A stretch of DNA of 64,000 nucleotides, from positions 248,001-312,000 of the forward strand of contig NZ_BMFQ01000001.1 of the NCBI RefSeq assembly GCF_014638915.1. The letters are read 5' to 3'. The notes under the pieces are model-generated. The model saw nothing but the letters and a program-made list of their open reading frames with translations, ran no database searches and was not told the DNA's origin. Positions 1 to 64,000 of this stretch are shown piece by piece (the stretch's first letter is position 1; every line of letters begins with the position of its first letter). The DNA comes from Xanthomarina arctica. Its GTDB lineage: Bacteria > Bacteroidota > Bacteroidia > Flavobacteriales > Flavobacteriaceae. The translations under genes and the position numbers were made by a program.

Positions 1-234
1 GGTTTGGATTTCAGATTTTTTATAGTTTTTCCAATTTTTCTGAAGAACGTATTCTGCCAATTCAGCGTCTCGTGAAAAAATGGCATAATTACCTAACCCA
101 ATATTAAGTTTAAAAGTATCACCATGCTTTTCAAAATTTTCATGATGAAAAGGCAACGGGTTATTCAATATTTTTATGGCTTGCCTTAAAAAGGTAAATG
201 TAGAAACTTCTGGTATTTTCTTAATTTGGGTCAT
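1..234 (-). CDS. cytochrome P450, N-terminal part only (cut by window edge)
   Basis: The 78 visible codons begin [20 protein letters not shown] and continue with a segment (NPLPFHHENFEKHGDTF) typical of the N-terminal region of soluble bacterial P450s, where the proline-rich stretch is followed by the first beta-strands. The heme-binding Cys region lies outside the window, so activity cannot be judged. Its ATG overlaps the ruvB stop codon by one base (TAATG), which implies translational coupling in a ruvB-P450 operon. There is no signal peptide. The family call rests on recalled similarity of this N-terminus; the substrate is unknown. Confidence 0.75.
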   Translation of the reverse strand, partial: MTQIKKIPEVSTFTFLRQAIKILNNPLPFHHENFEKHGDTFKLNIGLGNYAIFSRDAELAEYVLQKNWKNYKKSEIQT

Positions 235-1256
235 TAAAACAATCCTCCTTGCGTTGGTCCTTTTATTTTCCCTAGATGTTTATAGGCTAATTCGGTTACT
301 TCTCTCCCACGCGGGGTTCGCATAATAAATCCTTGTTGGATTAAAAAAGGCTCGTAAACTTCTTCAATGGTTTCGGCACTTTCACTTACAGCAGTTGCTA
401 TAGTTGTAATTCCGACAGGTCCGCCTTTAAATTTATCAATCAGGGTTGTTAGAATTTTGTTATCCATTTCGTCTAAGCCATGAGCATCCACATGAAGTGC
501 TTCTAAAGCAAATTTGGCAATTTTAATATCAATATTACCATTTCCTTTAATTTGAGCAAAATCGCGTACACGACGTAACAAGGCATTTGCAATTCTAGGA
601 GTACCACGACTTCTACCAGCAATCTCAATAGCCGCTTCCATAGAAATTGGAACTTTTAATATTTCTGAACTACGTTGCACAATAGTAGTCAGTAATTCGG
701 TATTATAATATTGTAACCTACTTTGTATTCCAAAACGGGCTCTCATTGGAGCTGTTAATAGACCAGAGCGTGTTGTTGCTCCAACTAATGTAAAAGGATT
801 CAGGTTAAGTTGAACGGTTCTGGCGTTTGGGCCAGACTCAATCATGATATCAATTTTGTAATCCTCCATTGCCGAGTATAAATACTCTTCTACAATGGGA
901 CTTAATCTATGTATTTCGTCAATAAATAAAACATCTCTTTCATCTAGATTTGTAAGCAGTCCAGCTAAATCTCCTGGCTTATCTAAAACAGGGCCAGAAG
1001 TTACTTTAATACCTACACCCAACTCGCTTGCTAGAATATGGGCTAAGGTCGTTTTCCCTAATCCGGGAGGTCCATGAAATAAGGTGTGATCTAATGCTTC
1101 CTCACGTAAATTTGCCGCTTGAACAAAGATTTGAAGATTCTCCAATACTTGATCCTGACCTGTAAAATCATCGAATGATAAAGGTCTCAATTTCTTTTCT
1201 ACATCCAGTTCTTCTGGCGTAAAACTGTCTCCTGTAGGATCTAGGTTGTCGTTCAT
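234..1256 (-). CDS. ruvB: Holliday junction branch migration ATPase RuvB
   Basis: RuvB is the hexameric AAA+ motor that drives branch migration of Holliday junctions with RuvA in recombinational repair. The protein shows Walker A (GPPGLGKTT, about residues 62-70), Walker B ([10 protein letters not shown], about 109-118), sensor I (VGATTRSG) and the C-terminal winged-helix part ending in [16 protein letters not shown]. An upstream GTG at 1262 is in frame, but the ATG at 1256 (MNDNL) gives 340 aa, close to the usual length, so I chose it. The downstream P450 overlaps by one base. A TATATTTG box at 1312-1319 (minus strand) may be its promoter. Confidence 0.97.
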
Positions 1257-1261
1257 GTGCA

Positions 1262-1283
1262 CATCCCACGAAAGTGAGAATCT
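1262..1283. repeat. degenerate copy of the ATTCC/GGAAT hairpin element
   Basis: The stretch reads TCCCACGAAAGTGAGAATCT at its core: a six-base stem with one mismatch around a GAAA loop. It resembles the cleaner copies at 55075 and 37507. It lies directly upstream of ruvB, in its leader. Confidence 0.4.
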
Positions 1284-1323
1284 AAATTTATTATTGAAAA
1301 ATCATTATAAGCAAATATAAAGA

Positions 1324-1352
1324 AAAAGCCTTTCCGAATTGGAAAGGCTTTT
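1324..1352 (-). terminator. hairpin between coxA and ruvB (second of two)
   Basis: A 12-bp perfect stem (AAAAGCCTTTCC / GGAAAGGCTTTT) with a 5-nt loop GAATT. It ends in runs of T in both directions. It lies behind the stronger coxA terminator and upstream of ruvB, so it probably backs up the first. Confidence 0.6.
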
Positions 1353-1402
1353 GAATAATATGTAATCTCTTTTGTTGAAACCCGTTTTTAAAAGGCAATA
1401 AC

Positions 1403-1443
1403 AAAAAAGACCTTTGAAATTTTAAGCATTTCAAAGGTCTTTT
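1403..1443 (-). terminator. strong bidirectional terminator after coxA
   Basis: A 16-bp perfect inverted repeat at 1405-1420 and 1428-1443 with a 7-nt loop, containing the core AGACCTTTGAAAT. On the minus strand it is followed by six T residues. It closes the ACIII-cox operon. Confidence 0.85.
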
Positions 1444-1455
1444 CTAATCTATTGT

Positions 1456-1479
1456 GAGATTCCCATCTTCGCAGGAATT
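1456..1479 (-). repeat. ATTCC/GGAAT hairpin element after the coxA stop
   Basis: On the minus strand this reads AATTCCTGCGAAGATGGGAA followed by TCTC, only a few bases past the coxA stop codon and before the terminator. The arms ATTCC and GGAAT match the element at 55075. Confidence 0.55.
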
Positions 1480-1482
1480 AGT

Positions 1483-3276
1483 TTAATGTTGAAGTTCTTC
1501 TTCACCTTCTTTTAAAGGAACGTTTTGTGGTACGAAATCGACATCATGTCCTGGTTTACTATAATCGTAAGCCCAACGGTATACATGAGGAATTTCACCT
1601 GGCCAGTTTCCGTGAATATGTTTCACAGGAGCAGTCCATTCTAAAGTTGTAGATCTCCAAGGGTTTTGAGGCGCCTTTTTTCCGAAGAACATACTTCCAA
1701 AGAAATTATATAAGAATACTAGTTGGAATACCCCTCCAATGATAGCAAACACCGTTATTACAACGTTAACATTCGCTAAATCGTCAAATAATGGGAAATT
1801 AGAGTTTGTATAATAACGTCTTGGTAAACCTGCCATTCCAATAAAATGCATTGGGAAGAACACACCGTAAGCACAGATAGCTGTAACCCAGAAGTGAATG
1901 TAACCTAAGTTTTTATTCATCATTCTACCAAACATTCTTGGATACCAATGGTAAACCCCAGCAAACATCCCGTAAAGAGCAGAAATACCCATTACTAAGT
2001 GGAAGTGAGCAATTACAAAATAAGTATCGTGAACGTTAATATCTAATGCAGAATCTCCTAAAATAATTCCAGTTAATCCACCTGTAATAAAAGTAGAAAC
2101 GAAACCTATTGAGAAAAGCATGGCGGTATTCATTTGTATATTCCCCTTCCAGATGGTCGTTATCCAGTTAAAGGCTTTTACAGCTGAAGGTATTGCAATT
2201 AATAAGGTTGTAAATGTAAATACAGAACCTAAGAATGGATTCATACCAGAGATAAACATGTGGTGACCCCAAACGATGGTTGATAAGAATGCAATAGCTA
2301 ATATAGAAGCAATCATTGCACGGTAACCGAAAATAGGTTTACGTGAGTTTGATGCCATAATTTCTGAAACCATTCCCATGGCTGGTAAGATTACAATATA
2401 TACCTCCGGATGTCCTAAGAACCAGAATAAGTGTTCAAATAAAACTGGAGAACCACCTTGGTAATGTAATACTTCACCTTGAATAAAGATATCCGATAAG
2501 AAGAAGGATGTACCAAAACTTCTATCCATGATTAACAATAAAGCAGCAGAGAATAATACCGGGAAAGAAACAACACCAATAATTGCAGTTACAAAAAATG
2601 CCCAGATAGTAAGAGGAAGTCTAGTCATAGACATTCCTTTTGTTCTTAAGTTTATTACTGTTACAATATAGTTTAATGAACCTAATAAAGATGAAGCAAT
2701 AAAGATTGCCATAGATACTAACCATAAAGTCATACCCATTCCAGAACCACCTTGAGCCATTGGTAAGGCAGATAAAGGAGGATAAATAGTCCAACCGGCA
2801 GCAGCTGGTCCAGCTTCTACAAATAGAGACATTAGCATAATAACACTAGATAAGAAGAATAACCAATATGAAACCATATTTAGAAATCCTGATGCCATAT
2901 CTCGTGCACCAATTTGCAATGGAATTAAAAGGTTACTAAAAGTACCACTTAAACCAGCTGTTAACACAAAGAATACCATAATGGTACCGTGAATAGTTAC
3001 TAATGCTAAATAAATATCAGCATCCATAACACCACCTGGTGCCCATTTACCTAGTAAAGCTTCAAATAATACATTTGGTTCTTCTGGCCATGCAATTTGC
3101 ATACGAAACATGATGGACATAAGAACTCCAATAACACCCATAATCGTACCTGTAATCAGGTATTGTTTGGATATCATTTTATGATCCTGACTAAAGATGT
3201 ATTTAGTCACGAAAGTTTCCTTATGATGATGTCCGTGATCGTCTTCGTGTGCGTGAGTATCTGCGTGTGTTGACAT
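1483..3276 (-). CDS. ctaD/coxA: cytochrome c oxidase (aa3 type) subunit I
   Basis: This is the catalytic heme-copper subunit, reducing O2 to water and pumping protons. All ligands are visible: H96 for heme a in IHGTIMVFF, the GHPEVY motif at 288-293 (CuB His289 and the cross-linked Tyr293), the CuB pair H338-H339 (GHHMF), and H416/H424/H426 in HDTYFVIAHFH for heme a3 and heme a. GHPEVY with its Glu marks an A1-type oxidase. The N-terminus carries ten His within the first 20 residues, probably in front of the first helix. At 597 aa it is somewhat longer than the family norm. It is the last gene of the ACIII operon; no subunit III gene is present beside it. Confidence 0.97.
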   Translation of the reverse strand: MSTHADTHAHEDDHGHHHKETFVTKYIFSQDHKMISKQYLITGTIMGVIGVLMSIMFRMQIAWPEEPNVLFEALLGKWAPGGVMDADIYLALVTIHGTIMVFFVLTAGLSGTFSNLLIPLQIGARDMASGFLNMVSYWLFFLSSVIMLMSLFVEAGPAAAGWTIYPPLSALPMAQGGSGMGMTLWLVSMAIFIASSLLGSLNYIVTVINLRTKGMSMTRLPLTIWAFFVTAIIGVVSFPVLFSAALLLIMDRSFGTSFFLSDIFIQGEVLHYQGGSPVLFEHLFWFLGHPEVYIVILPAMGMVSEIMASNSRKPIFGYRAMIASILAIAFLSTIVWGHHMFISGMNPFLGSVFTFTTLLIAIPSAVKAFNWITTIWKGNIQMNTAMLFSIGFVSTFITGGLTGIILGDSALDINVHDTYFVIAHFHLVMGISALYGMFAGVYHWYPRMFGRMMNKNLGYIHFWVTAICAYGVFFPMHFIGMAGLPRRYYTNSNFPLFDDLANVNVVITVFAIIGGVFQLVFLYNFFGSMFFGKKAPQNPWRSTTLEWTAPVKHIHGNWPGEIPHVYRWAYDYSKPGHDVDFVPQNVPLKEGEEELQH

Positions 3277-3311
3277 AATCTAATATATACTTTTTAAAAC
3301 AGTTTCTTAAT

Positions 3312-4379
3312 TTACTTAATTAAAGAATCTTTAAATTCTTTTTGTTCTTTGATCCAAGCGTCGTACTCTTCCTGAGTTTCAACTATAATATTCATTTGCA
3401 TGTTATAATGAGATTTACCACAAATCTTATTACATAACAATAAAAAATTAAATTCGTATGGATCTAAAGGAGCTTCACCTTTTATTGCTAATTCCTTGCT
3501 TTTTTCCGATCTAATATCATTAATATTAGCAACCTTCTCCAAGATTTGAGGTGTTTGTCTCATATCTGCAGTAGTTATAGATGGCGTAAAACCAAATTGT
3601 GTGATCATACCAGGAACACAGTTCATTTGTGCTCTAAAATGTGGCATGTAAGCAGAGTGCAATACATCTTGTGAACGCATTTTGAATAATACTGGTTTAC
3701 CTACTGGTAAATGCAATTCTGAAGTTATAATATCGTCTTGAGCATTTGGATCAGATTCATCTACTCCAAGAATATTTGCTTTATCGATATCAATTAATCT
3801 CACATTAGCTTTTCCTAAGGTATTATCATTACCACCGTAACGCGCCTTCCAGTTAAACTGTTGTGCATATAATTCTATAATTATAGGATCGTCATCTTCA
3901 TTCACGTTCATAATACTTGTCCAAGTAAATAAACCATAAATGATTAGTCCCGCTAATACGATTACTGGAATAATGGTCCAAATAGCTTCTAAGGTATTAT
4001 TATCAGCATAGAAAAATGCTTTCTTTCCTTTTTCTCCTCTATATTTAAAAGCAAAATAATGTAATAAATATTGTGTTATGGTTTGTACTATGAAGATAAG
4101 AACCATAGAGATAATCATCAAATTATCAATTTCTGCACCATGTACAGATGCTGAATTTGACATTAATGGTAAGTCTCCCCATTTTACAAAACAAACGATA
4201 GTAATGATATAAATGAAAGCTAAGAAAGCTAGCATCATATATGCATTTATCTTGTTATCGTTATCTGTTGCTATTTGGCTATTTGAAGTACCTACCTGAG
4301 CTAAATCAAATATTTTAACCATTTGCCATATGGCAACAGCTACAAAAAATACTATTATAATTGTTAAAAAAGCTGTCAT
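3312..4379 (-). CDS. ctaC/coxB: cytochrome c oxidase subunit II (CuA subunit)
   Basis: Subunit II takes electrons from cytochrome c or the ACIII hemes through CuA. The CuA ligands are seen as H241 (DVLHS) and CNKICGKSHYNM at 316-327 (C316, C320, H324, M327). The residue usually Glu between the two Cys is Lys here; only its backbone carbonyl binds copper in known enzymes. Instead of the usual two helices I see four hydrophobic segments (about 2-22, 46-67, 86-110, 134-156), so there are about two extra N-terminal helices. This fits the modified oxidases that dock onto ACIII in Flavobacterium johnsoniae. The gene is 27 nt after actF and 35 nt before coxA. Confidence 0.95.
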   Translation of the reverse strand: MTAFLTIIIVFFVAVAIWQMVKIFDLAQVGTSNSQIATDNDNKINAYMMLAFLAFIYIITIVCFVKWGDLPLMSNSASVHGAEIDNLMIISMVLIFIVQTITQYLLHYFAFKYRGEKGKKAFFYADNNTLEAIWTIIPVIVLAGLIIYGLFTWTSIMNVNEDDDPIIIELYAQQFNWKARYGGNDNTLGKANVRLIDIDKANILGVDESDPNAQDDIITSELHLPVGKPVLFKMRSQDVLHSAYMPHFRAQMNCVPGMITQFGFTPSITTADMRQTPQILEKVANINDIRSEKSKELAIKGEAPLDPYEFNFLLLCNKICGKSHYNMQMNIIVETQEEYDAWIKEQKEFKDSLIK

Positions 4380-4406
4380 TGTCTTTTCTCTACTTTAATT
4401 AATTTT

Positions 4407-5783
4407 TTAATAATGAAAATGTTCACTTTCCTTCAGGAATGGATTTCTTTTTACTAGTAATGGCGCTTTAGATAAAGCTGAAAATACGATGAATATAAAT
4501 AATCCAGCGAATAACATCACAGAACTAATTTCAGGAATACCAATAGACCATCTATCTCCAACAGTTGCAGGCATAATCATTACATAAACATCTACGTAAT
4601 GTCCTACTAAAATGATAATTCCAGCCATACTAACAAACCAAGGGATTCGTTTATAATCGCTATTCATTAACACTAAGAATGGGAACACAAAGTTTAGTAC
4701 TACCATACCGAAGAAAAGACCGTTGTAATCTTGAATACGTGTTACAAAATAAGTAACCTCTTCAGGAATATTTGCATACCAAATTAACATGAATTGTGAA
4801 AACCAAAGGTAAGCCCAAAAAATACTAAATCCGAACATGAACTTTGCTAAATCATGAATATGACTATCATTAACTATTTCTAAATGACCTCTAGATTTTA
4901 AGTAAAGAGTTATAAACGCAATAACTGTAATTCCACTTACTGCCATTCCAGCAAACACATACCATCCAAATAAGGTACTAAACCAGTGAGGATCTACACT
5001 CATTATCCAATCCCAAGACATAATTGATTCTGTATAAATAAAGAATACTAAGAATGCCGCTGAAATACGAAATGTTTTTTTGAAGTAACTATTATCTGAT
5101 GCCGTATCGTTAGCAATACTAAATTTACGTGAAAAATGTCTGTATAAACTCCAACCTGCAATAAAAATCAAGCCTCTAAAAGCAAACCACCAAATATTTA
5201 AATAGCTAGCTTTACCTTGTAATAATTTATCGTGAGCTACTACTTCTGGATCCATCCAGACAAATATATTATAGTGTCCAATGGTTCCTGATGCTATAGC
5301 AATTGCTAATACAATAAGACCTCCTGGTAATACATAAGCAGTAATTCCCTCCATAACTCTAAATAGTACTGGAGACCAACCTGATTGTGAAGCAAATTGA
5401 ATAGCATAAAAGGCCAAAACCCCTAAAGCTATCATAAAAAAGAAAAAGGCTGCTACATATAATGCAGACCATGGTCTATTTGCCATTTGATGTTGTACAT
5501 GCTCTACGTGTTTAGCATGTTCATCTACATGTTGCCCTGCATTTGCAGTTGCATCATGTGAATTTGCTTCATGACTAACCTCAGAATGATCTGAATCACC
5601 GGCTACCACATGAGCTTCAGTTGCTACGCCATGACCTCCACCATGAGGTGCTTCTTCTGCAAGCATGGTTTCAACTTCTTCAAAAGATTTATGAGATGTC
5701 ATAAAACCATATCCTACGCCTAATAGTCCTAAAATTATTAAGGCTATAGAAAATGTCTTTAATTTATTTGAGATTGTGTACAT
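4407..5783 (-). CDS. actF: Alternative complex III membrane subunit ActF (NrfD-like)
   Basis: ActF is the second NrfD/PsrC-like polytopic subunit of the quinol:cytochrome c oxidoreductase and sits in the inner membrane. About ten hydrophobic helices are visible. After the first helix (about 10-29) comes a hydrophilic segment, about residues 43-100, unusually rich in His, Ala and acidic residues (HGGGHG, VSHEANSHD, DEHAKHVEHVQHQ). This loop could bind metal; that is inference. The gene lies between actE and coxB in the usual order and has a clean ATG start. Confidence 0.9.
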   Translation of the reverse strand: MYTISNKLKTFSIALIILGLLGVGYGFMTSHKSFEEVETMLAEEAPHGGGHGVATEAHVVAGDSDHSEVSHEANSHDATANAGQHVDEHAKHVEHVQHQMANRPWSALYVAAFFFFMIALGVLAFYAIQFASQSGWSPVLFRVMEGITAYVLPGGLIVLAIAIASGTIGHYNIFVWMDPEVVAHDKLLQGKASYLNIWWFAFRGLIFIAGWSLYRHFSRKFSIANDTASDNSYFKKTFRISAAFLVFFIYTESIMSWDWIMSVDPHWFSTLFGWYVFAGMAVSGITVIAFITLYLKSRGHLEIVNDSHIHDLAKFMFGFSIFWAYLWFSQFMLIWYANIPEEVTYFVTRIQDYNGLFFGMVVLNFVFPFLVLMNSDYKRIPWFVSMAGIIILVGHYVDVYVMIMPATVGDRWSIGIPEISSVMLFAGLFIFIVFSALSKAPLLVKRNPFLKESEHFHY

Positions 5784-5807
5784 ATCTATATTTAATCTTT
5801 ATCTTTC

Positions 5808-6365
5808 TTACTGTTCTAATTTAGCTTTTAAATCCAACACATAAGCAACTACTTGCCAACGCTCTTCTTCATTTAGCTGATTTGCATAGGATCCCATTGT
5901 ATTTTTACCATAATAAATAGTATGATAAATACTTCCTTCGGTTATAGCTCTTCCTATATCGTCGTATTTAGGAATCCCTAATATTTTTTCTCTCTTAACT
6001 AGTTGTCCTTGTCCGTCTCCTTTTGTTCCATGACAAATTCCACAGTAAATATCATAAAGTATTTTAGCTTCCACTAAATTTACTTGAGTAGAATCTAAAG
6101 GACTTTTCAATTCCGTTTTAGCTAACATATAACCTTCCATATCACTTGCGTAATCAAAAGGCATGTATCCTCTAGGCACAGTTCCATCTACTGGTAATTG
6201 GGCTTCAACACCGTTTCTAAAAGCATCAGATTCTGAATACGTTTCATAACCAACAGGTACATACATGTTAGGCATGAATTGGTAGTTGGGTCTTGAGTCG
6301 TTTTGACAAGACACAAAAGATGCGAATACTAATGCTATAATTGTTATTTTTACTAAGCTCTTCAT
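5808..6365 (-). CDS. actE: Alternative complex III monoheme cytochrome c lipoprotein ActE
   Basis: ActE is a class I cytochrome c that passes electrons from ACIII. A lipoprotein signal ends in FVSC, so Cys20 would be the lipidated residue. A single heme motif CGICH appears at about 108-112 in IYCGICHGTKGDGQG, with a likely Met ligand in NTMGSYANQLNEEE. At 185 aa this is normal for the family. It lies 9 nt after actD and 24 nt before actF. Confidence 0.94.
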   Translation of the reverse strand: MKSLVKITIIALVFASFVSCQNDSRPNYQFMPNMYVPVGYETYSESDAFRNGVEAQLPVDGTVPRGYMPFDYASDMEGYMLAKTELKSPLDSTQVNLVEAKILYDIYCGICHGTKGDGQGQLVKREKILGIPKYDDIGRAITEGSIYHTIYYGKNTMGSYANQLNEEERWQVVAYVLDLKAKLEQ

Positions 6366-6374
6366 ATTACAATA

Positions 6375-6911
6375 TTAATGTGCTTCTTCTTTTTCAATTA
6401 ATTTAATTTCTACCGCTCCAGTTTCTTTAAGTAAGTTTTCCAATTCGGTTTCGTTACCATGAACTGCAATTTCCATTAAGAAGTGATCATCTGTAGTTCT
6501 TAAATCAGGATTTTCAGCTTTTTTAAAGGGCCACATTCTACTTCTTAAGTAAAAGGTGATAACCATTAGGTGGGCCGCAAAAAATACCGTTAGTTCAAAC
6601 ATAATCGGCACAAAGGCTGGCATGTTTTCTATATAACTAAAACTTGGTTTACCACCAATGTTTTGTGGCCAGTCTTCTATCATGATAAAATTCATCATAG
6701 CAACGGCAACACATAAACCAACACAACCATATAAAAAAGCCGTAATTGCTAACCTTGTTGGCGCTAATCCCATGGCCTTGTCTAGTCCGTGAACTGGAAA
6801 AGGTGTGTATATTTCTTCAATGTGATATCTCTCTGCCTTTACCCTTTTAACGGCAGACATCAATACATCATCATCAGTATAAATAGCGTGAATTACTTTT
6901 GAAGTTTCCAT
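6375..6911 (-). CDS. actD: Alternative complex III subunit ActD (DUF3341)
   Basis: This small membrane subunit of ACIII packs against the NrfD-like subunits. It shows a cytoplasmic N-terminal domain (IHAIYTDDDVLMSAVKRVK, with PFPVHGLDKAMGL), then two transmembrane segments (about 54-77 and 101-122) and a C-terminal tail ending in ELENLLKETGAVEIKLIE. It is typical DUF3341 in length (178 aa) and layout. Only 4 nt separate it from actC, so the two are translated together. Confidence 0.92.
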   Translation of the reverse strand: METSKVIHAIYTDDDVLMSAVKRVKAERYHIEEIYTPFPVHGLDKAMGLAPTRLAITAFLYGCVGLCVAVAMMNFIMIEDWPQNIGGKPSFSYIENMPAFVPIMFELTVFFAAHLMVITFYLRSRMWPFKKAENPDLRTTDDHFLMEIAVHGNETELENLLKETGAVEIKLIEKEEAH

Positions 6912-6915
6912 ATTG

Positions 6916-8373
6916 CTACTCGTCGTTTTTTGTTTTGTTAACTTGGCTTCCAGACGTTCTTATATCTGATCCTGTACCTACTAAAGTATCTCCTCTTTCT
7001 CTAATGCTTTTATAACGCTCACCTGAAGATTTTAAAATAGTTTTTACTTCAGCTTGTGCAATTACTGGGAATGTTCTTGAGTATAATAAAAATAATACAA
7101 AGAAGAATCCTATTGTTCCAATAAAGATACCAATATCTACAAAAGTTGGTGAGAACATAGTCCAAGATGATGGTAAATAATCTCTATGTAATGAGGTTAC
7201 GATAATTACAAAACGTTCGAACCACATCCCTACGTTTACTACAATAGAAATAAAGAATGAGAACATAATACTCGTTCTAAGTTTCTTAAACCACATAAAT
7301 TGTGGAGAGAAAACATTACAACTCATCATTAATAAATAAGCCCACCAGTAAGGTCCTGTTGCTCTATTCAAGAATGCATATTGTTCATACTCTACACCAG
7401 AATACCAAGCAATAAATAATTCAGTTATATAAGCCACACCAACAATAGAACCTGTAATCATAATTACAATGTTCATCAATTCGATATGCTGTACCGTAAT
7501 ATAATCTTCAAGGCTACACACTTTTCTCATAATAATAAGAAGCGTGTTTACCATTGCGAATCCAGAAAATACTGCTCCTGCCACAAAGTAAGGAGGGAAA
7601 ATAGTAGTATGCCATCCAGGAATAACAGATGTTGCGAAATCAAAGGATACAATGGTATGTACTGAAAGTACTAAAGGAGTTGCTAAACCAGCAAGAACTA
7701 AAGAAACTTCTTCAAAACGTTGCCAATCTTTTGCTCTTCCAGACCATCCAAAACTTAATAAAGAATATATTTTCTTTTGGAAAGGTTTAATTGCTCTATC
7801 ACGTAGCATCGCAAAATCTGGTAATAAACCTGTCCACCAGAATACTAAAGAAACTGATAAATAAGTTGAGATTGCAAATACATCCCAAAGTAACGGAGAG
7901 TTAAAGTTTACCCATAGCGATCCAAATTGATTTGGAATAGGTAAAACCCAGTACCCTAACCATGGACGACCCATGTGAATAATTGGAAACAATCCTGCTT
8001 GAACAACAGAGAAAATTGTCATTGCCTCTGCAGATCTGTTAATTGCCATTCTCCATTTCTGACGGAAAAGTAATAGTACGGCAGAAATCAATGTTCCTGC
8101 GTGACCAATACCTACCCACCAAACGAAGTTGGTAATATCCCAAGCCCAACCTACGGTTTTATTTAAACCCCAAGTTCCGATACCTGTTGATATTGTGTAA
8201 ATGATACAACCTATTCCCCAGAGAAAAGCTACTAGTGCAATAGAAAAAACTATCCACCAAGATTTGTTTGCTTTACCTTCGACTGGCCTTGCTACATCCA
8301 CAGATACATCGTGGTATGACTTTTCGCCTGTAACTAAAGGTCTTCTAATAGGTGCTTCGTAATGAGACGCCAT
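6916..8373 (-). CDS. actC: Alternative complex III membrane subunit ActC (NrfD/PsrC family)
   Basis: ActC is the quinol-oxidising polytopic subunit of ACIII and is related to polysulfide reductase PsrC. About ten helices are visible. The segment VWWVGIGHAGTLISAVLLLF and the run SAEAMTIFSVVQAGLFPIIH are typical of the NrfD fold near the quinol site. The C-terminal tail is hydrophilic and cytoplasmic. At 485 aa it has the usual length. It sits between actB and actD; a second NrfD-like gene, actF, follows in the same operon. Confidence 0.95.
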   Translation of the reverse strand: MASHYEAPIRRPLVTGEKSYHDVSVDVARPVEGKANKSWWIVFSIALVAFLWGIGCIIYTISTGIGTWGLNKTVGWAWDITNFVWWVGIGHAGTLISAVLLLFRQKWRMAINRSAEAMTIFSVVQAGLFPIIHMGRPWLGYWVLPIPNQFGSLWVNFNSPLLWDVFAISTYLSVSLVFWWTGLLPDFAMLRDRAIKPFQKKIYSLLSFGWSGRAKDWQRFEEVSLVLAGLATPLVLSVHTIVSFDFATSVIPGWHTTIFPPYFVAGAVFSGFAMVNTLLIIMRKVCSLEDYITVQHIELMNIVIMITGSIVGVAYITELFIAWYSGVEYEQYAFLNRATGPYWWAYLLMMSCNVFSPQFMWFKKLRTSIMFSFFISIVVNVGMWFERFVIIVTSLHRDYLPSSWTMFSPTFVDIGIFIGTIGFFFVLFLLYSRTFPVIAQAEVKTILKSSGERYKSIRERGDTLVGTGSDIRTSGSQVNKTKNDE

Positions 8374-8407
8374 AATCCTTTTATAATTATTTTCTTAATT
8401 CGTTTTA

Positions 8408-11400
8408 TTATGCTTCGGTTGTATTTCTCACTTTAGTATGATACTGCACATTTGGTTTTGTGCCTACATGTTCTAATAAGTGATACATACGATTATCTAC
8501 TAAAAGTTTTGCAACTTTACTTTCTTTATCATTGATGTCTCCAAATACCATTGCTCCATTGCCACATGCAGAAGAACAAGCTGTTTGGAATTCACCATCT
8601 TTAATTTCACGTCCATCACGTTTGGCATCAAGAATAGTTTTTTGTGTTTTTTGAATACACATAGAACATTTTTCCATAACACCACGAGATCTAACTACAA
8701 CATCTGGATTTAATACCATACGTCCTAAATCGTCATTCATATAGTAATCAAACTCATCATTCTCATTATATAAGAACCAGTTGAATCTACGTACTTTATA
8801 AGGACAGTTGTTTGCACAGTAACGTGTACCTACACAACGGTTATAAGCCATGTGATTTTGACCTTGACGTCCATGAGAAGTTGCTGCCACAGGGCATACA
8901 GTTTCGCAAGGAGCATGATTACAATGTTGACACATTACCGGTTGGAAAGCTACTTGTGGGTTTGCCGCAGCAGATTCCATTTCCTCAAGAGCATCAATAA
9001 TTGCTAATCCTTTGGTATCGTCTTTTTTAGTATTATCCCCTGCAAACGTATCTTCAGAAGAATAATATCTATCAATACGCAACCAGTGCATATCGCGACT
9101 CTTACGCACTTCTTCTTTACCTACAACTGGTACGTTATTTTCTGCATGACAAGCTATTACACACGCCCCGCATCCTGTACAAGCATTCAAATCGACTGAT
9201 AGGTTGAAGTGATGACCGATAGAACGATCAAATTCATCCCATAAATCCACATCTGGTGAAGTAACCGGAGTTTCAACATGATTTAAAGATACTACAGGAA
9301 CAGCATTCCAAGCAGATTGCTCTTTTGTATTAAAAATCTCTAAAGTGGTTTCTCTAATAATGTCTCCACGACCCATTAAAGTATTATGCAACTGTACACT
9401 TGCAAATTCGTGCATTCCAGATGCTGCTGCAACACTTACATTTTGTACGGTATTAAAATCTTGGTACAACACATATGCGTTAACACCAGTTTTCATTTCA
9501 TTTTTCAATCCAGCTTTTCTACCATAACCAAACGAAAGACCAACAGATCCTTTTGCTTGTCCTGGTTGAATAATTACTGGCACATTTTCTACAGTAACCC
9601 CATTTACAGTCACGTTTGCATAACTACCATCTAAGCCACCATTAGCGACATGTTCGTTTTTTAATCCCAATGCTTCAGCATCAGCTTTTGAAACAGTTAA
9701 ATAGTTATCCCAAGTTGTTCTTGTAATAGGATCTGGAAACTCTTGTAACCATGGGTTATTGGCTTGTTGACCATCTCCCATTCCTACTTTAGAGTATAAT
9801 GTTAATTCCATACCTTCAGAAGTCGCCGAACCGATTAAGGCTTTAGCGGCCGAAATACCAGTGGCAACAGATACTCCTGATAAATTACCAGTTGTTGTTG
9901 TGGTTGAAGATGATGTAGAAGTAACATACTCATCTTTATCTTCATCTTTAATTCCAACTCCTACGGCTGCATCATGAATAATACCTCCAACTAAAGTTCT
10001 ATCTTTTTTCTCTTTTAAAACGCTAGAAGAAGTTTCAACAGTTTCTGTTGAAACAGTATTAGATCCACCCACAGAAGTAGTTCCTTTTACAAAAACTCCA
10101 TCGTGTAAAGCTTGGCTAAATGATGTACTACCTAAAATACTATCATTCCAAGTTTGTTTTATATAATCGTGGTAAGAAATATCATTTCCAGTCCAAACTA
10201 ATAAAGCATCTTGAAATTGCATGGTATCAAATAAAGGACGAATAGTTGGTTGCATTAAAGCAAAATGTCCCTTTTTGATTTCAACATCTCCCCATGATTC
10301 TAAATAATGAGGTGCTGCTGCAATATATTGTGTTTGCGTAGAAGTTTCATCTGCTTTCAAAGAGAAAGTTACAGACAAATCTGTTTGCGCTAAACCTTCA
10401 GCAAATGCTGAAGCATTTGGCAATGTATATAGTGGATTAACACCACTCATAATAATAGCTCCTACTTTACCTGCATTCATATCAGCAATTAAAGTATTTA
10501 CAGCTTTATCGCTACCTTGTCTTGTTTTTATTGGTGTAGAGGCATCAAATGCTTTAGAATTTAAATACTCATTAATTTCTAATACAACAGTTTGTGCATT
10601 CATATCTTGAATACCAGTTACTGCAACACCTTTACTTCCTGCACTTTTAAGTTGAGAAGCTGCTTTACTTACTGCTTCTAATATATGTGCTGGTAAATCT
10701 ACAGAAACAGATCCACCAACTACTTCGCTATATAATTTAGCTAAAACTAATTTTTGTTGACTTGGAGTTAATGGTACACGTTTGTCTGCATTGGCTCCAG
10801 TTAATGACATGTTCGATTCAAATTGAATATGACGAGACATTTTTCCTTTAGCAGGAATACGCCCTACAGCATAGCCAGAGTCAAAACCACCACCTTGCCA
10901 ATCGCTAAGAAAATCTGCTCCAACTGAAACAATTACTTCAGCTTTAGAGAAATCGTAATTAGCTAATCCTCTCTCATTATATTTAGCTTCAAAAGCGTCT
11001 AATGATTCAGATTCTGAAATGGCATCATAAACTACATGATTTACGTTTCCGAATTTCTGCTTAAAATCTCCAATTAATCTTGAAGTAGATGGACTAGCAA
11101 ATGTTTGAGTTAATAAAACTATTTGTTTTCCAGAAGCACTAAGTTCAGTTAATTTTAGACTTACTTCTGAATTTAAATCTTCCCATGAAACATAACCTTC
11201 TCCTTTAACAGGACCCTGCATTCTCAAACTATCGTACAAACCTAAAACCGATGCATTTACTCTGGCATTTGCTCCACCAGTTGCGGATGCCATAGTATTG
11301 TTTTCGATTTTAATTGGACGACCTTCACGAGTTTTTACTAATACGCTAGCAAAATCAAAACCATCTGCAATTGTTGTTGCATAGTAATTAGCAACACCAG

Positions 11401-11668
11401 GAATTATTACTTCTGGCTGTACAACATATGGAATGGATTTAATAACTGGTCCCTCGCAAGCAGCAAGAGATGCCGCAGCTGTACTGAAACCAACATATTT
11501 TAAGAAATCACGACGTGTTGTTTTAGAACTCTCTAAAGAATTTTTATTACCTAAAAATTCATCAGTAGGAATTTCTTTAACAAATTCGTTTTGTTGTAGC
11601 GTCTCAACAATAGAGCTATTTTCGTTTAGCTCTTCAACACTTTTCCAGTATTTCTTGTTTGATGACAT
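8408..11668 (-). CDS. actB: Alternative complex III iron-sulfur subunit ActB (molybdopterin-like plus FeS)
   Basis: ActB fuses a catalytically empty molybdopterin-oxidoreductase-like domain (about 60-780) to a ferredoxin-type FeS domain (about 800-1060). FeS cysteines occur as CTGCGACVIAC, CQHCNHAPCETVC, CVGTRYCANNC and CSMC...CSSAC, a four-cluster layout. The N-terminus has TTRRDFLKYVG and then LAAC (Cys71), a twin-arginine signal with a lipobox, consistent with export of folded protein and lipid anchoring as known for F. johnsoniae ACIII. A Ser/Thr-rich linker sits near 575-610. At 1086 aa it is slightly long for the family. It lies 34 nt before actC. Confidence 0.95.
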   Translation of the reverse strand: MSSNKKYWKSVEELNENSSIVETLQQNEFVKEIPTDEFLGNKNSLESSKTTRRDFLKYVGFSTAAASLAACEGPVIKSIPYVVQPEVIIPGVANYYATTIADGFDFASVLVKTREGRPIKIENNTMASATGGANARVNASVLGLYDSLRMQGPVKGEGYVSWEDLNSEVSLKLTELSASGKQIVLLTQTFASPSTSRLIGDFKQKFGNVNHVVYDAISESESLDAFEAKYNERGLANYDFSKAEVIVSVGADFLSDWQGGGFDSGYAVGRIPAKGKMSRHIQFESNMSLTGANADKRVPLTPSQQKLVLAKLYSEVVGGSVSVDLPAHILEAVSKAASQLKSAGSKGVAVTGIQDMNAQTVVLEINEYLNSKAFDASTPIKTRQGSDKAVNTLIADMNAGKVGAIIMSGVNPLYTLPNASAFAEGLAQTDLSVTFSLKADETSTQTQYIAAAPHYLESWGDVEIKKGHFALMQPTIRPLFDTMQFQDALLVWTGNDISYHDYIKQTWNDSILGSTSFSQALHDGVFVKGTTSVGGSNTVSTETVETSSSVLKEKKDRTLVGGIIHDAAVGVGIKDEDKDEYVTSTSSSTTTTTGNLSGVSVATGISAAKALIGSATSEGMELTLYSKVGMGDGQQANNPWLQEFPDPITRTTWDNYLTVSKADAEALGLKNEHVANGGLDGSYANVTVNGVTVENVPVIIQPGQAKGSVGLSFGYGRKAGLKNEMKTGVNAYVLYQDFNTVQNVSVAAASGMHEFASVQLHNTLMGRGDIIRETTLEIFNTKEQSAWNAVPVVSLNHVETPVTSPDVDLWDEFDRSIGHHFNLSVDLNACTGCGACVIACHAENNVPVVGKEEVRKSRDMHWLRIDRYYSSEDTFAGDNTKKDDTKGLAIIDALEEMESAAANPQVAFQPVMCQHCNHAPCETVCPVAATSHGRQGQNHMAYNRCVGTRYCANNCPYKVRRFNWFLYNENDEFDYYMNDDLGRMVLNPDVVVRSRGVMEKCSMCIQKTQKTILDAKRDGREIKDGEFQTACSSACGNGAMVFGDINDKESKVAKLLVDNRMYHLLEHVGTKPNVQYHTKVRNTTEA

Positions 11669-11715
11669 ATTATATAATTGAATTACTTCTTATTTATTTA
11701 TTTTTCCTCTTTCAC

Positions 11716-11738
11716 GAGATTCCGTTTTCACGGGAACT
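11716..11738 (-). repeat. ATTCC/GGAAT hairpin element between actA and actB
   Basis: On the minus strand the core reads AGTTCCCGTGAAAACGGAAT followed by CTC: arms TTCCCGT and ACGGAAT-like around a GAAA-containing loop. It lies in the only sizeable gap (86 bp) inside the respiratory operon. Confidence 0.5.
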
Positions 11739-11754
11739 ACTAAAAACTTTATTT

Positions 11755-13047
11755 CTAGTAGTGACACTTTCCACATTCCAGACCACCCATTTGTGCTGCT
11801 GTAAGTTTATCTACACCATACTTTTTGGATAATTCTTCATGTATTTTAGTGTAGTATGCATTATCCTCCACTTTTACATTGGTATCTCTGTGGCAATTAA
11901 TACACCAACCCATTGTTAAAGGAGCAAATTGAGATACAATTTCCATTTCTTCAACTGGACCGTGACATGTTTGACATTCAATACCTCCAACAGTTACGTG
12001 TTGAGAGTGGTTAAAGTAAGCGAAATCTGGTAAATTATGAATTCTCACCCATTTAACTGGTTGTGTTTCACCTGTATATTTTTGGTCTGCATCACTCCAT
12101 CCAGCTGCTGCATATAATTTTTGGATTTCACCATCATAAAATTCTTTGCTGTATTCTTCAGTTGCTGTAGTTTCTGCAACTTCATAAATAGATTTATGGC
12201 AATTCATACAAACATTTAAAGAAGGAATCCCAGATGTTTTACTAACTCTAGCTGAAGAGTGACAGTATTTACAATCGATACCATTATCTCCTGCGTGTAT
12301 TTTATGTGAATAGTGAATTGGCTGAACTGGTTGGTATCCTTGATCAATACCTACTTGCATCATATAACCATATAGAAAATATCCACTAGCCAACAATAAG
12401 AAGATAACTGACACTAAAACCAAAAATTGATTCTTAACAAAAGCTTTCCAGATTGGAAGTCTGTTAGTTTCTTGTATCTCAACACCTTTTGCTTCAGCAA
12501 AACGGTTTAATGTACTTCTTACTAACACTAAAGCTATTGCTAATAAAGCAAACAACAACGCTAAGGCTCCTAATATTACTTTATTAGAAATACCAGAATC
12601 TGATGTTGCACCTGCAACTGCTCCTGTAGCTCCAACAACTGGCGCTGGGGCTTTAGATTCTTCAGCAGTATATGCTAGAATGTTACTGATGTCTTCATCT
12701 GATAATTGTGGAAAAGCAGTCATTGCAGCACCACCATACTCATCAAAAATCTTATTTGCATAAGCATCCCCAGATTTAATAACACCTGAACTGTTACGAA
12801 TCCATGCTGCGATCCATTCTATACCAAGTCCTTGGTCGTCTGCTAGCCTTTGCTCTATATGACGTAATGCTGGACCAGTCATCTTCTTATCTAACGAATG
12901 GCACGCAGCACAGTTCGTATTGAACAAAGATTTTCCTTTTTCAGCATCGCCATCTTGGGCGAAAATTGTGGTTGAAAGCGTTAGAATAAAAATGATACTT
13001 AATGTAAGAATATTTCTGCCTAACTTACGGTTACTCACCTGTTTCAT
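11755..13047 (-). CDS. actA: Alternative complex III multiheme cytochrome ActA with N-terminal monoheme domain
   Basis: ActA is the periplasmic multiheme electron wire of ACIII. Six CXXCH motifs are present: one near the N-terminus (CAACH, about 46-50) in a class I cytochrome domain, and five in the C-terminal pentaheme domain (CKYCH, CMNCH, CQTCH, CINCH, CGKCH). Two hydrophobic helices (about 155-176 and 207-228) lie between them. A signal peptide ends in TTIFAQ. An in-frame GTG at 13092 would add 15 residues, but the ATG at 13047 places the signal peptide correctly. It is the first gene of the operon; a TACTTTTG box at 13129-13136 lies upstream. Confidence 0.93.
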   Translation of the reverse strand: MKQVSNRKLGRNILTLSIIFILTLSTTIFAQDGDAEKGKSLFNTNCAACHSLDKKMTGPALRHIEQRLADDQGLGIEWIAAWIRNSSGVIKSGDAYANKIFDEYGGAAMTAFPQLSDEDISNILAYTAEESKAPAPVVGATGAVAGATSDSGISNKVILGALALLFALLAIALVLVRSTLNRFAEAKGVEIQETNRLPIWKAFVKNQFLVLVSVIFLLLASGYFLYGYMMQVGIDQGYQPVQPIHYSHKIHAGDNGIDCKYCHSSARVSKTSGIPSLNVCMNCHKSIYEVAETTATEEYSKEFYDGEIQKLYAAAGWSDADQKYTGETQPVKWVRIHNLPDFAYFNHSQHVTVGGIECQTCHGPVEEMEIVSQFAPLTMGWCINCHRDTNVKVEDNAYYTKIHEELSKKYGVDKLTAAQMGGLECGKCHY

Positions 13048-13128
13048 ATTAATTGTTGAATTAACTTCTAAACTTTGGTATGGTTTTTTCACTTATGTGA
13101 AGAAAAAATACATTCATAAAATCACTCG

Positions 13129-13136
13129 CAAAAGTA
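13129..13136 (-). promoter_or_regulatory. candidate -7 box for the ACIII-cox operon
   Basis: The minus strand reads TACTTTTG, matching the Bacteroidota TAnnTTTG -7 element, about 80 nt ahead of the actA ATG. I see no TTG at the expected -33 position, so this is only a half-supported promoter. Confidence 0.4.
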
Positions 13137-13234
13137 ATATTAAAAGTCGATTTGAGAAATGTTAGGGAAGTGTTAATTGGTAATTTAGAGGAATTCTAAA
13201 TAATAAATCCCCACAAATTTCAGTTAATAAGATA

Positions 13235-13242
13235 TACATTTG
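13235..13242 (+). promoter_or_regulatory. candidate -7 box for the SPOR-domain gene
   Basis: TACATTTG matches TAnnTTTG and lies 18 nt before the ATG at 13261. No TTG at -33 is seen. Confidence 0.4.
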
Positions 13243-13260
13243 CATTAAAAATACTTGAAA

Positions 13261-13659
13261 ATGAAAATATTGAACCCTAAAACCCGCTTATTTACCATAG
13301 CTAGTATGGTATGTTTTACTTGTCTAAGTTTTGCACAACAAGGCACAGTTATTATCAATCAAGATAAAGAAATAACCCAATTATTAGATTTAAAGACCAA
13401 AATTAACACGTCGGAAGACACTTCTGACAGATATAAAATTCAAATTTACTCAGGAAATAGAAGTGAAGCTGAAAAAACCCAAAGTACTTTTAAGTCTTTA
13501 AATCTGGAAATGCCATCAAAATTGGTTTATGAAACACCAAACTATAAAATTTGGGTCGGGAATTTTAGATCGCAATTAGAGGCCGATAGAGCCTTAGTAA
13601 AAGTAAAAGCCAAGTTTCCTGCCGCTTTTAAATTTAAACCTAAAAAGGATAAGGAATAA
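13261..13659 (+). CDS. small secreted SPOR-domain protein
   Basis: A signal peptide ends in LSFAQQ (about residue 26), followed by a short linker and a C-terminal SPOR domain: YKIQIYSGNRSEAEKT is the first strand-helix and YKIWVGNFRSQLEADRAL the second repeat. SPOR domains bind denuded peptidoglycan glycan, so a periplasmic envelope role is likely. The ATG at 13261 is chosen over an in-frame TTG at 13255 (132 aa). It diverges from the ACIII operon and is apparently monocistronic. It is followed immediately by a heptamer repeat. The precise function is unknown. Confidence 0.85.
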   Translation: MKILNPKTRLFTIASMVCFTCLSFAQQGTVIINQDKEITQLLDLKTKINTSEDTSDRYKIQIYSGNRSEAEKTQSTFKSLNLEMPSKLVYETPNYKIWVGNFRSQLEADRALVKVKAKFPAAFKFKPKKDKE

Positions 13660-13665
13660 GGCTTC

Positions 13666-13726
13666 TTGTTGGTTGTTGGTTGTTGGTTGTTGGTTGTTGG
13701 TTGTTGGTTGTTGGTTGTTGGTTGTT
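13666..13726. repeat. heptanucleotide tandem repeat (GGTTGTT)8
   Basis: Eight perfect copies of GGTTGTT at 13671-13726, preceded by a partial copy TTGTT. The tract starts seven bases after the stop of the SPOR-domain gene. A perfect tract of this length is prone to copy-number change by slippage. Confidence 0.97.
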
Positions 13727-13906
13727 GAAGTAAAATAAATAACCTGCCAGAACCAAAAAATTATTAGCAGATTAATTACAATTAACTCGATCCAATAAAA
13801 AGCACAACAATCATAGATAGATTAACTAGTTTGTTTTTGATAGTAAATTCTAAAAAGAGTATAAAAACTATTTAAAGATTACCAAAAACATCATCCAAAT
13901 AGAAAC

Positions 13907-13938
13907 AAAAAAAGCGACCAATTGGTCGCTTTTTTTTA
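13907..13938 (-). terminator. terminator of the rimP-nusA-infB operon
   Basis: The 18-bp palindrome AGCGACCAATTGGTCGCT at 13913-13930 is flanked by an A-run on the left and eight T on the right. It therefore works in both directions and lies 16 nt past the infB stop codon. Confidence 0.85.
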
Positions 13939-13953
13939 TTTATGTTTTAGAAA

Positions 13954-16824
13954 TTATTTCAATTTCTTTTTAACTTCTACTTCGTGATACGCTTCTATAA
14001 CATCACCTTCTTTAATGTCGTTATAGTTTTTAATTTGCATTCCACAGTCATATCCTTTTGCAACTTCCTTAGCATCGTCTTTAAAACGTTTTAAAGAGGT
14101 TAATTCACCTGTATAGACAACTACACCGTCACGAATTAAACGAATACCTGAGTTTCTAAAGATTTTACCAGAAAGAACCATACAACCAGCAATACTTCCA
14201 ATTTTAGAAACTTTAAAGATTTCTCTAATTTCTGCTGTTCCTGTAATTTCTTCTTTAAGCTCTGGAGATAACATACCTTCCATAGCATCTTTAAGATCGT
14301 TAATAGCATCGTAAATAATCGAGTACATTCTGATATCGATTTCTTCTTTGTCGGCTATTTGACGTGCATTACCCATTGGTCTCACATTAAATCCTATAAT
14401 AATAGCATCTGAAGCGGTTGCTAATAACACATCACTTTCTGTAATGGCACCAACACCTTTATGAATAATATTTACTTGAATCTCTTCTGTAGATAATTTT
14501 TGGAAAGAATCTGTTAATGCTTCAACAGAACCATCCACATCACCCTTAAGAATGATATTTAATTCTTGGAAATCTCCAAGTGCAATACGTCTTCCAATTT
14601 CATCCAAAGTAATATGACGTTGTGTTCTAACAGATTGCTCACGTTGTAACTGTGTACGTTTGGTTGCAATTTGTTTCGCTTCACGCTCGTCTTCAAAAAC
14701 GCTAAATTTATCACCTGCTTGTGGCGCACCGTCTAATCCTAAGATAGAAACTGGTGTTGATGGACCAGCAGTTTTTACACTGTGACCACGCTCGTCATGC
14801 ATTGCTCTAACTTTACCGCTATTTTTACCGGCTAGTACATAGTCTCCAACTTTTAAGGTTCCTGCTTGTACTAAAATAGTTGACACATAACCACGTCCTT
14901 TATCCAAGAATGCTTCTACCACTGTACCAACTGCTGCTTTATTTGGATTTGCTTTCAGCTCTAATAATTCGGCTTCAAGTAATACCTTTTCTAATAATTC
15001 TTTAACTCCTGTTCCAATTTTAGCTGAAATATCATGAGATTGAATTTTCCCTCCCCAATCTTCAACTAATAAGTTCATTTGTGCTAAACCTTCTTTTACT
15101 TTTTCAGGATTAGCTCCAGGCTTATCTATTTTATTGATAGCAAATATAATTGGCACACCAGCTGCTTGAGCATGTGCAATTGCTTCTTTTGTTTGTGGCA
15201 TGATCGCATCATCAGCAGCAATTACAATAATTACTAAATCTGTTACTTGAGCTCCACGAGCACGCATGGCTGTAAAGGCCTCGTGACCAGGAGTATCTAA
15301 AAACGCCATTTTTTGACCGCCTTCTAATTCAACTCCATAAGCACCAATATGCTGTGTAATTCCACCAGATTCACCAGCAATAACATTTTCTTGACGTATA
15401 TAATCTAAAAGTGACGTTTTACCGTGATCTACGTGTCCCATTACTGTTACAATAGGTGCACGTTCTATTAAATCTTCTGGTTTATCTTCTACTTTTTCAA
15501 TAGACTCTTCAATATCTGCTGTAACAAATTCTACTTCGTAACCAAACTCGTCCGCAACAATACTTAAGGTTTCTGCATCTAAACGTTGGTTCATGGTAAC
15601 CATCATTCCTAAGGACATACATGCCGAAATAATTTGGGTTACAGACACATCCATCATAGTTGCAACTTCGCTTGCTGTAACAAATTCTGTTACTTTAAGG
15701 ATTTTGCTATCTGCATCTGCTGCTTGTAAATCTTTAGCAGTTTGCTCTCTATGTTGATCTCTTTTATCTCTACGATACTTAGCACCTTTTCCTTTGCTAG
15801 ATTTTCCTTGAAGTTTTTCTAAGGTTTCACGTACTTGATTTTTAACCTCTTCTTCAGTAGGCTCTTCTTTAACTACGTTTCTTCTTCCTCTTCCTGCTCC
15901 TGGGCCAGATCCTGGTTTACCTTTAAATCTATCATTTCCACCAGTTCTTGGTGCAGATGTATTTCCAGTTCCTGGAGCTCCAACTTTACTTATTCTACGA
16001 CGTTTTTTCTTGTTGGCGCTGCCAGCTTTATCGTCTTTCTTCTTATCGTCAACTTTTTTCTTAGGCTTATTAAATTGCGAAAGATCTATTTTTTCTCCTG
16101 CAATTTTAGGACCTGAAAGTTTTTGATATTGCGTCTTAAGTGTTTCGTCTTCGGCAGGCGCATCTACTTTCTTAGGCTCTTCCTTCTTTGGTTCTTCCTT
16201 TTTAGGAGCCTCAGGTTTAGAAGTTTCTATTTTTGGAGTTGCCTCTGTTTTAGCGACTACAGCTTCCGGTTTTAAAACTACCTTTTCTGCAACCTTTTCT
16301 TTAGGCTCCTCAGGAGTTTTTACTTTTGGCTTTTCTTCGACAACTTTCTCTTCTTCTACCTTTTTTTCGATTGGTTTTTCAACCGTCTCTTGAGGTTTTT
16401 CAGCTTCTACAGCTTTTTCCTCTTTTTTGGCAGGAGTTTCGACTATTTTTTTATTAGTCTCCAAGTCAATTTTACCAACTTGTTTTGGGCCAGTCAATGT
16501 CGATTTAGCCTTCACAACTTCAGCTGCCTTTGCGGCTTCCTCACGTTTTGCTCTAGCTTTTTCTTTTTCTTCAATCTCGCGTTCACGCTGTTCTTTCAGA
16601 GCTTCTTTTTCTTTCAGCTTCGCTTCACCAACTTCTTGAGATGCCATTTTCTTGTTGGCATCTGTTTGAAATTCGTCTGAAAGGACCTGATAAACCTCGT
16701 CTGAAATTTTTGTAGTTGGACGCTTCTCTATCTCGATGCCCTTGGTATCTAAATACTCAACAGCACGATCTAAAGAAATGTTTAACTCGCGTAATACTTT
16801 ATTTAATCTAATTGTTTCAGCCAT
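13954..16824 (-). CDS. infB: translation initiation factor IF-2
   Basis: IF-2 is the GTPase that brings fMet-tRNA to the 30S subunit. The order is an N-terminal IF2-N helix domain ([17 protein letters not shown]), a long Lys/Glu/Pro-rich low-complexity linker (about 60-330), a second IF2-N-like segment, then the G domain with GHVDHGKTS (about 460), DTPGHEAF and NKID (about 565), followed by domains II-IV. At 956 aa it is within the family range for this phylum, the length being due to the charged linker. It is the third gene of the rimP-nusA-infB operon, 29 nt after nusA. Confidence 0.97.
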
Positions 16825-16853
16825 AAATTGCTTTAATATAACCTAAAAATATG

Positions 16854-18086
16854 TTATTCTTCAAATTCTTCTCTTAGAATCCTAATAACGTCAATAATTG
16901 TTTCTTCTTCTAAATCTGTTCTTTTTACTAAATCAGCTACTTCTTGTTCTAGAATACTTTTTGCAGTATCTAAACCAGCTTTACTAAATTCAGCAATAAC
17001 CCAGCTTTCAATTTCGTCAGAGAATTCAGATAATTCTACATCTTCCTCTGCACCTTCTCTAAATACATCTATTTCATAACCAGTTAGTTGTCCAGCTAAA
17101 CGGATATTGTGACCTCCACGCCCAATAGCTTTACTTACTTCTTCTGGTTTTAAAATAGCTTCTGCACGTTTGTTAACTTCGTCTATTTTAATAGATGTAA
17201 CACGCGCTGGACTTAAAGCTCTTGTAATATATAATTGTAAGTTACTAGTATAATTAATAACATCAATATTTTCGTTTCCTAACTCACGAACTATGCCATG
17301 AATTCTAGATCCTTTCATACCTACACAAGCTCCAACTGGATCGATTCTATCATCGTAAGAATCTACAGCTACTTTTGCTTTCTCTCCTGGAATTCTTACT
17401 ACATTTTTAATAGTAATTAAACCATCGAATACTTCTGGTATTTCTTGTTCGAATAATTTCTCTAAGAATGTTGGAGAAGTACGAGACATGATAATAGCTG
17501 GCTTATTTCCTTTAAGCTCTACACTTTCAATAATACCACGAACGTTGTCTCCTTTTCTAAAGAAATCTGAAGGAATTTGTTTTTCTTTTGGCAAGATAAT
17601 CTCATTTCCTTCGTCGTCCAATAAAATTACTGCTCTGTGACGAATATGATGTACTTCTGCAGTATAAATTTCACCTACTAAGTCTTTAAACTGCTTATAG
17701 ATGTTAGTATTGTCGTGTTCGTGAATTTTAGAAATTAAATTTTGTCTTAATGCTAAAATAGAACGACGTCCAAGGTCAATTAACTTTACTTCCTCTGAAA
17801 CATCTTCCCCTACTTCAAAATCTGGCTCGATTTTACGAGCTTCAGACAATGATATTTCTTGATTTGGCTCTTCTACTTCACCATCTGCAACAACTACTCT
17901 ATTTCTCCAAATTTCTAAATCTCCTTTATCAGGGTTTATAATAATATCAAAATTGTCGTCGTCTCCAAATTTCTTTTTTAAGGCATTTCTAAACACATCC
18001 TCAAGAATCGCCATTAACGTGACACGATCAATTAATTTATCGTCTTTGAATTCTGAAAACGAATCAATTAACGCAAGATTTTCCAT
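16854..18086 (-). CDS. nusA: transcription termination/antitermination factor NusA
   Basis: NusA binds RNA polymerase and nascent RNA to control pausing and termination. An N-terminal RNAP-binding domain (ALIDSFSEFKDDKL) is followed by an S1 domain (about 135-200) and two KH domains (GMKGSRIHGIVRELGNE near 265; IGRGGHNIRLAGQLTG near 330). At 410 aa it lacks the acidic repeats found at the C-terminus of E. coli NusA (495 aa). It lies 12 nt after rimP in the classical operon, whose leader carries a terminator-like hairpin, a possible target of its own activity. Confidence 0.97.
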   Translation of the reverse strand: MENLALIDSFSEFKDDKLIDRVTLMAILEDVFRNALKKKFGDDDNFDIIINPDKGDLEIWRNRVVVADGEVEEPNQEISLSEARKIEPDFEVGEDVSEEVKLIDLGRRSILALRQNLISKIHEHDNTNIYKQFKDLVGEIYTAEVHHIRHRAVILLDDEGNEIILPKEKQIPSDFFRKGDNVRGIIESVELKGNKPAIIMSRTSPTFLEKLFEQEIPEVFDGLITIKNVVRIPGEKAKVAVDSYDDRIDPVGACVGMKGSRIHGIVRELGNENIDVINYTSNLQLYITRALSPARVTSIKIDEVNKRAEAILKPEEVSKAIGRGGHNIRLAGQLTGYEIDVFREGAEEDVELSEFSDEIESWVIAEFSKAGLDTAKSILEQEVADLVKRTDLEEETIIDVIRILREEFEE

Positions 18087-18098
18087 ATCTCCTTTGAA

Positions 18099-18560
18099 TT
18101 AAAATTTTATCATAACTTTTGCTTCTACAATATCTCCGTAGGCAATTTCTGCCTCATTCTGTACTGTCACTTTCCCTTTACCAACTGGCTTAGGCTCTCT
18201 TGACTTCCACTGTACCTGAATGTTATTATCTGTTGCATTAATTAGATCTGCTTCTATAACTTTATCGGTCATTTTGATTTCTAAAGTTCTACCAATATTT
18301 TTCTTATACTGTCTAACACTTGTCAAAGGCGCTGTTGCCCCAGCCGAAGCCACTTCTAATGAATAATCTATTTCTTCTCTGTCTAAATTATTCTCAATAG
18401 CACGGCTAATAAACATACAATCTTCTACTGTAACACCAGTGTCGCCATCAATGACAACCTTAATGGCATTATCGTCTAAAATAGACAAGTCTATCAAAAA
18501 CAGATGTTGTTTTTGCTCTAGCCCTTCGTTTAATAAATCTTCTACAGTTGTTCTAAACAT
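18099..18560 (-). CDS. rimP: ribosome maturation factor RimP
   Basis: RimP assists 30S subunit maturation. The RimP N-terminal fold (MFRTTVEDLLNEGLEQ) and the conserved middle SRAIENNL...YSLEVASAG are visible. An open frame extends upstream to 18632, but the ATG at 18560 yields 153 aa, the family length, and the longer form would run through the leader hairpin and promoter. It is the first gene of rimP-nusA-infB. The nearly perfect promoter at 18622-18651 and a hairpin at 18576-18596 precede it. Confidence 0.95.
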   Translation of the reverse strand: MFRTTVEDLLNEGLEQKQHLFLIDLSILDDNAIKVVIDGDTGVTVEDCMFISRAIENNLDREEIDYSLEVASAGATAPLTSVRQYKKNIGRTLEIKMTDKVIEADLINATDNNIQVQWKSREPKPVGKGKVTVQNEAEIAYGDIVEAKVMIKF

Positions 18561-18570
18561 TTTTTGGTAT

Positions 18571-18596
18571 AAAAAGAGGGGACTTACCGTCCCCTC
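18571..18596 (-). promoter_or_regulatory. terminator-like hairpin in the rimP leader (candidate attenuator)
   Basis: On the minus strand, GAGGGGAC and GTCCCCTC form a perfect 8-bp GC-rich stem with a 5-nt loop, followed directly by five T. It lies about 16 nt before the rimP ATG and downstream of the promoter, so every rimP-nusA-infB transcript begins with it. In form it is an intrinsic terminator; attenuation is inferred. Confidence 0.65.
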
Positions 18597-18621
18597 ATAT
18601 CTCGTAATTCTTACAACGGTG

Positions 18622-18651
18622 CAAATATACAAAATTTATATTGAAATACAA
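18622..18651 (-). promoter_or_regulatory. promoter of rimP-nusA-infB
   Basis: The minus strand has TTG (18651-18649), exactly 19 nt, then TATATTTG (18629-18622), a perfect match to the Bacteroidota primary sigma consensus. The start point should lie near 18614. Confidence 0.85.
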
Positions 18652-18668
18652 TGTTAGTAAGTACTTTA

Positions 18669-21107
18669 CTAATTAAATGTCAAATTAACCTCTTCAGACA
18701 CCAAATCTCCTTGCTCATTTATACCATTGATTATAAGCTTTAAAGCTGTATAGCTTTCTTTTGGAATGGTTATATAGTTAGAACTATTTGGTTTTAAAAT
18801 AAAATTTGGGATCCATTCTATAGCGCTATATTTTTCTAATGAATTTTGACTATTAAAAATTAAGTTGCTTTCGCTAAACAAATCTTCAGTTTTTGTAAAC
18901 CCAAAGGTGGTTTCACTAGAGAATATTTTTACGTCTGCTACGCTAGCGTTATTTGTATCCGAATCTAAATAATCTTCAACCCCCTTTAACTCAACTAACA
19001 CAACACCATTTGACCCTCTAATACCATAGCCTGCACCAGCTCTGTTAAGCTTCACAGATTTTACATCTTCTGCCATAATATCTCCTAATATAGACGGATT
19101 GGACGGTATTCCATCAATAATCAACAAGGCCTCAATAGAACCAAAAGCAGTGTTTATTCCTCTACTTTTAAAATAAATATGGTATCCGCTTGATTGCGTT
19201 AAACCCGGTTCGCTCCTTAATGTCTTCAGTTCAGAAAACTGGTCTAAATATTCAAAAAGTGTGCAACCTTGACAATTAATTTCATCTTTTACTTTTCTTC
19301 TTGTAAAACCCGCACCTAATTCTGCAGGACTATTGATAATTCCAAAGTCAGGGAAGTCGTCTACTTCTACTTCCCTTCTTTTTTTTCCAGACAATAGGAC
19401 CTCGTCTAATTGTTCCTCTGAGGAAACTAAACTGTATTCATTTTCATTATTTCCACCTTTATTTGGTTCCGTTTCGTACTGTTTAAATGTGTTTTGTTTA
19501 ATTACAAGTAAAGAATCTATAGGGTAATCTAGCTTTTGTTTCTGTACTTTGAATTCTGCCTCAACCACATTTCCTCTAGGACTTAATAATGCTATGTTAA
19601 ACTTTGATGGATGATACAACAATAAATTGTTGAAAGAAAAAGTATTGTTCTTTTCTATCTTTCCAAATATCGATATGTTATTTTCTTTGGAGGTTAATAA
19701 AATTTTGTAACCATAAAGACTAGTGAGATCCGTTAGCACTTCGCCAGTTATAGAAATACCATTTTCAGGATTTCTTAACTTGACACTATCTTTAACCTTT
19801 AAAATATTATTTTTGGGACTTTGCATTTGCAAATTAAGATCGAGATTCTCTAAGCTATTTATTTTCGAGACATAAGGCGCAATTAAAAAGGCATTATATA
19901 TTGAATTCGAATTGTTGTTTATAACATTTTGTCCTGGCAAAATAGAGACGCTTGTATTTGCTACTATATAACTATTAGGCATTTTTAAATCTATGGTCAG
20001 AGAATCTTTTGTTTCCATAGTTTTATTAATACTCAACTCAATTTCTCTTTTTTTATCATAAAAAAAATACCTACTAGAAAGGGCTTCATTTTTCTTATTG
20101 AACAGTGTTATAATATTTACCCCATCAAACAAACTTTCTGGTTTTATATTTAGCAAATAGTTATTGATGTTTTTATTAATTTTAAAAGGAAGTACAGACC
20201 TACAAATGTCATTTCTGTGTATGACAGCCAAAATAGTTTCGTTATTATTTTTAATAGCCGTGTCATTATTGATTCTAACAGTAAAGCTGGTTTCTTTTGA
20301 ATTTGAACTGTTTGGATCATGATGAATCACAAATCCTTCTTTTTGAGCCAATGGAACGTTTATTTTATACCCTTTTTTATCATACAATATTTTAAAATAA
20401 TATTCTCTATCCGGATAATAATCAAAATTAACAGACCCTAAACCGTCGGCATTAGATGTGAACTCTTCAACAATTTCTCCTGTAAATGTTTTTATTAATT
20501 CACCTTTAGTTTCTAACGGCAATCCGTTTAGAGAGATTTTATAGTATAGTGTATTATTGGCTCTAGATAGCAACATGTTACTTTCAGGAAAAAAGGCAAC
20601 TTGTAGGTCCTTTACCTGCACAATCTGTTCTTCTATTAGATCGTTCTCATTTGCCATCTCTACTTTTTTATCTAATAAATTTACCACTTGAATTTCGCTG
20701 ATATTTTTTTTCTTAAAACTTGCATTATAATTTGTATCCAACATGATATAATAAGTCCCAGATTCTAAACCTTCATCTAATTTAATACTTCCATTGACTA
20801 GGCCATTTTGCACAAAAAACAAGTAATGATCAATTAATTCCCCATGACTGTCATAAATACTAAAATGTAAATTGGTAGTACTATTACTTGGTAAATTTGT
20901 GTCATCATTTACAATATATGCCTTATAATGAATGTATTCTCCTGAAAAATAAGTTGTTTTATTAGTATGCAAAAAGAATTTCTCTTTTGGATCGTTTTTA
21001 AAAACCTGGTTAGACTCTAAAAAGGTTGTGGCTTCCTTTACTAATTCATTTTGTGAGAAACCAAAAGAGCAAATAAAAATTAAAGTTAAAGAGAAGAAAT
21101 ATTTCAT
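18669..21107 (-). CDS. plug-domain envelope protein without beta-barrel (paralogue A)
   Basis: A signal peptide ends in FGFSQN. The N-terminal half looks like macroglobulin-type beta-sandwich repeats: FFLHTNKTTYFSGEYIHYKA is the usual first strand of such MG2-like domains. Near residues 555-710 is a TonB plug-like domain (YGIRGSNGVVLVEL, preceded by LLIIDGIPSNP). No 22-strand barrel follows; the protein ends about 100 residues later in VSEEVNLTFN-type sandwich sequence. A CQGC pair sits at about 611-614. At 812 aa it is much shorter than a real TonB receptor. It is similar along its whole length to the next gene, 246 bp upstream. The function is unknown; a periplasmic or surface role is inferred. 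Confidence 0.75.
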   Translation of the reverse strand: MKYFFSLTLIFICSFGFSQNELVKEATTFLESNQVFKNDPKEKFFLHTNKTTYFSGEYIHYKAYIVNDDTNLPSNSTTNLHFSIYDSHGELIDHYLFFVQNGLVNGSIKLDEGLESGTYYIMLDTNYNASFKKKNISEIQVVNLLDKKVEMANENDLIEEQIVQVKDLQVAFFPESNMLLSRANNTLYYKISLNGLPLETKGELIKTFTGEIVEEFTSNADGLGSVNFDYYPDREYYFKILYDKKGYKINVPLAQKEGFVIHHDPNSSNSKETSFTVRINNDTAIKNNNETILAVIHRNDICRSVLPFKINKNINNYLLNIKPESLFDGVNIITLFNKKNEALSSRYFFYDKKREIELSINKTMETKDSLTIDLKMPNSYIVANTSVSILPGQNVINNNSNSIYNAFLIAPYVSKINSLENLDLNLQMQSPKNNILKVKDSVKLRNPENGISITGEVLTDLTSLYGYKILLTSKENNISIFGKIEKNNTFSFNNLLLYHPSKFNIALLSPRGNVVEAEFKVQKQKLDYPIDSLLVIKQNTFKQYETEPNKGGNNENEYSLVSSEEQLDEVLLSGKKRREVEVDDFPDFGIINSPAELGAGFTRRKVKDEINCQGCTLFEYLDQFSELKTLRSEPGLTQSSGYHIYFKSRGINTAFGSIEALLIIDGIPSNPSILGDIMAEDVKSVKLNRAGAGYGIRGSNGVVLVELKGVEDYLDSDTNNASVADVKIFSSETTFGFTKTEDLFSESNLIFNSQNSLEKYSAIEWIPNFILKPNSSNYITIPKESYTALKLIINGINEQGDLVSEEVNLTFN

Positions 21108-21353
21108 ATCGTTTTCAGATTTTCAATATCAATGTTCTTCTGTATGCAGAATAAATTCATATTGTTAGAACCTTAAATATAGTTGATTTTTTTCTGTTTT
21201 TAACGAATAACAAAAATTACGAAAGAAAAAGACTTCAATTTGATTGCTCACGAAGCTCCTAAGACTAACAGATGCTATTATTCCAAATATTAAAAGTAAC
21301 CGTAAAAACTTCGAAATTAATTATATTGAAAACTATGGAATTAACAAACAATG

Positions 21354-23768
21354 TTAATTAAATGTCACACTAACTTCTTCAGAAACAATGTCACCTAGCT
21401 CATTTATTCCATTAATTATAAGCTTGATAGCCGTATAACTTTCTTTTGGTATTGTTATAAAGTTGGAGCTATTTGGTTTTAAAATAAAATTAGGTATCCA
21501 GTCTATAGTGCTATATTTTTCTAAGGTTTCTTGACTATTAAAAATTAAGTTATCAGATTTAAACATATCCCCAGATTTTGTAAACCCAAAGGTGGTGCTA
21601 CTTGAAAATATTTTTGTTTCCTGGATGTTATTTGTTTCAGAATTTAAATAATCCTCAGGCTTTTTTAATTCGACCAATATTACGCCATTTGACCCCCTTA
21701 AACCATAACCTGCTCCAGCCCTATTAAGCTTCACAGATTTTACATCGTTTGCCCAAAGATCCGTAAGAATAGAACTATTCACAGGCAAACCGTTAACAAT
21801 TAGCAAGGCAGCAGCACTCCCGAAAAACGTATTAGTTCCTCTCGTTGTAAAAGTTACGTGAGCATCTCCTAATGCGTCTATTGATGTTCTAAGGTTCCAA
21901 AATTGATCCAGATATTCAAAAAGAGTACATCCCATGCATTCTATTTCTTTTTTTATTATTTCACGGGTAAAACCATTGCCCAATGCTCCAGGCTCATCGA
22001 TAATTCCAAAGTCTGGGTATTCATTTACCTTTTCTTCTTTCCTTGTTTTTCCGGACAACACAATTTCATTTAATTTTTCTCCTTCATACACAAAATCAAA
22101 CTCGTTGTTAGCCTCTTTCTCTAAGCTCTTTATAACATTCTTTGTTGGAGTGTGCTTTAATTCTATTATGGAATCCAAAGGATATTGAACATGCTTTTCC
22201 TCCACTTTAAATTCAGCATCAACCACCTTTCCTGTAGGGTTTAATAAGGCTAAATCATACTTTGAGGGATGATATATTAATAAATTGTTAAATGAAAATT
22301 TGTTTTTACTTTTTACATTTTCTATAAGTGCCACACCGTTCTCTTTAGATGTTAACAACACTTTATAAGCCGTTGTAATTGGGAAATCGGCTAGCACTTC
22401 TCCAGAAATTGAAATTCCGTTTTCTAAATCTCTTATTTGCACATTTTTATTAATGTTAGAAATATCACTTTTGGGACTTGCAATTTGCAGAGCTAAATCG
22501 ATATCTTTTAATTTGTTGTCAATAGAAACATATGGCGAAATTAAAAATGCCGTATAAATTGTTTTCGAATTAGTATTTACAACATTCTGCTCTGGCAAAA
22601 TAGACACACTAGTGTTTGCTTTTATAAAATTATTAGGCATTTTTAAGTCGAGGGTTAAGGAATCTTTAGTCTCCTTAAACTTGTCAATTTTTAATTCAAT
22701 ATTTTTGTTTTTATCATAAAAGAAGTACCTGCTTGATAAAACTTCATTTTTCTTATTGAACAAGCTGATAACATTTATTCCATTAAATAGATTTTCAGAT
22801 TTTATGTTTAGCAGATAATTATTAAGGTATTTATTAATTTTAAAAGGAATGACAGCCCTGCAGGAATTATTTCTATGAATGACAGCTAAAACAATGTCAT
22901 TATCATTTTTAACAGCTGTGTCTTTATTTATTTTAACAGTAAAGCTTGCTTCTTTTGAATTTGATTTTTTTGAATCGTGATGAATTACAAAACCTTCTTT
23001 TTGAGCTATTGGAACATTAATTTTATAAGTTTCTTGATTATGACGTATTTTAAAATAATATTCTCCATCCAAATCATAATTAAAATTAATAAATCCCATT
23101 CCATCTTTACCTGAAACGAACTCGCCAACAACGTCACCTTCGCCCGATTTTATCAATTCTCCTTTAGTATCTATTGGTAATCCGTCTAGAGAAATTTTAT
23201 AGTATAACGTATTATTCACTTTAGAAAGTAACACATCACTTTCTGGAAAAAAGGCTACTTGAAGACCTTTACGTTCTTCCACCGGAATATGGTCTACTAA
23301 TTCAATTTCGTCTGTAGCAATGGTTTTTTTATCTAATAAATTTACTACTTGAATTTCGCTAATGTTTTTTTTATTAAAACTTGTGTTATAGTATGTATCT
23401 ATCACTAAAAAATAAGTTCCAGATTTTAAATCCTTCTCTAATTTAAGACTCCCGTTTACAGTGCCACTTTCAACAAAAACCAATTGATGACTTACTAAAT
23501 CCCCATTGTAATCATACATACTAAAATGAAGATTGGTCGTGATATCGCTAGGCTCGTCTGAATAATCGTCCACTATATATGCTTTGTAATTTATATGTTC
23601 CCCAGAAAAATAAGTAGTTTTATTAGTGTGAAGGAAGAACTTCTCTTTTTGATAGTTTTTAAAAACCTTATTTGATTCTAGAAAGGTTGTAGCTTCTTTA
23701 ATCAATTCTTCTTGCGCAAAACCAGTCGAGCATATAAAACATATTACTGTGAGATAAAGATATTTCAT
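21354..23768 (-). CDS. plug-domain envelope protein without beta-barrel (paralogue B)
   Basis: This is a tandem paralogue of the downstream gene with the same architecture: signal peptide (TGFAQE), MG2-like sandwich region starting at FFLHTNKTTYFSGEHINYKA, a region with LNEIVLSGKTRKEEK, and a plug-like domain with YGLRGSNGVILVEL and LLIVNGLPVNS. The paired cysteines are CMGC at about 611-614. The last 60 residues (NFITIPKESYTAIKLIINGI) are almost identical to paralogue A, while the middle is more diverged. It is 804 aa. The 246-bp gap between the two holds no recognisable gene or terminator. The function is unknown. Confidence 0.75.
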   Translation of the reverse strand: MKYLYLTVICFICSTGFAQEELIKEATTFLESNKVFKNYQKEKFFLHTNKTTYFSGEHINYKAYIVDDYSDEPSDITTNLHFSMYDYNGDLVSHQLVFVESGTVNGSLKLEKDLKSGTYFLVIDTYYNTSFNKKNISEIQVVNLLDKKTIATDEIELVDHIPVEERKGLQVAFFPESDVLLSKVNNTLYYKISLDGLPIDTKGELIKSGEGDVVGEFVSGKDGMGFINFNYDLDGEYYFKIRHNQETYKINVPIAQKEGFVIHHDSKKSNSKEASFTVKINKDTAVKNDNDIVLAVIHRNNSCRAVIPFKINKYLNNYLLNIKSENLFNGINVISLFNKKNEVLSSRYFFYDKNKNIELKIDKFKETKDSLTLDLKMPNNFIKANTSVSILPEQNVVNTNSKTIYTAFLISPYVSIDNKLKDIDLALQIASPKSDISNINKNVQIRDLENGISISGEVLADFPITTAYKVLLTSKENGVALIENVKSKNKFSFNNLLIYHPSKYDLALLNPTGKVVDAEFKVEEKHVQYPLDSIIELKHTPTKNVIKSLEKEANNEFDFVYEGEKLNEIVLSGKTRKEEKVNEYPDFGIIDEPGALGNGFTREIIKKEIECMGCTLFEYLDQFWNLRTSIDALGDAHVTFTTRGTNTFFGSAAALLIVNGLPVNSSILTDLWANDVKSVKLNRAGAGYGLRGSNGVILVELKKPEDYLNSETNNIQETKIFSSSTTFGFTKSGDMFKSDNLIFNSQETLEKYSTIDWIPNFILKPNSSNFITIPKESYTAIKLIINGINELGDIVSEEVSVTFN

Positions 23769-23890
23769 GAGAATTTAAATTATTCACAAAAAACGCTTAA
23801 ATATTTAAATAATTCCCAATTAGAACATCAAAATATCGTTATTTTTTCATATTTTTAAGAAAACCATTTTTAACTACTTAAATCTCACCC

Positions 23891-24715
23891 ATGAAAAAAA
23901 TTCTTGTACCAACAGATTTTTCCGAAGAAGCTGAAAACGCCTTAAAAGTAGCCGCTCAATTGGCAAAAAAATATGGAAGTGAGATTTATTTAACACATTT
24001 ATTAGAGCTTCCATTTACACAACTTGACGCTCTTAGCCAACATAGCGAACTTCCAGAGGCCATGTTTTTTATGAAATTGGCTCGCCAAAAATTTAAGGAT
24101 GTCCTATCAAAAAAATATTTAGAAGGTATTACTGTTTATGAAACGGTAGATTTTAATCAATCTTTTTCTGGAATTGCAGATACGGCCAAAGAAAATAATG
24201 TCGACTTAATAGTCATGGGGTCTCATGGAGCTTCTGGATTTAAGGAAATGTTTATAGGCTCTAATACCGAAAAAGTAGTTAGAACTTCTGAGGTTCCCGT
24301 TCTCGTAATTAAAAATGAACATGAGACATTTGATATTAATAATATAGTTTTTGCTTCAGATTTCAAAAATGATAACAAGGAAACTTACAGGCAGGCTTCT
24401 GAATTAGCCCTAGCTTTTAATGCCAAATTACATCTATTAATGGTCAATACCGCTAATAATTTTACAACTACAGCAAAAGCAAATTCTAGAATTTTAGATT
24501 TTATTAATGGTTACAATTATAATAATTATAGCATTAATATTTATAATGATGAAAATGTAGAACAAGGTATTTTAAACTTCTCTCATAGCATCAATGCCGA
24601 TTTAATTGGCATTAGCACACATGGCAGACAAGGTATTTCGCATTTTTTAAACGGAAGTATTAGTGAAGATTTAGTAAATCATGCCAAAAGACCTGTCATT
24701 ACTTTTAAAATATAA
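23891..24715 (+). CDS. universal stress protein, two UspA domains
   Basis: Two UspA folds lie in tandem (about 1-141 and 147-274). Each carries the ATP-binding pattern G-2x-G-9x-GS: GSHGASGFKEMFIGS in the first and STHGRQGISHFLNGS in the second. The start MKKILVPTDFSEEAENAL is typical. Such proteins are cytoplasmic nucleotide-binding stress factors; the specific role is unknown. It stands alone, divergent from the plug-protein pair. A weak hairpin at 24738-24764 follows. Confidence 0.93.
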   Translation: MKKILVPTDFSEEAENALKVAAQLAKKYGSEIYLTHLLELPFTQLDALSQHSELPEAMFFMKLARQKFKDVLSKKYLEGITVYETVDFNQSFSGIADTAKENNVDLIVMGSHGASGFKEMFIGSNTEKVVRTSEVPVLVIKNEHETFDINNIVFASDFKNDNKETYRQASELALAFNAKLHLLMVNTANNFTTTAKANSRILDFINGYNYNNYSINIYNDENVEQGILNFSHSINADLIGISTHGRQGISHFLNGSISEDLVNHAKRPVITFKI

Positions 24716-24737
24716 TAAATTGATAAAACACAAAAAA

Positions 24738-24764
24738 AGCCTTTCAATTAATTTTTGAGAGGCT
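24738..24764. terminator. hairpin after the universal stress gene
   Basis: A ten-pair stem AGCCTTTCAA / TTGAGAGGCT with one G-U pair. A T-run follows only in the minus direction, so it is a better terminator for leftward transcripts (tRNA-Gln side) than for the stress gene. Confidence 0.5.
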
Positions 24765-24863
24765 CTATTGTTTAACATTATGTGGGTAACTTCGAAGAGG
24801 ATCCATTTAATCTAACCTTTCAACAGGCAGATTTTTAGACACATACAACTCCTGAAACAAAAA

Positions 24864-24892
24864 AATCCCAATCAAATAAATGATCGGGATTA
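24864..24892 (-). terminator. terminator of tRNA-Gln
   Basis: The stem AATCCC-ATCA with TGAT-GGGATT, with one mismatch, is followed on the minus strand by seven T. It lies 8 nt past the 3' end of the tRNA. Confidence 0.75.
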
Positions 24893-24898
24893 ATTTTG

Positions 24899-24971
24899 TT
24901 GGCCCACTAGGGCTCGAACCTAGACTCTTCTGCACCAAAAACAGACGTGTTGCCAGTTACACCATGGGCCA
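24899..24971 (-). tRNA. tRNA-Gln (TTG anticodon)
   Basis: The acceptor stem TGGCCCA/TGGGCCA closes perfectly, the anticodon stem TCTGT/GCAGA encloses the loop TTTTGGT with anticodon TTG, and the T arm is CTAGG-TTCGAGC-CCTAG. The discriminator base is A and CCA is not encoded. A consensus promoter at 24991-25020 and a terminator at 24864-24892 make it a self-contained unit. Confidence 0.96.
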
Positions 24972-24990
24972 ATATCTCAATTTGAGAGTG

Positions 24991-25020
24991 CAAATTTAGA
25001 ATAAAGTTTCATATGTGCAA
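24991..25020 (-). promoter_or_regulatory. promoter of tRNA-Gln
   Basis: The minus strand has TTG (25020-25018), a 19-nt spacer, then TAAATTTG (24998-24991), which is a full match to the Bacteroidota consensus. Confidence 0.85.
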
Positions 25021-25065
25021 ACATTTTTGAAAGAAAATATTTTTTTAAACTTAACGTTTCCTTAA

Positions 25066-25080
25066 AAACCTTAAAGGTTT
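25066..25080. repeat. AAACCTT/AAGGTTT palindrome
   Basis: A perfect 15-base palindrome AAACCTTAAAGGTTT ahead of the GT117-type gene. Related palindromes occur at 55161 and 62681. Confidence 0.5.
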
Positions 25081-25123
25081 CATAATTATTATTAAATTCG
25101 CACATCAAATAAGACAGACTTAC

Positions 25124-28100
25124 ATGACACAATTCACTTATAAAAAATGGAATTCCATTCTTGGTTGGTTTTCATTTTTAATTGCACTTATCACTTACAG
25201 CCTAACGGTTGAACCAACGGTAAGTTTCTGGGATGCCGGCGAGTATATATTGACATCCTCTAAATTACAGGTTGGTCACCCACCAGGAGCTCCACTATTT
25301 CAAATGTTTGGAGCCTTCTTTTCAATGTTTGCTTTGGAGCCAAGTCAGATAGGATTGGTCATGAATCTTATGAGTGCTGTTGCAAGTGCCTTTACTATTT
25401 TATTTATGTTTTGGACCATCTCCTTACTACTTAAAAAAATAGTAAAACTTAATGGTGAGTTTACACTATCTAAAAAAATAGCTGTCCTTGGTTCTGCATT
25501 TGTTGGAAGTTTAGCCTTTGCTTTTACGGATTCTTTTTGGTTCAATGCCGTTGAAACTGAAGTTTACGCCATGGCAACCCTAATTATGTCTGTGTTGTTT
25601 TATTTAGGATTACGTTGGGAAGAGGATATGGAAAAGCCACGTGGAAACAAATGGCTAATTCTTATTGCTTTCATTATCGGACTTTCGTTTGGAGTTCACT
25701 TTATGGGACTTTTAACCATTCCGGCTATCGGGTTGATTTATTATTTTAAAAATTATAAAACGGTAACAGTAAAAAACTTTTTAGTTGCCAATGTGGTTTC
25801 TGTAGCCATTTTACTGTTCATTTTTAAAATGCTATTGCCAAATGCCTTAAAGTTATTTAGTGCTTTCGAAATCTTTTCTGTAAACTCAATTGGACTTCCT
25901 TTTAACTCAGGAACCGTAATAGCTGGTATTCTTTTAATAGCCGCTTTCTATTTTGGAATAAAATATACTAGAGACAAAAATTACAAACATTTGAATACTG
26001 GAATTTTATGTTTGTTATTTATTTTTATAGGATTTTCTTCTTGGTTGATGTTGCCTATTCGTGCCAATGCCAATGTGGTAATTAACGAAAATGACCCTTC
26101 AGATGCTAGAGAACTTTTAGCTTATTATAATTTAGAACAATACCCTGAAACACACTTGTTTTATGGCCCTTTGTTTACCGATCAATATTCAGGACTTGAT
26201 GAAAACGAACCATACGTTGACGATAAACCTAATTATGAAAAAGATTACGAGACAGGAAAATATGTTATTATAAACGACTGGAAAAACGCAAAACAAAATT
26301 ACAATCACGAGCATGCCGCCATTTTACCTCGTATGTGGAGCCAAGAAAATGCTGAAAACTACATGCTTTTTTCTGGATATTTGGATTTTAATTTAAAACC
26401 TGAATACCAGATGCAAAATGAATTGCGTTCTGCCGTTTCAGAATTTAAAAATAATTTAGCCCAAGGCATGGTTGACTATGAAGACTATCATGCATTTTTA
26501 AAACAATTTGGACAGTACGTTAATGTTGATAAGCCATCTTTAGGCAGCAACATAGCTTATATGCTAGAGTTCCAATTAGGATATATGTATTGGAGATATT
26601 TTTTCTGGAATTTTGTTGGAAGACAAGATGATATTCAAGGAAGGTATGATAACCATGGAAATTGGTTAAGCGGCATTAACCCAATTGACGAATGGCATTT
26701 AGGTTTTTCTCAAGACAACTTACCTAGCGATGTTAAAAACAACAAAGCTAGAAACACCTACTATTTTTTACCATTTATTTTAGGGCTTATAGGCTTGTTT
26801 TTCTTATTTAAAAAAGACAAAAAACTATTCTGGACCATGTTGGTGTTTTTCTTGTTTACAGGTTTAGCCATTCAATTTTATACCAATGTGAGGCCATTTG
26901 AACCTAGAGAAAGAGATTACTCCGTGGTTGGCTCCTTCTACGTATTTGCTATTTGGATAGGTTTTGGTGTCTATTCAATATTCGAAAAATTAAGCAAGTA
27001 TTCAGTCTCTAAATTTTTAGCTCCAGGAGTTACTTTAGTCTGTTTCGCTTTAGTTCCATGTATTTTAATAGCTAACAATTGGGATGACCATGACAGATCA
27101 GATAAATATACGGCTAGAGCCATGGCTAAAATGTATTTAGATTCCTGTGCTGAAAATGGGATTCTTTTCTCTATTGGAGATAATGATACTTTCGCATTAT
27201 GGTATGCACAAGAAATTGAAGGCTACAGAACAGATGTTCGTGTTGTGAATACCAGTTTATTTCAAACAGATTGGTATATAGATCAAATGAAACGCAAAGC
27301 ATATGAGAGTGAGCCAATTCCTTCGCAATTAACGCATAAGCAATATCGATCTGGTACTAGAGATTATATAATGAAACGAATAATCTCCAAGGACACTATG
27401 GCTATAAAAGATTTTATGGATTTTATTTCTAGCGATAATGAAAGAACTAAATTCAAATATTTTTTAGAGCAACAAGGTGAAGACCCTAGTTTTTATCCAG
27501 CGCAATATATCAAATCAAACTATTTTCCTGTTGAGAACATTAGAGTTCCGGTTAACAAAGAAAATGCTTTAAAATACGGCATTGTTAAGGAGAAAGATGC
27601 CGATGAAATGGTGGATTATTTAGATGTAAAAATCACCGATAATGCCATTTTTAAAAACAGATTATTAATGTTAGACATTGTAGCTAATAACGACTGGAAA
27701 CGTCCAATCTATTTTACTGGCGGAGCTTTTGGCAACGAAGATTATATCTGGATGAAAGATTACTTGCAACTAGATGGGATGTGCTATAAATTGGTACCAA
27801 TTAAAACACCTGTGGACAGAGCTAATCCGTTTGATATGGGACGCGTCGACAGCGATTTAATGTATGATAAAGTTTCTAAATGGGATTGGGGTAATAGTGG
27901 AGATCCAGACATTTACCACGATATAGAAACTCGTAAAAACTCTATTACCTACAGAGGGAATTTAGCACGTTTAAGCGAACAATTAATCAATGAAGAAAAA
28001 CTAATTAAAGCTGAAGAAATAGCAGATATAGCCATGGATAATATGCCTGTGGAACAATTTGGTTATTATACCTTATTAGAGCCTTATATTGGCATTTATT

Positions 28101-28438
28101 ATGAGGTGGATTCTAAAGATAAAGCTCAGAAACTCTACAAAGATGTCTCGAAGAAATATCAAGAAAGCCTTACCTATTTCAGTAAATTGGATGTGGACAG
28201 TCAATATAAATTAATTGAAGATATTCTTACAGATATTGAAAGATATAAAGGGATCTTAAATGTGCTGCAACGCTATGACAAAGACTTTTATAGAGATGAA
28301 TCTAAAATATTTACCAACTATTTAAACTTATTTAGTCATTTTTATCAAGGTGATGAGGAAGATTCAATACCTCAACAAAACCCGGATTTAAATCAGGAAA
28401 AAGAATTGGATAGTATTTTATTGGATCTAAATAACTAA
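25124..28438 (+). CDS. GT117-type membrane glycosyltransferase (DUF2723)
   Basis: This is a large polytopic protein related to the protein O-mannosyltransferase fold. The N-terminal half has about a dozen helices, with the catalytic-type acidic motif WDAGEYI (about 36-42) in the first extracytoplasmic loop and VGHPPGAPLF just after it. A soluble domain follows (about 640-1000, with GDNDTFALWYAQ), and the C-terminus is helical and TPR-like. Members of this family are assigned to glycosyltransferase family 117 in Bacteroidota; the acceptor is not known from sequence. At 1104 aa it is normal for the family. The NodB deacetylase starts 3 nt after its stop. Confidence 0.85.
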   Translation: MTQFTYKKWNSILGWFSFLIALITYSLTVEPTVSFWDAGEYILTSSKLQVGHPPGAPLFQMFGAFFSMFALEPSQIGLVMNLMSAVASAFTILFMFWTISLLLKKIVKLNGEFTLSKKIAVLGSAFVGSLAFAFTDSFWFNAVETEVYAMATLIMSVLFYLGLRWEEDMEKPRGNKWLILIAFIIGLSFGVHFMGLLTIPAIGLIYYFKNYKTVTVKNFLVANVVSVAILLFIFKMLLPNALKLFSAFEIFSVNSIGLPFNSGTVIAGILLIAAFYFGIKYTRDKNYKHLNTGILCLLFIFIGFSSWLMLPIRANANVVINENDPSDARELLAYYNLEQYPETHLFYGPLFTDQYSGLDENEPYVDDKPNYEKDYETGKYVIINDWKNAKQNYNHEHAAILPRMWSQENAENYMLFSGYLDFNLKPEYQMQNELRSAVSEFKNNLAQGMVDYEDYHAFLKQFGQYVNVDKPSLGSNIAYMLEFQLGYMYWRYFFWNFVGRQDDIQGRYDNHGNWLSGINPIDEWHLGFSQDNLPSDVKNNKARNTYYFLPFILGLIGLFFLFKKDKKLFWTMLVFFLFTGLAIQFYTNVRPFEPRERDYSVVGSFYVFAIWIGFGVYSIFEKLSKYSVSKFLAPGVTLVCFALVPCILIANNWDDHDRSDKYTARAMAKMYLDSCAENGILFSIGDNDTFALWYAQEIEGYRTDVRVVNTSLFQTDWYIDQMKRKAYESEPIPSQLTHKQYRSGTRDYIMKRIISKDTMAIKDFMDFISSDNERTKFKYFLEQQGEDPSFYPAQYIKSNYFPVENIRVPVNKENALKYGIVKEKDADEMVDYLDVKITDNAIFKNRLLMLDIVANNDWKRPIYFTGGAFGNEDYIWMKDYLQLDGMCYKLVPIKTPVDRANPFDMGRVDSDLMYDKVSKWDWGNSGDPDIYHDIETRKNSITYRGNLARLSEQLINEEKLIKAEEIADIAMDNMPVEQFGYYTLLEPYIGIYYEVDSKDKAQKLYKDVSKKYQESLTYFSKLDVDSQYKLIEDILTDIERYKGILNVLQRYDKDFYRDESKIFTNYLNLFSHFYQGDEEDSIPQQNPDLNQEKELDSILLDLNN

Positions 28439-28441
28439 AAC

Positions 28442-29140
28442 ATGGAATTTATTCCAGCCAGACTTCCTCTGTTCATAAAAAAAATATTCCCTAAATACCT
28501 ATGGCATATTTCGACAGAGGAAAAGGTCATGTTTTTAACTTTTGATGACGGTCCTACCCCCAAAATAACCCCATGGACGTTAGATGTTCTAAAACAATAT
28601 GGAGCCAAAGCTACGTTTTTTTGTATAGGAGAGAATGTGCAGAAAAATCCTGAAATATTTCAGAATACATTAGACCAAGGACATTCTATTGGAAATCACT
28701 CATTCAATCATCCCAATGGAAGAAAAACCAAAACTCAAGATTATTTAGAAAATGTTAAGCAAGCTCAAGAAATAATAAATTCCCAACTTCAACAATCAAC
28801 GCTCAACAACCAACAACCAACAATCAATACTCTTTACCGTCCGCCTTATGGACAAATAACAAAAAAACAAGGCAGAGAATTATTGAAATTGGGCTACAAA
28901 ATAATTATGTGGAGTGTACTTGCCATAGATTGGAGTTCCAATACAACAAAAGAAAAGTCTTTAAAAAATGTTATTAGGAATGCTAAAAATGGAAGCATCG
29001 TTGTTTTTCATGATAGTGAGAAAGCTTCAGAAAACATGCAGTATGCACTACCAAAAGTGCTTGACTATTTTAGCAAGAAGGGATATACGTTTAAATCTTT
29101 AAATCCAGAAGTTTTAGCGACTACACAAATTCTTGGATAA
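28442..29140 (+). CDS. polysaccharide deacetylase, NodB (CE4) family
   Basis: This is a predicted metal-dependent N-deacetylase of N-acetylated sugars. CE4 motifs are in order: TFDDGP (metal Asp), GNHSFNHP (the two metal His), RPPYGQ, IDWSSNT and VVFHDSE. There is no signal peptide, so a cytoplasmic or unanchored location is possible. It is coupled to the GT117 gene. Between motifs 2 and 3 lies an unusual low-complexity insert, SQLQQSTLNNQQPTIN (about 115-130), encoded by a heptamer-like CAACAAC tract at 28781-28828; without it the length would match shorter relatives. The 3' end overlaps the converging thioredoxin gene by 20 bp. Confidence 0.92.
   Translation: MEFIPARLPLFIKKIFPKYLWHISTEEKVMFLTFDDGPTPKITPWTLDVLKQYGAKATFFCIGENVQKNPEIFQNTLDQGHSIGNHSFNHPNGRKTKTQDYLENVKQAQEIINSQLQQSTLNNQQPTINTLYRPPYGQITKKQGRELLKLGYKIIMWSVLAIDWSSNTTKEKSLKNVIRNAKNGSIVVFHDSEKASENMQYALPKVLDYFSKKGYTFKSLNPEVLATTQILG
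28804..28828. repeat. in-frame heptamer tract (CAACAAC) inside the deacetylase gene
   Basis: Three near-perfect units CAACAAC, CAACAAC, CAACAAT and a partial CAAT. The unit is the reverse complement register of the GGTTGTT tract at 13671. It encodes NNQQPTIN. Confidence 0.8.
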
Positions 29141-29417
29141 TACCAATTAAGGTATTGGCATCCTGTTCGCCACTATGGCGCCATTTCATTTCGCCATTTT
29201 TATAGATAATTAATGTTGGTAGGCCTTTTACTCTAAGAGCTTCTGCCAGTTCCTTATTTTTATCTACATCAATTTTTATAACTTTTGCCTTATCTCCTAA
29301 AGCGGCAGCAACATCCCTTAAGACAGGATGCATGGCAGTAGACTGATCATTCCATTCAGTAAAAAAATCAAGTAATACAGGAATATCTACATCTATAAGT
29401 TCCCCAAATTTTGACAT
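29121..29417 (-). CDS. thioredoxin-fold protein lacking the active-site cysteines
   Basis: The 98 residues follow the thioredoxin fold: VLLDFFTEW, a helix, VIKIDVDKNKELAEALRV, the cis-Pro loop GLPTLIIYKNGE and a C-terminal helix. At the redox site, where W-C-G-P-C is normal, the sequence is W22-N-D-Q-S26, so both Cys are gone and no Cys remains anywhere. It cannot do disulfide exchange; a scaffold or chaperone role is possible. The gene stands alone and converges on the deacetylase with a 20-bp overlap. A sequencing error would not explain two lost Cys codons. Confidence 0.85.
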   Translation of the reverse strand: MSKFGELIDVDIPVLLDFFTEWNDQSTAMHPVLRDVAAALGDKAKVIKIDVDKNKELAEALRVKGLPTLIIYKNGEMKWRHSGEQDANTLIGIIQEFV

Positions 29418-29565
29418 ACTTTTTATGATTTAAGTCAAATGATTATATACAAACCTACGTATTTTTTTCATATATTGAATATATGCCTTATAAATAGTAC
29501 ATTTCAGCTAATCTTTAATATAAAAATAAGCATTTTTAAAGTTAGAAAACAACCTCAGTCTCTAA

Positions 29566-30795
29566 TTATGCCAAATCTTTAGATTTTTTTAACTCTATCA
29601 CGGTAATTTCTGGCCAAATCCCCACTCTACCGGGATAACCTAAGTATCCAAACCCTCTATTTACATTAATATACTGGCCCATTTCTTTATAAATTCCAGC
29701 CCAATATTTATAACGCCATTCTATAGGACTCCATTTTATCCAACCTGGAATTTCTATTCCAAACTGCATACCATGAGTATGACCACTTAAGGTTAATTGG
29801 TATTTATAATCGTCGCCAATAACCACATCTTCCCAATGAGACGGATCATGACTCATTAAAATTTTAAAGTCGTCTTTATCGATGTTTTCAGCAGCCTTTT
29901 TTAAATCTCCTGCCTTTTTAAAAACACCTCTTCCCCAGTTCTCAACACCAACTAAAGCCAAACGCTCACCATTTTTTTCTATAAAACGACTTTCATTTAG
30001 CAACAAATCGAATCCAATATCTTTCTGGATTTGTTTTAATTCCTCGAGGTTTGCCTGTTTTTCTTCCTTTGTATCCCACTCCACATAATCGCCGTAATCA
30101 TGGTTACCAAGGATGGAAAAAACACCATCAGTCGCTTTCAGTTTATTAAAAACATCTTTCCAAGGCAACATTTCTGAGGATTTGTTATTGACCAAATCGC
30201 CAGTAAAAAGAATCACATCAGATTTTTGTTCGTTAGCTAAAGCAACGGCATATTCAACTTTCTCTCTATCATCGAAACTTCCAGAATGTATGTCACTAAG
30301 TTGTGTAATCTTGTAGCCGTCGAAGGCTTGGGGTAAATCGTCAAAATGCAAGGTGTATTTTAGAACTCGAAAATCATATTTTCCCTTATACATACCATAT
30401 AATAAAGAAGAAAAAGGAATAGCGGCCAAACCTAAAGCAATCTGACTAACAAACCTTCGTCTAGAAGGCACGTGGTAATTTCTTTTAGAAGATATAAATT
30501 TATGGTACAAGCCAGCTATAAATCTAACAATATCCTCACTTAATAAAATGAGTGAAATTATCAAAGTAAAAGACAAAAAAGTTAGTAAAAATCCAAAGGC
30601 CCAACTTTTAGGTTGAGAGAGCACGCGACTATTAGAAGCCAAGGTAAATTCAAATATAAAATTACCTGCAACTAATAAAGCAAGACCAATAAAAATGAGA
30701 TATACCCATTTATTTTTAGTGAGGGTTTTTATGGCTTGGTAACCGTAAACCACCAAAAAAATATAGGCAATTGCCAAAAGAATGGAGCGTAACAT
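29566..30795 (-). CDS. membrane-anchored metallophosphoesterase
   Basis: Three to four N-terminal transmembrane segments (about 3-22, 30-50, 66-90, 116-134) are followed by a calcineurin-like phosphoesterase domain with the full metal-site series: QLSDIHSGSFDD, TGDLVNN, GNHDYG, SHDPSHW and SGHTHGMQFG. The C-terminus has VNRGFGYLGYPGRVG, typical of the YkuE/YaeI-like group. The substrate is unknown; lipid or nucleotide phosphodiesters are candidates. The ATG at 30795 is preferred over a TTG two codons earlier. It is apparently transcribed alone. Confidence 0.9.
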   Translation of the reverse strand: MLRSILLAIAYIFLVVYGYQAIKTLTKNKWVYLIFIGLALLVAGNFIFEFTLASNSRVLSQPKSWAFGFLLTFLSFTLIISLILLSEDIVRFIAGLYHKFISSKRNYHVPSRRRFVSQIALGLAAIPFSSLLYGMYKGKYDFRVLKYTLHFDDLPQAFDGYKITQLSDIHSGSFDDREKVEYAVALANEQKSDVILFTGDLVNNKSSEMLPWKDVFNKLKATDGVFSILGNHDYGDYVEWDTKEEKQANLEELKQIQKDIGFDLLLNESRFIEKNGERLALVGVENWGRGVFKKAGDLKKAAENIDKDDFKILMSHDPSHWEDVVIGDDYKYQLTLSGHTHGMQFGIEIPGWIKWSPIEWRYKYWAGIYKEMGQYINVNRGFGYLGYPGRVGIWPEITVIELKKSKDLA

Positions 30796-30898
30796 ATTCA
30801 AAATTTAAACAAAGGTAATTGAATAGTTTCATTCCCATTGATTTACAAAAAACTTTAACCATCTGTTAAGATATGCCTCAACTTGAAGTAAGTGATTT

Positions 30899-32305
30899 TT
30901 AAAACCATTTAATGGTTAAATCAACTATTTTTTGTTTCCAATTAGTATAAGGAGGCGTTAATAAATCTACCGCTCCAATGGTGTGCTGTTTTAAAACCGA
31001 TCGCTGATTAGCAAATTCTAAAAACCCAAAATAACCATGAGACTTTCCAATACCACTATTATTAGAACCTCCAAAAGGTAAATTATGATTTAAAAATTGT
31101 AATAAATTATGATTTACGCACGTACTTCCTGCTCTTGTATTTTGAATTATATAATCAATGGCTTTTTTCTTTTTACTAAAAATATAAAGAGCCAAAGGCT
31201 TTTCTTTTGAATTGATATAAGTTATAGCCTCTTCAATGGATTTATAGGTTTTTATAGGTAAAATAGGGCCAAAAATCTCTTCCTGCATCAAGGTTGCATC
31301 CTCCGTTAAATTACTTACTAAAGTTGGTTGTATATAACCATCTGATGCATTAAAGCTTCCACCAAACTCAACAGTACTTCCTTTAGACTTGGCGTCTTCC
31401 AAGCCACCTTTTAATCTTTCAAAATGTTTGTTGTTAACTATGCGACTATAAGAATTAGATTCTTCTGGATTTTCAGAATAAAATGAACTTACTTCGTTTT
31501 TAAAACAGGTTATAAAATCTGCTTTAAGAGACTCATGAAGAAGCACATAATCTGGTGCAATACAGGTTTGTCCTGCATTGGTAAATTTTCCATAAACAAT
31601 TTTCTTAACCGCTTTTTCAAGATGTGCAGAATCATCAATTATTGAAGGCGATTTACCCCCTAACTCTAGGGTTACAGACGTTAAATGCTGTGAAGCCGCT
31701 TTCATAACTATTTTTCCAACTGCTGGCGAACCAGTAAAGAAAATATGATTAAACGGTAACTTCAATAACTCCTGAGACACTTCCACTTCACCTTCAACTA
31801 AAGCAATTTCATTTTCATCAAAAAGTTCAGACACTATTTTAGCCATGACTTTAGATGTATGAGGTGTCATTTCCGAAGGCTTTAAGATAACCGTATTACC
31901 TGCCGCAATAGCAGAAACCAAAGGACCAAAGGTTAGATTGATTGGATAATTCCATGGAGAAATAATCAAACACACACCTTTAGGCTCATTAACAATATAC
32001 GAACTAGCGCCTAACAGAGCCAATGGCGTATCTACTTGTTGGTTCTTTAACCAAGATTTTAGATTTTGCTTTACAAAGTTAATTTCATCAATTACCGGGT
32101 AAAGTTCCGTTAGATCCGTTTCAAGTTGTGGCTTTTTAAAGTCTTTAAAAATAGCTTCCCGAATTTCCTGTTTATAGGTTACTTCAAGTGCTTTTTTTAA
32201 GCTATTTAATTTTGCAATCCGTTGTTTATAAGACGTATTTCCAATTTGAAACTGATTGGCTTTTTGCTTGTTAAATAAATTAGAATATGTATTATTATCA
32301 ATCAT
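30899..32305 (-). CDS. NAD(P)-dependent aldehyde dehydrogenase
   Basis: This is an aldehyde dehydrogenase of the class 3-like type, with a short N-terminus and a hydrophobic C-terminal tail (LTIKWF) that may touch the membrane. The catalytic Cys248 is in FTNAGQTCIAPDY and the general base Glu214 in VTLELGGKSP; NAD-site residues appear in ISPWNYP and FFTGSPAVG. The ATG at 32305 is used; a GTG 18 nt earlier would overlap cphA. It starts 7 nt after the cphA stop, so it is in the same operon. The substrate is not evident, and a link to cyanophycin metabolism is only contextual. Confidence 0.92.
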   Translation of the reverse strand: MIDNNTYSNLFNKQKANQFQIGNTSYKQRIAKLNSLKKALEVTYKQEIREAIFKDFKKPQLETDLTELYPVIDEINFVKQNLKSWLKNQQVDTPLALLGASSYIVNEPKGVCLIISPWNYPINLTFGPLVSAIAAGNTVILKPSEMTPHTSKVMAKIVSELFDENEIALVEGEVEVSQELLKLPFNHIFFTGSPAVGKIVMKAASQHLTSVTLELGGKSPSIIDDSAHLEKAVKKIVYGKFTNAGQTCIAPDYVLLHESLKADFITCFKNEVSSFYSENPEESNSYSRIVNNKHFERLKGGLEDAKSKGSTVEFGGSFNASDGYIQPTLVSNLTEDATLMQEEIFGPILPIKTYKSIEEAITYINSKEKPLALYIFSKKKKAIDYIIQNTRAGSTCVNHNLLQFLNHNLPFGGSNNSGIGKSHGYFGFLEFANQRSVLKQHTIGAVDLLTPPYTNWKQKIVDLTIKWF

Positions 32306-32312
32306 TTTATAA

Positions 32313-34952
32313 TTAATCTGCACTCATTAACTCTCCTCGAGATTCTTGTTCCTTAAACTTTTGAACCAAGGCCAAAGCATCCGGAATAACATCGCTACAT
32401 AAAATTATAAGCGATCCTTTAACAGCGTTTTTAACCGCAAAGGTTATGGCTTCCTTTTCTGATGGAATAATGGTTGTTTTCTTATTTGGATCTTTCATTT
32501 GAATACCATCATTCAAAAGCTTGATAAGTTCCTCTTCAGTTCTACCTCTCAAACGTTTATCTTGACGAATGATGATTTCATCAAACATATCGGCCGCAAT
32601 GCTTCCAACTTGATTTGTGTCTTCATCTCGTCTATCTCCTACTCCAGCAATAATTCCTACTTTTACGGTAGCATCTAGTTCGTCGGTAAAATTCTTTAGA
32701 GCTAACATCCCTGCAGGATTATGTGCATAATCTAAAAGAATGGTGAAATTTTCAAACTCAAATAAATTAAGTCTTCCTGGGGTTTGTGTTGCTGAAGGAA
32801 TGAATGTTTCCAAAGCGGCTTTCATATCTTCAATACTAAAACCTTGAATGTTTGCTGTTAAAATAGCTGGTAACACATTTTGAATCATAAACTTAGCCTT
32901 TCCTCCATAAGTTAGAGGAATATTTTCAGCTTTCATAATTCTCATTTTCCATTCGCCTCTACAAATAGTTACGTACCCATTTTCATAAACCGCAGTAATA
33001 CCACCAATACGTTGTAAGGCTTTTATTCTAGGATTATTTTCATCCATAGAAAATAAGGCTACATTACAGTTCACTGTTCTACGCATTTCATATACCAAGT
33101 CGTCGTCGGCATTTAAAATAGCATAACCATCTGGCAATACCGTTTCTGGAATCACTCCTTTTACCTTGGCCAATTGCTCAACGGTATGAATACCTTTTAA
33201 ACCTAAATGATCTGCTGCTACATTAGTAACAATACCTATATCGCATTTTTTAAATCCGAGTCCAGCACGTAATAAACCACCTCTAGCACTTTCAAGAACG
33301 GCAAAATTTACCGTTGGGTCTTTAAGTACAAATTCGGCACTGGCAGGTCCGGTACAATCTCCTGTCATTAATAATCTGTTTTGGATATACACACCATCAC
33401 TGGTTGTATAACCTACACGAAAGCCATTCATTTTTGCCATATGGGCAATTAATCGAGTTGTTGTAGTTTTTCCATTGGTTCCTGTAATGGCAACAATTGG
33501 AATACGTCCTGTATTCCCTTTAGGAAATAATTTATCGATAACATGTCCTGCAACGTTTCTTGGCAAGCCTTTTGTTGGCGCCAAATGCATTCTAAATCCT
33601 GGGCCAGCGTTTACTTCTAAAACGGCTCCACCAGTTTCAGATAAAGGTTTTGAGATGTCTGTGGTAGCAATATCAATCCCGCAAATATCTAAATCAATAA
33701 TTTTTGAAATACGTTCCGCCATGGAAATATTAGAAGGATGTACAATATCTGTAACATCTTCAGCAGTACCTCCAGTACTTAAGTTTGCTGTATCTTTTAA
33801 AAGCAGAATCTCGTCTTTTGGAATAATAGATTCCAAAGTGTATCCTGCATCTTTTATAATAGTAAGTGTTAATTCGTTAATTGTAATTTGTGTGAGCACA
33901 TTTTCATGTCCATAACCACGTCTTGGATCTTTATTAACTTCGTCTACTAATTCTTGAACAGTTAATTTTCCGTTTCCAACAACATGTGCAGGTGTGCGTT
34001 TTGCAGCTGCAACTAGTCTGTTATTGATAACTAGAAGACGATAATCGTCTCCTTTTATAAATTTTTCAACTATAATGGCGCCACTACGAGAACTTTCCTT
34101 AGCATGATTAAAGGCAACAACAGCATCTTCATAATTTTGAATATCGACTGTAATGCCACGTCCATGATTTCCATCTACTGGTTTAATAACTAGCGGAAAA
34201 CCAACATAGCGACAGGCATCTTTTAAGCTACTTTCTCTTCTAATAATATCACCTTTAGGCACTTCTACTTCTGCCTGTTCTAATAAGAATTTAGTATCTT
34301 CTTTATCGCAAGCTAATTCTACTCCAATACTACTTGTCTCACTTGTTACTGTAGCTTGGATACGCTTTTGATTTGCACCATAACCTAATTGACAAAGTGA
34401 ATATTTATTTAAACGAATCCATGGAATCCCTCTTGCTTCTGCTTCTTCTATAATAGAACCCGTACTAGGACCTAAACGAGAGTCTTCACGAAGTTCACGC
34501 ATTTTTTGGATATCGTCTGTCAAATCATAAGCTTCCCCGGAAACCAGGGCTTCGCAGATTTTCACAGAAACCTCGGCCGCAAAACGGCCAACAGATTCTT
34601 CCATATAAGCAAAAACCACATTATATACGCCTACTTCTCCATAACCACGTGTTCTCCCAAAGCCAACATCCATTCCTGCAAGTGTCTGAATTTCTAAAGC
34701 TATGTGTTCAATAATATGACCCATCCAGGTGCCTTCTTCTACACGTTGAAAGAAACCTCCAGGCTCACCAACGGAGCATCTATGTTCGAACATGGTAGGG
34801 AATAAGTTTTTCAATCTGTCGTAAAACCCATCTATTTTATTGGATGGTAATTCTTCCATCTCTTCGAGATCAAGAACCATAACTATTAATTTATGTCGTC
34901 TAACCGACCAATAGTTTGGCCCTCTCATTGCGTTAATTTCTCTTATTATCAT
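32313..34952 (-). CDS. cphA: cyanophycin synthetase
   Basis: This ATP-dependent ligase makes multi-L-arginyl-poly-L-aspartate. The order matches CphA1: an N-terminal domain beginning MIIREINAMRGPNYWSVRRH with GPSTGSIIEEAEARGIPW; an ATP-grasp domain (IKPVDGNHGRGI, about 257-267; EVNAGPGF, about 446-453) that adds Asp; and a Mur-ligase-like domain with the P-loop GTNGKTTTT (491-499) and DYAHNPAGM that adds Arg. At 879 aa it matches CphA1 rather than the shorter CphA2. It is followed by the aldehyde dehydrogenase; the cyanophycinase and isoaspartyl peptidase genes lie within 4 kb upstream. Confidence 0.95.
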   Translation of the reverse strand: MIIREINAMRGPNYWSVRRHKLIVMVLDLEEMEELPSNKIDGFYDRLKNLFPTMFEHRCSVGEPGGFFQRVEEGTWMGHIIEHIALEIQTLAGMDVGFGRTRGYGEVGVYNVVFAYMEESVGRFAAEVSVKICEALVSGEAYDLTDDIQKMRELREDSRLGPSTGSIIEEAEARGIPWIRLNKYSLCQLGYGANQKRIQATVTSETSSIGVELACDKEDTKFLLEQAEVEVPKGDIIRRESSLKDACRYVGFPLVIKPVDGNHGRGITVDIQNYEDAVVAFNHAKESSRSGAIIVEKFIKGDDYRLLVINNRLVAAAKRTPAHVVGNGKLTVQELVDEVNKDPRRGYGHENVLTQITINELTLTIIKDAGYTLESIIPKDEILLLKDTANLSTGGTAEDVTDIVHPSNISMAERISKIIDLDICGIDIATTDISKPLSETGGAVLEVNAGPGFRMHLAPTKGLPRNVAGHVIDKLFPKGNTGRIPIVAITGTNGKTTTTRLIAHMAKMNGFRVGYTTSDGVYIQNRLLMTGDCTGPASAEFVLKDPTVNFAVLESARGGLLRAGLGFKKCDIGIVTNVAADHLGLKGIHTVEQLAKVKGVIPETVLPDGYAILNADDDLVYEMRRTVNCNVALFSMDENNPRIKALQRIGGITAVYENGYVTICRGEWKMRIMKAENIPLTYGGKAKFMIQNVLPAILTANIQGFSIEDMKAALETFIPSATQTPGRLNLFEFENFTILLDYAHNPAGMLALKNFTDELDATVKVGIIAGVGDRRDEDTNQVGSIAADMFDEIIIRQDKRLRGRTEEELIKLLNDGIQMKDPNKKTTIIPSEKEAITFAVKNAVKGSLIILCSDVIPDALALVQKFKEQESRGELMSAD

Positions 34953-35209
34953 AAAATTGTATGGTTTTGCTAATTAAATTTGAACTATCGTAAATATACA
35001 GAAATGTTTGAGAAAAAAAAGTCATCTACAATTGTTTTAAAAAAGATAAAAAACCCTTTACCTGAAACGCAGATAATTGTATTTTAATTATTGAGGTTGC
35101 AAATTTAAACCTCCTAATAAAATTCATTTAAATTCTAAATAGTCCATTTCTATCCTGTGTGTTTCTATTAGACAAATAGACTTTCATTTTTCAAACAATC
35201 AATCTATAT

Positions 35210-35716
35210 TTATTGTTGGCAAACAGATTTTGTTAATGGGGTAGTTGAAGAATAATTTATAGCATTAATATCTTTAAACATAGTTCCTTCCTCATTTAAC
35301 TCACCATAACCTTCTATCAACTGATTCACTTTAAGCACAAATGCTACTTGTCTAGTCGATTCCTTTCCTTCCGATTTGAAAGTGTAATTCCCCACAAGTT
35401 TATCGCCTTCAAGTTGTCCTTTAAAAACACCTATGTTTTTGTCCTTTTCTTTTAAACTATATGTCAAAAACCCTTCAACTGGATTATCGTTTTTTGTGAT
35501 ATCTAAATTAATCATATTGCCATTTTCCTTATATAAATAACAGCCTATTTGTAGGTTATGGAGGTTTGGTGATATAACCTCAGCTTCTTCGATGGTTTCA
35601 TCAATAATTATTTCATCTGGTTTCTCTTCATTATTTTTACAATTAAAAAATAACGCAAGAATGCATGTTAATAACAATATTTTTTTGCTTGCTGGCAAGA
35701 GATTGGAATGTATCAT
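35210..35716 (-). CDS. putative lipoprotein, unknown function
   Basis: 168 aa. The N-terminus is a hydrophobic lipoprotein-type signal ending in LFFNC (Cys26; a loose lipobox of the kind tolerated in this phylum), then an acidic linker (EEKPDEIIIDETIEEAE). The rest is predicted beta-rich (GCYLYKENGNMINLDI, EGFLTYSLKEKD, LVGNYTFKSEGK). I do not recognise a family. The ATG at 35716 is preferred over an in-frame TTG just upstream. It follows the META lipoprotein gene by 18 nt, so they form one operon between cphA and cphB. About 257 bp without a gene separate it from cphA. Confidence 0.7.
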   Translation of the reverse strand: MIHSNLLPASKKILLLTCILALFFNCKNNEEKPDEIIIDETIEEAEVISPNLHNLQIGCYLYKENGNMINLDITKNDNPVEGFLTYSLKEKDKNIGVFKGQLEGDKLVGNYTFKSEGKESTRQVAFVLKVNQLIEGYGELNEEGTMFKDINAINYSSTTPLTKSVCQQ

Positions 35717-35734
35717 CAATTTAGGGTTTATATG

Positions 35735-36532
35735 TTAGTCTACTTTTTTAAATATAATTAAATTTTCGGAAGGATTAGATAGAGTCAATCTATTATTCTC
35801 AATAGAATATCTGATACTACTTTGAAGCGCTCTTAAAAACTCATACTCTTTGTTTGCTGGCCCACAAATCCTTTCGGTGGTTACCAAATTTGAAAAACGA
35901 AGTAAATCTTTCTCAAAAAAGATGGTTCCATTCATCTGATTACAACCTGCGAAACCTAAAAATGTGTTTTGTGCACTGTAAATTTCAATGTTTGGGAATT
36001 CTTGACTGAAATCTTTGTTTGTAATTTCCCTGCCATTTAAAGATTCGAGCACCCAAATATCGTGCAATCTATAATCCGTAATATATTTTCCACACCCTTC
36101 CAAGGTTTCATAAACTGTTTCTGTATTTTGCTTCTTTTCTATAGAAACGGCATAAGGAGAAATTTCGCCAGACATATCGTTTGCACACTCTTTTTGTGTG
36201 ATTTGAATTGCCATTTTACTAGATTCTGTTTCAATTTGGTAACGTTTCACATTACTGTCTTGAGCCAAAATTGGTTTTACATTAGGCATTCTAACAACAT
36301 TCGTTGGAGTTCTATAAACTATAGAATCACTAAAGATTTCAAGGCTCCAAAAAGGCTCTGAGCCAGATCCAACAAAATATGGTTTTTGATTTATTGTTTT
36401 AATTTCCTTTTTAGAAATAGATGTCTCAATTGAATCTTTCACATTAATAACAACTTCATTATTAAGCTTCTTCTGTTTACAACTTAGAATTAAACAAAGT
36501 ATCATACTTGTTAAAATCAAATAATTTTTCAT
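35735..36532 (-). CDS. lipoprotein with COG3650-like and META (HslJ-like) domains
   Basis: The lipoprotein signal ends in LILSC (Cys18). An N-terminal domain contains GSGSEPFWSLEIFSDS, the signature of COG3650-type beta-barrel proteins. The C-terminal half (about 155-262) is a META/HslJ domain: IWVLESLNG, GFAGCNQMNGTI, TTERICGP and LSNPSENLIIFKK. META proteins are envelope stress or inhibitor-resistance factors, but a precise role is unknown. It diverges from cphB and leads the two-lipoprotein operon. Confidence 0.82.
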   Translation of the reverse strand: MKNYLILTSMILCLILSCKQKKLNNEVVINVKDSIETSISKKEIKTINQKPYFVGSGSEPFWSLEIFSDSIVYRTPTNVVRMPNVKPILAQDSNVKRYQIETESSKMAIQITQKECANDMSGEISPYAVSIEKKQNTETVYETLEGCGKYITDYRLHDIWVLESLNGREITNKDFSQEFPNIEIYSAQNTFLGFAGCNQMNGTIFFEKDLLRFSNLVTTERICGPANKEYEFLRALQSSIRYSIENNRLTLSNPSENLIIFKKVD

Positions 36533-36606
36533 GAACTAAATTTAAAAAAACACGTATTAAAATTATCAATAAAATGATAATTATGATTTTTTTAACCAAA
36601 TAAGTT

Positions 36607-36614
36607 TAATTTTG
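36607..36614 (+). promoter_or_regulatory. candidate -7 box for cphB
   Basis: TAATTTTG fits TAnnTTTG and lies 22 nt ahead of the cphB ATG. No TTG is present at the expected -33 position. Confidence 0.4.
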
Positions 36615-36636
36615 CGTCCTAAATGAATAACAATTA

Positions 36637-37506
36637 ATGAGTCAATTTAAAATGAAAGGAACACTTATTCCTATTGGTGGAAATGAAGATAAAGGAATGG
36701 GAAGTGACGAAAAACACACCCTAGAATTTATAGGTGAAGGTATTTTATACCATGTTGTTGAAGAGGCTGGAGGTGTAGACGCTAATATTGTTATAATCCC
36801 TACGGCATCAAGTATCCCTAAGGAAGTTGGTGAAAATTACATGACAGCTTTTACAACTTTAGGCTGTAAAAATGTGACTGTTTTAGACATAAGAAGCAAA
36901 GCAGATTCTGAAAAACAAACAGCTATAGCTTTAATAAAAGAAGCCAATTGCATTATGTTTTCTGGAGGAGATCAATCTAAAATCACCAATAAAATTGGAG
37001 GAACCATGATACATGAAATCATGTTAGATCGTTTTCAAAATGAAGAAGGCTTTGTTATTGCTGGCACGAGTGCTGGAGCCATGGCCATGACCAATGAGAT
37101 GATTGCTGGAGGAAGTCCTACGGAAGCTTTTGTAAAGGGAGCGGTAACTATGTATAAAGGATTAGGGCTTATTCCTGAACTTATTATAGATACCCATTTT
37201 ATTCAAAGAGGCCGATTTGGTCGTGTCTCTGAAGCAGTTGCCAAGTTTCCAAATCTAATAGGTTTCGGACTAGCAGAAGACACAGGAATGATTATTAAAA
37301 ACGGAAACGATTGTACCGTTATTGGTTCTGGAATGGTGATTGTTTTTGATGGACAAAAACTAACTCATAACAATGAAAAAGTTTTAGACGAAGGCACACC
37401 TATGACCATTGCTAACTTAACAGTTCATGTGCTTTCTAATGGCGATAACTACAGTATTAAAAACAGAAATGTTTCTGTTCTGCCAATAGAAGCCGATTTT
37501 ATATAA
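36637..37506 (+). CDS. cphB: cyanophycinase
   Basis: This serine exopeptidase of the peptidase S51 family releases beta-Asp-Arg dipeptides from cyanophycin. The nucleophile Ser145 is in the elbow AGTSAGAMAM; SGGDQ at 109-113, IDTHFIQRGRFGR at 184-196 and GLAEDTG at 211-217 are the other family motifs. It has no signal peptide, so acts in the cytoplasm on stored polymer. At 289 aa it is slightly longer than the cyanobacterial enzyme. It is convergent with the isoaspartyl peptidase gene, which would split its product. Confidence 0.93.
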   Translation: MSQFKMKGTLIPIGGNEDKGMGSDEKHTLEFIGEGILYHVVEEAGGVDANIVIIPTASSIPKEVGENYMTAFTTLGCKNVTVLDIRSKADSEKQTAIALIKEANCIMFSGGDQSKITNKIGGTMIHEIMLDRFQNEEGFVIAGTSAGAMAMTNEMIAGGSPTEAFVKGAVTMYKGLGLIPELIIDTHFIQRGRFGRVSEAVAKFPNLIGFGLAEDTGMIIKNGNDCTVIGSGMVIVFDGQKLTHNNEKVLDEGTPMTIANLTVHVLSNGDNYSIKNRNVSVLPIEADFI

Positions 37507-37529
37507 ATTCCTTCGAAGGCAGGAATCTC
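37507..37529 (+). repeat. ATTCC/GGAAT hairpin element after cphB
   Basis: ATTCCTTCGAAGGCAGGAAT followed by CTC begins at the first base after the cphB stop codon. Arms ATTCC and GGAAT are perfect. Confidence 0.65.
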
Positions 37530-37652
37530 TTGAATAGAAGTTTTTAACTATAAAATGATTCTTATTCTTGAGTTCGAGCTTGAAACGACATCCTTTTCAT
37601 TTTTCATAAAAGAGATAGTGAAAGAATAAAGCCATAAAAATGAAATAAAGAG

Positions 37653-37675
37653 ATCCCTTTTTCCAAAGGGATTTT
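37653..37675 (+). terminator. hairpin between cphB and the isoaspartyl peptidase gene
   Basis: The 8-bp stem ATCCCTTT / AAAGGGAT with a 4-nt loop is followed by a short T-run on the plus strand. It touches the end of the converging gene. Confidence 0.45.
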
Positions 37676-38605
37676 CTACTTATAAATAGAAATTTCCTCT
37701 GTCCCCATAGAAGATTTACTGGCGCGATACATTCCTTCCGTATTAAATGGCATTGCTATATTTCCTTGAGAATCTACTGCTATTAAACCGCCATCGCCAC
37801 CTAATTCCAAGATTCGCTTGTTTATAACTTCGTTAGAAGCATCTTCAAGAGACATGTTTTTATGTTCTATTAAACAAGCCACATCATAAGCCACAACACC
37901 TCTAATAAAAAACTCTCCACTTCCAGTACAAGAAATAGCACAAGTTTTATTGTTGGCATAATTTCCAGCTCCAATCATTGGTGAATCACCAACCCGTCCC
38001 CATTTTTTATTAGTCATTCCTCCAGTTGATGTTGCTGCAGCAATATTCCCTTCTTGGTCGCAGGCTACGGCTCCAACTGTTCCAAATTTGGAATCTTTCT
38101 TTTTAGCATGATCTAACTGAAAACTATCTGTATCCTTAATTTCCAACCATTGGTTATGCCTTAATTCATCATAAAAATATGAAGCATCTTCTAGTGTGTA
38201 CTTTAATTCTTCAGCAAAACGCATGGCACCCTCACCTGCTAGGAATACATGTTCACTTTTTTCCATCACGTCTTTAGCCAAACTCACGGGGTTTTTAATA
38301 CCCGTAATCAAACTTACAGCTCCTGCATTCAACGTTTTACCATCCATAATACTGGCATCCATTTCATGCGTTTCTTCGGCTGTAAATACCGCTCCTTTTC
38401 CTGCATTAAACAAAGGTGAATCTTCTAAAACAGTTACTGCTTTTTCCACAGCATCTATAGCAGATCCTCCATTTTCCAATAAATAATACCCAGCATCAAG
38501 CGCATCTTTTAAAGCTTGCTTATATTTTGTTTCAAGTTCTGGAGTCATCATTCCTTTTACTAAAGTTCCTGCACCTCCATGGATGGCAATTGAAAATGTT
38601 TTCAT
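37676..38605 (-). CDS. isoaspartyl peptidase / plant-type L-asparaginase
   Basis: This N-terminal-nucleophile hydrolase cleaves itself into two chains, freeing Thr176 (GTVGAVACD, after the 160-174 linker) as nucleophile. Other family motifs are IHGGAGTL, NAGKGAVFT, RVGDSPMIGAGNYA (substrate Arg/Asp pair) and SCTGSGEFFIR. It hydrolyses beta-aspartyl dipeptides, including beta-Asp-Arg made by cyanophycinase, to free amino acids. There is no signal peptide, unlike the periplasmic enzymes of some relatives. 309 aa. Its position beside cphB points to cyanophycin breakdown; an asparaginase side activity is possible. Confidence 0.92.
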   Translation of the reverse strand: MKTFSIAIHGGAGTLVKGMMTPELETKYKQALKDALDAGYYLLENGGSAIDAVEKAVTVLEDSPLFNAGKGAVFTAEETHEMDASIMDGKTLNAGAVSLITGIKNPVSLAKDVMEKSEHVFLAGEGAMRFAEELKYTLEDASYFYDELRHNQWLEIKDTDSFQLDHAKKKDSKFGTVGAVACDQEGNIAAATSTGGMTNKKWGRVGDSPMIGAGNYANNKTCAISCTGSGEFFIRGVVAYDVACLIEHKNMSLEDASNEVINKRILELGGDGGLIAVDSQGNIAMPFNTEGMYRASKSSMGTEEISIYK

Positions 38606-38674
38606 CTTTTAAAATATTGAAAAGCAAAAGTACAGTTAGATTTTAAAAGTTCTTGTTTTATTGGTGATTTTTTG

Positions 38675-38703
38675 AAATTCCAAATTCCAAAAAACTAAAT
38701 TCC
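38675..38703. repeat. AAATTCC heptamer repeats upstream of polA
   Basis: Two adjacent AAATTCC units (38675-38688), then a third at 38697-38703 after an 8-base interruption. Confidence 0.6.
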
Positions 38704-38747
38704 AAAAATAAAAATGATTCATGCTATTTAGGCATGGACTTCATTTC

Positions 38748-38782
38748 AATCTAAAATCGGTAATCGTAAATCGATAATCAAA
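38748..38782. repeat. AATCnnn heptamer repeat upstream of polA
   Basis: Five successive 7-base units each beginning AATC (AATCTAA, AATCGGT, AATCGTA, AATCGAT, AATCAAA). Confidence 0.7.
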
Positions 38783-38793
38783 AATAGTTTTTG

Positions 38794-38801
38794 TAGCTTT
38801 G
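38794..38801 (+). promoter_or_regulatory. candidate -7 box for polA
   Basis: TAGCTTTG fits TAnnTTTG, 22 nt ahead of the polA ATG. No TTG is seen at -33; the heptamer repeat occupies that space. Confidence 0.4.
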
Positions 38802-38823
38802 ATGCTCTTACAAAAACAAACCA

Positions 38824-41706
38824 ATGTCAGATCAAAAACGCCTTTTCTTAGTCGATGCTTACGCCTTAATTTTTCGTGGGTATTACGCTTTTATAAAAAA
38901 CCCTAGAATTAATTCTAAAGGGGAAGATACTTCAGCCATTATGGGATTTATGAATTCCCTTTTGGATGTTATAAAACGTGAAAGACCCGATCATTTAGCC
39001 GTTTGTTTTGACAAAGGAGGTAGTGCAGATCGCGTTGAAATGTTTTCGGAATACAAAGCCAATAGAGACGCTACTCCCGAAGGCATAAAAACGGCCGTCC
39101 CATATATCCTTGAAATCTTAAAAGCCATGCACATTCCTATTATGGTAAAAGAAGGATTTGAGGCTGATGACGTTATTGGAACTCTTGCTAAAAAAGCCGA
39201 AAAAGAAGGTTACAAAACCTATATGGTAACTCCGGATAAAGATTTTGCACAATTGGTTTCAGAAAACATCTTTATGTATCGCCCCGTATTTGGAGGTGGT
39301 TATGAAACTTGGGGGATTCCTGAAGTACAAAAGAAATTTGAAGTAACAGACCCATTACAAGTCATTGACTTTTTGGGCATGATGGGAGATGCTTCTGATA
39401 ATATTCCTGGCCTTCCTGGTGTTGGTGAAAAAACCGCCAAGAAGTTCTTAGCTACCTATGGCAGTATGGAAAATCTGTTAGCAAACACCCATGAACTAAA
39501 AGGTAAAATGAAAGAGAAAATTGAGGCATCTAAAGAATTGGGGATGCTTTCAAAAAAACTAGCAACCATCATGCTCGATGTTCCTGTGGAATTTGATGCC
39601 AAAGATTTTGAAATGTCTGAACCAGATATTCCTAAAGTTACAGAAATTTTTCAAGAATTAGAATTTAGACGTTTAATTGATAATTTTGTTAAAACCTTTG
39701 CTTTGGAGAATTCGGCTCCTTCCAATCAATTATCCGAAACTTCAAAAACGGAGAATACCCCTAAAGCGACTCCAAAGGAAGAAGCGTCGGCCGGAGCAGG
39801 ACAATTTTCTCTGTTTGGTGCTTCGGCTCCGCTCAGCAACCAATCGGCTCCGCTCAGCAAACAAAACAATGAACTGGAAACTGAGTACACCAGAAATACC
39901 ATTGCAACAACATCGCATTTCTATCAAAGTGTTGCTTCAGGCATGGCAACGCAACTTTTTATAAAGAATTTAATGTCTCAAAGCAGTGTTTGTTTTGATA
40001 CAGAAACTACGGGTTTAAATCCCATAGAAGCGCAATTAGTTGGGATTGCCTTTTCCTGGGACATTGGAAAAGGATTCTATTTGCCTTTCCCAGAAGCCAA
40101 AAATGAAGCTCAAGAACTTATAGAACAATTACGTCCGTTTTTTGAATCTGAACAGATTGAAAAAGTGGGACAGAATTTAAAATACGATATTAAAGTCCTT
40201 AGAAAATACAACATTAAAGTAAAAGGTAAGCTATTCGACACCATGTTAGCACATTATCTAATCAATCCAGATATGCGACATAATATGGATGTGTTGGCGG
40301 AAACCTATTTGAATTATACCCCTGTTTCTATAACGGAATTAATTGGTAAAAAAGGAAAGAATCAGCTTTCTATGAGAGATGTTCCTTTAGAAAAACAAAC
40401 GGAATATGCTGTTGAAGATTCAGATATTACGCTTCAGTTAAAAGAACATTTTACCAAAGAATTAGGAGAAGCCAATACACAAAAGTTGTTTGACGATATT
40501 GAAATCCCGCTTCTAAGAGTGCTTGCCGATATGGAATTAGAAGGTATTAATTTGGATACCGAATTTCTAAACTCACTATCTGAAGCTCTTAATAACGATA
40601 TTTTAAATCTTGAAAAAGAGATTTATGCTACTGCTGGCGAGGAATTCAATATTGCTTCGCCAAAACAATTAGGGATTGTTCTTTTTGAAAGATTAAAATT
40701 GGTAGACAAGCCTAAAAAGACTAAAACTGGACAATATGCTACTTCCGAAGATATTTTATCTTACTTGGCAAAAGACCATGAGATAATTAAGCATATTTTA
40801 GAATACAGAGGGTTAGCAAAATTAAAAAGTACTTATGTAGATGCACTTCCACTACAAGTAGAACCTGAAACAGGACGTGTACATACAGATTATATGCAAA
40901 CGGTTGCTGCTACAGGACGTTTAAGTAGTAATAATCCGAATTTACAAAACATTCCAATTAGAACCGAACGTGGCCGACAAGTTAGAAAAGCATTTATTCC
41001 AAGAAATGAAGATTACGTTTTATTAGCTGCCGATTATTCTCAAATAGAATTACGTATTATCGCTGCTTTGAGTGAAGAAGAAACCATGATTGAAGCCTTT
41101 AAAAATGGCGAAGATATTCATGCCTCAACCGCTTCAAAAGTTTTCAATGTGCCTTTGGAAGAAGTCACTAGAGAACAACGTGGTAATGCCAAAACGGTTA
41201 ATTTTGGAATTATCTATGGCGTTTCTGCTTTTGGTTTAAGCAACCAAACAGATTTATCTCGTGGGGAAGCCAAAGAATTGATTGATACCTATTATGAAAC
41301 CTATCCTAAATTAAAAGCTTACATGAGCAAGCAAGTCGATTTTGCTAGAGATCATGGGTATGTCCAAACGGTTTTAGGAAGACGCAGGTATTTAAAAGAT
41401 ATTAATTCTAGAAATGCTGTGGTTCGAGGCGCTGCAGAACGAAATGCCGTTAATGCTCCAATTCAAGGAAGTGCGGCAGATATTATAAAAATAGCCATGA
41501 TTAACATTTATAACAAACTGGAAGCAGGAAATTATAAATCTAAAATGCTCTTACAAGTACATGATGAATTGGTTTTTGATATCTATAAACCAGAACTTGA
41601 AGAACTAACAACTTTAATTAAAACGGAAATGGAAGGTGCGTTTATTATGGATGTGCCTTTAGATGTTGAAGTAGATACTGGCGTTAATTGGTTGGAGGCG
41701 CATTAG
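38824..41706 (+). CDS. polA: DNA polymerase I
   Basis: The order is a 5'-nuclease domain (about 1-295), a linker, a 3'-5' exonuclease domain and a family A polymerase domain. The exonuclease looks active: FDTETTGLNP (about 391-400), NLKYDIK and the YAVEDSD tail are intact. Polymerase motif A is DYSQIELRI (about 737-745), motif B is the RGNAKTVNFGIIYG helix and motif C is VHDELVFD (about 912). The linker near residue 333 contains two 7-residue repeats, SAPLSNQ and SAPLSKQ, encoded by a 21-bp direct repeat. At 960 aa it is near the phylum norm. The gene is divergent from the isoaspartyl peptidase. Confidence 0.98.
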   Translation: MSDQKRLFLVDAYALIFRGYYAFIKNPRINSKGEDTSAIMGFMNSLLDVIKRERPDHLAVCFDKGGSADRVEMFSEYKANRDATPEGIKTAVPYILEILKAMHIPIMVKEGFEADDVIGTLAKKAEKEGYKTYMVTPDKDFAQLVSENIFMYRPVFGGGYETWGIPEVQKKFEVTDPLQVIDFLGMMGDASDNIPGLPGVGEKTAKKFLATYGSMENLLANTHELKGKMKEKIEASKELGMLSKKLATIMLDVPVEFDAKDFEMSEPDIPKVTEIFQELEFRRLIDNFVKTFALENSAPSNQLSETSKTENTPKATPKEEASAGAGQFSLFGASAPLSNQSAPLSKQNNELETEYTRNTIATTSHFYQSVASGMATQLFIKNLMSQSSVCFDTETTGLNPIEAQLVGIAFSWDIGKGFYLPFPEAKNEAQELIEQLRPFFESEQIEKVGQNLKYDIKVLRKYNIKVKGKLFDTMLAHYLINPDMRHNMDVLAETYLNYTPVSITELIGKKGKNQLSMRDVPLEKQTEYAVEDSDITLQLKEHFTKELGEANTQKLFDDIEIPLLRVLADMELEGINLDTEFLNSLSEALNNDILNLEKEIYATAGEEFNIASPKQLGIVLFERLKLVDKPKKTKTGQYATSEDILSYLAKDHEIIKHILEYRGLAKLKSTYVDALPLQVEPETGRVHTDYMQTVAATGRLSSNNPNLQNIPIRTERGRQVRKAFIPRNEDYVLLAADYSQIELRIIAALSEEETMIEAFKNGEDIHASTASKVFNVPLEEVTREQRGNAKTVNFGIIYGVSAFGLSNQTDLSRGEAKELIDTYYETYPKLKAYMSKQVDFARDHGYVQTVLGRRRYLKDINSRNAVVRGAAERNAVNAPIQGSAADIIKIAMINIYNKLEAGNYKSKMLLQVHDELVFDIYKPELEELTTLIKTEMEGAFIMDVPLDVEVDTGVNWLEAH
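39823..39864. repeat. 21-bp direct repeat in the polA linker
   Basis: TCGGCTCCGCTCAGCAA is repeated perfectly at 39823-39839 and 39844-39860, in a 21-bp period, keeping the frame. A third partial copy TCGGCTCC lies at 39713-39720. Confidence 0.85.
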
Positions 41707-41808
41707 GTAATTTACAAAATCAAATTTCAATACTACGATGCAATTTCATTAGAGAACTTCAATCACAATTTTTCCTTAACTTGCATTTTTAATTTACAGA
41801 CAATATAA

Positions 41809-43074
41809 GTGGCTTTAAAAGAGAAAATATCGATTGAAAATTTTGAAGACAAAAAATTCAAAATCAGACTTGTAGAATCAGAAAAAGATACAGAGGCTGC
41901 CTTTACACATTATTTAAATAATCATAAAAATGGAGTTTCTAAAGTTTATAAACCTGACGCATTAGAACATGTCAAAAATTTATTTGAATACAAATTTCCT
42001 GATGTTGAATTATCTGATGTAGCAGCTGAGGAAGCTCTTCAATATTTAATTTTTCAACAAGAAGAGATACCTTTTCCTGCTCCAAAAAGACCTGACTTTA
42101 AATTCATTGATCTTTTTGCGGGAATTGGTGGGTTTAGACTAGCGTTTCAAAACCTTAAAGGTAAATGCGTATTTACAAGTGAGTGGGATAAATATTCAAA
42201 ACAAACTTATCAAGCCAATTTTGGTGAAGTTCCTTTTGGAGATATTACTAAAAAATCTACTAAAGAATACATTCCTGACGGATTTGATGTTTTATGTGCT
42301 GGGTTTCCTTGTCAAGCATTTTCAATTGCAGGAAAGCGTGGAGGTTTTGAAGACACAAGAGGAACACTGTTTTTTGATGTTGCTGAAATAATTAAAAAGA
42401 AAAAGCCAAAGGCTGTTTTTTTAGAAAATGTAAAAGGATTAAGAAGTCATGATAAAGGAAAAACTTTGGCTACAATCTTAAATGTTTTAAGAGAAGATTT
42501 AGGATATTTTGTACCAGAGCCACAAGTAATGAATGCAAAGAAATTCGGAGTTCCACAAAACAGAGAAAGAATTTTCATTGTTGGGTTTAGAAAAGATTTG
42601 GGAATTACAGAATTCGAATACCCAAAACCAATTAATAGAAAAGTAACATTAGAGGATATTTTAGAATCGGAAACAGTTTCTGTAAAATATTATTTATCTA
42701 AAACTTACATAAACACCTTAAGAAATCACAAAGCACGACACGAAAGTAAAGGTAATGGGTTTGGATATGAAATAATTCCAAATAATGGAACTGCAAACGC
42801 AGTTGTTTGTGGAGGCATGGGAAGAGAGAGAAATTTAGTTTATGATTTTAGACTAAAAAATTTCACGCCAATAACTCATATTAAAGGAGATGTCAATAGA
42901 GAAGGAATTCGAAAAATGACTCCTAGAGAATGGGCTAGATTACAAGGGTTTCCTGACAACTATAAAATTGTAGTTTCGGATGCTCAAGCTTATAAGCAAT
43001 TTGGTAATTCTGTTGCGGTTCCCGCGATTCAAGCAACCGCTAAAAAAATCATAGAAAAACTTAACTTTTTATGA
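41809..43074 (+). CDS. DNA (cytosine-5) methyltransferase, HpaII-like
   Basis: This is the methyltransferase of a type II R-M pair. The m5C motifs are in order: FIDLFAGIGGF (SAM site, 99-109), GFPCQAFSIAG (catalytic Cys168), FLENVKG (ENV, 206-208), QNRERIFIVG (about 250-259) and YKQFGNSVAVPA near the C-terminus. The target-recognition region (about 270-370, with KARHESKGNGFGYEI) resembles the HpaII enzyme, which methylates CCGG. The start is a GTG; no early in-frame ATG exists. The N-terminal 95 residues before motif I are longer than in HpaII. The stop overlaps the endonuclease start (ATGA). Confidence 0.93.
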   Translation: MALKEKISIENFEDKKFKIRLVESEKDTEAAFTHYLNNHKNGVSKVYKPDALEHVKNLFEYKFPDVELSDVAAEEALQYLIFQQEEIPFPAPKRPDFKFIDLFAGIGGFRLAFQNLKGKCVFTSEWDKYSKQTYQANFGEVPFGDITKKSTKEYIPDGFDVLCAGFPCQAFSIAGKRGGFEDTRGTLFFDVAEIIKKKKPKAVFLENVKGLRSHDKGKTLATILNVLREDLGYFVPEPQVMNAKKFGVPQNRERIFIVGFRKDLGITEFEYPKPINRKVTLEDILESETVSVKYYLSKTYINTLRNHKARHESKGNGFGYEIIPNNGTANAVVCGGMGRERNLVYDFRLKNFTPITHIKGDVNREGIRKMTPREWARLQGFPDNYKIVVSDAQAYKQFGNSVAVPAIQATAKKIIEKLNFL

Positions 43075-44165
43075 TTACAGGAAACAAAGGTGAATGGAGT
43101 GAAATTTACACTCTTTTTAAATTACTTGGGGACAAACAATTATCTCTTGGAAATAAAGATATTGAAAAATTAGAAGGAATAGTTTACCCTGTCTTACGGA
43201 TTCTAAGAACTGAAAACAACAGAGATTTTGAATATGCAATTCTAGATGAAATTATTCTTATTTCTGGTGGAGAAGAAGTTTTAAAGATTGCAATTTCAGA
43301 TTTTAAAGAAAAAGCTAAGTTCTTACTTGCAAAAATAAAAGATAATAAAGAAACAACTTTTCCAGTCCCCGAGGTTGAGGTATTTATGCAATCTATTAAT
43401 TGTCTTTCTTTAAAAGCAGGTTCAACTACTAAAACTGATATAACAATCGTAGTTCATGACCAAAGAACAAATCAACAACCAACTCTAGGCTTTAGTATAA
43501 AATCACAATTAGGGGGCCCTTCTACTATACTTAATGCGGGAAAAACCACCAATTTTATTTTTAAAATTAGTGGAGCTATTGACGAAATGGAGATTGAGAG
43601 AATTAATTCAATGCTGGTCAAAAGAGGTAAAAAAGAATCTGCCGATTTGAAAGGAAGAGTCAAAGCTATTTATTCAAATAACAAAGAGCTTATATTCTTT
43701 AAAACCGAAAGACAAATATTTTCAAATAATTTAATTCTTATTGATAGTAGATTACCTGAAATATTATCACAAATTGTTTATGAATTTTATTCGAGTAACA
43801 ATTCAAAAATTTTCGACTTAGTAGAAAAAATAAGAACCAAAAACCCTTTAGAATTTGACATTTCGAACAAACATCAATTTTATGAATATAAAATTAAACG
43901 TTTTTTGACAGACATTGCATTAGGAATGATGCCTTCTAAAGTTTGGACTGGTAATTACGATGCAACTGGCGGATATTTAATTGTAAAAGAAAATGGAGAT
44001 ATTTTGTGTTATCATATCTACAATAGAAATGAATTTGAAGATTATTTGTTTAATAATACAAAACTTGAAACAGCTAGTTCTAGCAAACATAGTTTTGGAG
44101 TGATTTATGAGGAAAATAATGAGTTATATTTTAAACTAAATTTACAAATCAGGTTTATAAAATAG
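43071..44165 (+). CDS. HpaII-like type II restriction endonuclease
   Basis: The N-terminus NKGEWSEIYTLFKLLGDKQL and the core PTLGFSIKSQLGGPSTILNAG match my memory of the HpaII endonuclease family (R.HpaII cuts CCGG). The D-x(n)-S-x-K pattern around KTDITIVV...GFSIKSQLG may form the nuclease site. At 364 aa it is close to R.HpaII. It starts 4 nt inside the methyltransferase stop, giving tight coupling, so the methylase is made first. The pair sits between two conserved chromosomal genes, with nothing else between, as expected for a transferred R-M unit. Confidence 0.88.
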   Translation: MITGNKGEWSEIYTLFKLLGDKQLSLGNKDIEKLEGIVYPVLRILRTENNRDFEYAILDEIILISGGEEVLKIAISDFKEKAKFLLAKIKDNKETTFPVPEVEVFMQSINCLSLKAGSTTKTDITIVVHDQRTNQQPTLGFSIKSQLGGPSTILNAGKTTNFIFKISGAIDEMEIERINSMLVKRGKKESADLKGRVKAIYSNNKELIFFKTERQIFSNNLILIDSRLPEILSQIVYEFYSSNNSKIFDLVEKIRTKNPLEFDISNKHQFYEYKIKRFLTDIALGMMPSKVWTGNYDATGGYLIVKENGDILCYHIYNRNEFEDYLFNNTKLETASSSKHSFGVIYEENNELYFKLNLQIRFIK

Positions 44166-44297
44166 AATTGAGCTCACTTTACCAGTTCAAATATGTTGTT
44201 ATTTGAATCCTCACAATGAAACCGTTTGAAATTCACTTAACATAAAGGGAGTTAAGGGAAGATATTCAGAAGTAAAAAGAAACCTTAAAAGCAAATC

Positions 44298-46253
44298 CTA
44301 ACGTCGATTCTTATTAGACTTAAACTTAGCCTTATTTTTTCGTTGGTTAAAAGGAACAGCATCATTAAAGGTGTTTTTAGCTTCTCCTGAAGGTTTGTTT
44401 TTACGCCATTTTTCATCCTTTTCAGGTAGTAAAACTTTTAGTAAATCTTGACGTCCTAATTTGTTTAAGGTTTTTTTAATCCAATCCTTATTTTCGTCTT
44501 TATACCAAAAGAAAAAACGATGTTGATCATCTTTTTCTTTTCGTGTAATAGGTGTATTTACCTTTTTAAGCGTATATGGATGATATCCACTATAATAAAT
44601 AACCGTAGCAACCGTCATTGGGGTTGGAGTAAATCCTTGTACTTGCTCTAGCTGAAAACCCATGTCTTTAGTTTCGGCAGCAAGATTGGCCATATCCTCC
44701 ACTTCACAAGCGGGATGATTAGAAATAAAGTATGGTATTAATTGAAGCTTTAAATTCTTCGCGACATTAATCTTATCAAAACGCTCTTTAAATTTATGGA
44801 AATATTTAAAAGATGGTTTACGCATTAGTTTCAAAACAGGATCACTGGTATGTTCTGGAGCAACTTTTAGTCTTCCAGAAACGTGCTTCGTCATCACTTC
44901 TTCCGTATAAGCATCCAGTTCTTTAGGATCTGCATTTTTATTAAATTCTGGCACCAACATATCATGTCTAATCCCTGAACCTATAAACGACTTCTTAACC
45001 TTTGGATGTCTATCAACCGCTTGATATAATTCGGTTAAAGGCTTATGTGAGGTATCTAAATTACTACAAATTACTGGCGAAATACAACTAGGCGAAATAC
45101 ACTTATCGCAAATAGATTGCACTTTCCCCTTCATTTGATACATGTTGGCACTTGGTCCGCCAATATCACTTAAATAGCCTTTAAAATCTGGCATATTAGC
45201 CACCTTGTCTACTTCTTTTAAAATAGACTCTTGACTACGAGACGCTATAAACTTTCCTTGATGAGCTGAAATGGTGCAAAAACTACAGCCTCCAAAACAT
45301 CCTCTATGAATGTTAATGGAAAACTTGATCATCTCAAACGCAGGAATAGGGCCACGTTTATTATATTTTGGATGTGGTAATCGTGTATATGGATAATCGA
45401 AAGACGCATCAATTTCAGCTTCCGTCATAGTTGGATACGGCGGATTTATCATCAGCGTCTTATCCCCTATTTTCTGAAAAATACGTCTAGCGGCTAATTT
45501 GTTAGATTCTTGCTCTATCGTTTTAAAGTTAGAAGCATATTTTTTCTTATCCTTTAAACATTCTTCATGAGAAACAATTTCAACATCTTCCCAATTACTA
45601 TTTTTAGGAATTTTTTCATCTCCATTTAAAAGAACAGCAGTTTGTAATACCGTATTTATACTATTAAAAGGCACTCCTTTTTGCAATAAACGCACCACTT
45701 CACGTAAAGGTTGTTCTCCCATTCCGTAAACCAACATATCTGCTTTAGACGATTCTAAAATACTTGGCATTAACTTATCACTCCAATAATCGTAATGTGT
45801 TACCCGACGTAAAGACGCTTCAATACCACCAATTAAAATGGGCGTGTTTGGCCATTTCTCTTTTAATATATTTGAATATACGGTTGTTGCATAATCTGGA
45901 CGAAATCCAATATCACCATTTGGCGTATAGGCATCTTTGTCGCGACGTTTCTTATTAGCGTTATAATTGCTAATCATAGGATCCATACAGCCACCTGTTA
46001 CACCAAAAAATAATTTTGGAGCCCCAAGCTTTTCAAAATCTTGAAGATTATCGGTAACACAAGGTTGTGGTACGATTGCGACACGTAAACCAAAACTTTC
46101 TAACATACGTCCAATAACAGCAGGACCAAACGTTGGATGATCCACGTAAGCATCTCCACTAAACAGGATGACATCGAGTGCATCCCAGCCGCGTATTTTT
46201 ACCTCTTTATTCGTGGTAGGCAACCAACTAGAAAGTTTTAATTCGTTTTTCAC
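44298..46253 (-). CDS. YgiQ-family radical SAM protein
   Basis: The radical SAM cluster motif is CFGGCSFC (C-x3-C-x2-C, about residues 328-335, in HRGCFGGCSFCTISAHQG). The N-terminal domain (GWDALDVILFSGDAYVDHP) and the middle GLPR-like segments are those of the conserved YgiQ/UPF0313 family. The C-terminus is rich in Lys, Arg and Asn. Its reaction is not established. Translation must start at a GTG (46253), since no other early start is present, and homologues begin at the same residue. 651 aa. Confidence 0.9.
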   Translation of the reverse strand: MKNELKLSSWLPTTNKEVKIRGWDALDVILFSGDAYVDHPTFGPAVIGRMLESFGLRVAIVPQPCVTDNLQDFEKLGAPKLFFGVTGGCMDPMISNYNANKKRRDKDAYTPNGDIGFRPDYATTVYSNILKEKWPNTPILIGGIEASLRRVTHYDYWSDKLMPSILESSKADMLVYGMGEQPLREVVRLLQKGVPFNSINTVLQTAVLLNGDEKIPKNSNWEDVEIVSHEECLKDKKKYASNFKTIEQESNKLAARRIFQKIGDKTLMINPPYPTMTEAEIDASFDYPYTRLPHPKYNKRGPIPAFEMIKFSINIHRGCFGGCSFCTISAHQGKFIASRSQESILKEVDKVANMPDFKGYLSDIGGPSANMYQMKGKVQSICDKCISPSCISPVICSNLDTSHKPLTELYQAVDRHPKVKKSFIGSGIRHDMLVPEFNKNADPKELDAYTEEVMTKHVSGRLKVAPEHTSDPVLKLMRKPSFKYFHKFKERFDKINVAKNLKLQLIPYFISNHPACEVEDMANLAAETKDMGFQLEQVQGFTPTPMTVATVIYYSGYHPYTLKKVNTPITRKEKDDQHRFFFWYKDENKDWIKKTLNKLGRQDLLKVLLPEKDEKWRKNKPSGEAKNTFNDAVPFNQRKNKAKFKSNKNRR

Positions 46254-46362
46254 ACTGCAAAAGTAGTTAAAATAACTACTCGAACATTAGAATTTAACTA
46301 TTCTGAACAGGATACCTATTAATAGTAAAGCGTTCTTTTTACATTATAAGTTGTCTAACCCC

Positions 46363-46394
46363 ATATAAGGACTATTATATAGTAGTCCTTATAT
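46363..46394. repeat. 12-bp perfect inverted repeat in the ygiQ-rplM spacer
   Basis: ATATAAGGACTA at 46363-46374 is matched by TAGTCCTTATAT at 46383-46394 around an 8-nt loop. It is AT-rich at its ends and lies between two divergent genes, so it may be an operator or a bidirectional structure. Confidence 0.75.
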
Positions 46395-46466
46395 TATATA
46401 ACCAGGCACATCTTGAACACAAAAAAAGATATTAACAGAGTTATTAAAAATATCTCACGACACTAT

Positions 46467-46496
46467 TTGGTAATCAAATATATAATCGTAAATTTG
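46467..46496 (+). promoter_or_regulatory. promoter of rplM
   Basis: TTG at 46467-46469, a 19-nt spacer and TAAATTTG at 46489-46496 give a full match to the Bacteroidota consensus. The start point should be near 46503. Confidence 0.85.
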
Positions 46497-46500
46497 CAAA

Positions 46501-46546
46501 CTCTTTTTAAGAGAGGAATGTTTAATCTATTACGCCAATGCGTAAT
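46501..46546 (+). promoter_or_regulatory. structured leader of rplM (candidate ribosomal-protein leader)
   Basis: Two hairpins occupy the leader: CTCTT-TTT-AAGAG at 46501-46513 and ATTACGC-CAAT-GCGTAAT at 46529-46546. The second encloses an in-frame ATG at 46538. Autoregulatory leaders are known for L13 genes; identity with a described one was not checked. Confidence 0.5.
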
Positions 46547-46564
46547 AAAAAATTAATTAATAAC

Positions 46565-47020
46565 GTGGACACATTAAGCTACAAAACGATTTCAGCAAAC
46601 AAAGCTACTGTAGATAAGCAGTGGGTTTTAGTAGACGCTGAAGATCAGACTCTAGGCCGTTTAGCTTCTAAAGTTGCTAAACTTTTAAGAGGAAAACACA
46701 AGCCTAACTTCACACCACACGTTGATTGTGGAGATAACGTAATTGTTATCAACGCAGAAAAAATCAACTTATCAGGAAACAAGTGGAATGACAAAACTTA
46801 CATTCGTCACACAGGTTACCCAGGTGGTCAAAGAAGTTTAACTGCTACAGAAATGTTTGGAAAAGATCCAGCAAGATTAGTAGAAAAATCAGTAAAAGGA
46901 ATGTTACCTAAAAACAAATTAGGTGCCGTATTATTCCGTAATTTAAACGTTGTTGTTGGTTCAGCTCATACTCATGAAGCTCAAAAACCAAAAACAATTA
47001 ACCTTGAAGAATTCAAATAA
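46565..47020 (+). CDS. rplM: 50S ribosomal protein L13
   Basis: This is a ribosomal protein of the large subunit with the full core: DAEDQTLGRLASKVAKLLRGK, PHVDCGDNVIVINAEKI, YIRHTGYPGG and GMLPKNKLGA. An ATG at 46538 lies in frame but sits inside the leader hairpin and adds nine residues not expected in homologues, so I chose the GTG at 46565 (VDTLSYKTIS), giving 151 aa. It is followed after one base by rpsI. The promoter at 46467-46496 drives both. Confidence 0.9.
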   Translation: MDTLSYKTISANKATVDKQWVLVDAEDQTLGRLASKVAKLLRGKHKPNFTPHVDCGDNVIVINAEKINLSGNKWNDKTYIRHTGYPGGQRSLTATEMFGKDPARLVEKSVKGMLPKNKLGAVLFRNLNVVVGSAHTHEAQKPKTINLEEFK

Positions 47021-47021
47021 C

Positions 47022-47408
47022 ATGGAAGTAATTCACAAAATTGGTCGTAGAAAGACGGCCGTTGCTCGTGTGTATGTTGCCGCAGGAAAAGGAAACATCA
47101 CGATTAATAAAAAAGACATGACAGATTACTTTCCTACTGCTACATTGCAGTACAAAGTAAATCAGCCTTTAGTTATGACTAACAATGATGGCAACTTTGA
47201 TATTACAGTAAATGTATTTGGAGGAGGTATTACAGGTCAGGCAGAAGCAATCCGTTTAGCATTAGCTCGCGTTATGTGCGAACTAGATGCAGAAAACAGA
47301 TTAGTTCTTAAACCAGAAGGTTTATTAACAAGAGATCCAAGAATGGTTGAACGTAAGAAATTCGGTCAGAAGAAAGCTCGTAAGAAATTTCAATTCTCTA
47401 AACGTTAA
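47022..47408 (+). CDS. rpsI: 30S ribosomal protein S9
   Basis: A small-subunit protein of 128 aa with HKIGRRKTAVARVYVAAGKG at the start and the basic C-terminal tail ERKKFGQKKARKKFQFSKR that reaches the P-site tRNA. The start ATGGAAGTAATT at 47022 is correct; the longer frame from 46950 would overlap rplM by more than 70 bp. It is coupled to rplM with one base between stop and start. Confidence 0.97.
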   Translation: MEVIHKIGRRKTAVARVYVAAGKGNITINKKDMTDYFPTATLQYKVNQPLVMTNNDGNFDITVNVFGGGITGQAEAIRLALARVMCELDAENRLVLKPEGLLTRDPRMVERKKFGQKKARKKFQFSKR

Positions 47409-47414
47409 TTTATC

Positions 47415-47577
47415 TTCAACAAGATTGGATTACTTTTTTATAAGTTTTTCCATCTTGTTGAAAACAAACAAAAAAATAACTCAGTTATTGTTGTCCATGA
47501 CCTTATGGTCGGGATTTAGTTTAGCATCTAAATGGTTCAGGCGATTTTTGCAAAAAAGACCACTAAACCATTGCTAA
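47415..47577 (+). promoter_or_regulatory. structured leader of rpsB
   Basis: Several inverted repeats fill the gap before rpsB: TTCAACAAGAT at 47415-47425 with ATCTTGTTGAA at 47452-47462; GACC-TTAT-GGTC at 47499-47510; and TAGC...AATGGTT at 47522-47537 with AACCATT-GCTA at 47566-47576, with TTTTTGCAAAAA in its loop. This could be an autoregulatory S2 leader; the first pair could instead terminate rplM-rpsI. Confidence 0.5.
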
Positions 47578-47603
47578 TTCAACAGAACGTAAACTATTAC
47601 AAA

Positions 47604-48386
47604 ATGGCAGTAGAAGTAAAAGAATTACTTGAAGCAGGTGTACACTTTGGTCACCTTACTCGTAAATGGGATCCAAACATGGCTCCTTACGTATATATGG
47701 AGCGTAATGGCATCCATATTATCAACCTATATAAAACAGCAGCAAAGATTGATGAAGCTGGAGAAGCTCTTGCTAAAATAGCATCTTCAGGTCGTAAGAT
47801 CTTATTTGTTGCAACAAAAAAACAAGCTAAAGATATTGTAGCTGAAAAAGCCGCTAACATCAACATGCCTTACATTACTGAAAGATGGCCAGGCGGGATG
47901 TTAACTAACTTTATTACTATTAGAAAAGCTGTTAAAAAAATGGCTACTATTGATAGAATGAAGAAAGATGGTACTTTCAACTCTTTATCTAAAAAAGAAC
48001 GTTTACAAGTAGATCGTCAACGTGCTAAATTAGAAAAGAATTTAGGTTCTATTAGCGATATGACGCGTTTACCAGCTGCATTATTTGTAGTAGATATTAA
48101 ACGTGAACACATTGCGATTGCAGAAGCTCAAAAATTAAACATTCCTATCTTTGCTATGGTAGATACCAACTCAGACCCACGTCAAGTTGATTATGTTATT
48201 CCTGCAAACGATGATGCTTCTAAATCAATTGATAAAATTTTAACTTACGTAACTAACGCCATTGCTGGTGGGTTAGCAGAAAGAAAAGCAGAAAAAGATG
48301 CAACGACTAAAGAAGACGATGCACCTAAAGCTGAAAAAACATCTGCACCTAAAAAGAAAGCAGTAGCTCAAGACGAGGAAGAATAA
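47604..48386 (+). CDS. rpsB: 30S ribosomal protein S2
   Basis: A small-subunit protein with MAVEVKELLEAGVHFGHLTRKWDP at the start and the conserved ERWPGGMLTNFITIRKAV and DTNSDPRQVDYVIPANDD segments. The start at 47604 gives 260 aa; the frame upstream to 47532 would run through the structured leader. The C-terminal tail is a Lys/Glu-rich extension (DDAPKAEKTSAPKKKAVAQD) common in this phylum. It is followed by tsf after a terminator-like hairpin at 48411. Confidence 0.97.
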   Translation: MAVEVKELLEAGVHFGHLTRKWDPNMAPYVYMERNGIHIINLYKTAAKIDEAGEALAKIASSGRKILFVATKKQAKDIVAEKAANINMPYITERWPGGMLTNFITIRKAVKKMATIDRMKKDGTFNSLSKKERLQVDRQRAKLEKNLGSISDMTRLPAALFVVDIKREHIAIAEAQKLNIPIFAMVDTNSDPRQVDYVIPANDDASKSIDKILTYVTNAIAGGLAERKAEKDATTKEDDAPKAEKTSAPKKKAVAQDEEE

Positions 48387-48410
48387 AAAATTAATTTACA
48401 CAACATAAAT

Positions 48411-48456
48411 AAGTCGTTTATTCTTTTCTTCTGAAAATAGTTTAAACGACTTTTTT
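48411..48456 (+). terminator. terminator or attenuator between rpsB and tsf
   Basis: AAGTCGTTTA at 48411-48420 pairs with TAAACGACTT at 48443-48452 (10 bp, 22-nt loop), followed by T residues. It may only partly stop transcription into tsf. Confidence 0.65.
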
Positions 48457-48482
48457 AAATTTTAAAACATATAATCGAAGCT

Positions 48483-49451
48483 ATGGTAAAAATTACAGCC
48501 CAAGAGGTTAATAAATTAAGACAAGCTACAGGTGCAGGAATGATGGACTGCAAAAAAGCATTAGTAGAAGCAGAAGGCGATTTCGATAAAGCCATTGATG
48601 TACTACGTAAAAAAGGACAAAAAGTTGCTGAAAAAAGAGCTGATAGAGATTCTTCTGAAGGTGCCGCTATTTCTAAAATAAATGACGCAAACACTATTGG
48701 TGTTGCTATTGTTTTAGGTTGCGAAACTGATTTTGTTGGAAAAAACGAAAACTTTTTAGCATTGGCAAACAAGTTTGCTGATATCGCTATCAATTTCGAT
48801 AACAAAGAAGACTTTTTAGCTGCCGATTTTGGTGGAATGACTGTTGCCGAAAAATTAGTTGAACAAACTGGTGTGATTGGTGAAAAATTAGACATTACAG
48901 CTTTTGAAAAATTAGAAGCACCTTTTGTTGGTACTTATGTACACATCAATAAGATTGCTGCTTTAGTTGGTTTATCTACAAAAGTAGATAAGGCTGATAC
49001 TTTAGTAAAAGATGTTGCTATGCAAGTTGCTTCAATGGGAGCAAGCACTTTATCTTATAAAGATTTTGATCCAGCTTTTGTTGCATCAGAAACTGAAGCA
49101 AGAATTGCTGTTATTGAAAAAGACAATATTGAATTAGGTCGTTTAGGTAAAACACTTAAAAATGTACCTCAATATATATCTATGGCTCAATTAACGCCAG
49201 AAATATTAGCTGAAGGTGAAGAAGTTGCTAAAGCAGAACTTAAAGCTGAAGGGAAACCAGAACAAATTTGGGATAAAATTCTTCCTGGAAAAATGGAGCG
49301 TTTCATTTCAGATAACACGACTTTAGACCAAGAAAAATGTTTATTAGATCAAAACTTTATTAAAGATGATAAAATAAACGTTGCTAAGTATGTAACATCT
49401 TTTGGAGATGTTTCTATTACAGGTTTCAAACGTGTTTCTGTAGGAGAATAA
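48483..49451 (+). CDS. tsf: translation elongation factor Ts
   Basis: EF-Ts is the nucleotide exchange factor of EF-Tu. The N-terminal UBA-like domain (MVKITAQEVNKLRQATGAGMMDCKKALVEA) and the TDFVGKN motif are visible; a second core subdomain follows. At 322 aa it is longer than the E. coli protein (about 283) because of an extended core, as in other members of the phylum. It sits downstream of rpsB as in most bacteria and is followed by its own terminator at 49484-49520. Confidence 0.97.
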   Translation: MVKITAQEVNKLRQATGAGMMDCKKALVEAEGDFDKAIDVLRKKGQKVAEKRADRDSSEGAAISKINDANTIGVAIVLGCETDFVGKNENFLALANKFADIAINFDNKEDFLAADFGGMTVAEKLVEQTGVIGEKLDITAFEKLEAPFVGTYVHINKIAALVGLSTKVDKADTLVKDVAMQVASMGASTLSYKDFDPAFVASETEARIAVIEKDNIELGRLGKTLKNVPQYISMAQLTPEILAEGEEVAKAELKAEGKPEQIWDKILPGKMERFISDNTTLDQEKCLLDQNFIKDDKINVAKYVTSFGDVSITGFKRVSVGE

Positions 49452-49474
49452 ATTCCCTTAAAGCAAGAATTTCT
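49452..49474 (+). repeat. degenerate ATTCC/GGAAT-type element after tsf
   Basis: ATTCCCTTAAAGCAAGAATTT starts immediately after the tsf stop codon; arms are imperfect. Confidence 0.35.
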
Positions 49475-49483
49475 TAAAATATC

Positions 49484-49520
49484 AAACCACTACTCTTTTA
49501 TAGATGTAGTGGTTTTTTTT
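49484..49520 (+). terminator. terminator of tsf
   Basis: The 10-bp perfect stem AAACCACTAC / GTAGTGGTTT with a 12-nt loop is followed by eight T. Confidence 0.9.
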
Positions 49521-49587
49521 ATTTCTAAAAACAGGTTTTTTATAAATTTAAAAAATAAAAATTTTATGTAGCTTTGCAAAACGCATT

Positions 49588-49610
49588 ATTCCAGCACATG
49601 CAGGAATGAT
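49588..49610 (+). repeat. ATTCC/GGAAT hairpin element before pyrH
   Basis: ATTCCAGCACATGCAGGAAT followed by GAT: the arms pair with one A-A mismatch. It ends 18 nt ahead of the pyrH ATG, so could affect its translation. Confidence 0.5.
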
Positions 49611-49628
49611 ATTCATCCAAAAAAACAC

Positions 49629-50336
49629 ATGAAATACAAAAGAATTCTCTTAAAATTATCAGGTGAAGCTTTAATGGGAAACCGACAATACGGGATAGAT
49701 CCGGATCGTTTATCTGAGTATGCTCACGACATCAAAGAAATAACCGAAACAGGTGTAGAAATAGCTATCGTTATTGGAGGTGGAAACATTTTCAGAGGTG
49801 TTGCCGGAGCAAGTAATGGTATGGATAGAGTTCAAGCAGACCATATGGGCATGCTTGCTACCGTTATTAACGGTTTGGCTTTGCAGAGTGCCCTTGAAGA
49901 TGCTGGCGTACCAACTAGACTACAAACAGCCATCCATATAGAACAAGTTGCAGAACCTTTTATTAGAAGACGTGCCTTAAGACATTTGGAAAAAGGTCGT
50001 GTTGTTATTTTTGGTGGAGGAACAGGAAATCCTTATTTTACAACAGATTCTGCTGCTGTTTTAAGAGCTATTGAAATTGAAGCAGATGTTATTTTAAAAG
50101 GTACACGTGTGGATGGAATTTATAATGCAGATCCTGAACTGGATTCTAAAGCCATAAAATTTGATCATATTTCTTTTGAAGATGTCTTAAGAAAAGGATT
50201 GAAAGTTATGGATACAACAGCATTTACATTAAGTCAAGAAAACGAATTACCAATTATTGTTTTCGATATGAATAAAAAAGGAAATCTACTAAGAGTGGTT
50301 TCTGGTGAAAATATTGGAACCAAAGTTAATTTATAA
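49629..50336 (+). CDS. pyrH: UMP kinase
   Basis: This enzyme phosphorylates UMP to UDP in pyrimidine nucleotide synthesis and belongs to the amino acid kinase fold. The motifs [25 protein letters not shown] and the UMP-site stretch [20 protein letters not shown] are clear, and [15 protein letters not shown] is the ATP-binding segment. 235 aa is the normal length. It sits in the classical order rpsB-tsf-pyrH-frr, 59 nt before frr. Confidence 0.97.
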
Positions 50337-50395
50337 TACTTATTTTTACTGATGGCCTATTTTTTGAATAGGCTTAATAAATTAAATTTTAAAAG

Positions 50396-50950
50396 ATGAA
50401 CGAAGACATTCAATTTATAATAGATTCAACAAAAGAATCTATGGATGCCGCAATTAGGCATCTAGAAAAGCAATTTGCAAATATTAGAGCTGGAAAGGCT
50501 ACTCCTGCCATGCTAGGTAGTGTTATGGTGGATTACTATGGTTCCCAAACACCTTTAAGTCAAGTTGCCAATGTAAACACACCAGATGGTAGAACCATTA
50601 CGGTACAACCTTGGGAAAAAAACATGATTCAAGAAATTGAAAGAGGTATCATGTACGCCAATTTAGGCTTCAACCCAATGAATAATGGCGACACAATTAT
50701 TATTAATGTGCCACCTTTAACGGAAGAGCGAAGAATAAATTTAGCAAAACAGGCTAAAGCTGAAGCTGAAGACGCCAAAATAGGTGTTAGAAGTGCTAGA
50801 AAAGATGCCAATGGCGACATAAAAAAGGCAGATGTTTCTGAAGATCTTCAAAAAAATGCTGAAGCTGACATTCAAAATCTAACGGATAAATATGTTATTA
50901 AAATTGATGGCGCACTAGATGTCAAGGAAAAAGAAATAATGACAATATAA
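50396..50950 (+). CDS. frr: ribosome recycling factor
   Basis: RRF splits post-termination ribosomes with EF-G. The three-helix bundle hallmark FANIRAGKATPAMLGSV, the VQPWEKNMIQEIERGI segment and the RRINLAKQAKAEAEDAKIGVR helix are present. 184 aa is typical. It is the last gene of the translation cluster and is followed at once by a strong terminator. Confidence 0.97.
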   Translation: MNEDIQFIIDSTKESMDAAIRHLEKQFANIRAGKATPAMLGSVMVDYYGSQTPLSQVANVNTPDGRTITVQPWEKNMIQEIERGIMYANLGFNPMNNGDTIIINVPPLTEERRINLAKQAKAEAEDAKIGVRSARKDANGDIKKADVSEDLQKNAEADIQNLTDKYVIKIDGALDVKEKEIMTI

Positions 50951-50953
50951 ACT

Positions 50954-50980
50954 AAAGCGACTTTCTAAGTCGCTTTTTTT
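50954..50980 (+). terminator. terminator of frr
   Basis: The 10-bp stem AAAGCGACTT / AAGTCGCTTT with loop TCT is followed by T residues, 4 nt after the frr stop codon. Confidence 0.9.
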
Positions 50981-51177
50981 ATGCTTTCATTTTATAAAAA
51001 AAGCATCTTTCCACCACTTATTACTACTCAAAATAAATTGGAGAATCTGATAAATTTTACAATTATCAGTTAATAACAGGTCTTTCAACATAAAGATTCA
51101 TTCAAACGCAACATAATAAGTAAAATCTTTAGCAAATACATTGCTTTTACCTAACTTTGCGCCTGTTTTATTTTACT

Positions 51178-53598
51178 ATGTTTAAACTATTTACAAAAGG
51201 TTTTTGGGACGTGATTGCTAGTATTATTCTAAGGAATAAAATTGTAATCCTTATTACTATTGCATTAATTACTATTCTTTTTAGTACGCAATGGAAAAAC
51301 ATGCGTTTTACCTTTACCGAAGCCAATTTACTTCCAAATGACCATGAGGTCAATTTAATTTACAACGATTTTTTAGAGATTTTTGGAGAAGAAGGGAACC
51401 TTATTGTTTTAGGAGTTAAAGATTCATCCCTTTTTACTGTTGAAAAACTTAATGCTTGGAACCAACTGTCCGAATCCTTTAAAAATTTAAAAGATGTTGA
51501 AGCCGTTGTTTCAATTAAAGATTTAAAAAAATTAGTAAAAAACACAGATAAAGAACGATTTGAATTAGAACCTTTTATTACAGATTCTATTCATACCATC
51601 GAACAACTAGATTCTCTTCAGGACGATTTATTTAAAAAATACCCATTTTACGATAACTTTCTTTTTAATAAGGAAACGAAAACCATTCGTACAGCAATCT
51701 ATTTAAGAAAAGAAATTGTTAACACATCCGAACGAAAGGATTTTGTTTTTGATGAGTTATTACCAAAAGTTGAAGCTTTTGAAAAAGCGACCGATTTAGA
51801 TGTTAGAATTTCAGGAATGCCTTATGTTCGGACATTAAACGCTCAAAATATTGTTGACGAAATTGGCAAGTTTATTGGTTTAGCTTTGGGAGTCACCTCC
51901 TTAATTTTCTTTTTCTTCTTTAGATCTTTTAGAGCCACTTTTATTTCACTTTTAGTAGTGTGTATTGGGGTTATGTGGACTTTTGGGATTATAGGTTTTC
52001 TAAATTATGAAATAACAGTTCTTACAGCTTTAATTCCGCCATTAATTATTGTTATTGGAATTCCAAACTGTATTTTTCTAATAAATAAATACCAGCTCGA
52101 AGTCAAATTACATGGTAATAAGGCCCGTTCGTTACAACGTGTTATTACTAAAGTTGGTAATGCCACTTTAATGACTAATGTGACTACAGCTTCTGGTTTT
52201 GCTACATTTATATTAACAGAAAGTACGCTTTTAAAAGAATTTGGTATCGTTGCCTCTCTAAGTATCTTGTCTATTTTTATATTGTGCATCCTCATTATTC
52301 CTATAATTTATAGTTTTTTACCTTCCCCAAAAGAGAGACATCTAGAACATTTAAACAAACGCTGGATTGGTGCCTTTGTTAACTGGACTGAACGTTTGGT
52401 AAAAGAAAGACGCATTTCTATCTATATAACAGCCATCGTTTTGTTAATAGTTAGTATGATTGGTATTTATCAAATAAAAATATCTGGAAGTTTAATTGAA
52501 GATATGTCTAAGGAAGCAGAATTTTTCCAAGACATTCGCTTTTTTGAGGAAGAATTCAACGGCATCATGCCCGTCGAAATATTAGTGGATACCAAACGCA
52601 AAAAAGGGGTTATGAAATTAGCCACTTTAAAACGTATGAATGAATTGGAAGAAGTGATTCTTGAAACTCCAGAACTCTCCAGACCAATCTCGATTGTAAG
52701 TTTAGTTAAGTATTCCAAACAGGCGTATTATAATGGAAACCCAAAGTATTATCAATTACCAACATCTCAGGAAAATAGCTTTATTCTTAGCTATGCTAAA
52801 AACTCATCGTCAGATCTAGATTTGCTTTCCAACTTTGTTGATAGCACCGGTCAATATGCCCGTATAACCACCTTTATGAAAGACATTGGTACGGATAGGA
52901 TGGAACGCATTGAAGAAAACCTACAAAACAAAATAGATAATGTATTTCCTGAAGACCAATACAATGTTACCATTACCGGAAAAGCACTTGTGTTTCAAAA
53001 GGGAACCAAATATTTAGTTAAAAATCTAGCCATATCTTTAAGCTTGGCCATTCTTTTGATTGCGTTGTTTATGGCTTATATGTTCCGTTCGTTTAAAATG
53101 ATAATAGTATCCTTAGTTCCGAACTTATTGCCATTGTTAATAACGGCAGGACTTATGGGGTATTTAGGTGTTCCAATAAAACCATCTACCATTTTAGTTT
53201 TTAGTATTGCTTTCGGTATTTCTGTAGACGATACCATTCATTTTTTAGCAAAATACAGACAAGAACTTCAAGCCAATAATTGGAAAATTAGAAAATCGGT
53301 TTATGCCGCACTTCGCGAAACTGGCGTAAGTATGTTTTATACATCCATAGTATTATTCTTTGGATTTTTAGTCTTTACTTTTTCTAGTTTTGGTGGTACA
53401 GTGGCATTAGGGGCTTTGGTTTCGGCAACCTTACTATTTGCCATGCTATCTAATCTACTTTTACTTCCTTCGTTATTGCTATCTTTAGAAAGAAATATTG
53501 CAAACAAAGCAGTTTTAAAAAAACCATCTATAAACATTATTCCTGAAGACGATAATGAAGAAGAAGAAAGTGATAAGGAGATAAAAAACAATCATTAA
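51178..53598 (+). CDS. MMPL/RND-superfamily exporter
   Basis: An 806-aa polytopic membrane protein with the duplicated RND layout: one N-terminal helix, a large extracytoplasmic loop (about 45-220), five to six helices, then the same pattern again from about residue 395. Each half holds an SSD-like helix cluster (TVLTALIPPLIIVIGIPNCIFLIN; ILVFSIAFGISVDDTIHFLAKYRQ, with the likely proton-relay Asp pair). The substrate is unknown; lipids or hydrophobic compounds are usual for the group. The ATG at 51178 is preferred over a TTG at 51157. The C-terminus is acidic (DDNEEEESD). No adaptor or outer-membrane partner genes are nearby. Confidence 0.88.
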   Translation: MFKLFTKGFWDVIASIILRNKIVILITIALITILFSTQWKNMRFTFTEANLLPNDHEVNLIYNDFLEIFGEEGNLIVLGVKDSSLFTVEKLNAWNQLSESFKNLKDVEAVVSIKDLKKLVKNTDKERFELEPFITDSIHTIEQLDSLQDDLFKKYPFYDNFLFNKETKTIRTAIYLRKEIVNTSERKDFVFDELLPKVEAFEKATDLDVRISGMPYVRTLNAQNIVDEIGKFIGLALGVTSLIFFFFFRSFRATFISLLVVCIGVMWTFGIIGFLNYEITVLTALIPPLIIVIGIPNCIFLINKYQLEVKLHGNKARSLQRVITKVGNATLMTNVTTASGFATFILTESTLLKEFGIVASLSILSIFILCILIIPIIYSFLPSPKERHLEHLNKRWIGAFVNWTERLVKERRISIYITAIVLLIVSMIGIYQIKISGSLIEDMSKEAEFFQDIRFFEEEFNGIMPVEILVDTKRKKGVMKLATLKRMNELEEVILETPELSRPISIVSLVKYSKQAYYNGNPKYYQLPTSQENSFILSYAKNSSSDLDLLSNFVDSTGQYARITTFMKDIGTDRMERIEENLQNKIDNVFPEDQYNVTITGKALVFQKGTKYLVKNLAISLSLAILLIALFMAYMFRSFKMIIVSLVPNLLPLLITAGLMGYLGVPIKPSTILVFSIAFGISVDDTIHFLAKYRQELQANNWKIRKSVYAALRETGVSMFYTSIVLFFGFLVFTFSSFGGTVALGALVSATLLFAMLSNLLLLPSLLLSLERNIANKAVLKKPSINIIPEDDNEEEESDKEIKNNH

Positions 53599-53615
53599 AA
53601 AATAGTACAAAGAAT

Positions 53616-53623
53616 TATCTTTG
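53616..53623 (+). promoter_or_regulatory. candidate -7 box for asnS
   Basis: TATCTTTG matches TAnnTTTG, 18 nt ahead of the asnS ATG. It is part of the palindrome ACAAAGA-ATTA-TCTTTGT. No clear TTG is at -33. Confidence 0.4.
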
Positions 53624-53640
53624 TAAAAAAATATATTACA

Positions 53641-55074
53641 ATGAAATCGAGAACAATCGCAGACCTACTTTCAAAAGAAAACACTTTACAAGACGTTGAA
53701 ATAAAAGGTTGGGTTAGAACCTTTAGAGCCAACCGTTTTATTGCTTTAAACGATGGTTCTACCATAAACAACATTCAATGTGTAGTTGATTTTGAAAACA
53801 CAGAGGAAACTACTTTAAAACGCATTACTACCGGAGCGGCAGTTCATATAAAGGGAACTTTAACCGAAAGTCAAGGAAAAGGGCAAAGCGTAGAAATCCA
53901 CGTAAAATCTATTGAGATTTTAGGAGATTCAGATCCTGAAACCTTTCCTATTCAGCCTAAAAAGCATTCTTTTGAATTTTTAAGAGAAAATGCCCATTTA
54001 CGTACCAGAACAAATACGTTTAGTGCTGTTATGCGTTTGCGTTCTTCATTATCTTTTGCTATTCATAAATATTTTAACGAAAATGGGTTTTACTACATGC
54101 ACACACCAATTATTACTGGTAGTGATGCTGAAGGAGCTGGTGAAATGTTTCGTGTTAGCAATTTAGATGCTAAAAATCCACCTTTAGATGAAGCTGGAAA
54201 TGTTAATTATAAAGAAGATTTTTTCGGAAAAGAGACCAACTTAACCGTTTCAGGACAATTAGAAGCTGAAACCTTTGCCATGTCTTTAGGTAAAGTTTAC
54301 ACTTTTGGACCAACGTTTAGAGCTGAAAACTCAAATACCTCTAGACATTTAGCTGAATTCTGGATGATAGAACCAGAAGTTGCTTTTATGGATTTAGCTG
54401 GTAATATGGACTTGGCCGAAGACTTTATGAAATCGGTATTAAGTTATATTCTAGAACATAATCGTGAAGACTTAGAGTTTTTAGAAAGCAGATTGTTAGA
54501 TGAAGAAAAAACAAAACCACAAGCTGAACGTAGCGAGATGAGCTTGATTGAAAAGATCAAGTTTGTTGTTGACAACAATTTTAAACGCGTGAGCTACACA
54601 GAAGCTATCGATATTTTAAGAGATTGCAAACCTAACAAAAAGAAGAAATTTAAATATATTATTGAAGAGTGGGGAGCAGATTTACAAAGCGAGCATGAAC
54701 GTTATTTAGTTGAAAAACACTTTAACTGTCCTGTTATTTTGTTCGATTATCCAGCAAATATCAAAGCCTTTTACATGCGTTTAAACGAAGATGGAAAAAC
54801 GGTTCGCGCTATGGATATTCTATTTCCTGGGATTGGAGAAATGGTTGGAGGTTCGCAACGTGAAGAGCGTTTAGATGTTTTAAAAGAAAAAATGAAAGCT
54901 TTAGACATTGACGAAGAAGAATTGTGGTGGTATTTAGATTTAAGAAAATACGGAACTGCTGTACATTCTGGTTTTGGCTTAGGTTTTGAACGTTTAGTAA
55001 TGTTCGCAACAGGAATGGGTAATATTCGCGATGTGATACCTTTTCCTAGAACACCTCAAAATGCTGAATTTTAA
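53641..55074 (+). CDS. asnS: asparaginyl-tRNA synthetase
   Basis: A class IIb synthetase charging tRNA-Asn. The N-terminal OB fold (EIKGWVRTFRANRFIALNDGS) is followed by the catalytic core: motif 2 around FGPTFRAENSNTSRHLAEFWMIEPE and motif 3 GFGLGFERLVMFATGMGNIRD. The AsnRS-specific insert contains RAMDILFPGIGEMVGGSQREER. At 477 aa it is of normal length. It is followed by a hairpin element at 55075 and a strong terminator at 55192-55231, so it is transcribed alone. Confidence 0.97.
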   Translation: MKSRTIADLLSKENTLQDVEIKGWVRTFRANRFIALNDGSTINNIQCVVDFENTEETTLKRITTGAAVHIKGTLTESQGKGQSVEIHVKSIEILGDSDPETFPIQPKKHSFEFLRENAHLRTRTNTFSAVMRLRSSLSFAIHKYFNENGFYYMHTPIITGSDAEGAGEMFRVSNLDAKNPPLDEAGNVNYKEDFFGKETNLTVSGQLEAETFAMSLGKVYTFGPTFRAENSNTSRHLAEFWMIEPEVAFMDLAGNMDLAEDFMKSVLSYILEHNREDLEFLESRLLDEEKTKPQAERSEMSLIEKIKFVVDNNFKRVSYTEAIDILRDCKPNKKKKFKYIIEEWGADLQSEHERYLVEKHFNCPVILFDYPANIKAFYMRLNEDGKTVRAMDILFPGIGEMVGGSQREERLDVLKEKMKALDIDEEELWWYLDLRKYGTAVHSGFGLGFERLVMFATGMGNIRDVIPFPRTPQNAEF

Positions 55075-55097
55075 ATTCCTGCGAAAGCAGGAATCAT
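55075..55097 (+). repeat. ATTCC/GGAAT hairpin element, best copy
   Basis: ATTCCTGC-GAAA-GCAGGAAT at 55075-55094 is a perfect 8-bp hairpin with a GAAA tetraloop, starting at the first base after the asnS stop codon. It defines the family. Confidence 0.8.
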
Positions 55098-55160
55098 ATT
55101 CTGATATTGATTCATATTTTATAAATTAATGGAACTTTCGTTTTTTTGTGAAATTTTTGA

Positions 55161-55173
55161 AACCTTGCAGGTT
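55161..55173. repeat. AACCT-TGC-AGGTT palindrome
   Basis: Thirteen-base inverted repeat in the asnS-rpoN gap; related to copies at 25066 and 62681. Confidence 0.5.
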
Positions 55174-55191
55174 AGTAAATAATAAATTCAT

Positions 55192-55231
55192 AAAACAATC
55201 TATATATACGTTTATATAGATTGTTTTTTTT
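55192..55231 (+). terminator. terminator of asnS
   Basis: A 15-bp perfect stem at 55192-55206 and 55213-55227 (core ACAATCTATATA) with a 6-nt loop and a long T-run. The rest of the 294-bp gap before rpoN shows no gene. Confidence 0.85.
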
Positions 55232-55368
55232 ATTTTTATATGAAATGCCTAGAACTAAAAGTTATAGTCTAATCGATATGATATTAAGGGCCTTGAACCT
55301 GCCAGTCGTCAGATAGGTCTGACCATTGAAAAACAAGAATTATTAACAGATGAAACCAAATCATTTCA

Positions 55369-56826
55369 ATGCTTAAACAATTTTTACAATTTAAATTATC
55401 GCAAAAGTTATCGCCTCAACAAATTCAATTGATGAAGCTGATACAATTGCCTACCCAGGCATTTGAGCAACGTTTAAAACAAGAATTGGAAGAAAACCCA
55501 GCCTTAGAAAGTGGGAAGGAACAAACAGATGAGTTTGATGACGATTTTGATAATACAAACGAATACGAGGATGACAATGAATCTATAAGTGCTGAAGATA
55601 TTAATGTTGACGATTATTTAAGCGACGACGACATCCCTGATTATAGAACCCAAGCCAATAATTATAGTAGTGACGACGAAGAAAAAACCATGCCTTATGC
55701 TGCTGGAATTTCGTTTACGCAACACTTAATCAATCAGTTAAACACTTTTAGATTAACAGATGATGAATTTGATGTTGCAGAATTCTTAGTTGGAAGTATC
55801 GATGAAAGTGGGTATATCCGTCGATCATTACCAGACATTATGGACGATCTGGCTTTTACTCAAAACATATATACTTCTGAAGAACAAATACAAAAAGTTC
55901 TTAGAATAGTCCATCAATTGGATCCTGCTGGTGTAGGTGCCAGAAATCTTCAAGAATGTTTAAGCATACAATTACATAGAAAGGAAAAACGTCCAGATGT
56001 GGAATTGGCTATTGATATTATTGATAATGCTTTCGAGAAATTTACAAAAAAGCACTACAAAAAACTACTTCAGAAATTCGATATTACGGAACAACAGCTA
56101 AAAGATGCTATAGATGAAATTGAACATCTAAATCCGAAACCAGGAGGCTCTTATTCTGGAAATAACAGAATGGTCGAGCATGTTGTTCCAGATTTTGCAA
56201 TTAAGATTGTTGATGGTGAATTGGAATTGACACTTAATGGTAGAAATGCTCCAGAGCTTCATGTTTCGAGAGAATATAATAACATGTTAAGTGGTTATAA
56301 GGAAGCTAAAGACAAATCGAAATCTCAGAAAGATGCCGTCATGTTCATTAAACAAAAACTGGATGCGGCCAAATGGTTTATAGACGCCATTAAGCAGCGT
56401 CAGCAGACCCTATTTGTAACCATGAGTGCTATTATGCATTATCAAAAAGAGTTCTTCTTAACAGGGGATGAACGTAAACTGCGCCCAATGATTCTGAAGG
56501 ATATTGCAGATGAAATTGAGATGGATGTCTCTACAGTTTCCAGAGTAGCCAACAGTAAGTATGTGGATACGCCTTATGGCACGAAACTTATAAAAGAATA
56601 CTTCTCTGAATCCATGACAAACGATCAAGGCGAAGAGGTTTCTACTAGAGAAATTAAAAAAATATTAGAAATCGTTATTGAAGAAGAGAACAAAAGAAAG
56701 CCTTTAACAGATGATGCTTTAGCAAAAATACTAAAAGAAAAAGGTTATCCCATTGCCAGAAGAACGGTTGCAAAATACAGAGAGCAATTAGATATTCCAG
56801 TGGCTAGATTGCGTAAGAAGATATGA
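55369..56826 (+). CDS. rpoN: RNA polymerase sigma-54 factor
   Basis: Sigma-54 directs RNA polymerase to -24/-12 promoters that need an AAA+ activator. The Gln/Leu-rich region I (LSQKLSPQQIQLMKLIQLPTQ) is followed by a very acidic region II (DEFDDDFDNTNEYEDDNES, about 43-100), the core-binding domain, the HTH and the C-terminal RpoN box ARRTVAKYRE (about 466-475). 485 aa is normal. No enhancer-binding protein gene is nearby. It overlaps the next gene by 4 nt (ATGA), showing coupling. Confidence 0.97.
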   Translation: MLKQFLQFKLSQKLSPQQIQLMKLIQLPTQAFEQRLKQELEENPALESGKEQTDEFDDDFDNTNEYEDDNESISAEDINVDDYLSDDDIPDYRTQANNYSSDDEEKTMPYAAGISFTQHLINQLNTFRLTDDEFDVAEFLVGSIDESGYIRRSLPDIMDDLAFTQNIYTSEEQIQKVLRIVHQLDPAGVGARNLQECLSIQLHRKEKRPDVELAIDIIDNAFEKFTKKHYKKLLQKFDITEQQLKDAIDEIEHLNPKPGGSYSGNNRMVEHVVPDFAIKIVDGELELTLNGRNAPELHVSREYNNMLSGYKEAKDKSKSQKDAVMFIKQKLDAAKWFIDAIKQRQQTLFVTMSAIMHYQKEFFLTGDERKLRPMILKDIADEIEMDVSTVSRVANSKYVDTPYGTKLIKEYFSESMTNDQGEEVSTREIKKILEIVIEEENKRKPLTDDALAKILKEKGYPIARRTVAKYREQLDIPVARLRKKI

Positions 56827-57431
56827 TAAATCAGCTTTTAAAAAGTATTTCATTTATATTTCACCCCATTCTCATGCCTTTATTGGGTGTGCTTTTTTAT
56901 TTTTCAAAATCACCTAGATTTATCCCAATAGAAATTATCCAAGCAAAAGTAGTCTCACTTTTCATTTTAACAATCTTACTCCCTATTCTACTTTATTATT
57001 TACTAAAAAGTATGGGACGCGTACAATCTATCTATTTAAACAGTACGAAGGAGCGATTGTTACCGTTGTTATTAAATGGTTCTATTGCTATTTTAATTGT
57101 TAATCGAGTATTGCCACCAACAGAAATTATAGAATTGTACTTTTTTTTTGTAGGGATCTTGATTTCTACTTTAGCTTGTTTTTTCTTGGCCTTATTAAAT
57201 TTTAAGGCTAGTATCCACATGATTGGAGTTTCTGGAGTTACTATGTTTTACATAGCTCTAAGCATTCATTTTAGTATTAATGTCAATGGCACTTTAGCAC
57301 TAATGTTTGTCCTAATTGGAGCCATTGCAACCTCTAGACTTCATCTAAAAGCACATACAAATGTAGAATTGCTTATTGGTTTTTTTATTGGATTGTTGCC
57401 TCAGCTAATTTTAGTAAACTACTGGTTATAG
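56823..57431 (+). CDS. small integral membrane protein, PAP2-like tail
   Basis: About six transmembrane helices in 202 aa. The C-terminal stretch SRLHLKAHTNVELLIGFFIG recalls the last motifs of PAP2-type membrane phosphatases (Arg and His near a loop), but the usual first phosphatase motif is not evident. The start overlaps the rpoN stop by 4 nt, so both are translated together. The 3' end overlaps the converging barrel-protein gene by 6 bp. The function is unknown. Confidence 0.75.
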   Translation: MINQLLKSISFIFHPILMPLLGVLFYFSKSPRFIPIEIIQAKVVSLFILTILLPILLYYLLKSMGRVQSIYLNSTKERLLPLLLNGSIAILIVNRVLPPTEIIELYFFFVGILISTLACFFLALLNFKASIHMIGVSGVTMFYIALSIHFSINVNGTLALMFVLIGAIATSRLHLKAHTNVELLIGFFIGLLPQLILVNYWL

Positions 57432-58130
57432 AAGATAGAAAATAAGTCCAAATTTAACAGCAGTCATTTCAATGGCATCGGTACCAATTTTAGCATCTTG
57501 AGAAAACATCGGATTTAAAGAATAATATACATGAAAGTTCCATGTATTATAACCCGCACTTAAGGTTAAACCATATTGAAAATCGTTAAGATCTTTAATG
57601 TTACTGTTCTTTATTTTACCTGCCTCTCCTTTAAACTTCGTAGAGCTAGCTAATAAATAACCAACCTTAAAGCCTGTGTAAATCCGCCAGAATTTATATT
57701 CGGAAGCAGTAGAGGTACGCCATCTAACCTCAAAAGGCATCTCCAGAAGATAGGTAGAGAGTTTATTTTTAGAATAGTCAATATCAGATTCGCTTAGGTT
57801 GACATATTCAATGTTACCAACATCGTCTGTATAAACGAAAATATTGTTATTATAAGCATTAATAGATGCACCCAAACCTAGTCCAAGACCAAAATTCCTT
57901 TGTTCGTTAAGTGGGAAATCGCGAATAAACCCAAATTGAAACCCACTGGAAAAACCTGTCTGTTTAACATTGGCAGGTTTGTTAGCAAGCAGATTGTACG
58001 TAATAGCAAAGTAAAACTGGTCTTCCCTATATTTGGTATCTTCAACTTTGGAACTATCCTTTACTACCTCCTGAGAGAACACGAGCGTAGCACAAAACAA
58101 ACCCATAATAAAGGTGATTATCAGCTTCAT
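57426..58130 (-). CDS. outer-membrane beta-barrel protein (PorT-like family)
   Basis: A signal peptide (ends TLVFSQ) is followed by alternating short strands typical of an 8- to 10-stranded barrel: QFYFAITYNLLAN, FGLGLGLGASINAY, YLLEMPFEVRWRT, FQYGLTLSAGYNTW, and the terminal strand MTAVKFGLIFYLL with an aromatic near the end. Such proteins are annotated as porin or PorT family in this phylum; a secretion role is not shown here. It lies 89 nt after the second exbD in the same direction, with a hairpin between. Confidence 0.8.
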   Translation of the reverse strand: MKLIITFIMGLFCATLVFSQEVVKDSSKVEDTKYREDQFYFAITYNLLANKPANVKQTGFSSGFQFGFIRDFPLNEQRNFGLGLGLGASINAYNNNIFVYTDDVGNIEYVNLSESDIDYSKNKLSTYLLEMPFEVRWRTSTASEYKFWRIYTGFKVGYLLASSTKFKGEAGKIKNSNIKDLNDFQYGLTLSAGYNTWNFHVYYSLNPMFSQDAKIGTDAIEMTAVKFGLIFYLL

Positions 58131-58164
58131 TTTTTAGAATAAAATATAGATTAAAGATAAAATA

Positions 58165-58194
58165 AAAGGCGTTATGATTGCTCAAAACGCCTTT
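58165..58194 (-). terminator. terminator after the ExbB-ExbD cluster
   Basis: The 9-bp stem AAAGGCGTT / AACGCCTTT with a 12-nt loop is followed by a T-rich tract on the minus strand. The barrel gene behind it may therefore be partly separate. Confidence 0.6.
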
Positions 58195-58219
58195 AAATAT
58201 TATAAAATTAAGAATTTAA

Positions 58220-58705
58220 TTATTTATTCAATCCTTGAATGGCATCGCCCTTTTTGGTTGTATAATTAATTTTAAGCGCATTTACTTTACGTAATTCTTG
58301 CTTAATATCTGTAACTAATCCCATGTTAGCATCACCATCCACTTTTAAAGCAGTAGTTAAAAACGGAATTAATTCTTCTCTTTTAGAAGCGCGTTCTGCA
58401 GCTATAAATGCTGGTATTTCAGAAACTTCAGCAAACTTATCGTTTAATTGAATTCTTGCTTCAGTACCATAAGTCGATTTATAGTTGCTACTAGGTTTTC
58501 CAGCATAGATATACATTACCAAATCTTTTTTATCTAGTTTTTCAACTTGATCTGCAAACGGTAAATTATTATCTATCATTAATGTATTCTGTCTCATAAC
58601 AGTAGCTACCATGAAAAAGAACAATAACATAAACACAATATCAGGTAAAGATGCTGTATTAACTGCTGGCATTTCGCCTCCTTTTTTCTTTTTAAATTTA
58701 GACAT
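58220..58705 (-). CDS. exbD: biopolymer transport protein ExbD (second copy)
   Basis: ExbD is the proton-channel partner of ExbB that energises TonB or Tol-type systems. A short N-terminal tail (MSKFKKKKGGEMPAVNTAS) is followed by the helix LPDIVFMLLFFFMVATVM, holding the conserved channel Asp, and a periplasmic domain. At 161 aa it is typical. It follows the larger ExbD by 13 nt. Two different ExbDs with one ExbB is common in this phylum. Confidence 0.92.
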   Translation of the reverse strand: MSKFKKKKGGEMPAVNTASLPDIVFMLLFFFMVATVMRQNTLMIDNNLPFADQVEKLDKKDLVMYIYAGKPSSNYKSTYGTEARIQLNDKFAEVSEIPAFIAAERASKREELIPFLTTALKVDGDANMGLVTDIKQELRKVNALKINYTTKKGDAIQGLNK

Positions 58706-58718
58706 ATTTTTTGTTTAT

Positions 58719-59357
58719 CTAATTAGACTTTTTAGGTTCTGCTTCAGAGAATTTCTGTGGAATTAAAATTTTAATTACTTCTAATTTATCCTTTAAGTTC
58801 GCTTTTTCTGCTGATGAAGTTCTAGGATCTGAATAACGCTTATCTGCTTCAACAAAATTAATTCCTAAATTAGGATAACTTTTTTCAAATTCTCTATTTC
58901 TTAACTCATTATAGGCCGCTATAATTTCGTTTTGAACCACTATATACGTATCGTATTTTGTAGCTCTATCATTTTGCAACGAAATAATAGCCTTATCAAA
59001 GTTATCAGAAGATCTAGGATTTTTCTTTCCTTGACAACGCTTACAAGCATCTGTCCCGGCTCCACCACCATTATCTAAAAAGGCTACGGCTGCCGCACGA
59101 AGGTCTTTTATCTTGATAATTTTTTCTTCTCCTCCTGTTTTTAAGAATAAGTCGTTATTCTTATTGACATTAAGTTGAAAAATATTCTTCTCCCTAATAA
59201 TTGGTGGTATTTCTGTGCTATCATCTATAGGTGGCAACTTTCTATTTAATCCTGAATCAGTCTCAATGGTTGTAGTCACTAAGAAAAATATAAGGAGTAA
59301 GAAAGCAATGTCAGCCATAGAGCCTGCATTCACTTCTGGTGCTGATCTTTTTGCCAT
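58719..59357 (-). CDS. exbD: biopolymer transport protein ExbD (first copy, with CxxC insert)
   Basis: The N-terminal helix MADIAFLLLIFFLVTTT has the conserved Asp of the proton path. The periplasmic domain is enlarged (212 aa) and contains an insert GTDACKRCQGKKNPRSSDN at about residues 100-118 with a CKRC pair. This could form a disulfide or bind a metal; that is inference. It follows the unknown membrane gene by 2 nt and precedes the shorter ExbD by 13 nt. Confidence 0.92.
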   Translation of the reverse strand: MAKRSAPEVNAGSMADIAFLLLIFFLVTTTIETDSGLNRKLPPIDDSTEIPPIIREKNIFQLNVNKNNDLFLKTGGEEKIIKIKDLRAAAVAFLDNGGGAGTDACKRCQGKKNPRSSDNFDKAIISLQNDRATKYDTYIVVQNEIIAAYNELRNREFEKSYPNLGINFVEADKRYSDPRTSSAEKANLKDKLEVIKILIPQKFSEAEPKKSN

Positions 59358-59359
59358 AA

Positions 59360-59779
59360 TTATTTATTCGTTATATTTTTAATTCCAGAGAAAGCCATAG
59401 AACCAATAGCAATAATAGCTAAAGCATAGAATGCATTCAATCCTGCTCCAACATATTTAGAGGTTGCTTCTGTAACATCAACTCCTTTATCTGTAAACTG
59501 AGTTAAATTTAAATCTGTTCCTGAGGCCATTACATAAGAAATGACTAGAACAGCTAAGAATGCTCCTACAGACATTAAGGTCTTTTTAATGTCACCAGCC
59601 AATAATCCTTTAATCACAAATATTAGTACTAAAACTAATATCATTGCTAGAACTATATAAGTAACATAGATCATATTGTCTACCATACCATCATTTCCGC
59701 CGATAATCATTAATGCCAATATGACACCTACAATGGAAAGTACTCCAACAATAATTTTTAATATTTTATATAAACTCAT
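59360..59779 (-). CDS. unknown small membrane protein between exbB and exbD
   Basis: 139 aa with four predicted helices (about 5-25, 35-59, 68-88 and 107-130) and short loops. I do not recognise a family. It sits 2 nt from exbD and 24 nt after exbB, so it is almost certainly part of this motor complex operon; a role as an accessory subunit is inferred from position. Confidence 0.7.
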   Translation of the reverse strand: MSLYKILKIIVGVLSIVGVILALMIIGGNDGMVDNMIYVTYIVLAMILVLVLIFVIKGLLAGDIKKTLMSVGAFLAVLVISYVMASGTDLNLTQFTDKGVDVTEATSKYVGAGLNAFYALAIIAIGSMAFSGIKNITNK

Positions 59780-59803
59780 TGTATAATGTGTTTTAGGTTA
59801 GTA

Positions 59804-60589
59804 TTACTTCTTGTATCTAATCAATAAATCCATTAAAGTTATTGAAGCATCTTCCATATCGTTTACAATGCTATCAATTTTTGCAATAATGTAGTTGTAG
59901 AAAACTTGAAGAATAATAGCCACAATTAAACCAAATACAGTTGTTAAAAGTGCTACTTTAATACCACCAGCAACTAAAGAAGGTTGCATATCTCCAGCAG
60001 CTTCAATTCTATCAAAAGCTTCAATCATCCCGATTACAGTTCCCATGAACCCTAACATTGGAGCCAAAGCAATAAATAATGAAATCCAAGATACGTTTTT
60101 CTCTAATTGTCCCATTTGAACACCACCGTAAGCTACAACAGCTTTCTCAACAGCGTCTAAACCTTCGTCTGTTCTATCTAAACCTTGATAGAAAATAGAG
60201 GCAACAGGTCCTTTTGTATTTCTACAAACTTCTTTTGCAGCTGCAACACCACCAGATTGTAATGCATCTTCTACTTCTTGAGTAAGTTTTTTAGTGTTTG
60301 TAGTTGAAAGGTTTAAAAAGATGATTCTTTCAATAGCAATTGCTAAACCAAGGATCAAACATAATAGAACGATACCCATAAATCCGGCACCACCTTCTAT
60401 AAAACGTTTTTTTAATTCCTGGTGAAAACCAAGTTCCTCAGTTACCGCAACGTCAGTAGCAGCTTCATCTTGTGATACACTAGCAACAGTTGCTGCTATT
60501 GATGCTGTTATGTTTGCAGTTGTATTTGCATTAACAGTTCCGAAAGCCATCATTCCAGTAATGGCTAGAATAGAAAATAATCTTTTCAT
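59804..60589 (-). CDS. exbB: MotA/TolQ/ExbB proton channel protein
   Basis: ExbB forms the pentameric channel around ExbD. An N-terminal signal-like helix (MKRLFSILAITGMMAFGTVN) and a hydrophilic linker precede the usual three helices: GFMGIVLLCLILGLAIAIER, then the pair WISLFIALAPMLGFMGTVIGMIEAFD and KVALLTTVFGLIVAIILQVF. The additional N-terminal segment is common in this phylum. It leads the cluster; tRNA-Ser lies upstream. Confidence 0.93.
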   Translation of the reverse strand: MKRLFSILAITGMMAFGTVNANTTANITASIAATVASVSQDEAATDVAVTEELGFHQELKKRFIEGGAGFMGIVLLCLILGLAIAIERIIFLNLSTTNTKKLTQEVEDALQSGGVAAAKEVCRNTKGPVASIFYQGLDRTDEGLDAVEKAVVAYGGVQMGQLEKNVSWISLFIALAPMLGFMGTVIGMIEAFDRIEAAGDMQPSLVAGGIKVALLTTVFGLIVAIILQVFYNYIIAKIDSIVNDMEDASITLMDLLIRYKK

Positions 60590-60664
60590 TGTTCTTGTTC
60601 TTAATTTTATTAGTTAAAGTGTTAAAGATATAAAAAAAATACGATTAAAAAATAAAAATATCTG

Positions 60665-60752
60665 CAGAGAGGAAGGGATTCGAACCCTCGATACCCTTTT
60701 GAGGTATACACACTTTCCAGGCGTGCGCCTTCGACCACTCGGCCACCTCTCT
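60665..60752 (-). tRNA. tRNA-Ser (GGA anticodon)
   Basis: The acceptor AGAGAGG/CCTCTCT, the anticodon stem CACGC/GTGTG around loop CTGGAAA (anticodon GGA), a long variable arm (TATACCTC...GGGTATC) and the T arm GAGGG-TTCGAAT-CCCTT mark a class II serine tRNA. CCA is not encoded. Confidence 0.96.
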
Positions 60753-60826
60753 CAATATTATATTTATAATACGTTAGGCAAATAACAAAAAAACTTTTGA
60801 AAGCTAAAAATTTTGACAGTTAATTT

Positions 60827-61858
60827 TTAGGAAATTTCTCCACGTAAGGAAGTTTCAAAGATTGTTTTGAAGGTATTATCCGAAATTTTTTCGCCTAACA
60901 GATACATTAATTTAACAATTGCAGCCTCTGTTGTAATGTCTTTTCCAGAGATAACTCCTATCTTTTTTAAATCTGAACTTGTTTCATATTGCCCCATATT
61001 AACGCTTCCGCCAGAGCATTGCGTTACATTTACCACTTGAATTCCTCTTTTTATAGCATTTTCTATTAAAGAAATAAACCATGTTTCGGTAGATGCATTT
61101 CCTGCGCCATAGGTTTCCAAAATAATTCCTTTTACACTGGAATTATTAATTATAGATTCCAAAATAGATTTAGAAATTCCTGGAAATAATTTTATGAGAG
61201 CGATATTTGTGTCCAATATTTTATGTAAAACCAGCTTTTTTTTGGCATTTGGAACTAGTAAAGCGTCATTATTAACTTTAATATGGACTCCAGATTCTGC
61301 TAAATGTGGATAATTTAGAGACTCGAAAGCCTCAAAATGTTCTGCATTTATTTTTGTTGTTCTATTACCTCTATATAATTTGTACTCAAAATACAAGCCT
61401 ACTTCTCTAATAACGGGTTTGTTATTTTTTCTTAATGAAGCCATTTGAATAGAGGTTATTAAATTTTCCTTGGCATCCGTACGCAAATCACCAATAGGCA
61501 ATTGCGAACCCGTAAGAATAACAGGTTTTGCTAAGTTCTCTAACATAAAGCTTAAGGCAGAAGCGGTATAACTCATGGTATCACTACCATGTAGCACTAC
61601 AAATCCATCAACGTTCAGGTAATGTTCTTCTATTATTTCTGCCATTTGTATCCAGTATTCTGGACTCATGTTAGAAGAATCTATTGGTTCTTCAAAAGAA
61701 ACAGTTGAAATATTACAACTTAACAACTTTAATTCAGGGATACGCTTTAACAGGTTATTAAAATTGAAAGACTTCAATTCTCCTGTATTTGGGTTTTTGA
61801 TCATCCCAATAGTTCCGCCTGTATATATTAAAAGAATGTTCGGATTGTTGTCTTCCAT
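60827..61858 (-). CDS. ansA: type I L-asparaginase
   Basis: This enzyme hydrolyses L-asparagine to aspartate and ammonia. The first catalytic Thr is in LIYTGGTIGM, and the second motif VVLHGSDTMSYTASAL gives the Thr-Asp-Lys part of the site. There is no signal peptide, so it is cytoplasmic. It belongs to a different fold from the isoaspartyl peptidase at 37676. It starts 2 nt after the tatD stop, so both are in one operon. 343 aa is normal. Confidence 0.94.
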   Translation of the reverse strand: MEDNNPNILLIYTGGTIGMIKNPNTGELKSFNFNNLLKRIPELKLLSCNISTVSFEEPIDSSNMSPEYWIQMAEIIEEHYLNVDGFVVLHGSDTMSYTASALSFMLENLAKPVILTGSQLPIGDLRTDAKENLITSIQMASLRKNNKPVIREVGLYFEYKLYRGNRTTKINAEHFEAFESLNYPHLAESGVHIKVNNDALLVPNAKKKLVLHKILDTNIALIKLFPGISKSILESIINNSSVKGIILETYGAGNASTETWFISLIENAIKRGIQVVNVTQCSGGSVNMGQYETSSDLKKIGVISGKDITTEAAIVKLMYLLGEKISDNTFKTIFETSLRGEIS

Positions 61859-61860
61859 AC

Positions 61861-62628
61861 TTATATATTAAAAATATCTTTTGAGTTTTGAGTGGTAATT
61901 TCGGCAATTTTTTCCTGAGGCAACTTATAAAGTTCGGATAGTTTTTCTAACACCTTTATAATGTAGCTACTCTCATTTCGTTTCCCTCTAAATGGTTTTG
62001 GTGCTAAATAAGGGGAATCGGTTTCTAAAACAATATGTTTTAAATCTATCTGATTGATAAATTGATCTATTTTTCCATTCTTGAAAGTTAATACACCTCC
62101 AATTCCTAATTTCATATTAAATATAATAGCACGTTTTGCTTGTTCTAAAGTTCCTGTAAAGCAATGGAAAATGCCAAATAAATCGTCGCCTTTTTCCTCT
62201 TCTAAAACTTCAAAAATTTCATTAAAAGCGTCTCGGCAATGAATTACAATTGGTAATTTGTATTTTTTAGCAAGCTGTATTTGATGTTTGAAAGCTTTTT
62301 TCTGAATTTCGAGAGTTGTTGTATCCCAATACAAATCGATTCCAATCTCCCCAATAGCATAAAAAGAACGTTTGGCCAAAAATTGATCTACAAGAGCCAG
62401 TTCCTCTTGGTAATTTTCTTTAACAGATGTTGGATGCAAGCCCATCATTAAAAAAACATTTTTTGGAAAATCTTTTTCTAACTGAAGCATCGACTCAGTA
62501 TAAGTTGAATCTATTGCGGGAATAAAAAAGCGTGAAACACCTGCGTCAATTGCTCTTTGGATCATGGCACTTCTATCCTCGTCGAAGGCGTCACTATATA
62601 AATGGGTATGTGTGTCGGTAATAATCAT
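61861..62628 (-). CDS. tatD: TatD-family metal-dependent DNase
   Basis: A TIM-barrel hydrolase with 3'-5' DNase activity in known members. Metal ligands are visible as DTHTHLY (HxH), GEIGIDLYW, HCRDAF, HCFTGT and ETDSPYLAPKPFRGKRN. 255 aa is typical. It is cytoplasmic. It precedes ansA by 2 nt. A long 12-bp inverted repeat (62681-62725) lies upstream. Confidence 0.95.
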   Translation of the reverse strand: MIITDTHTHLYSDAFDEDRSAMIQRAIDAGVSRFFIPAIDSTYTESMLQLEKDFPKNVFLMMGLHPTSVKENYQEELALVDQFLAKRSFYAIGEIGIDLYWDTTTLEIQKKAFKHQIQLAKKYKLPIVIHCRDAFNEIFEVLEEEKGDDLFGIFHCFTGTLEQAKRAIIFNMKLGIGGVLTFKNGKIDQFINQIDLKHIVLETDSPYLAPKPFRGKRNESSYIIKVLEKLSELYKLPQEKIAEITTQNSKDIFNI

Positions 62629-62680
62629 GATGCAAAAGTATAGGTTCTTTTACAAATAACCTTGAGACCTACCATGATTT

Positions 62681-62725
62681 AAACCTTTCAGGTGCTAATC
62701 TCAAAACTTCGGGCCTGAAAGGTTT
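62681..62725. repeat. AAACCTTTCAGG / CCTGAAAGGTTT inverted repeat
   Basis: Two perfect 12-base arms separated by 21 nt, just beyond the 3' end of the TPR gene. No T-run follows in the minus direction, so it is not a convincing terminator. Confidence 0.65.
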
Positions 62726-62736
62726 ATTTTAAGAAT

Positions 62737-63468
62737 CTACTTCAACTTTTTAATAAGTTGTTGTGCTTGTTTATAATCTTCAGAATCTTTAGGGATTGTT
62801 TTCAAAACATTTAAACAAGCTATTTCATCTCCTTGTTTTAATTTACTTAATGCCAAATACCAGATAGCCTTGTTTTTATATACAGAAGGTGTTTGAATAA
62901 TAACATCAAAAAGCGCATCTGCCTTTTCATATTTATTAAGCTCTACTAAAGAAACTGCTTTATAAAATTGTAGTTCCATATTATTGTTATCTGTTTTAAG
63001 TAATTCTGAAAAATACATGTCTGCATCTTTAAAATTTCGATTATTGAAAGCTACTTCTGCTTTGTTTAAAACGTCATTTTGCGCACTTCTAACAGTTAAA
63101 TCCATTGTTCCATAATTAGCATAATCGCTATAAACTGGATTTGAGAACTGCTGTGTTACAAAAAAACCAAGAGCTAAAATGGCCGCCACAGCAATAGAAT
63201 AATACCATGGATTTATGCGTTTTGCTTTTGTTTTTGACTGTTTGTTAAAATATGCCGAAGAAATATCTTCCACGTTCTTTTTAAAAGCTTCTGTTTTTTC
63301 TTCGTTTTTAATTTGATGTTCTAAAAAATTAGAAGTTTGTTTATATAATTGAAAAGCATCCTTAAATGCTAAATCAGTTTTTAATCTGTTTTCAAATATT
63401 TGAATATCATCTAATGATAAATCTCGTGAAAGATATGCTTCAAATAAAATGTAATCTTGGTCTTGCAT
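62737..63468 (-). CDS. anti-sigma-like membrane protein with TPR region
   Basis: 243 aa. The N-terminal region (MQDQDYILFEAYLSRDLSLDD) is acidic and helical, like the sigma-binding part of membrane-spanning regulators. A transmembrane helix lies at about 88-106 (WYYSIAVAAILALGFFVTQQF), followed by TPR-like helical repeats (about 135-240: AEVAFNNRNFKDADMYFSEL; LVELNKYEKADALFD). No zinc-binding HxxxCxxC is seen. It starts 2 nt after the ECF sigma stop codon, which suggests it controls that sigma factor. Confidence 0.75.
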   Translation of the reverse strand: MQDQDYILFEAYLSRDLSLDDIQIFENRLKTDLAFKDAFQLYKQTSNFLEHQIKNEEKTEAFKKNVEDISSAYFNKQSKTKAKRINPWYYSIAVAAILALGFFVTQQFSNPVYSDYANYGTMDLTVRSAQNDVLNKAEVAFNNRNFKDADMYFSELLKTDNNNMELQFYKAVSLVELNKYEKADALFDVIIQTPSVYKNKAIWYLALSKLKQGDEIACLNVLKTIPKDSEDYKQAQQLIKKLK

Positions 63469-63470
63469 GG

Positions 63471-64000
63471 TTAAGATTTTAGGTTTTTATAACGTGGTGA
63501 CTCTTGAACCATTTTTGTAAGTTTCCCTATACATAACGATTTCTTTTTCCTAGCATATGCATAAGTCACATTTAGACTTTTAGCTACTTCTTCCATAGAT
63601 TTTATTTTAAAAGTGGCCGTTAGCAAATCTTTACAAGCTTGTCCCAGATCTTGAAACATGTCTTTAAACAAGCTGTGCTGTTCTTCAAACAACGTGGTTT
63701 CGAAGGCGAGTTCTTGAGCATCGTCATCTTTAGATAACACTTCTTCATTAATTGTTACCTCTTTATTACCAGTTTTTTTTATTTGATTCAACCATTTGCG
63801 TTTACATAGCAAGAAAAAATAGGCATCGAATGGACAGGTAAGTTTTAGTCCTTTCTCTGTGGCTTGATGGTATATGGTAATAATGGTTTCTTGGATAATA
63901 TCTTTAGCATTGGCTTCATCTCCACTATTCTGCTTGATATAGTTTATAACTTTTGGCCCAAACTTATCATATATAGTTTGTATGATAAATGCATTGTTGT
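63471..64000 (-). CDS. ECF-type RNA polymerase sigma factor (5' end outside the window)
   Basis: The reading frame continues through the window edge, so the start is missing. Visible are sigma region 2 (DIIQETIITIYHQA, the core-binding helix) and, after a linker, region 4 with an HTH (KIKSMEEVAKSLNVTYAYARKKK). At least 176 codons are present. The short frame that starts at 63812 is only the C-terminal part. It is coupled to the TPR protein downstream. The target genes are unknown. Confidence 0.9.
   Translation of the reverse strand, partial: NNAFIIQTIYDKFGPKVINYIKQNSGDEANAKDIIQETIITIYHQATEKGLKLTCPFDAYFFLLCKRKWLNQIKKTGNKEVTINEEVLSKDDDAQELAFETTLFEEQHSLFKDMFQDLGQACKDLLTATFKIKSMEEVAKSLNVTYAYARKKKSLCIGKLTKMVQESPRYKNLKS

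Follow-up and report, generated by a model that had tools for sequence, protein, structure and literature searches.

A predicted cyanophycin storage and mobilization module at a recurrent chromosomal site in Flavobacteriaceae

The cyanophycin gene clusters of heterotrophic bacteria are catalogued and little tested. In a 2023 survey, 153 genomes had cphA1, a cyanophycinase gene and iaaA, and the three were clustered in 49 of them; all 86 complete Bacteroidota genomes with CphA1 also encoded a cyanophycinase, and IadA and/or IaaA were present in 22.1% of them (Sharon and Schmeing, 2023; PMC10206079). The IaaA and IadA enzymes tested there, both from clusters, were promiscuous, one of the queries came from a Pedobacter, and the beta-Asp-Arg dipeptidase of Bacteroidota was called undiscovered, an S9 peptidase being proposed as a lead (PMC10206079). 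Other reports concern single organisms: the genome description of Dyadobacter linearis mentions cyanophycin genes, in the passages on these genes without their order (PMC11573002), CphA of Flavobacterium psychrophilum was co-expressed with metalloproteases (PMC9723704), and a genus of Flavobacteriales from activated sludge has cphA (PMC10687191). The locus described here, from Xanthomarina arctica, belongs to this published kind, is well preserved and has Bacteroidota precedents; its host is in the same family as F. psychrophilum. As in the clusters of the survey, the same three activities are grouped; unlike in the survey's description of them, the isoaspartyl peptidase is a paralogue tied to CphA in a draw of family genomes, at a recurrent chromosomal site.

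The window is a stretch of 64,000 nucleotides of the X. arctica genome (3.9 Mb). An earlier note, made from the letters of this stretch, had claimed a complete set of cphA, cphB and an isoaspartyl peptidase gene within positions 30899–38605; this set was found, and all genes had been placed correctly. The cphA gene (32313–34952, reverse strand) encodes a CphA1 cyanophycin synthetase of 879 aa, cphB (36637–37506, forward strand) an S51 cyanophycinase of 289 aa, and iaaA (37676–38605, reverse strand) a predicted cytoplasmic Ntn (Asparaginase_2) isoaspartyl peptidase of 309 aa. Two lipoprotein genes, both on the reverse strand, are inserted between cphA and cphB, as the note had described: one product has 169 aa and matched no Pfam family above cut-off (35210–35719), the other has 265 aa and carries a META domain (35735–36532; PF03724, 63.7 bits). 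An aldehyde dehydrogenase (ALDH) gene encoding 468 aa lies 3' of cphA (30899–32305, reverse strand), also as described. The borders of the site are outside the pathway: polA on one side (38824–41706, forward strand), and on the other a block formed by a metallophosphatase gene (29566–30801, reverse strand) with trx and a pdaA-like gene. The gene order of the locus was found again in many genomes and is thus beyond chance. The promoter consensus applied was TTG-17..22-TAnnTTTG; it had 11 full matches window-wide, and none at the end of cphA or in three intergenic stretches of the locus, two of which were scanned on both strands. Further out, 3' of polA, genes for a C-5 cytosine methylase and an HpaII-type restriction endonuclease overlap by 4 nt (41809–44165; PF00145, PF09561).

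The synthetase had been described as CphA1-type with all three domains, and the N-terminal, ATP-grasp and Mur-ligase domains were all matched in Pfam. TIGR02068 aligned with residues 3–866 at 1249.4 bits (cut-off 850), and Synechocystis SuCphA1 (7lg5) with residues 7–863 at 988.9 bits. The active-site residues of SuCphA1 are C59, H79, E82, H83, H267, D585 and H586, and the N-domain motif Cx19HxxEH has been linked to primer-independent synthesis (PMC9262961). Like SuCphA1 (7lg5, 7txv), window CphA keeps every tested residue of the three active sites: C59/H79/E82/H83 of the primer-making N-domain site, with the same numbering, H263 of the G-domain (SuCphA1 H267) and D581/H582 of the M-domain (SuCphA1 D585/H586). 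It differs from SuCphA1 by two small gaps that put its numbering 4 off ahead of the G-domain site, and is known here from its sequence. The primer motif was present in 111 of the 118 CphA frames of the fetched loci, some of the remaining seven being partial frames; its presence in the window enzyme is ordinary. No other protein of the window genome matched PF18921, the CphA N-domain.

The two degradation enzymes were also recognized. CphB scored 225.6 bits with TIGR02069 (cut-off 126.6) and matched the structures 7uqv and 3en0; the catalytic serine claimed for it is Ser145, in a GTSAGA motif that starts at residue 143. IaaA scored 383.3 bits with PF01112 (cut-off 27) and 312 bits with 2zak. 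The catalytic and Asp-binding residues given for RhIaaA are T165, T183, R193, D196, S197, T216 and G217 (PMC10206079), and all seven are found in window IaaA at a constant offset of 11 (T176, T194, R204, D207, S208, T227 and G228), T176 being the nucleophile position. Window IaaA does not count as an equivalog of the Escherichia coli enzyme, because it scored 352.8 bits with the NCBI equivalog model for beta-aspartyl-peptidase (NF007589), under the cut-off of 567. Since this cut-off is missed and the clustered enzymes studied in the survey are promiscuous, window IaaA need not be specific. The absence of signal peptides from the three enzymes was supported by a leader scan, a crude measure and not a signal-peptide predictor: within the first 35 residues, the highest hydropathy of any 10-residue stretch was 1.57 for CphA, 0.73 for CphB and 1.13 for IaaA, whereas the two lipoproteins reached 3.16 and 2.78.

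We read the locus as a module that would store cyanophycin in the cytoplasm and mobilize it, and give this reading a probability of about 0.88. CphA1 would polymerize aspartate and arginine using ATP, probably priming itself through the metallopeptidase-like site of its N-domain; CphB would cut the polymer into beta-Asp-Arg dipeptides, which the Ntn peptidase encoded next to it would split into Asp and Arg. Storage and recycling by the module are predictions well supported by the encoded proteins, from which we infer that a polymer would be formed, that it would be composed of Asp and Arg (as opposed to Lys) and that it would store nitrogen.

The earlier note had concluded in favour of storage rather than scavenging. 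A cytoplasmic set for synthesis and degradation was indeed found, but the opposition was overstated, as the genome also encodes a second cyanophycinase, apparently exported, and a lipoprotein isoaspartyl peptidase. The former (G000:C3:571810-572520; L231:736-1587) has an apparent signal peptide, judged by eye, and scored 158.8 bits with TIGR02069, over the cut-off; the latter is encoded away from the cluster (G000:C1:746474-747442; L212). Because of these two proteins, the organism may also use cyanophycin from outside. They also provide the argument for a different reading of the cluster, in which the set would mainly handle imported or protein-derived isoaspartyl peptides and polymer synthesis would be secondary. 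This is very unlikely: both proteins are encoded elsewhere in the genome (on G000:C3 and in another part of G000:C1), whereas the enzymes of the cluster are leaderless, no transporter was present among the seven genes scanned (29566–38605), and both hydrolases of the cluster track the presence of CphA in the family draw presented below. Compared with a scavenging locus, which has an exported cyanophycinase, a dipeptidase and a transporter and no cphA, the window cluster has cphA and a leaderless cphB.

The family draw comprised 149 Flavobacteriaceae genomes, about one per genus, 30 of which encoded CphA. Orthologues of IaaA (at least 67% identity, the next match being at 61%) were present in 29 genomes, and orthologues of CphB (at least 61% identity, the next match being a 59% fragment) in the same 29. 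Both degradation genes were found in 29 of the 30 CphA-positive genomes versus none of the 119 CphA-negative genomes (Fisher P = 5e-30, uncorrected for relatedness). cphA, cphB and iaaA are one module, usually beside polA. The lone CphA-positive genome that had neither a cphB match nor an orthologue of the cluster iaaA was G095, which is 82% complete. At its locus (L094:8362-12081), the gene after cphA encodes an AstE/AspA-like protein of 315 aa (PF24827), which may be a dipeptide hydrolase of the CphZ type and act as a stand-in. In the genus and family loci taken together (n = 36), cphB was present within 5 kb of cphA in 34, IaaA in 33 and the AstE/AspA-like gene in 1, and 2 had no dipeptidase candidate.

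The IaaA of the cluster is distinct from its relatives elsewhere in these genomes. A second peptidase paralogue, 49–61% identical to window IaaA, was found in CphA-positive and in CphA-negative genomes. This is the lipoprotein paralogue: its copies had a hydrophobic leader in 11 of 11 compared and a lipobox, by a simple pattern, in 9 of 11; in a quick tree these 11 copies and one more formed a single clade (support 100), with the cluster-specific IaaA apart. As it co-occurs with CphA, unlike the lipoprotein paralogue, the cluster IaaA is the paralogue inherited with the polymer genes, which does not imply a particular chemistry, the clustered enzymes of the survey being promiscuous. None of the 17 positions that separate the cluster from the lipoprotein proteins was read as a specificity switch.

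The order polA, iaaA, cphB, cphA and flank recurred among the CphA-positive relatives. The same site was recognizable in genomes that lack the module. An ALDH orthologue was present in 15 CphA-negative genomes, and in 10 of these polA was near the ALDH gene, the cph genes being missing between them; in the other five, two loci are near a contig edge (L137, L146) and three have no polA within the fetched stretch (L142, L143, L145). G001, a CphA-negative genome of the same genus as the window, has polA, ALDH, metallophosphatase and trx genes in the order of the window minus the module. A genome without cphA, G048, has between polA and trx a cphB remnant that contains a stop (L148, near 9593-9913); as this remnant is in place, the module has been lost in at least that lineage. 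CphA and PolA distances across 26 loci were correlated (rho 0.48, with 0 of 2000 permutations as high), an agreement that suits mostly vertical descent across these loci, short of proof. The module is present or absent as a whole at this recurrent site. One genus therefore offers a natural comparison, the window genome with it and G001 without, from which the value of the storage polymer could be judged.

The earlier note had placed the ALDH in the cphA operon and proposed it and the two lipoproteins as partners of the pathway. The likely start of the ALDH gene is the ATG at 32305, 7 nt past the cphA stop, which was preferred over an overlapping GTG at 32323; because only 7 nt lie between the two genes, read-through from cphA into the ALDH gene is likely. 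The ALDH might accordingly be taken for a functional partner, for example one oxidizing an aldehyde of arginine catabolism, perhaps together with the lipoproteins. Besides the short gap, its position is regular, as it adjoined cphA in 6 of 6 other CphA-positive loci of the genus, in 8 of 29 other family loci, and in all 9 CphA-positive genomes of the family draw that have the orthologue (at least 54% identity, the next match being at 47%). The orthologue was also weakly enriched with CphA, being present in 9 of 30 CphA-positive versus 15 of 119 CphA-negative genomes (24 of 149 in all; P = 0.028, uncorrected for relatedness). However, 21 of the 30 CphA-positive genomes have no ALDH orthologue, and the 15 CphA-negative genomes do have it, 10 of them, including G001, with polA nearby; because of this adjacency of polA and ALDH genes in module-free genomes, a dedicated partner was rejected. 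The protein itself was closest to the NCBI model for the benzaldehyde dehydrogenase MdlD (418 bits, under the cut-off of 550) and scored lower with that for aminobutyraldehyde dehydrogenase (233.6 bits). As for the lipoproteins, most relatives do not have them: the META-domain gene was found at 2 of 6 and the 169-aa gene at 1 of 6 genus loci, and neither at the 29 other family cphA loci, among which L106 is a 4-kb contig, too small to include them, and L086 and L088 are also short. The lipoproteins are thus not retained beside cphA in relatives, as the earlier note had required of partners, and were rejected as conserved partners; the two genes represent an insertion seen in some members of the genus. 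A functional partnership of the ALDH or the lipoproteins is therefore unlikely. The adjacency of the ALDH gene to cphA, which holds in all CphA-positive loci of the genus, stands as described, while the partnership drawn from it is weak; the ALDH is most likely a bystander, a neighbour belonging to the flanking block, and the lipoproteins are most likely bystanders too.

In many relatives, the ALDH gene is adjoined by a gene group (e.g. L072:1706-6409) that was not seen there in the window; it encodes a GH92 enzyme, a carrier of the MFS family and an asparaginase-like protein of about 335 aa. This last protein was considered as a second cyanophycin peptidase and rejected. From its neighbours and an RR-type leader we take it for a glycosylasparaginase that belongs to a locus for glycan use, the name and the leader both being our own reading.

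Outside the reach of window-type IaaA, a different Ntn hydrolase was found beside cphB. This protein, here called type B, has 280 aa, scored 256.5 bits as a member of Asparaginase_2 and is 32–36% identical to window IaaA; by sequence, its closest solved structure is E. coli IaaA (120 bits, versus 64 for glycosylasparaginase). The predicted nucleophile of the L107 protein is T154. The place of type B is next to cphB in those Bacteroidota cyanophycin clusters that have no window-type IaaA (L107 at 6383-7225, L109, L111-L113, L115-L117, L119 and L232-L311). Type B was present in 12 of 198 genomes of a phylum draw (at least 64% identity, the next match being at 38%): nine are CphA-positive, with type B within the cluster in all of them, and three have no CphA. 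In the two CphA-positive Flavobacterium genomes of this unselected draw, type B replaces window-type IaaA; F. psychrophilum itself is known here from the published report only. Named genomes contain at least 571 relatives of type B. In the best 80 of these, which come mostly from near relatives of Flavobacterium and include two with odd MAG titles (Bifidobacterium, Nitrotoga), cphB was upstream of type B in 79, within 300 bases in 77, and cphA was in the fetched stretch in 65. The locus without cphB starts 545 bases from a contig end; 14 loci had cphB and no cphA in the fetched stretch, and in 3 of these 14 the flank on one side is shorter than 700 bases.

In the three CphA-negative genomes (L149, L150 and L151), type B adjoins a DcuC/YfcC-type carrier gene or is one gene off it, the carrier being identified by a scan in L151 and read by eye in L149 and L150. 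An RpiR-like regulator, read by eye in all three, is nearby as well. L151 also has an exported cyanophycinase-like gene beside type B (159.1 bits) and is a likely scavenging locus.

At the level of the class, CphA is widespread, being encoded by 161 of 395 genomes. From these 161 genomes, 60 loci were hand-picked, mostly one per genus and avoiding contig ends where possible. Within 5 kb of cphA, a limit by which IaaA genes 7 kb away in L105 and L125 were scored as none, 45 of the class loci had cphB, 20 had IaaA, 8 had type B and 32 had no candidate; of 21 loci of the phylum draw, 16 had cphB, 4 had IaaA, 9 had type B and 8 had no candidate. IaaA and type B were never found together within 5 kb in the 36 genus and family, 21 phylum and 60 class loci. 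In a CphA tree of 93 rows (Flavobacteriaceae loci thinned, with G095 dropped, and frames of less than 800 aa excluded), 17 type B clusters were in one supported part (24 rows, support 99) that also holds 4 IaaA clusters and 3 clusters lacking both, and at least two switches between IaaA and type B were counted.

We lean towards the view that dedicated Ntn hydrolases, encoded at a fixed place beside cphB, would carry out the last step of cyanophycin breakdown in many Bacteroidota, the window-type IaaA paralogue in most CphA-positive Flavobacteriaceae genera drawn and type B in Flavobacterium, Chryseobacterium, Moheibacter and others, which would fill part of the place of the undiscovered dipeptidase; type B might be specific for beta-Asp-Arg. 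As many cphB-positive class loci have no candidate at all, type B, itself a candidate for the Bacteroidota dipeptidase, is at most a part of the answer. In the 21 cphB-positive clusters that had no nearby IaaA or type B, no convincing recurrent substitute dipeptidase was seen; two of these loci have IaaA within 7.6 kb (L153 and L154), and an asparagine-synthetase-like gene, read from its start, was common to three. No S9 peptidase was recognized among the neighbour gene starts of cphA loci read by eye. No study of type B was found in open-licence PMC papers, a weak sign of novelty. The existence of a cphB-linked Ntn subfamily makes the question of the beta-Asp-Arg dipeptidase of Bacteroidota testable with a few purified proteins.

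Finally, second, divergent copies of cphA without cphB were observed in genomes that have a type B cluster (L108 and L110; G220 and G291); they are located near a gene that was read by eye as catalase-like.
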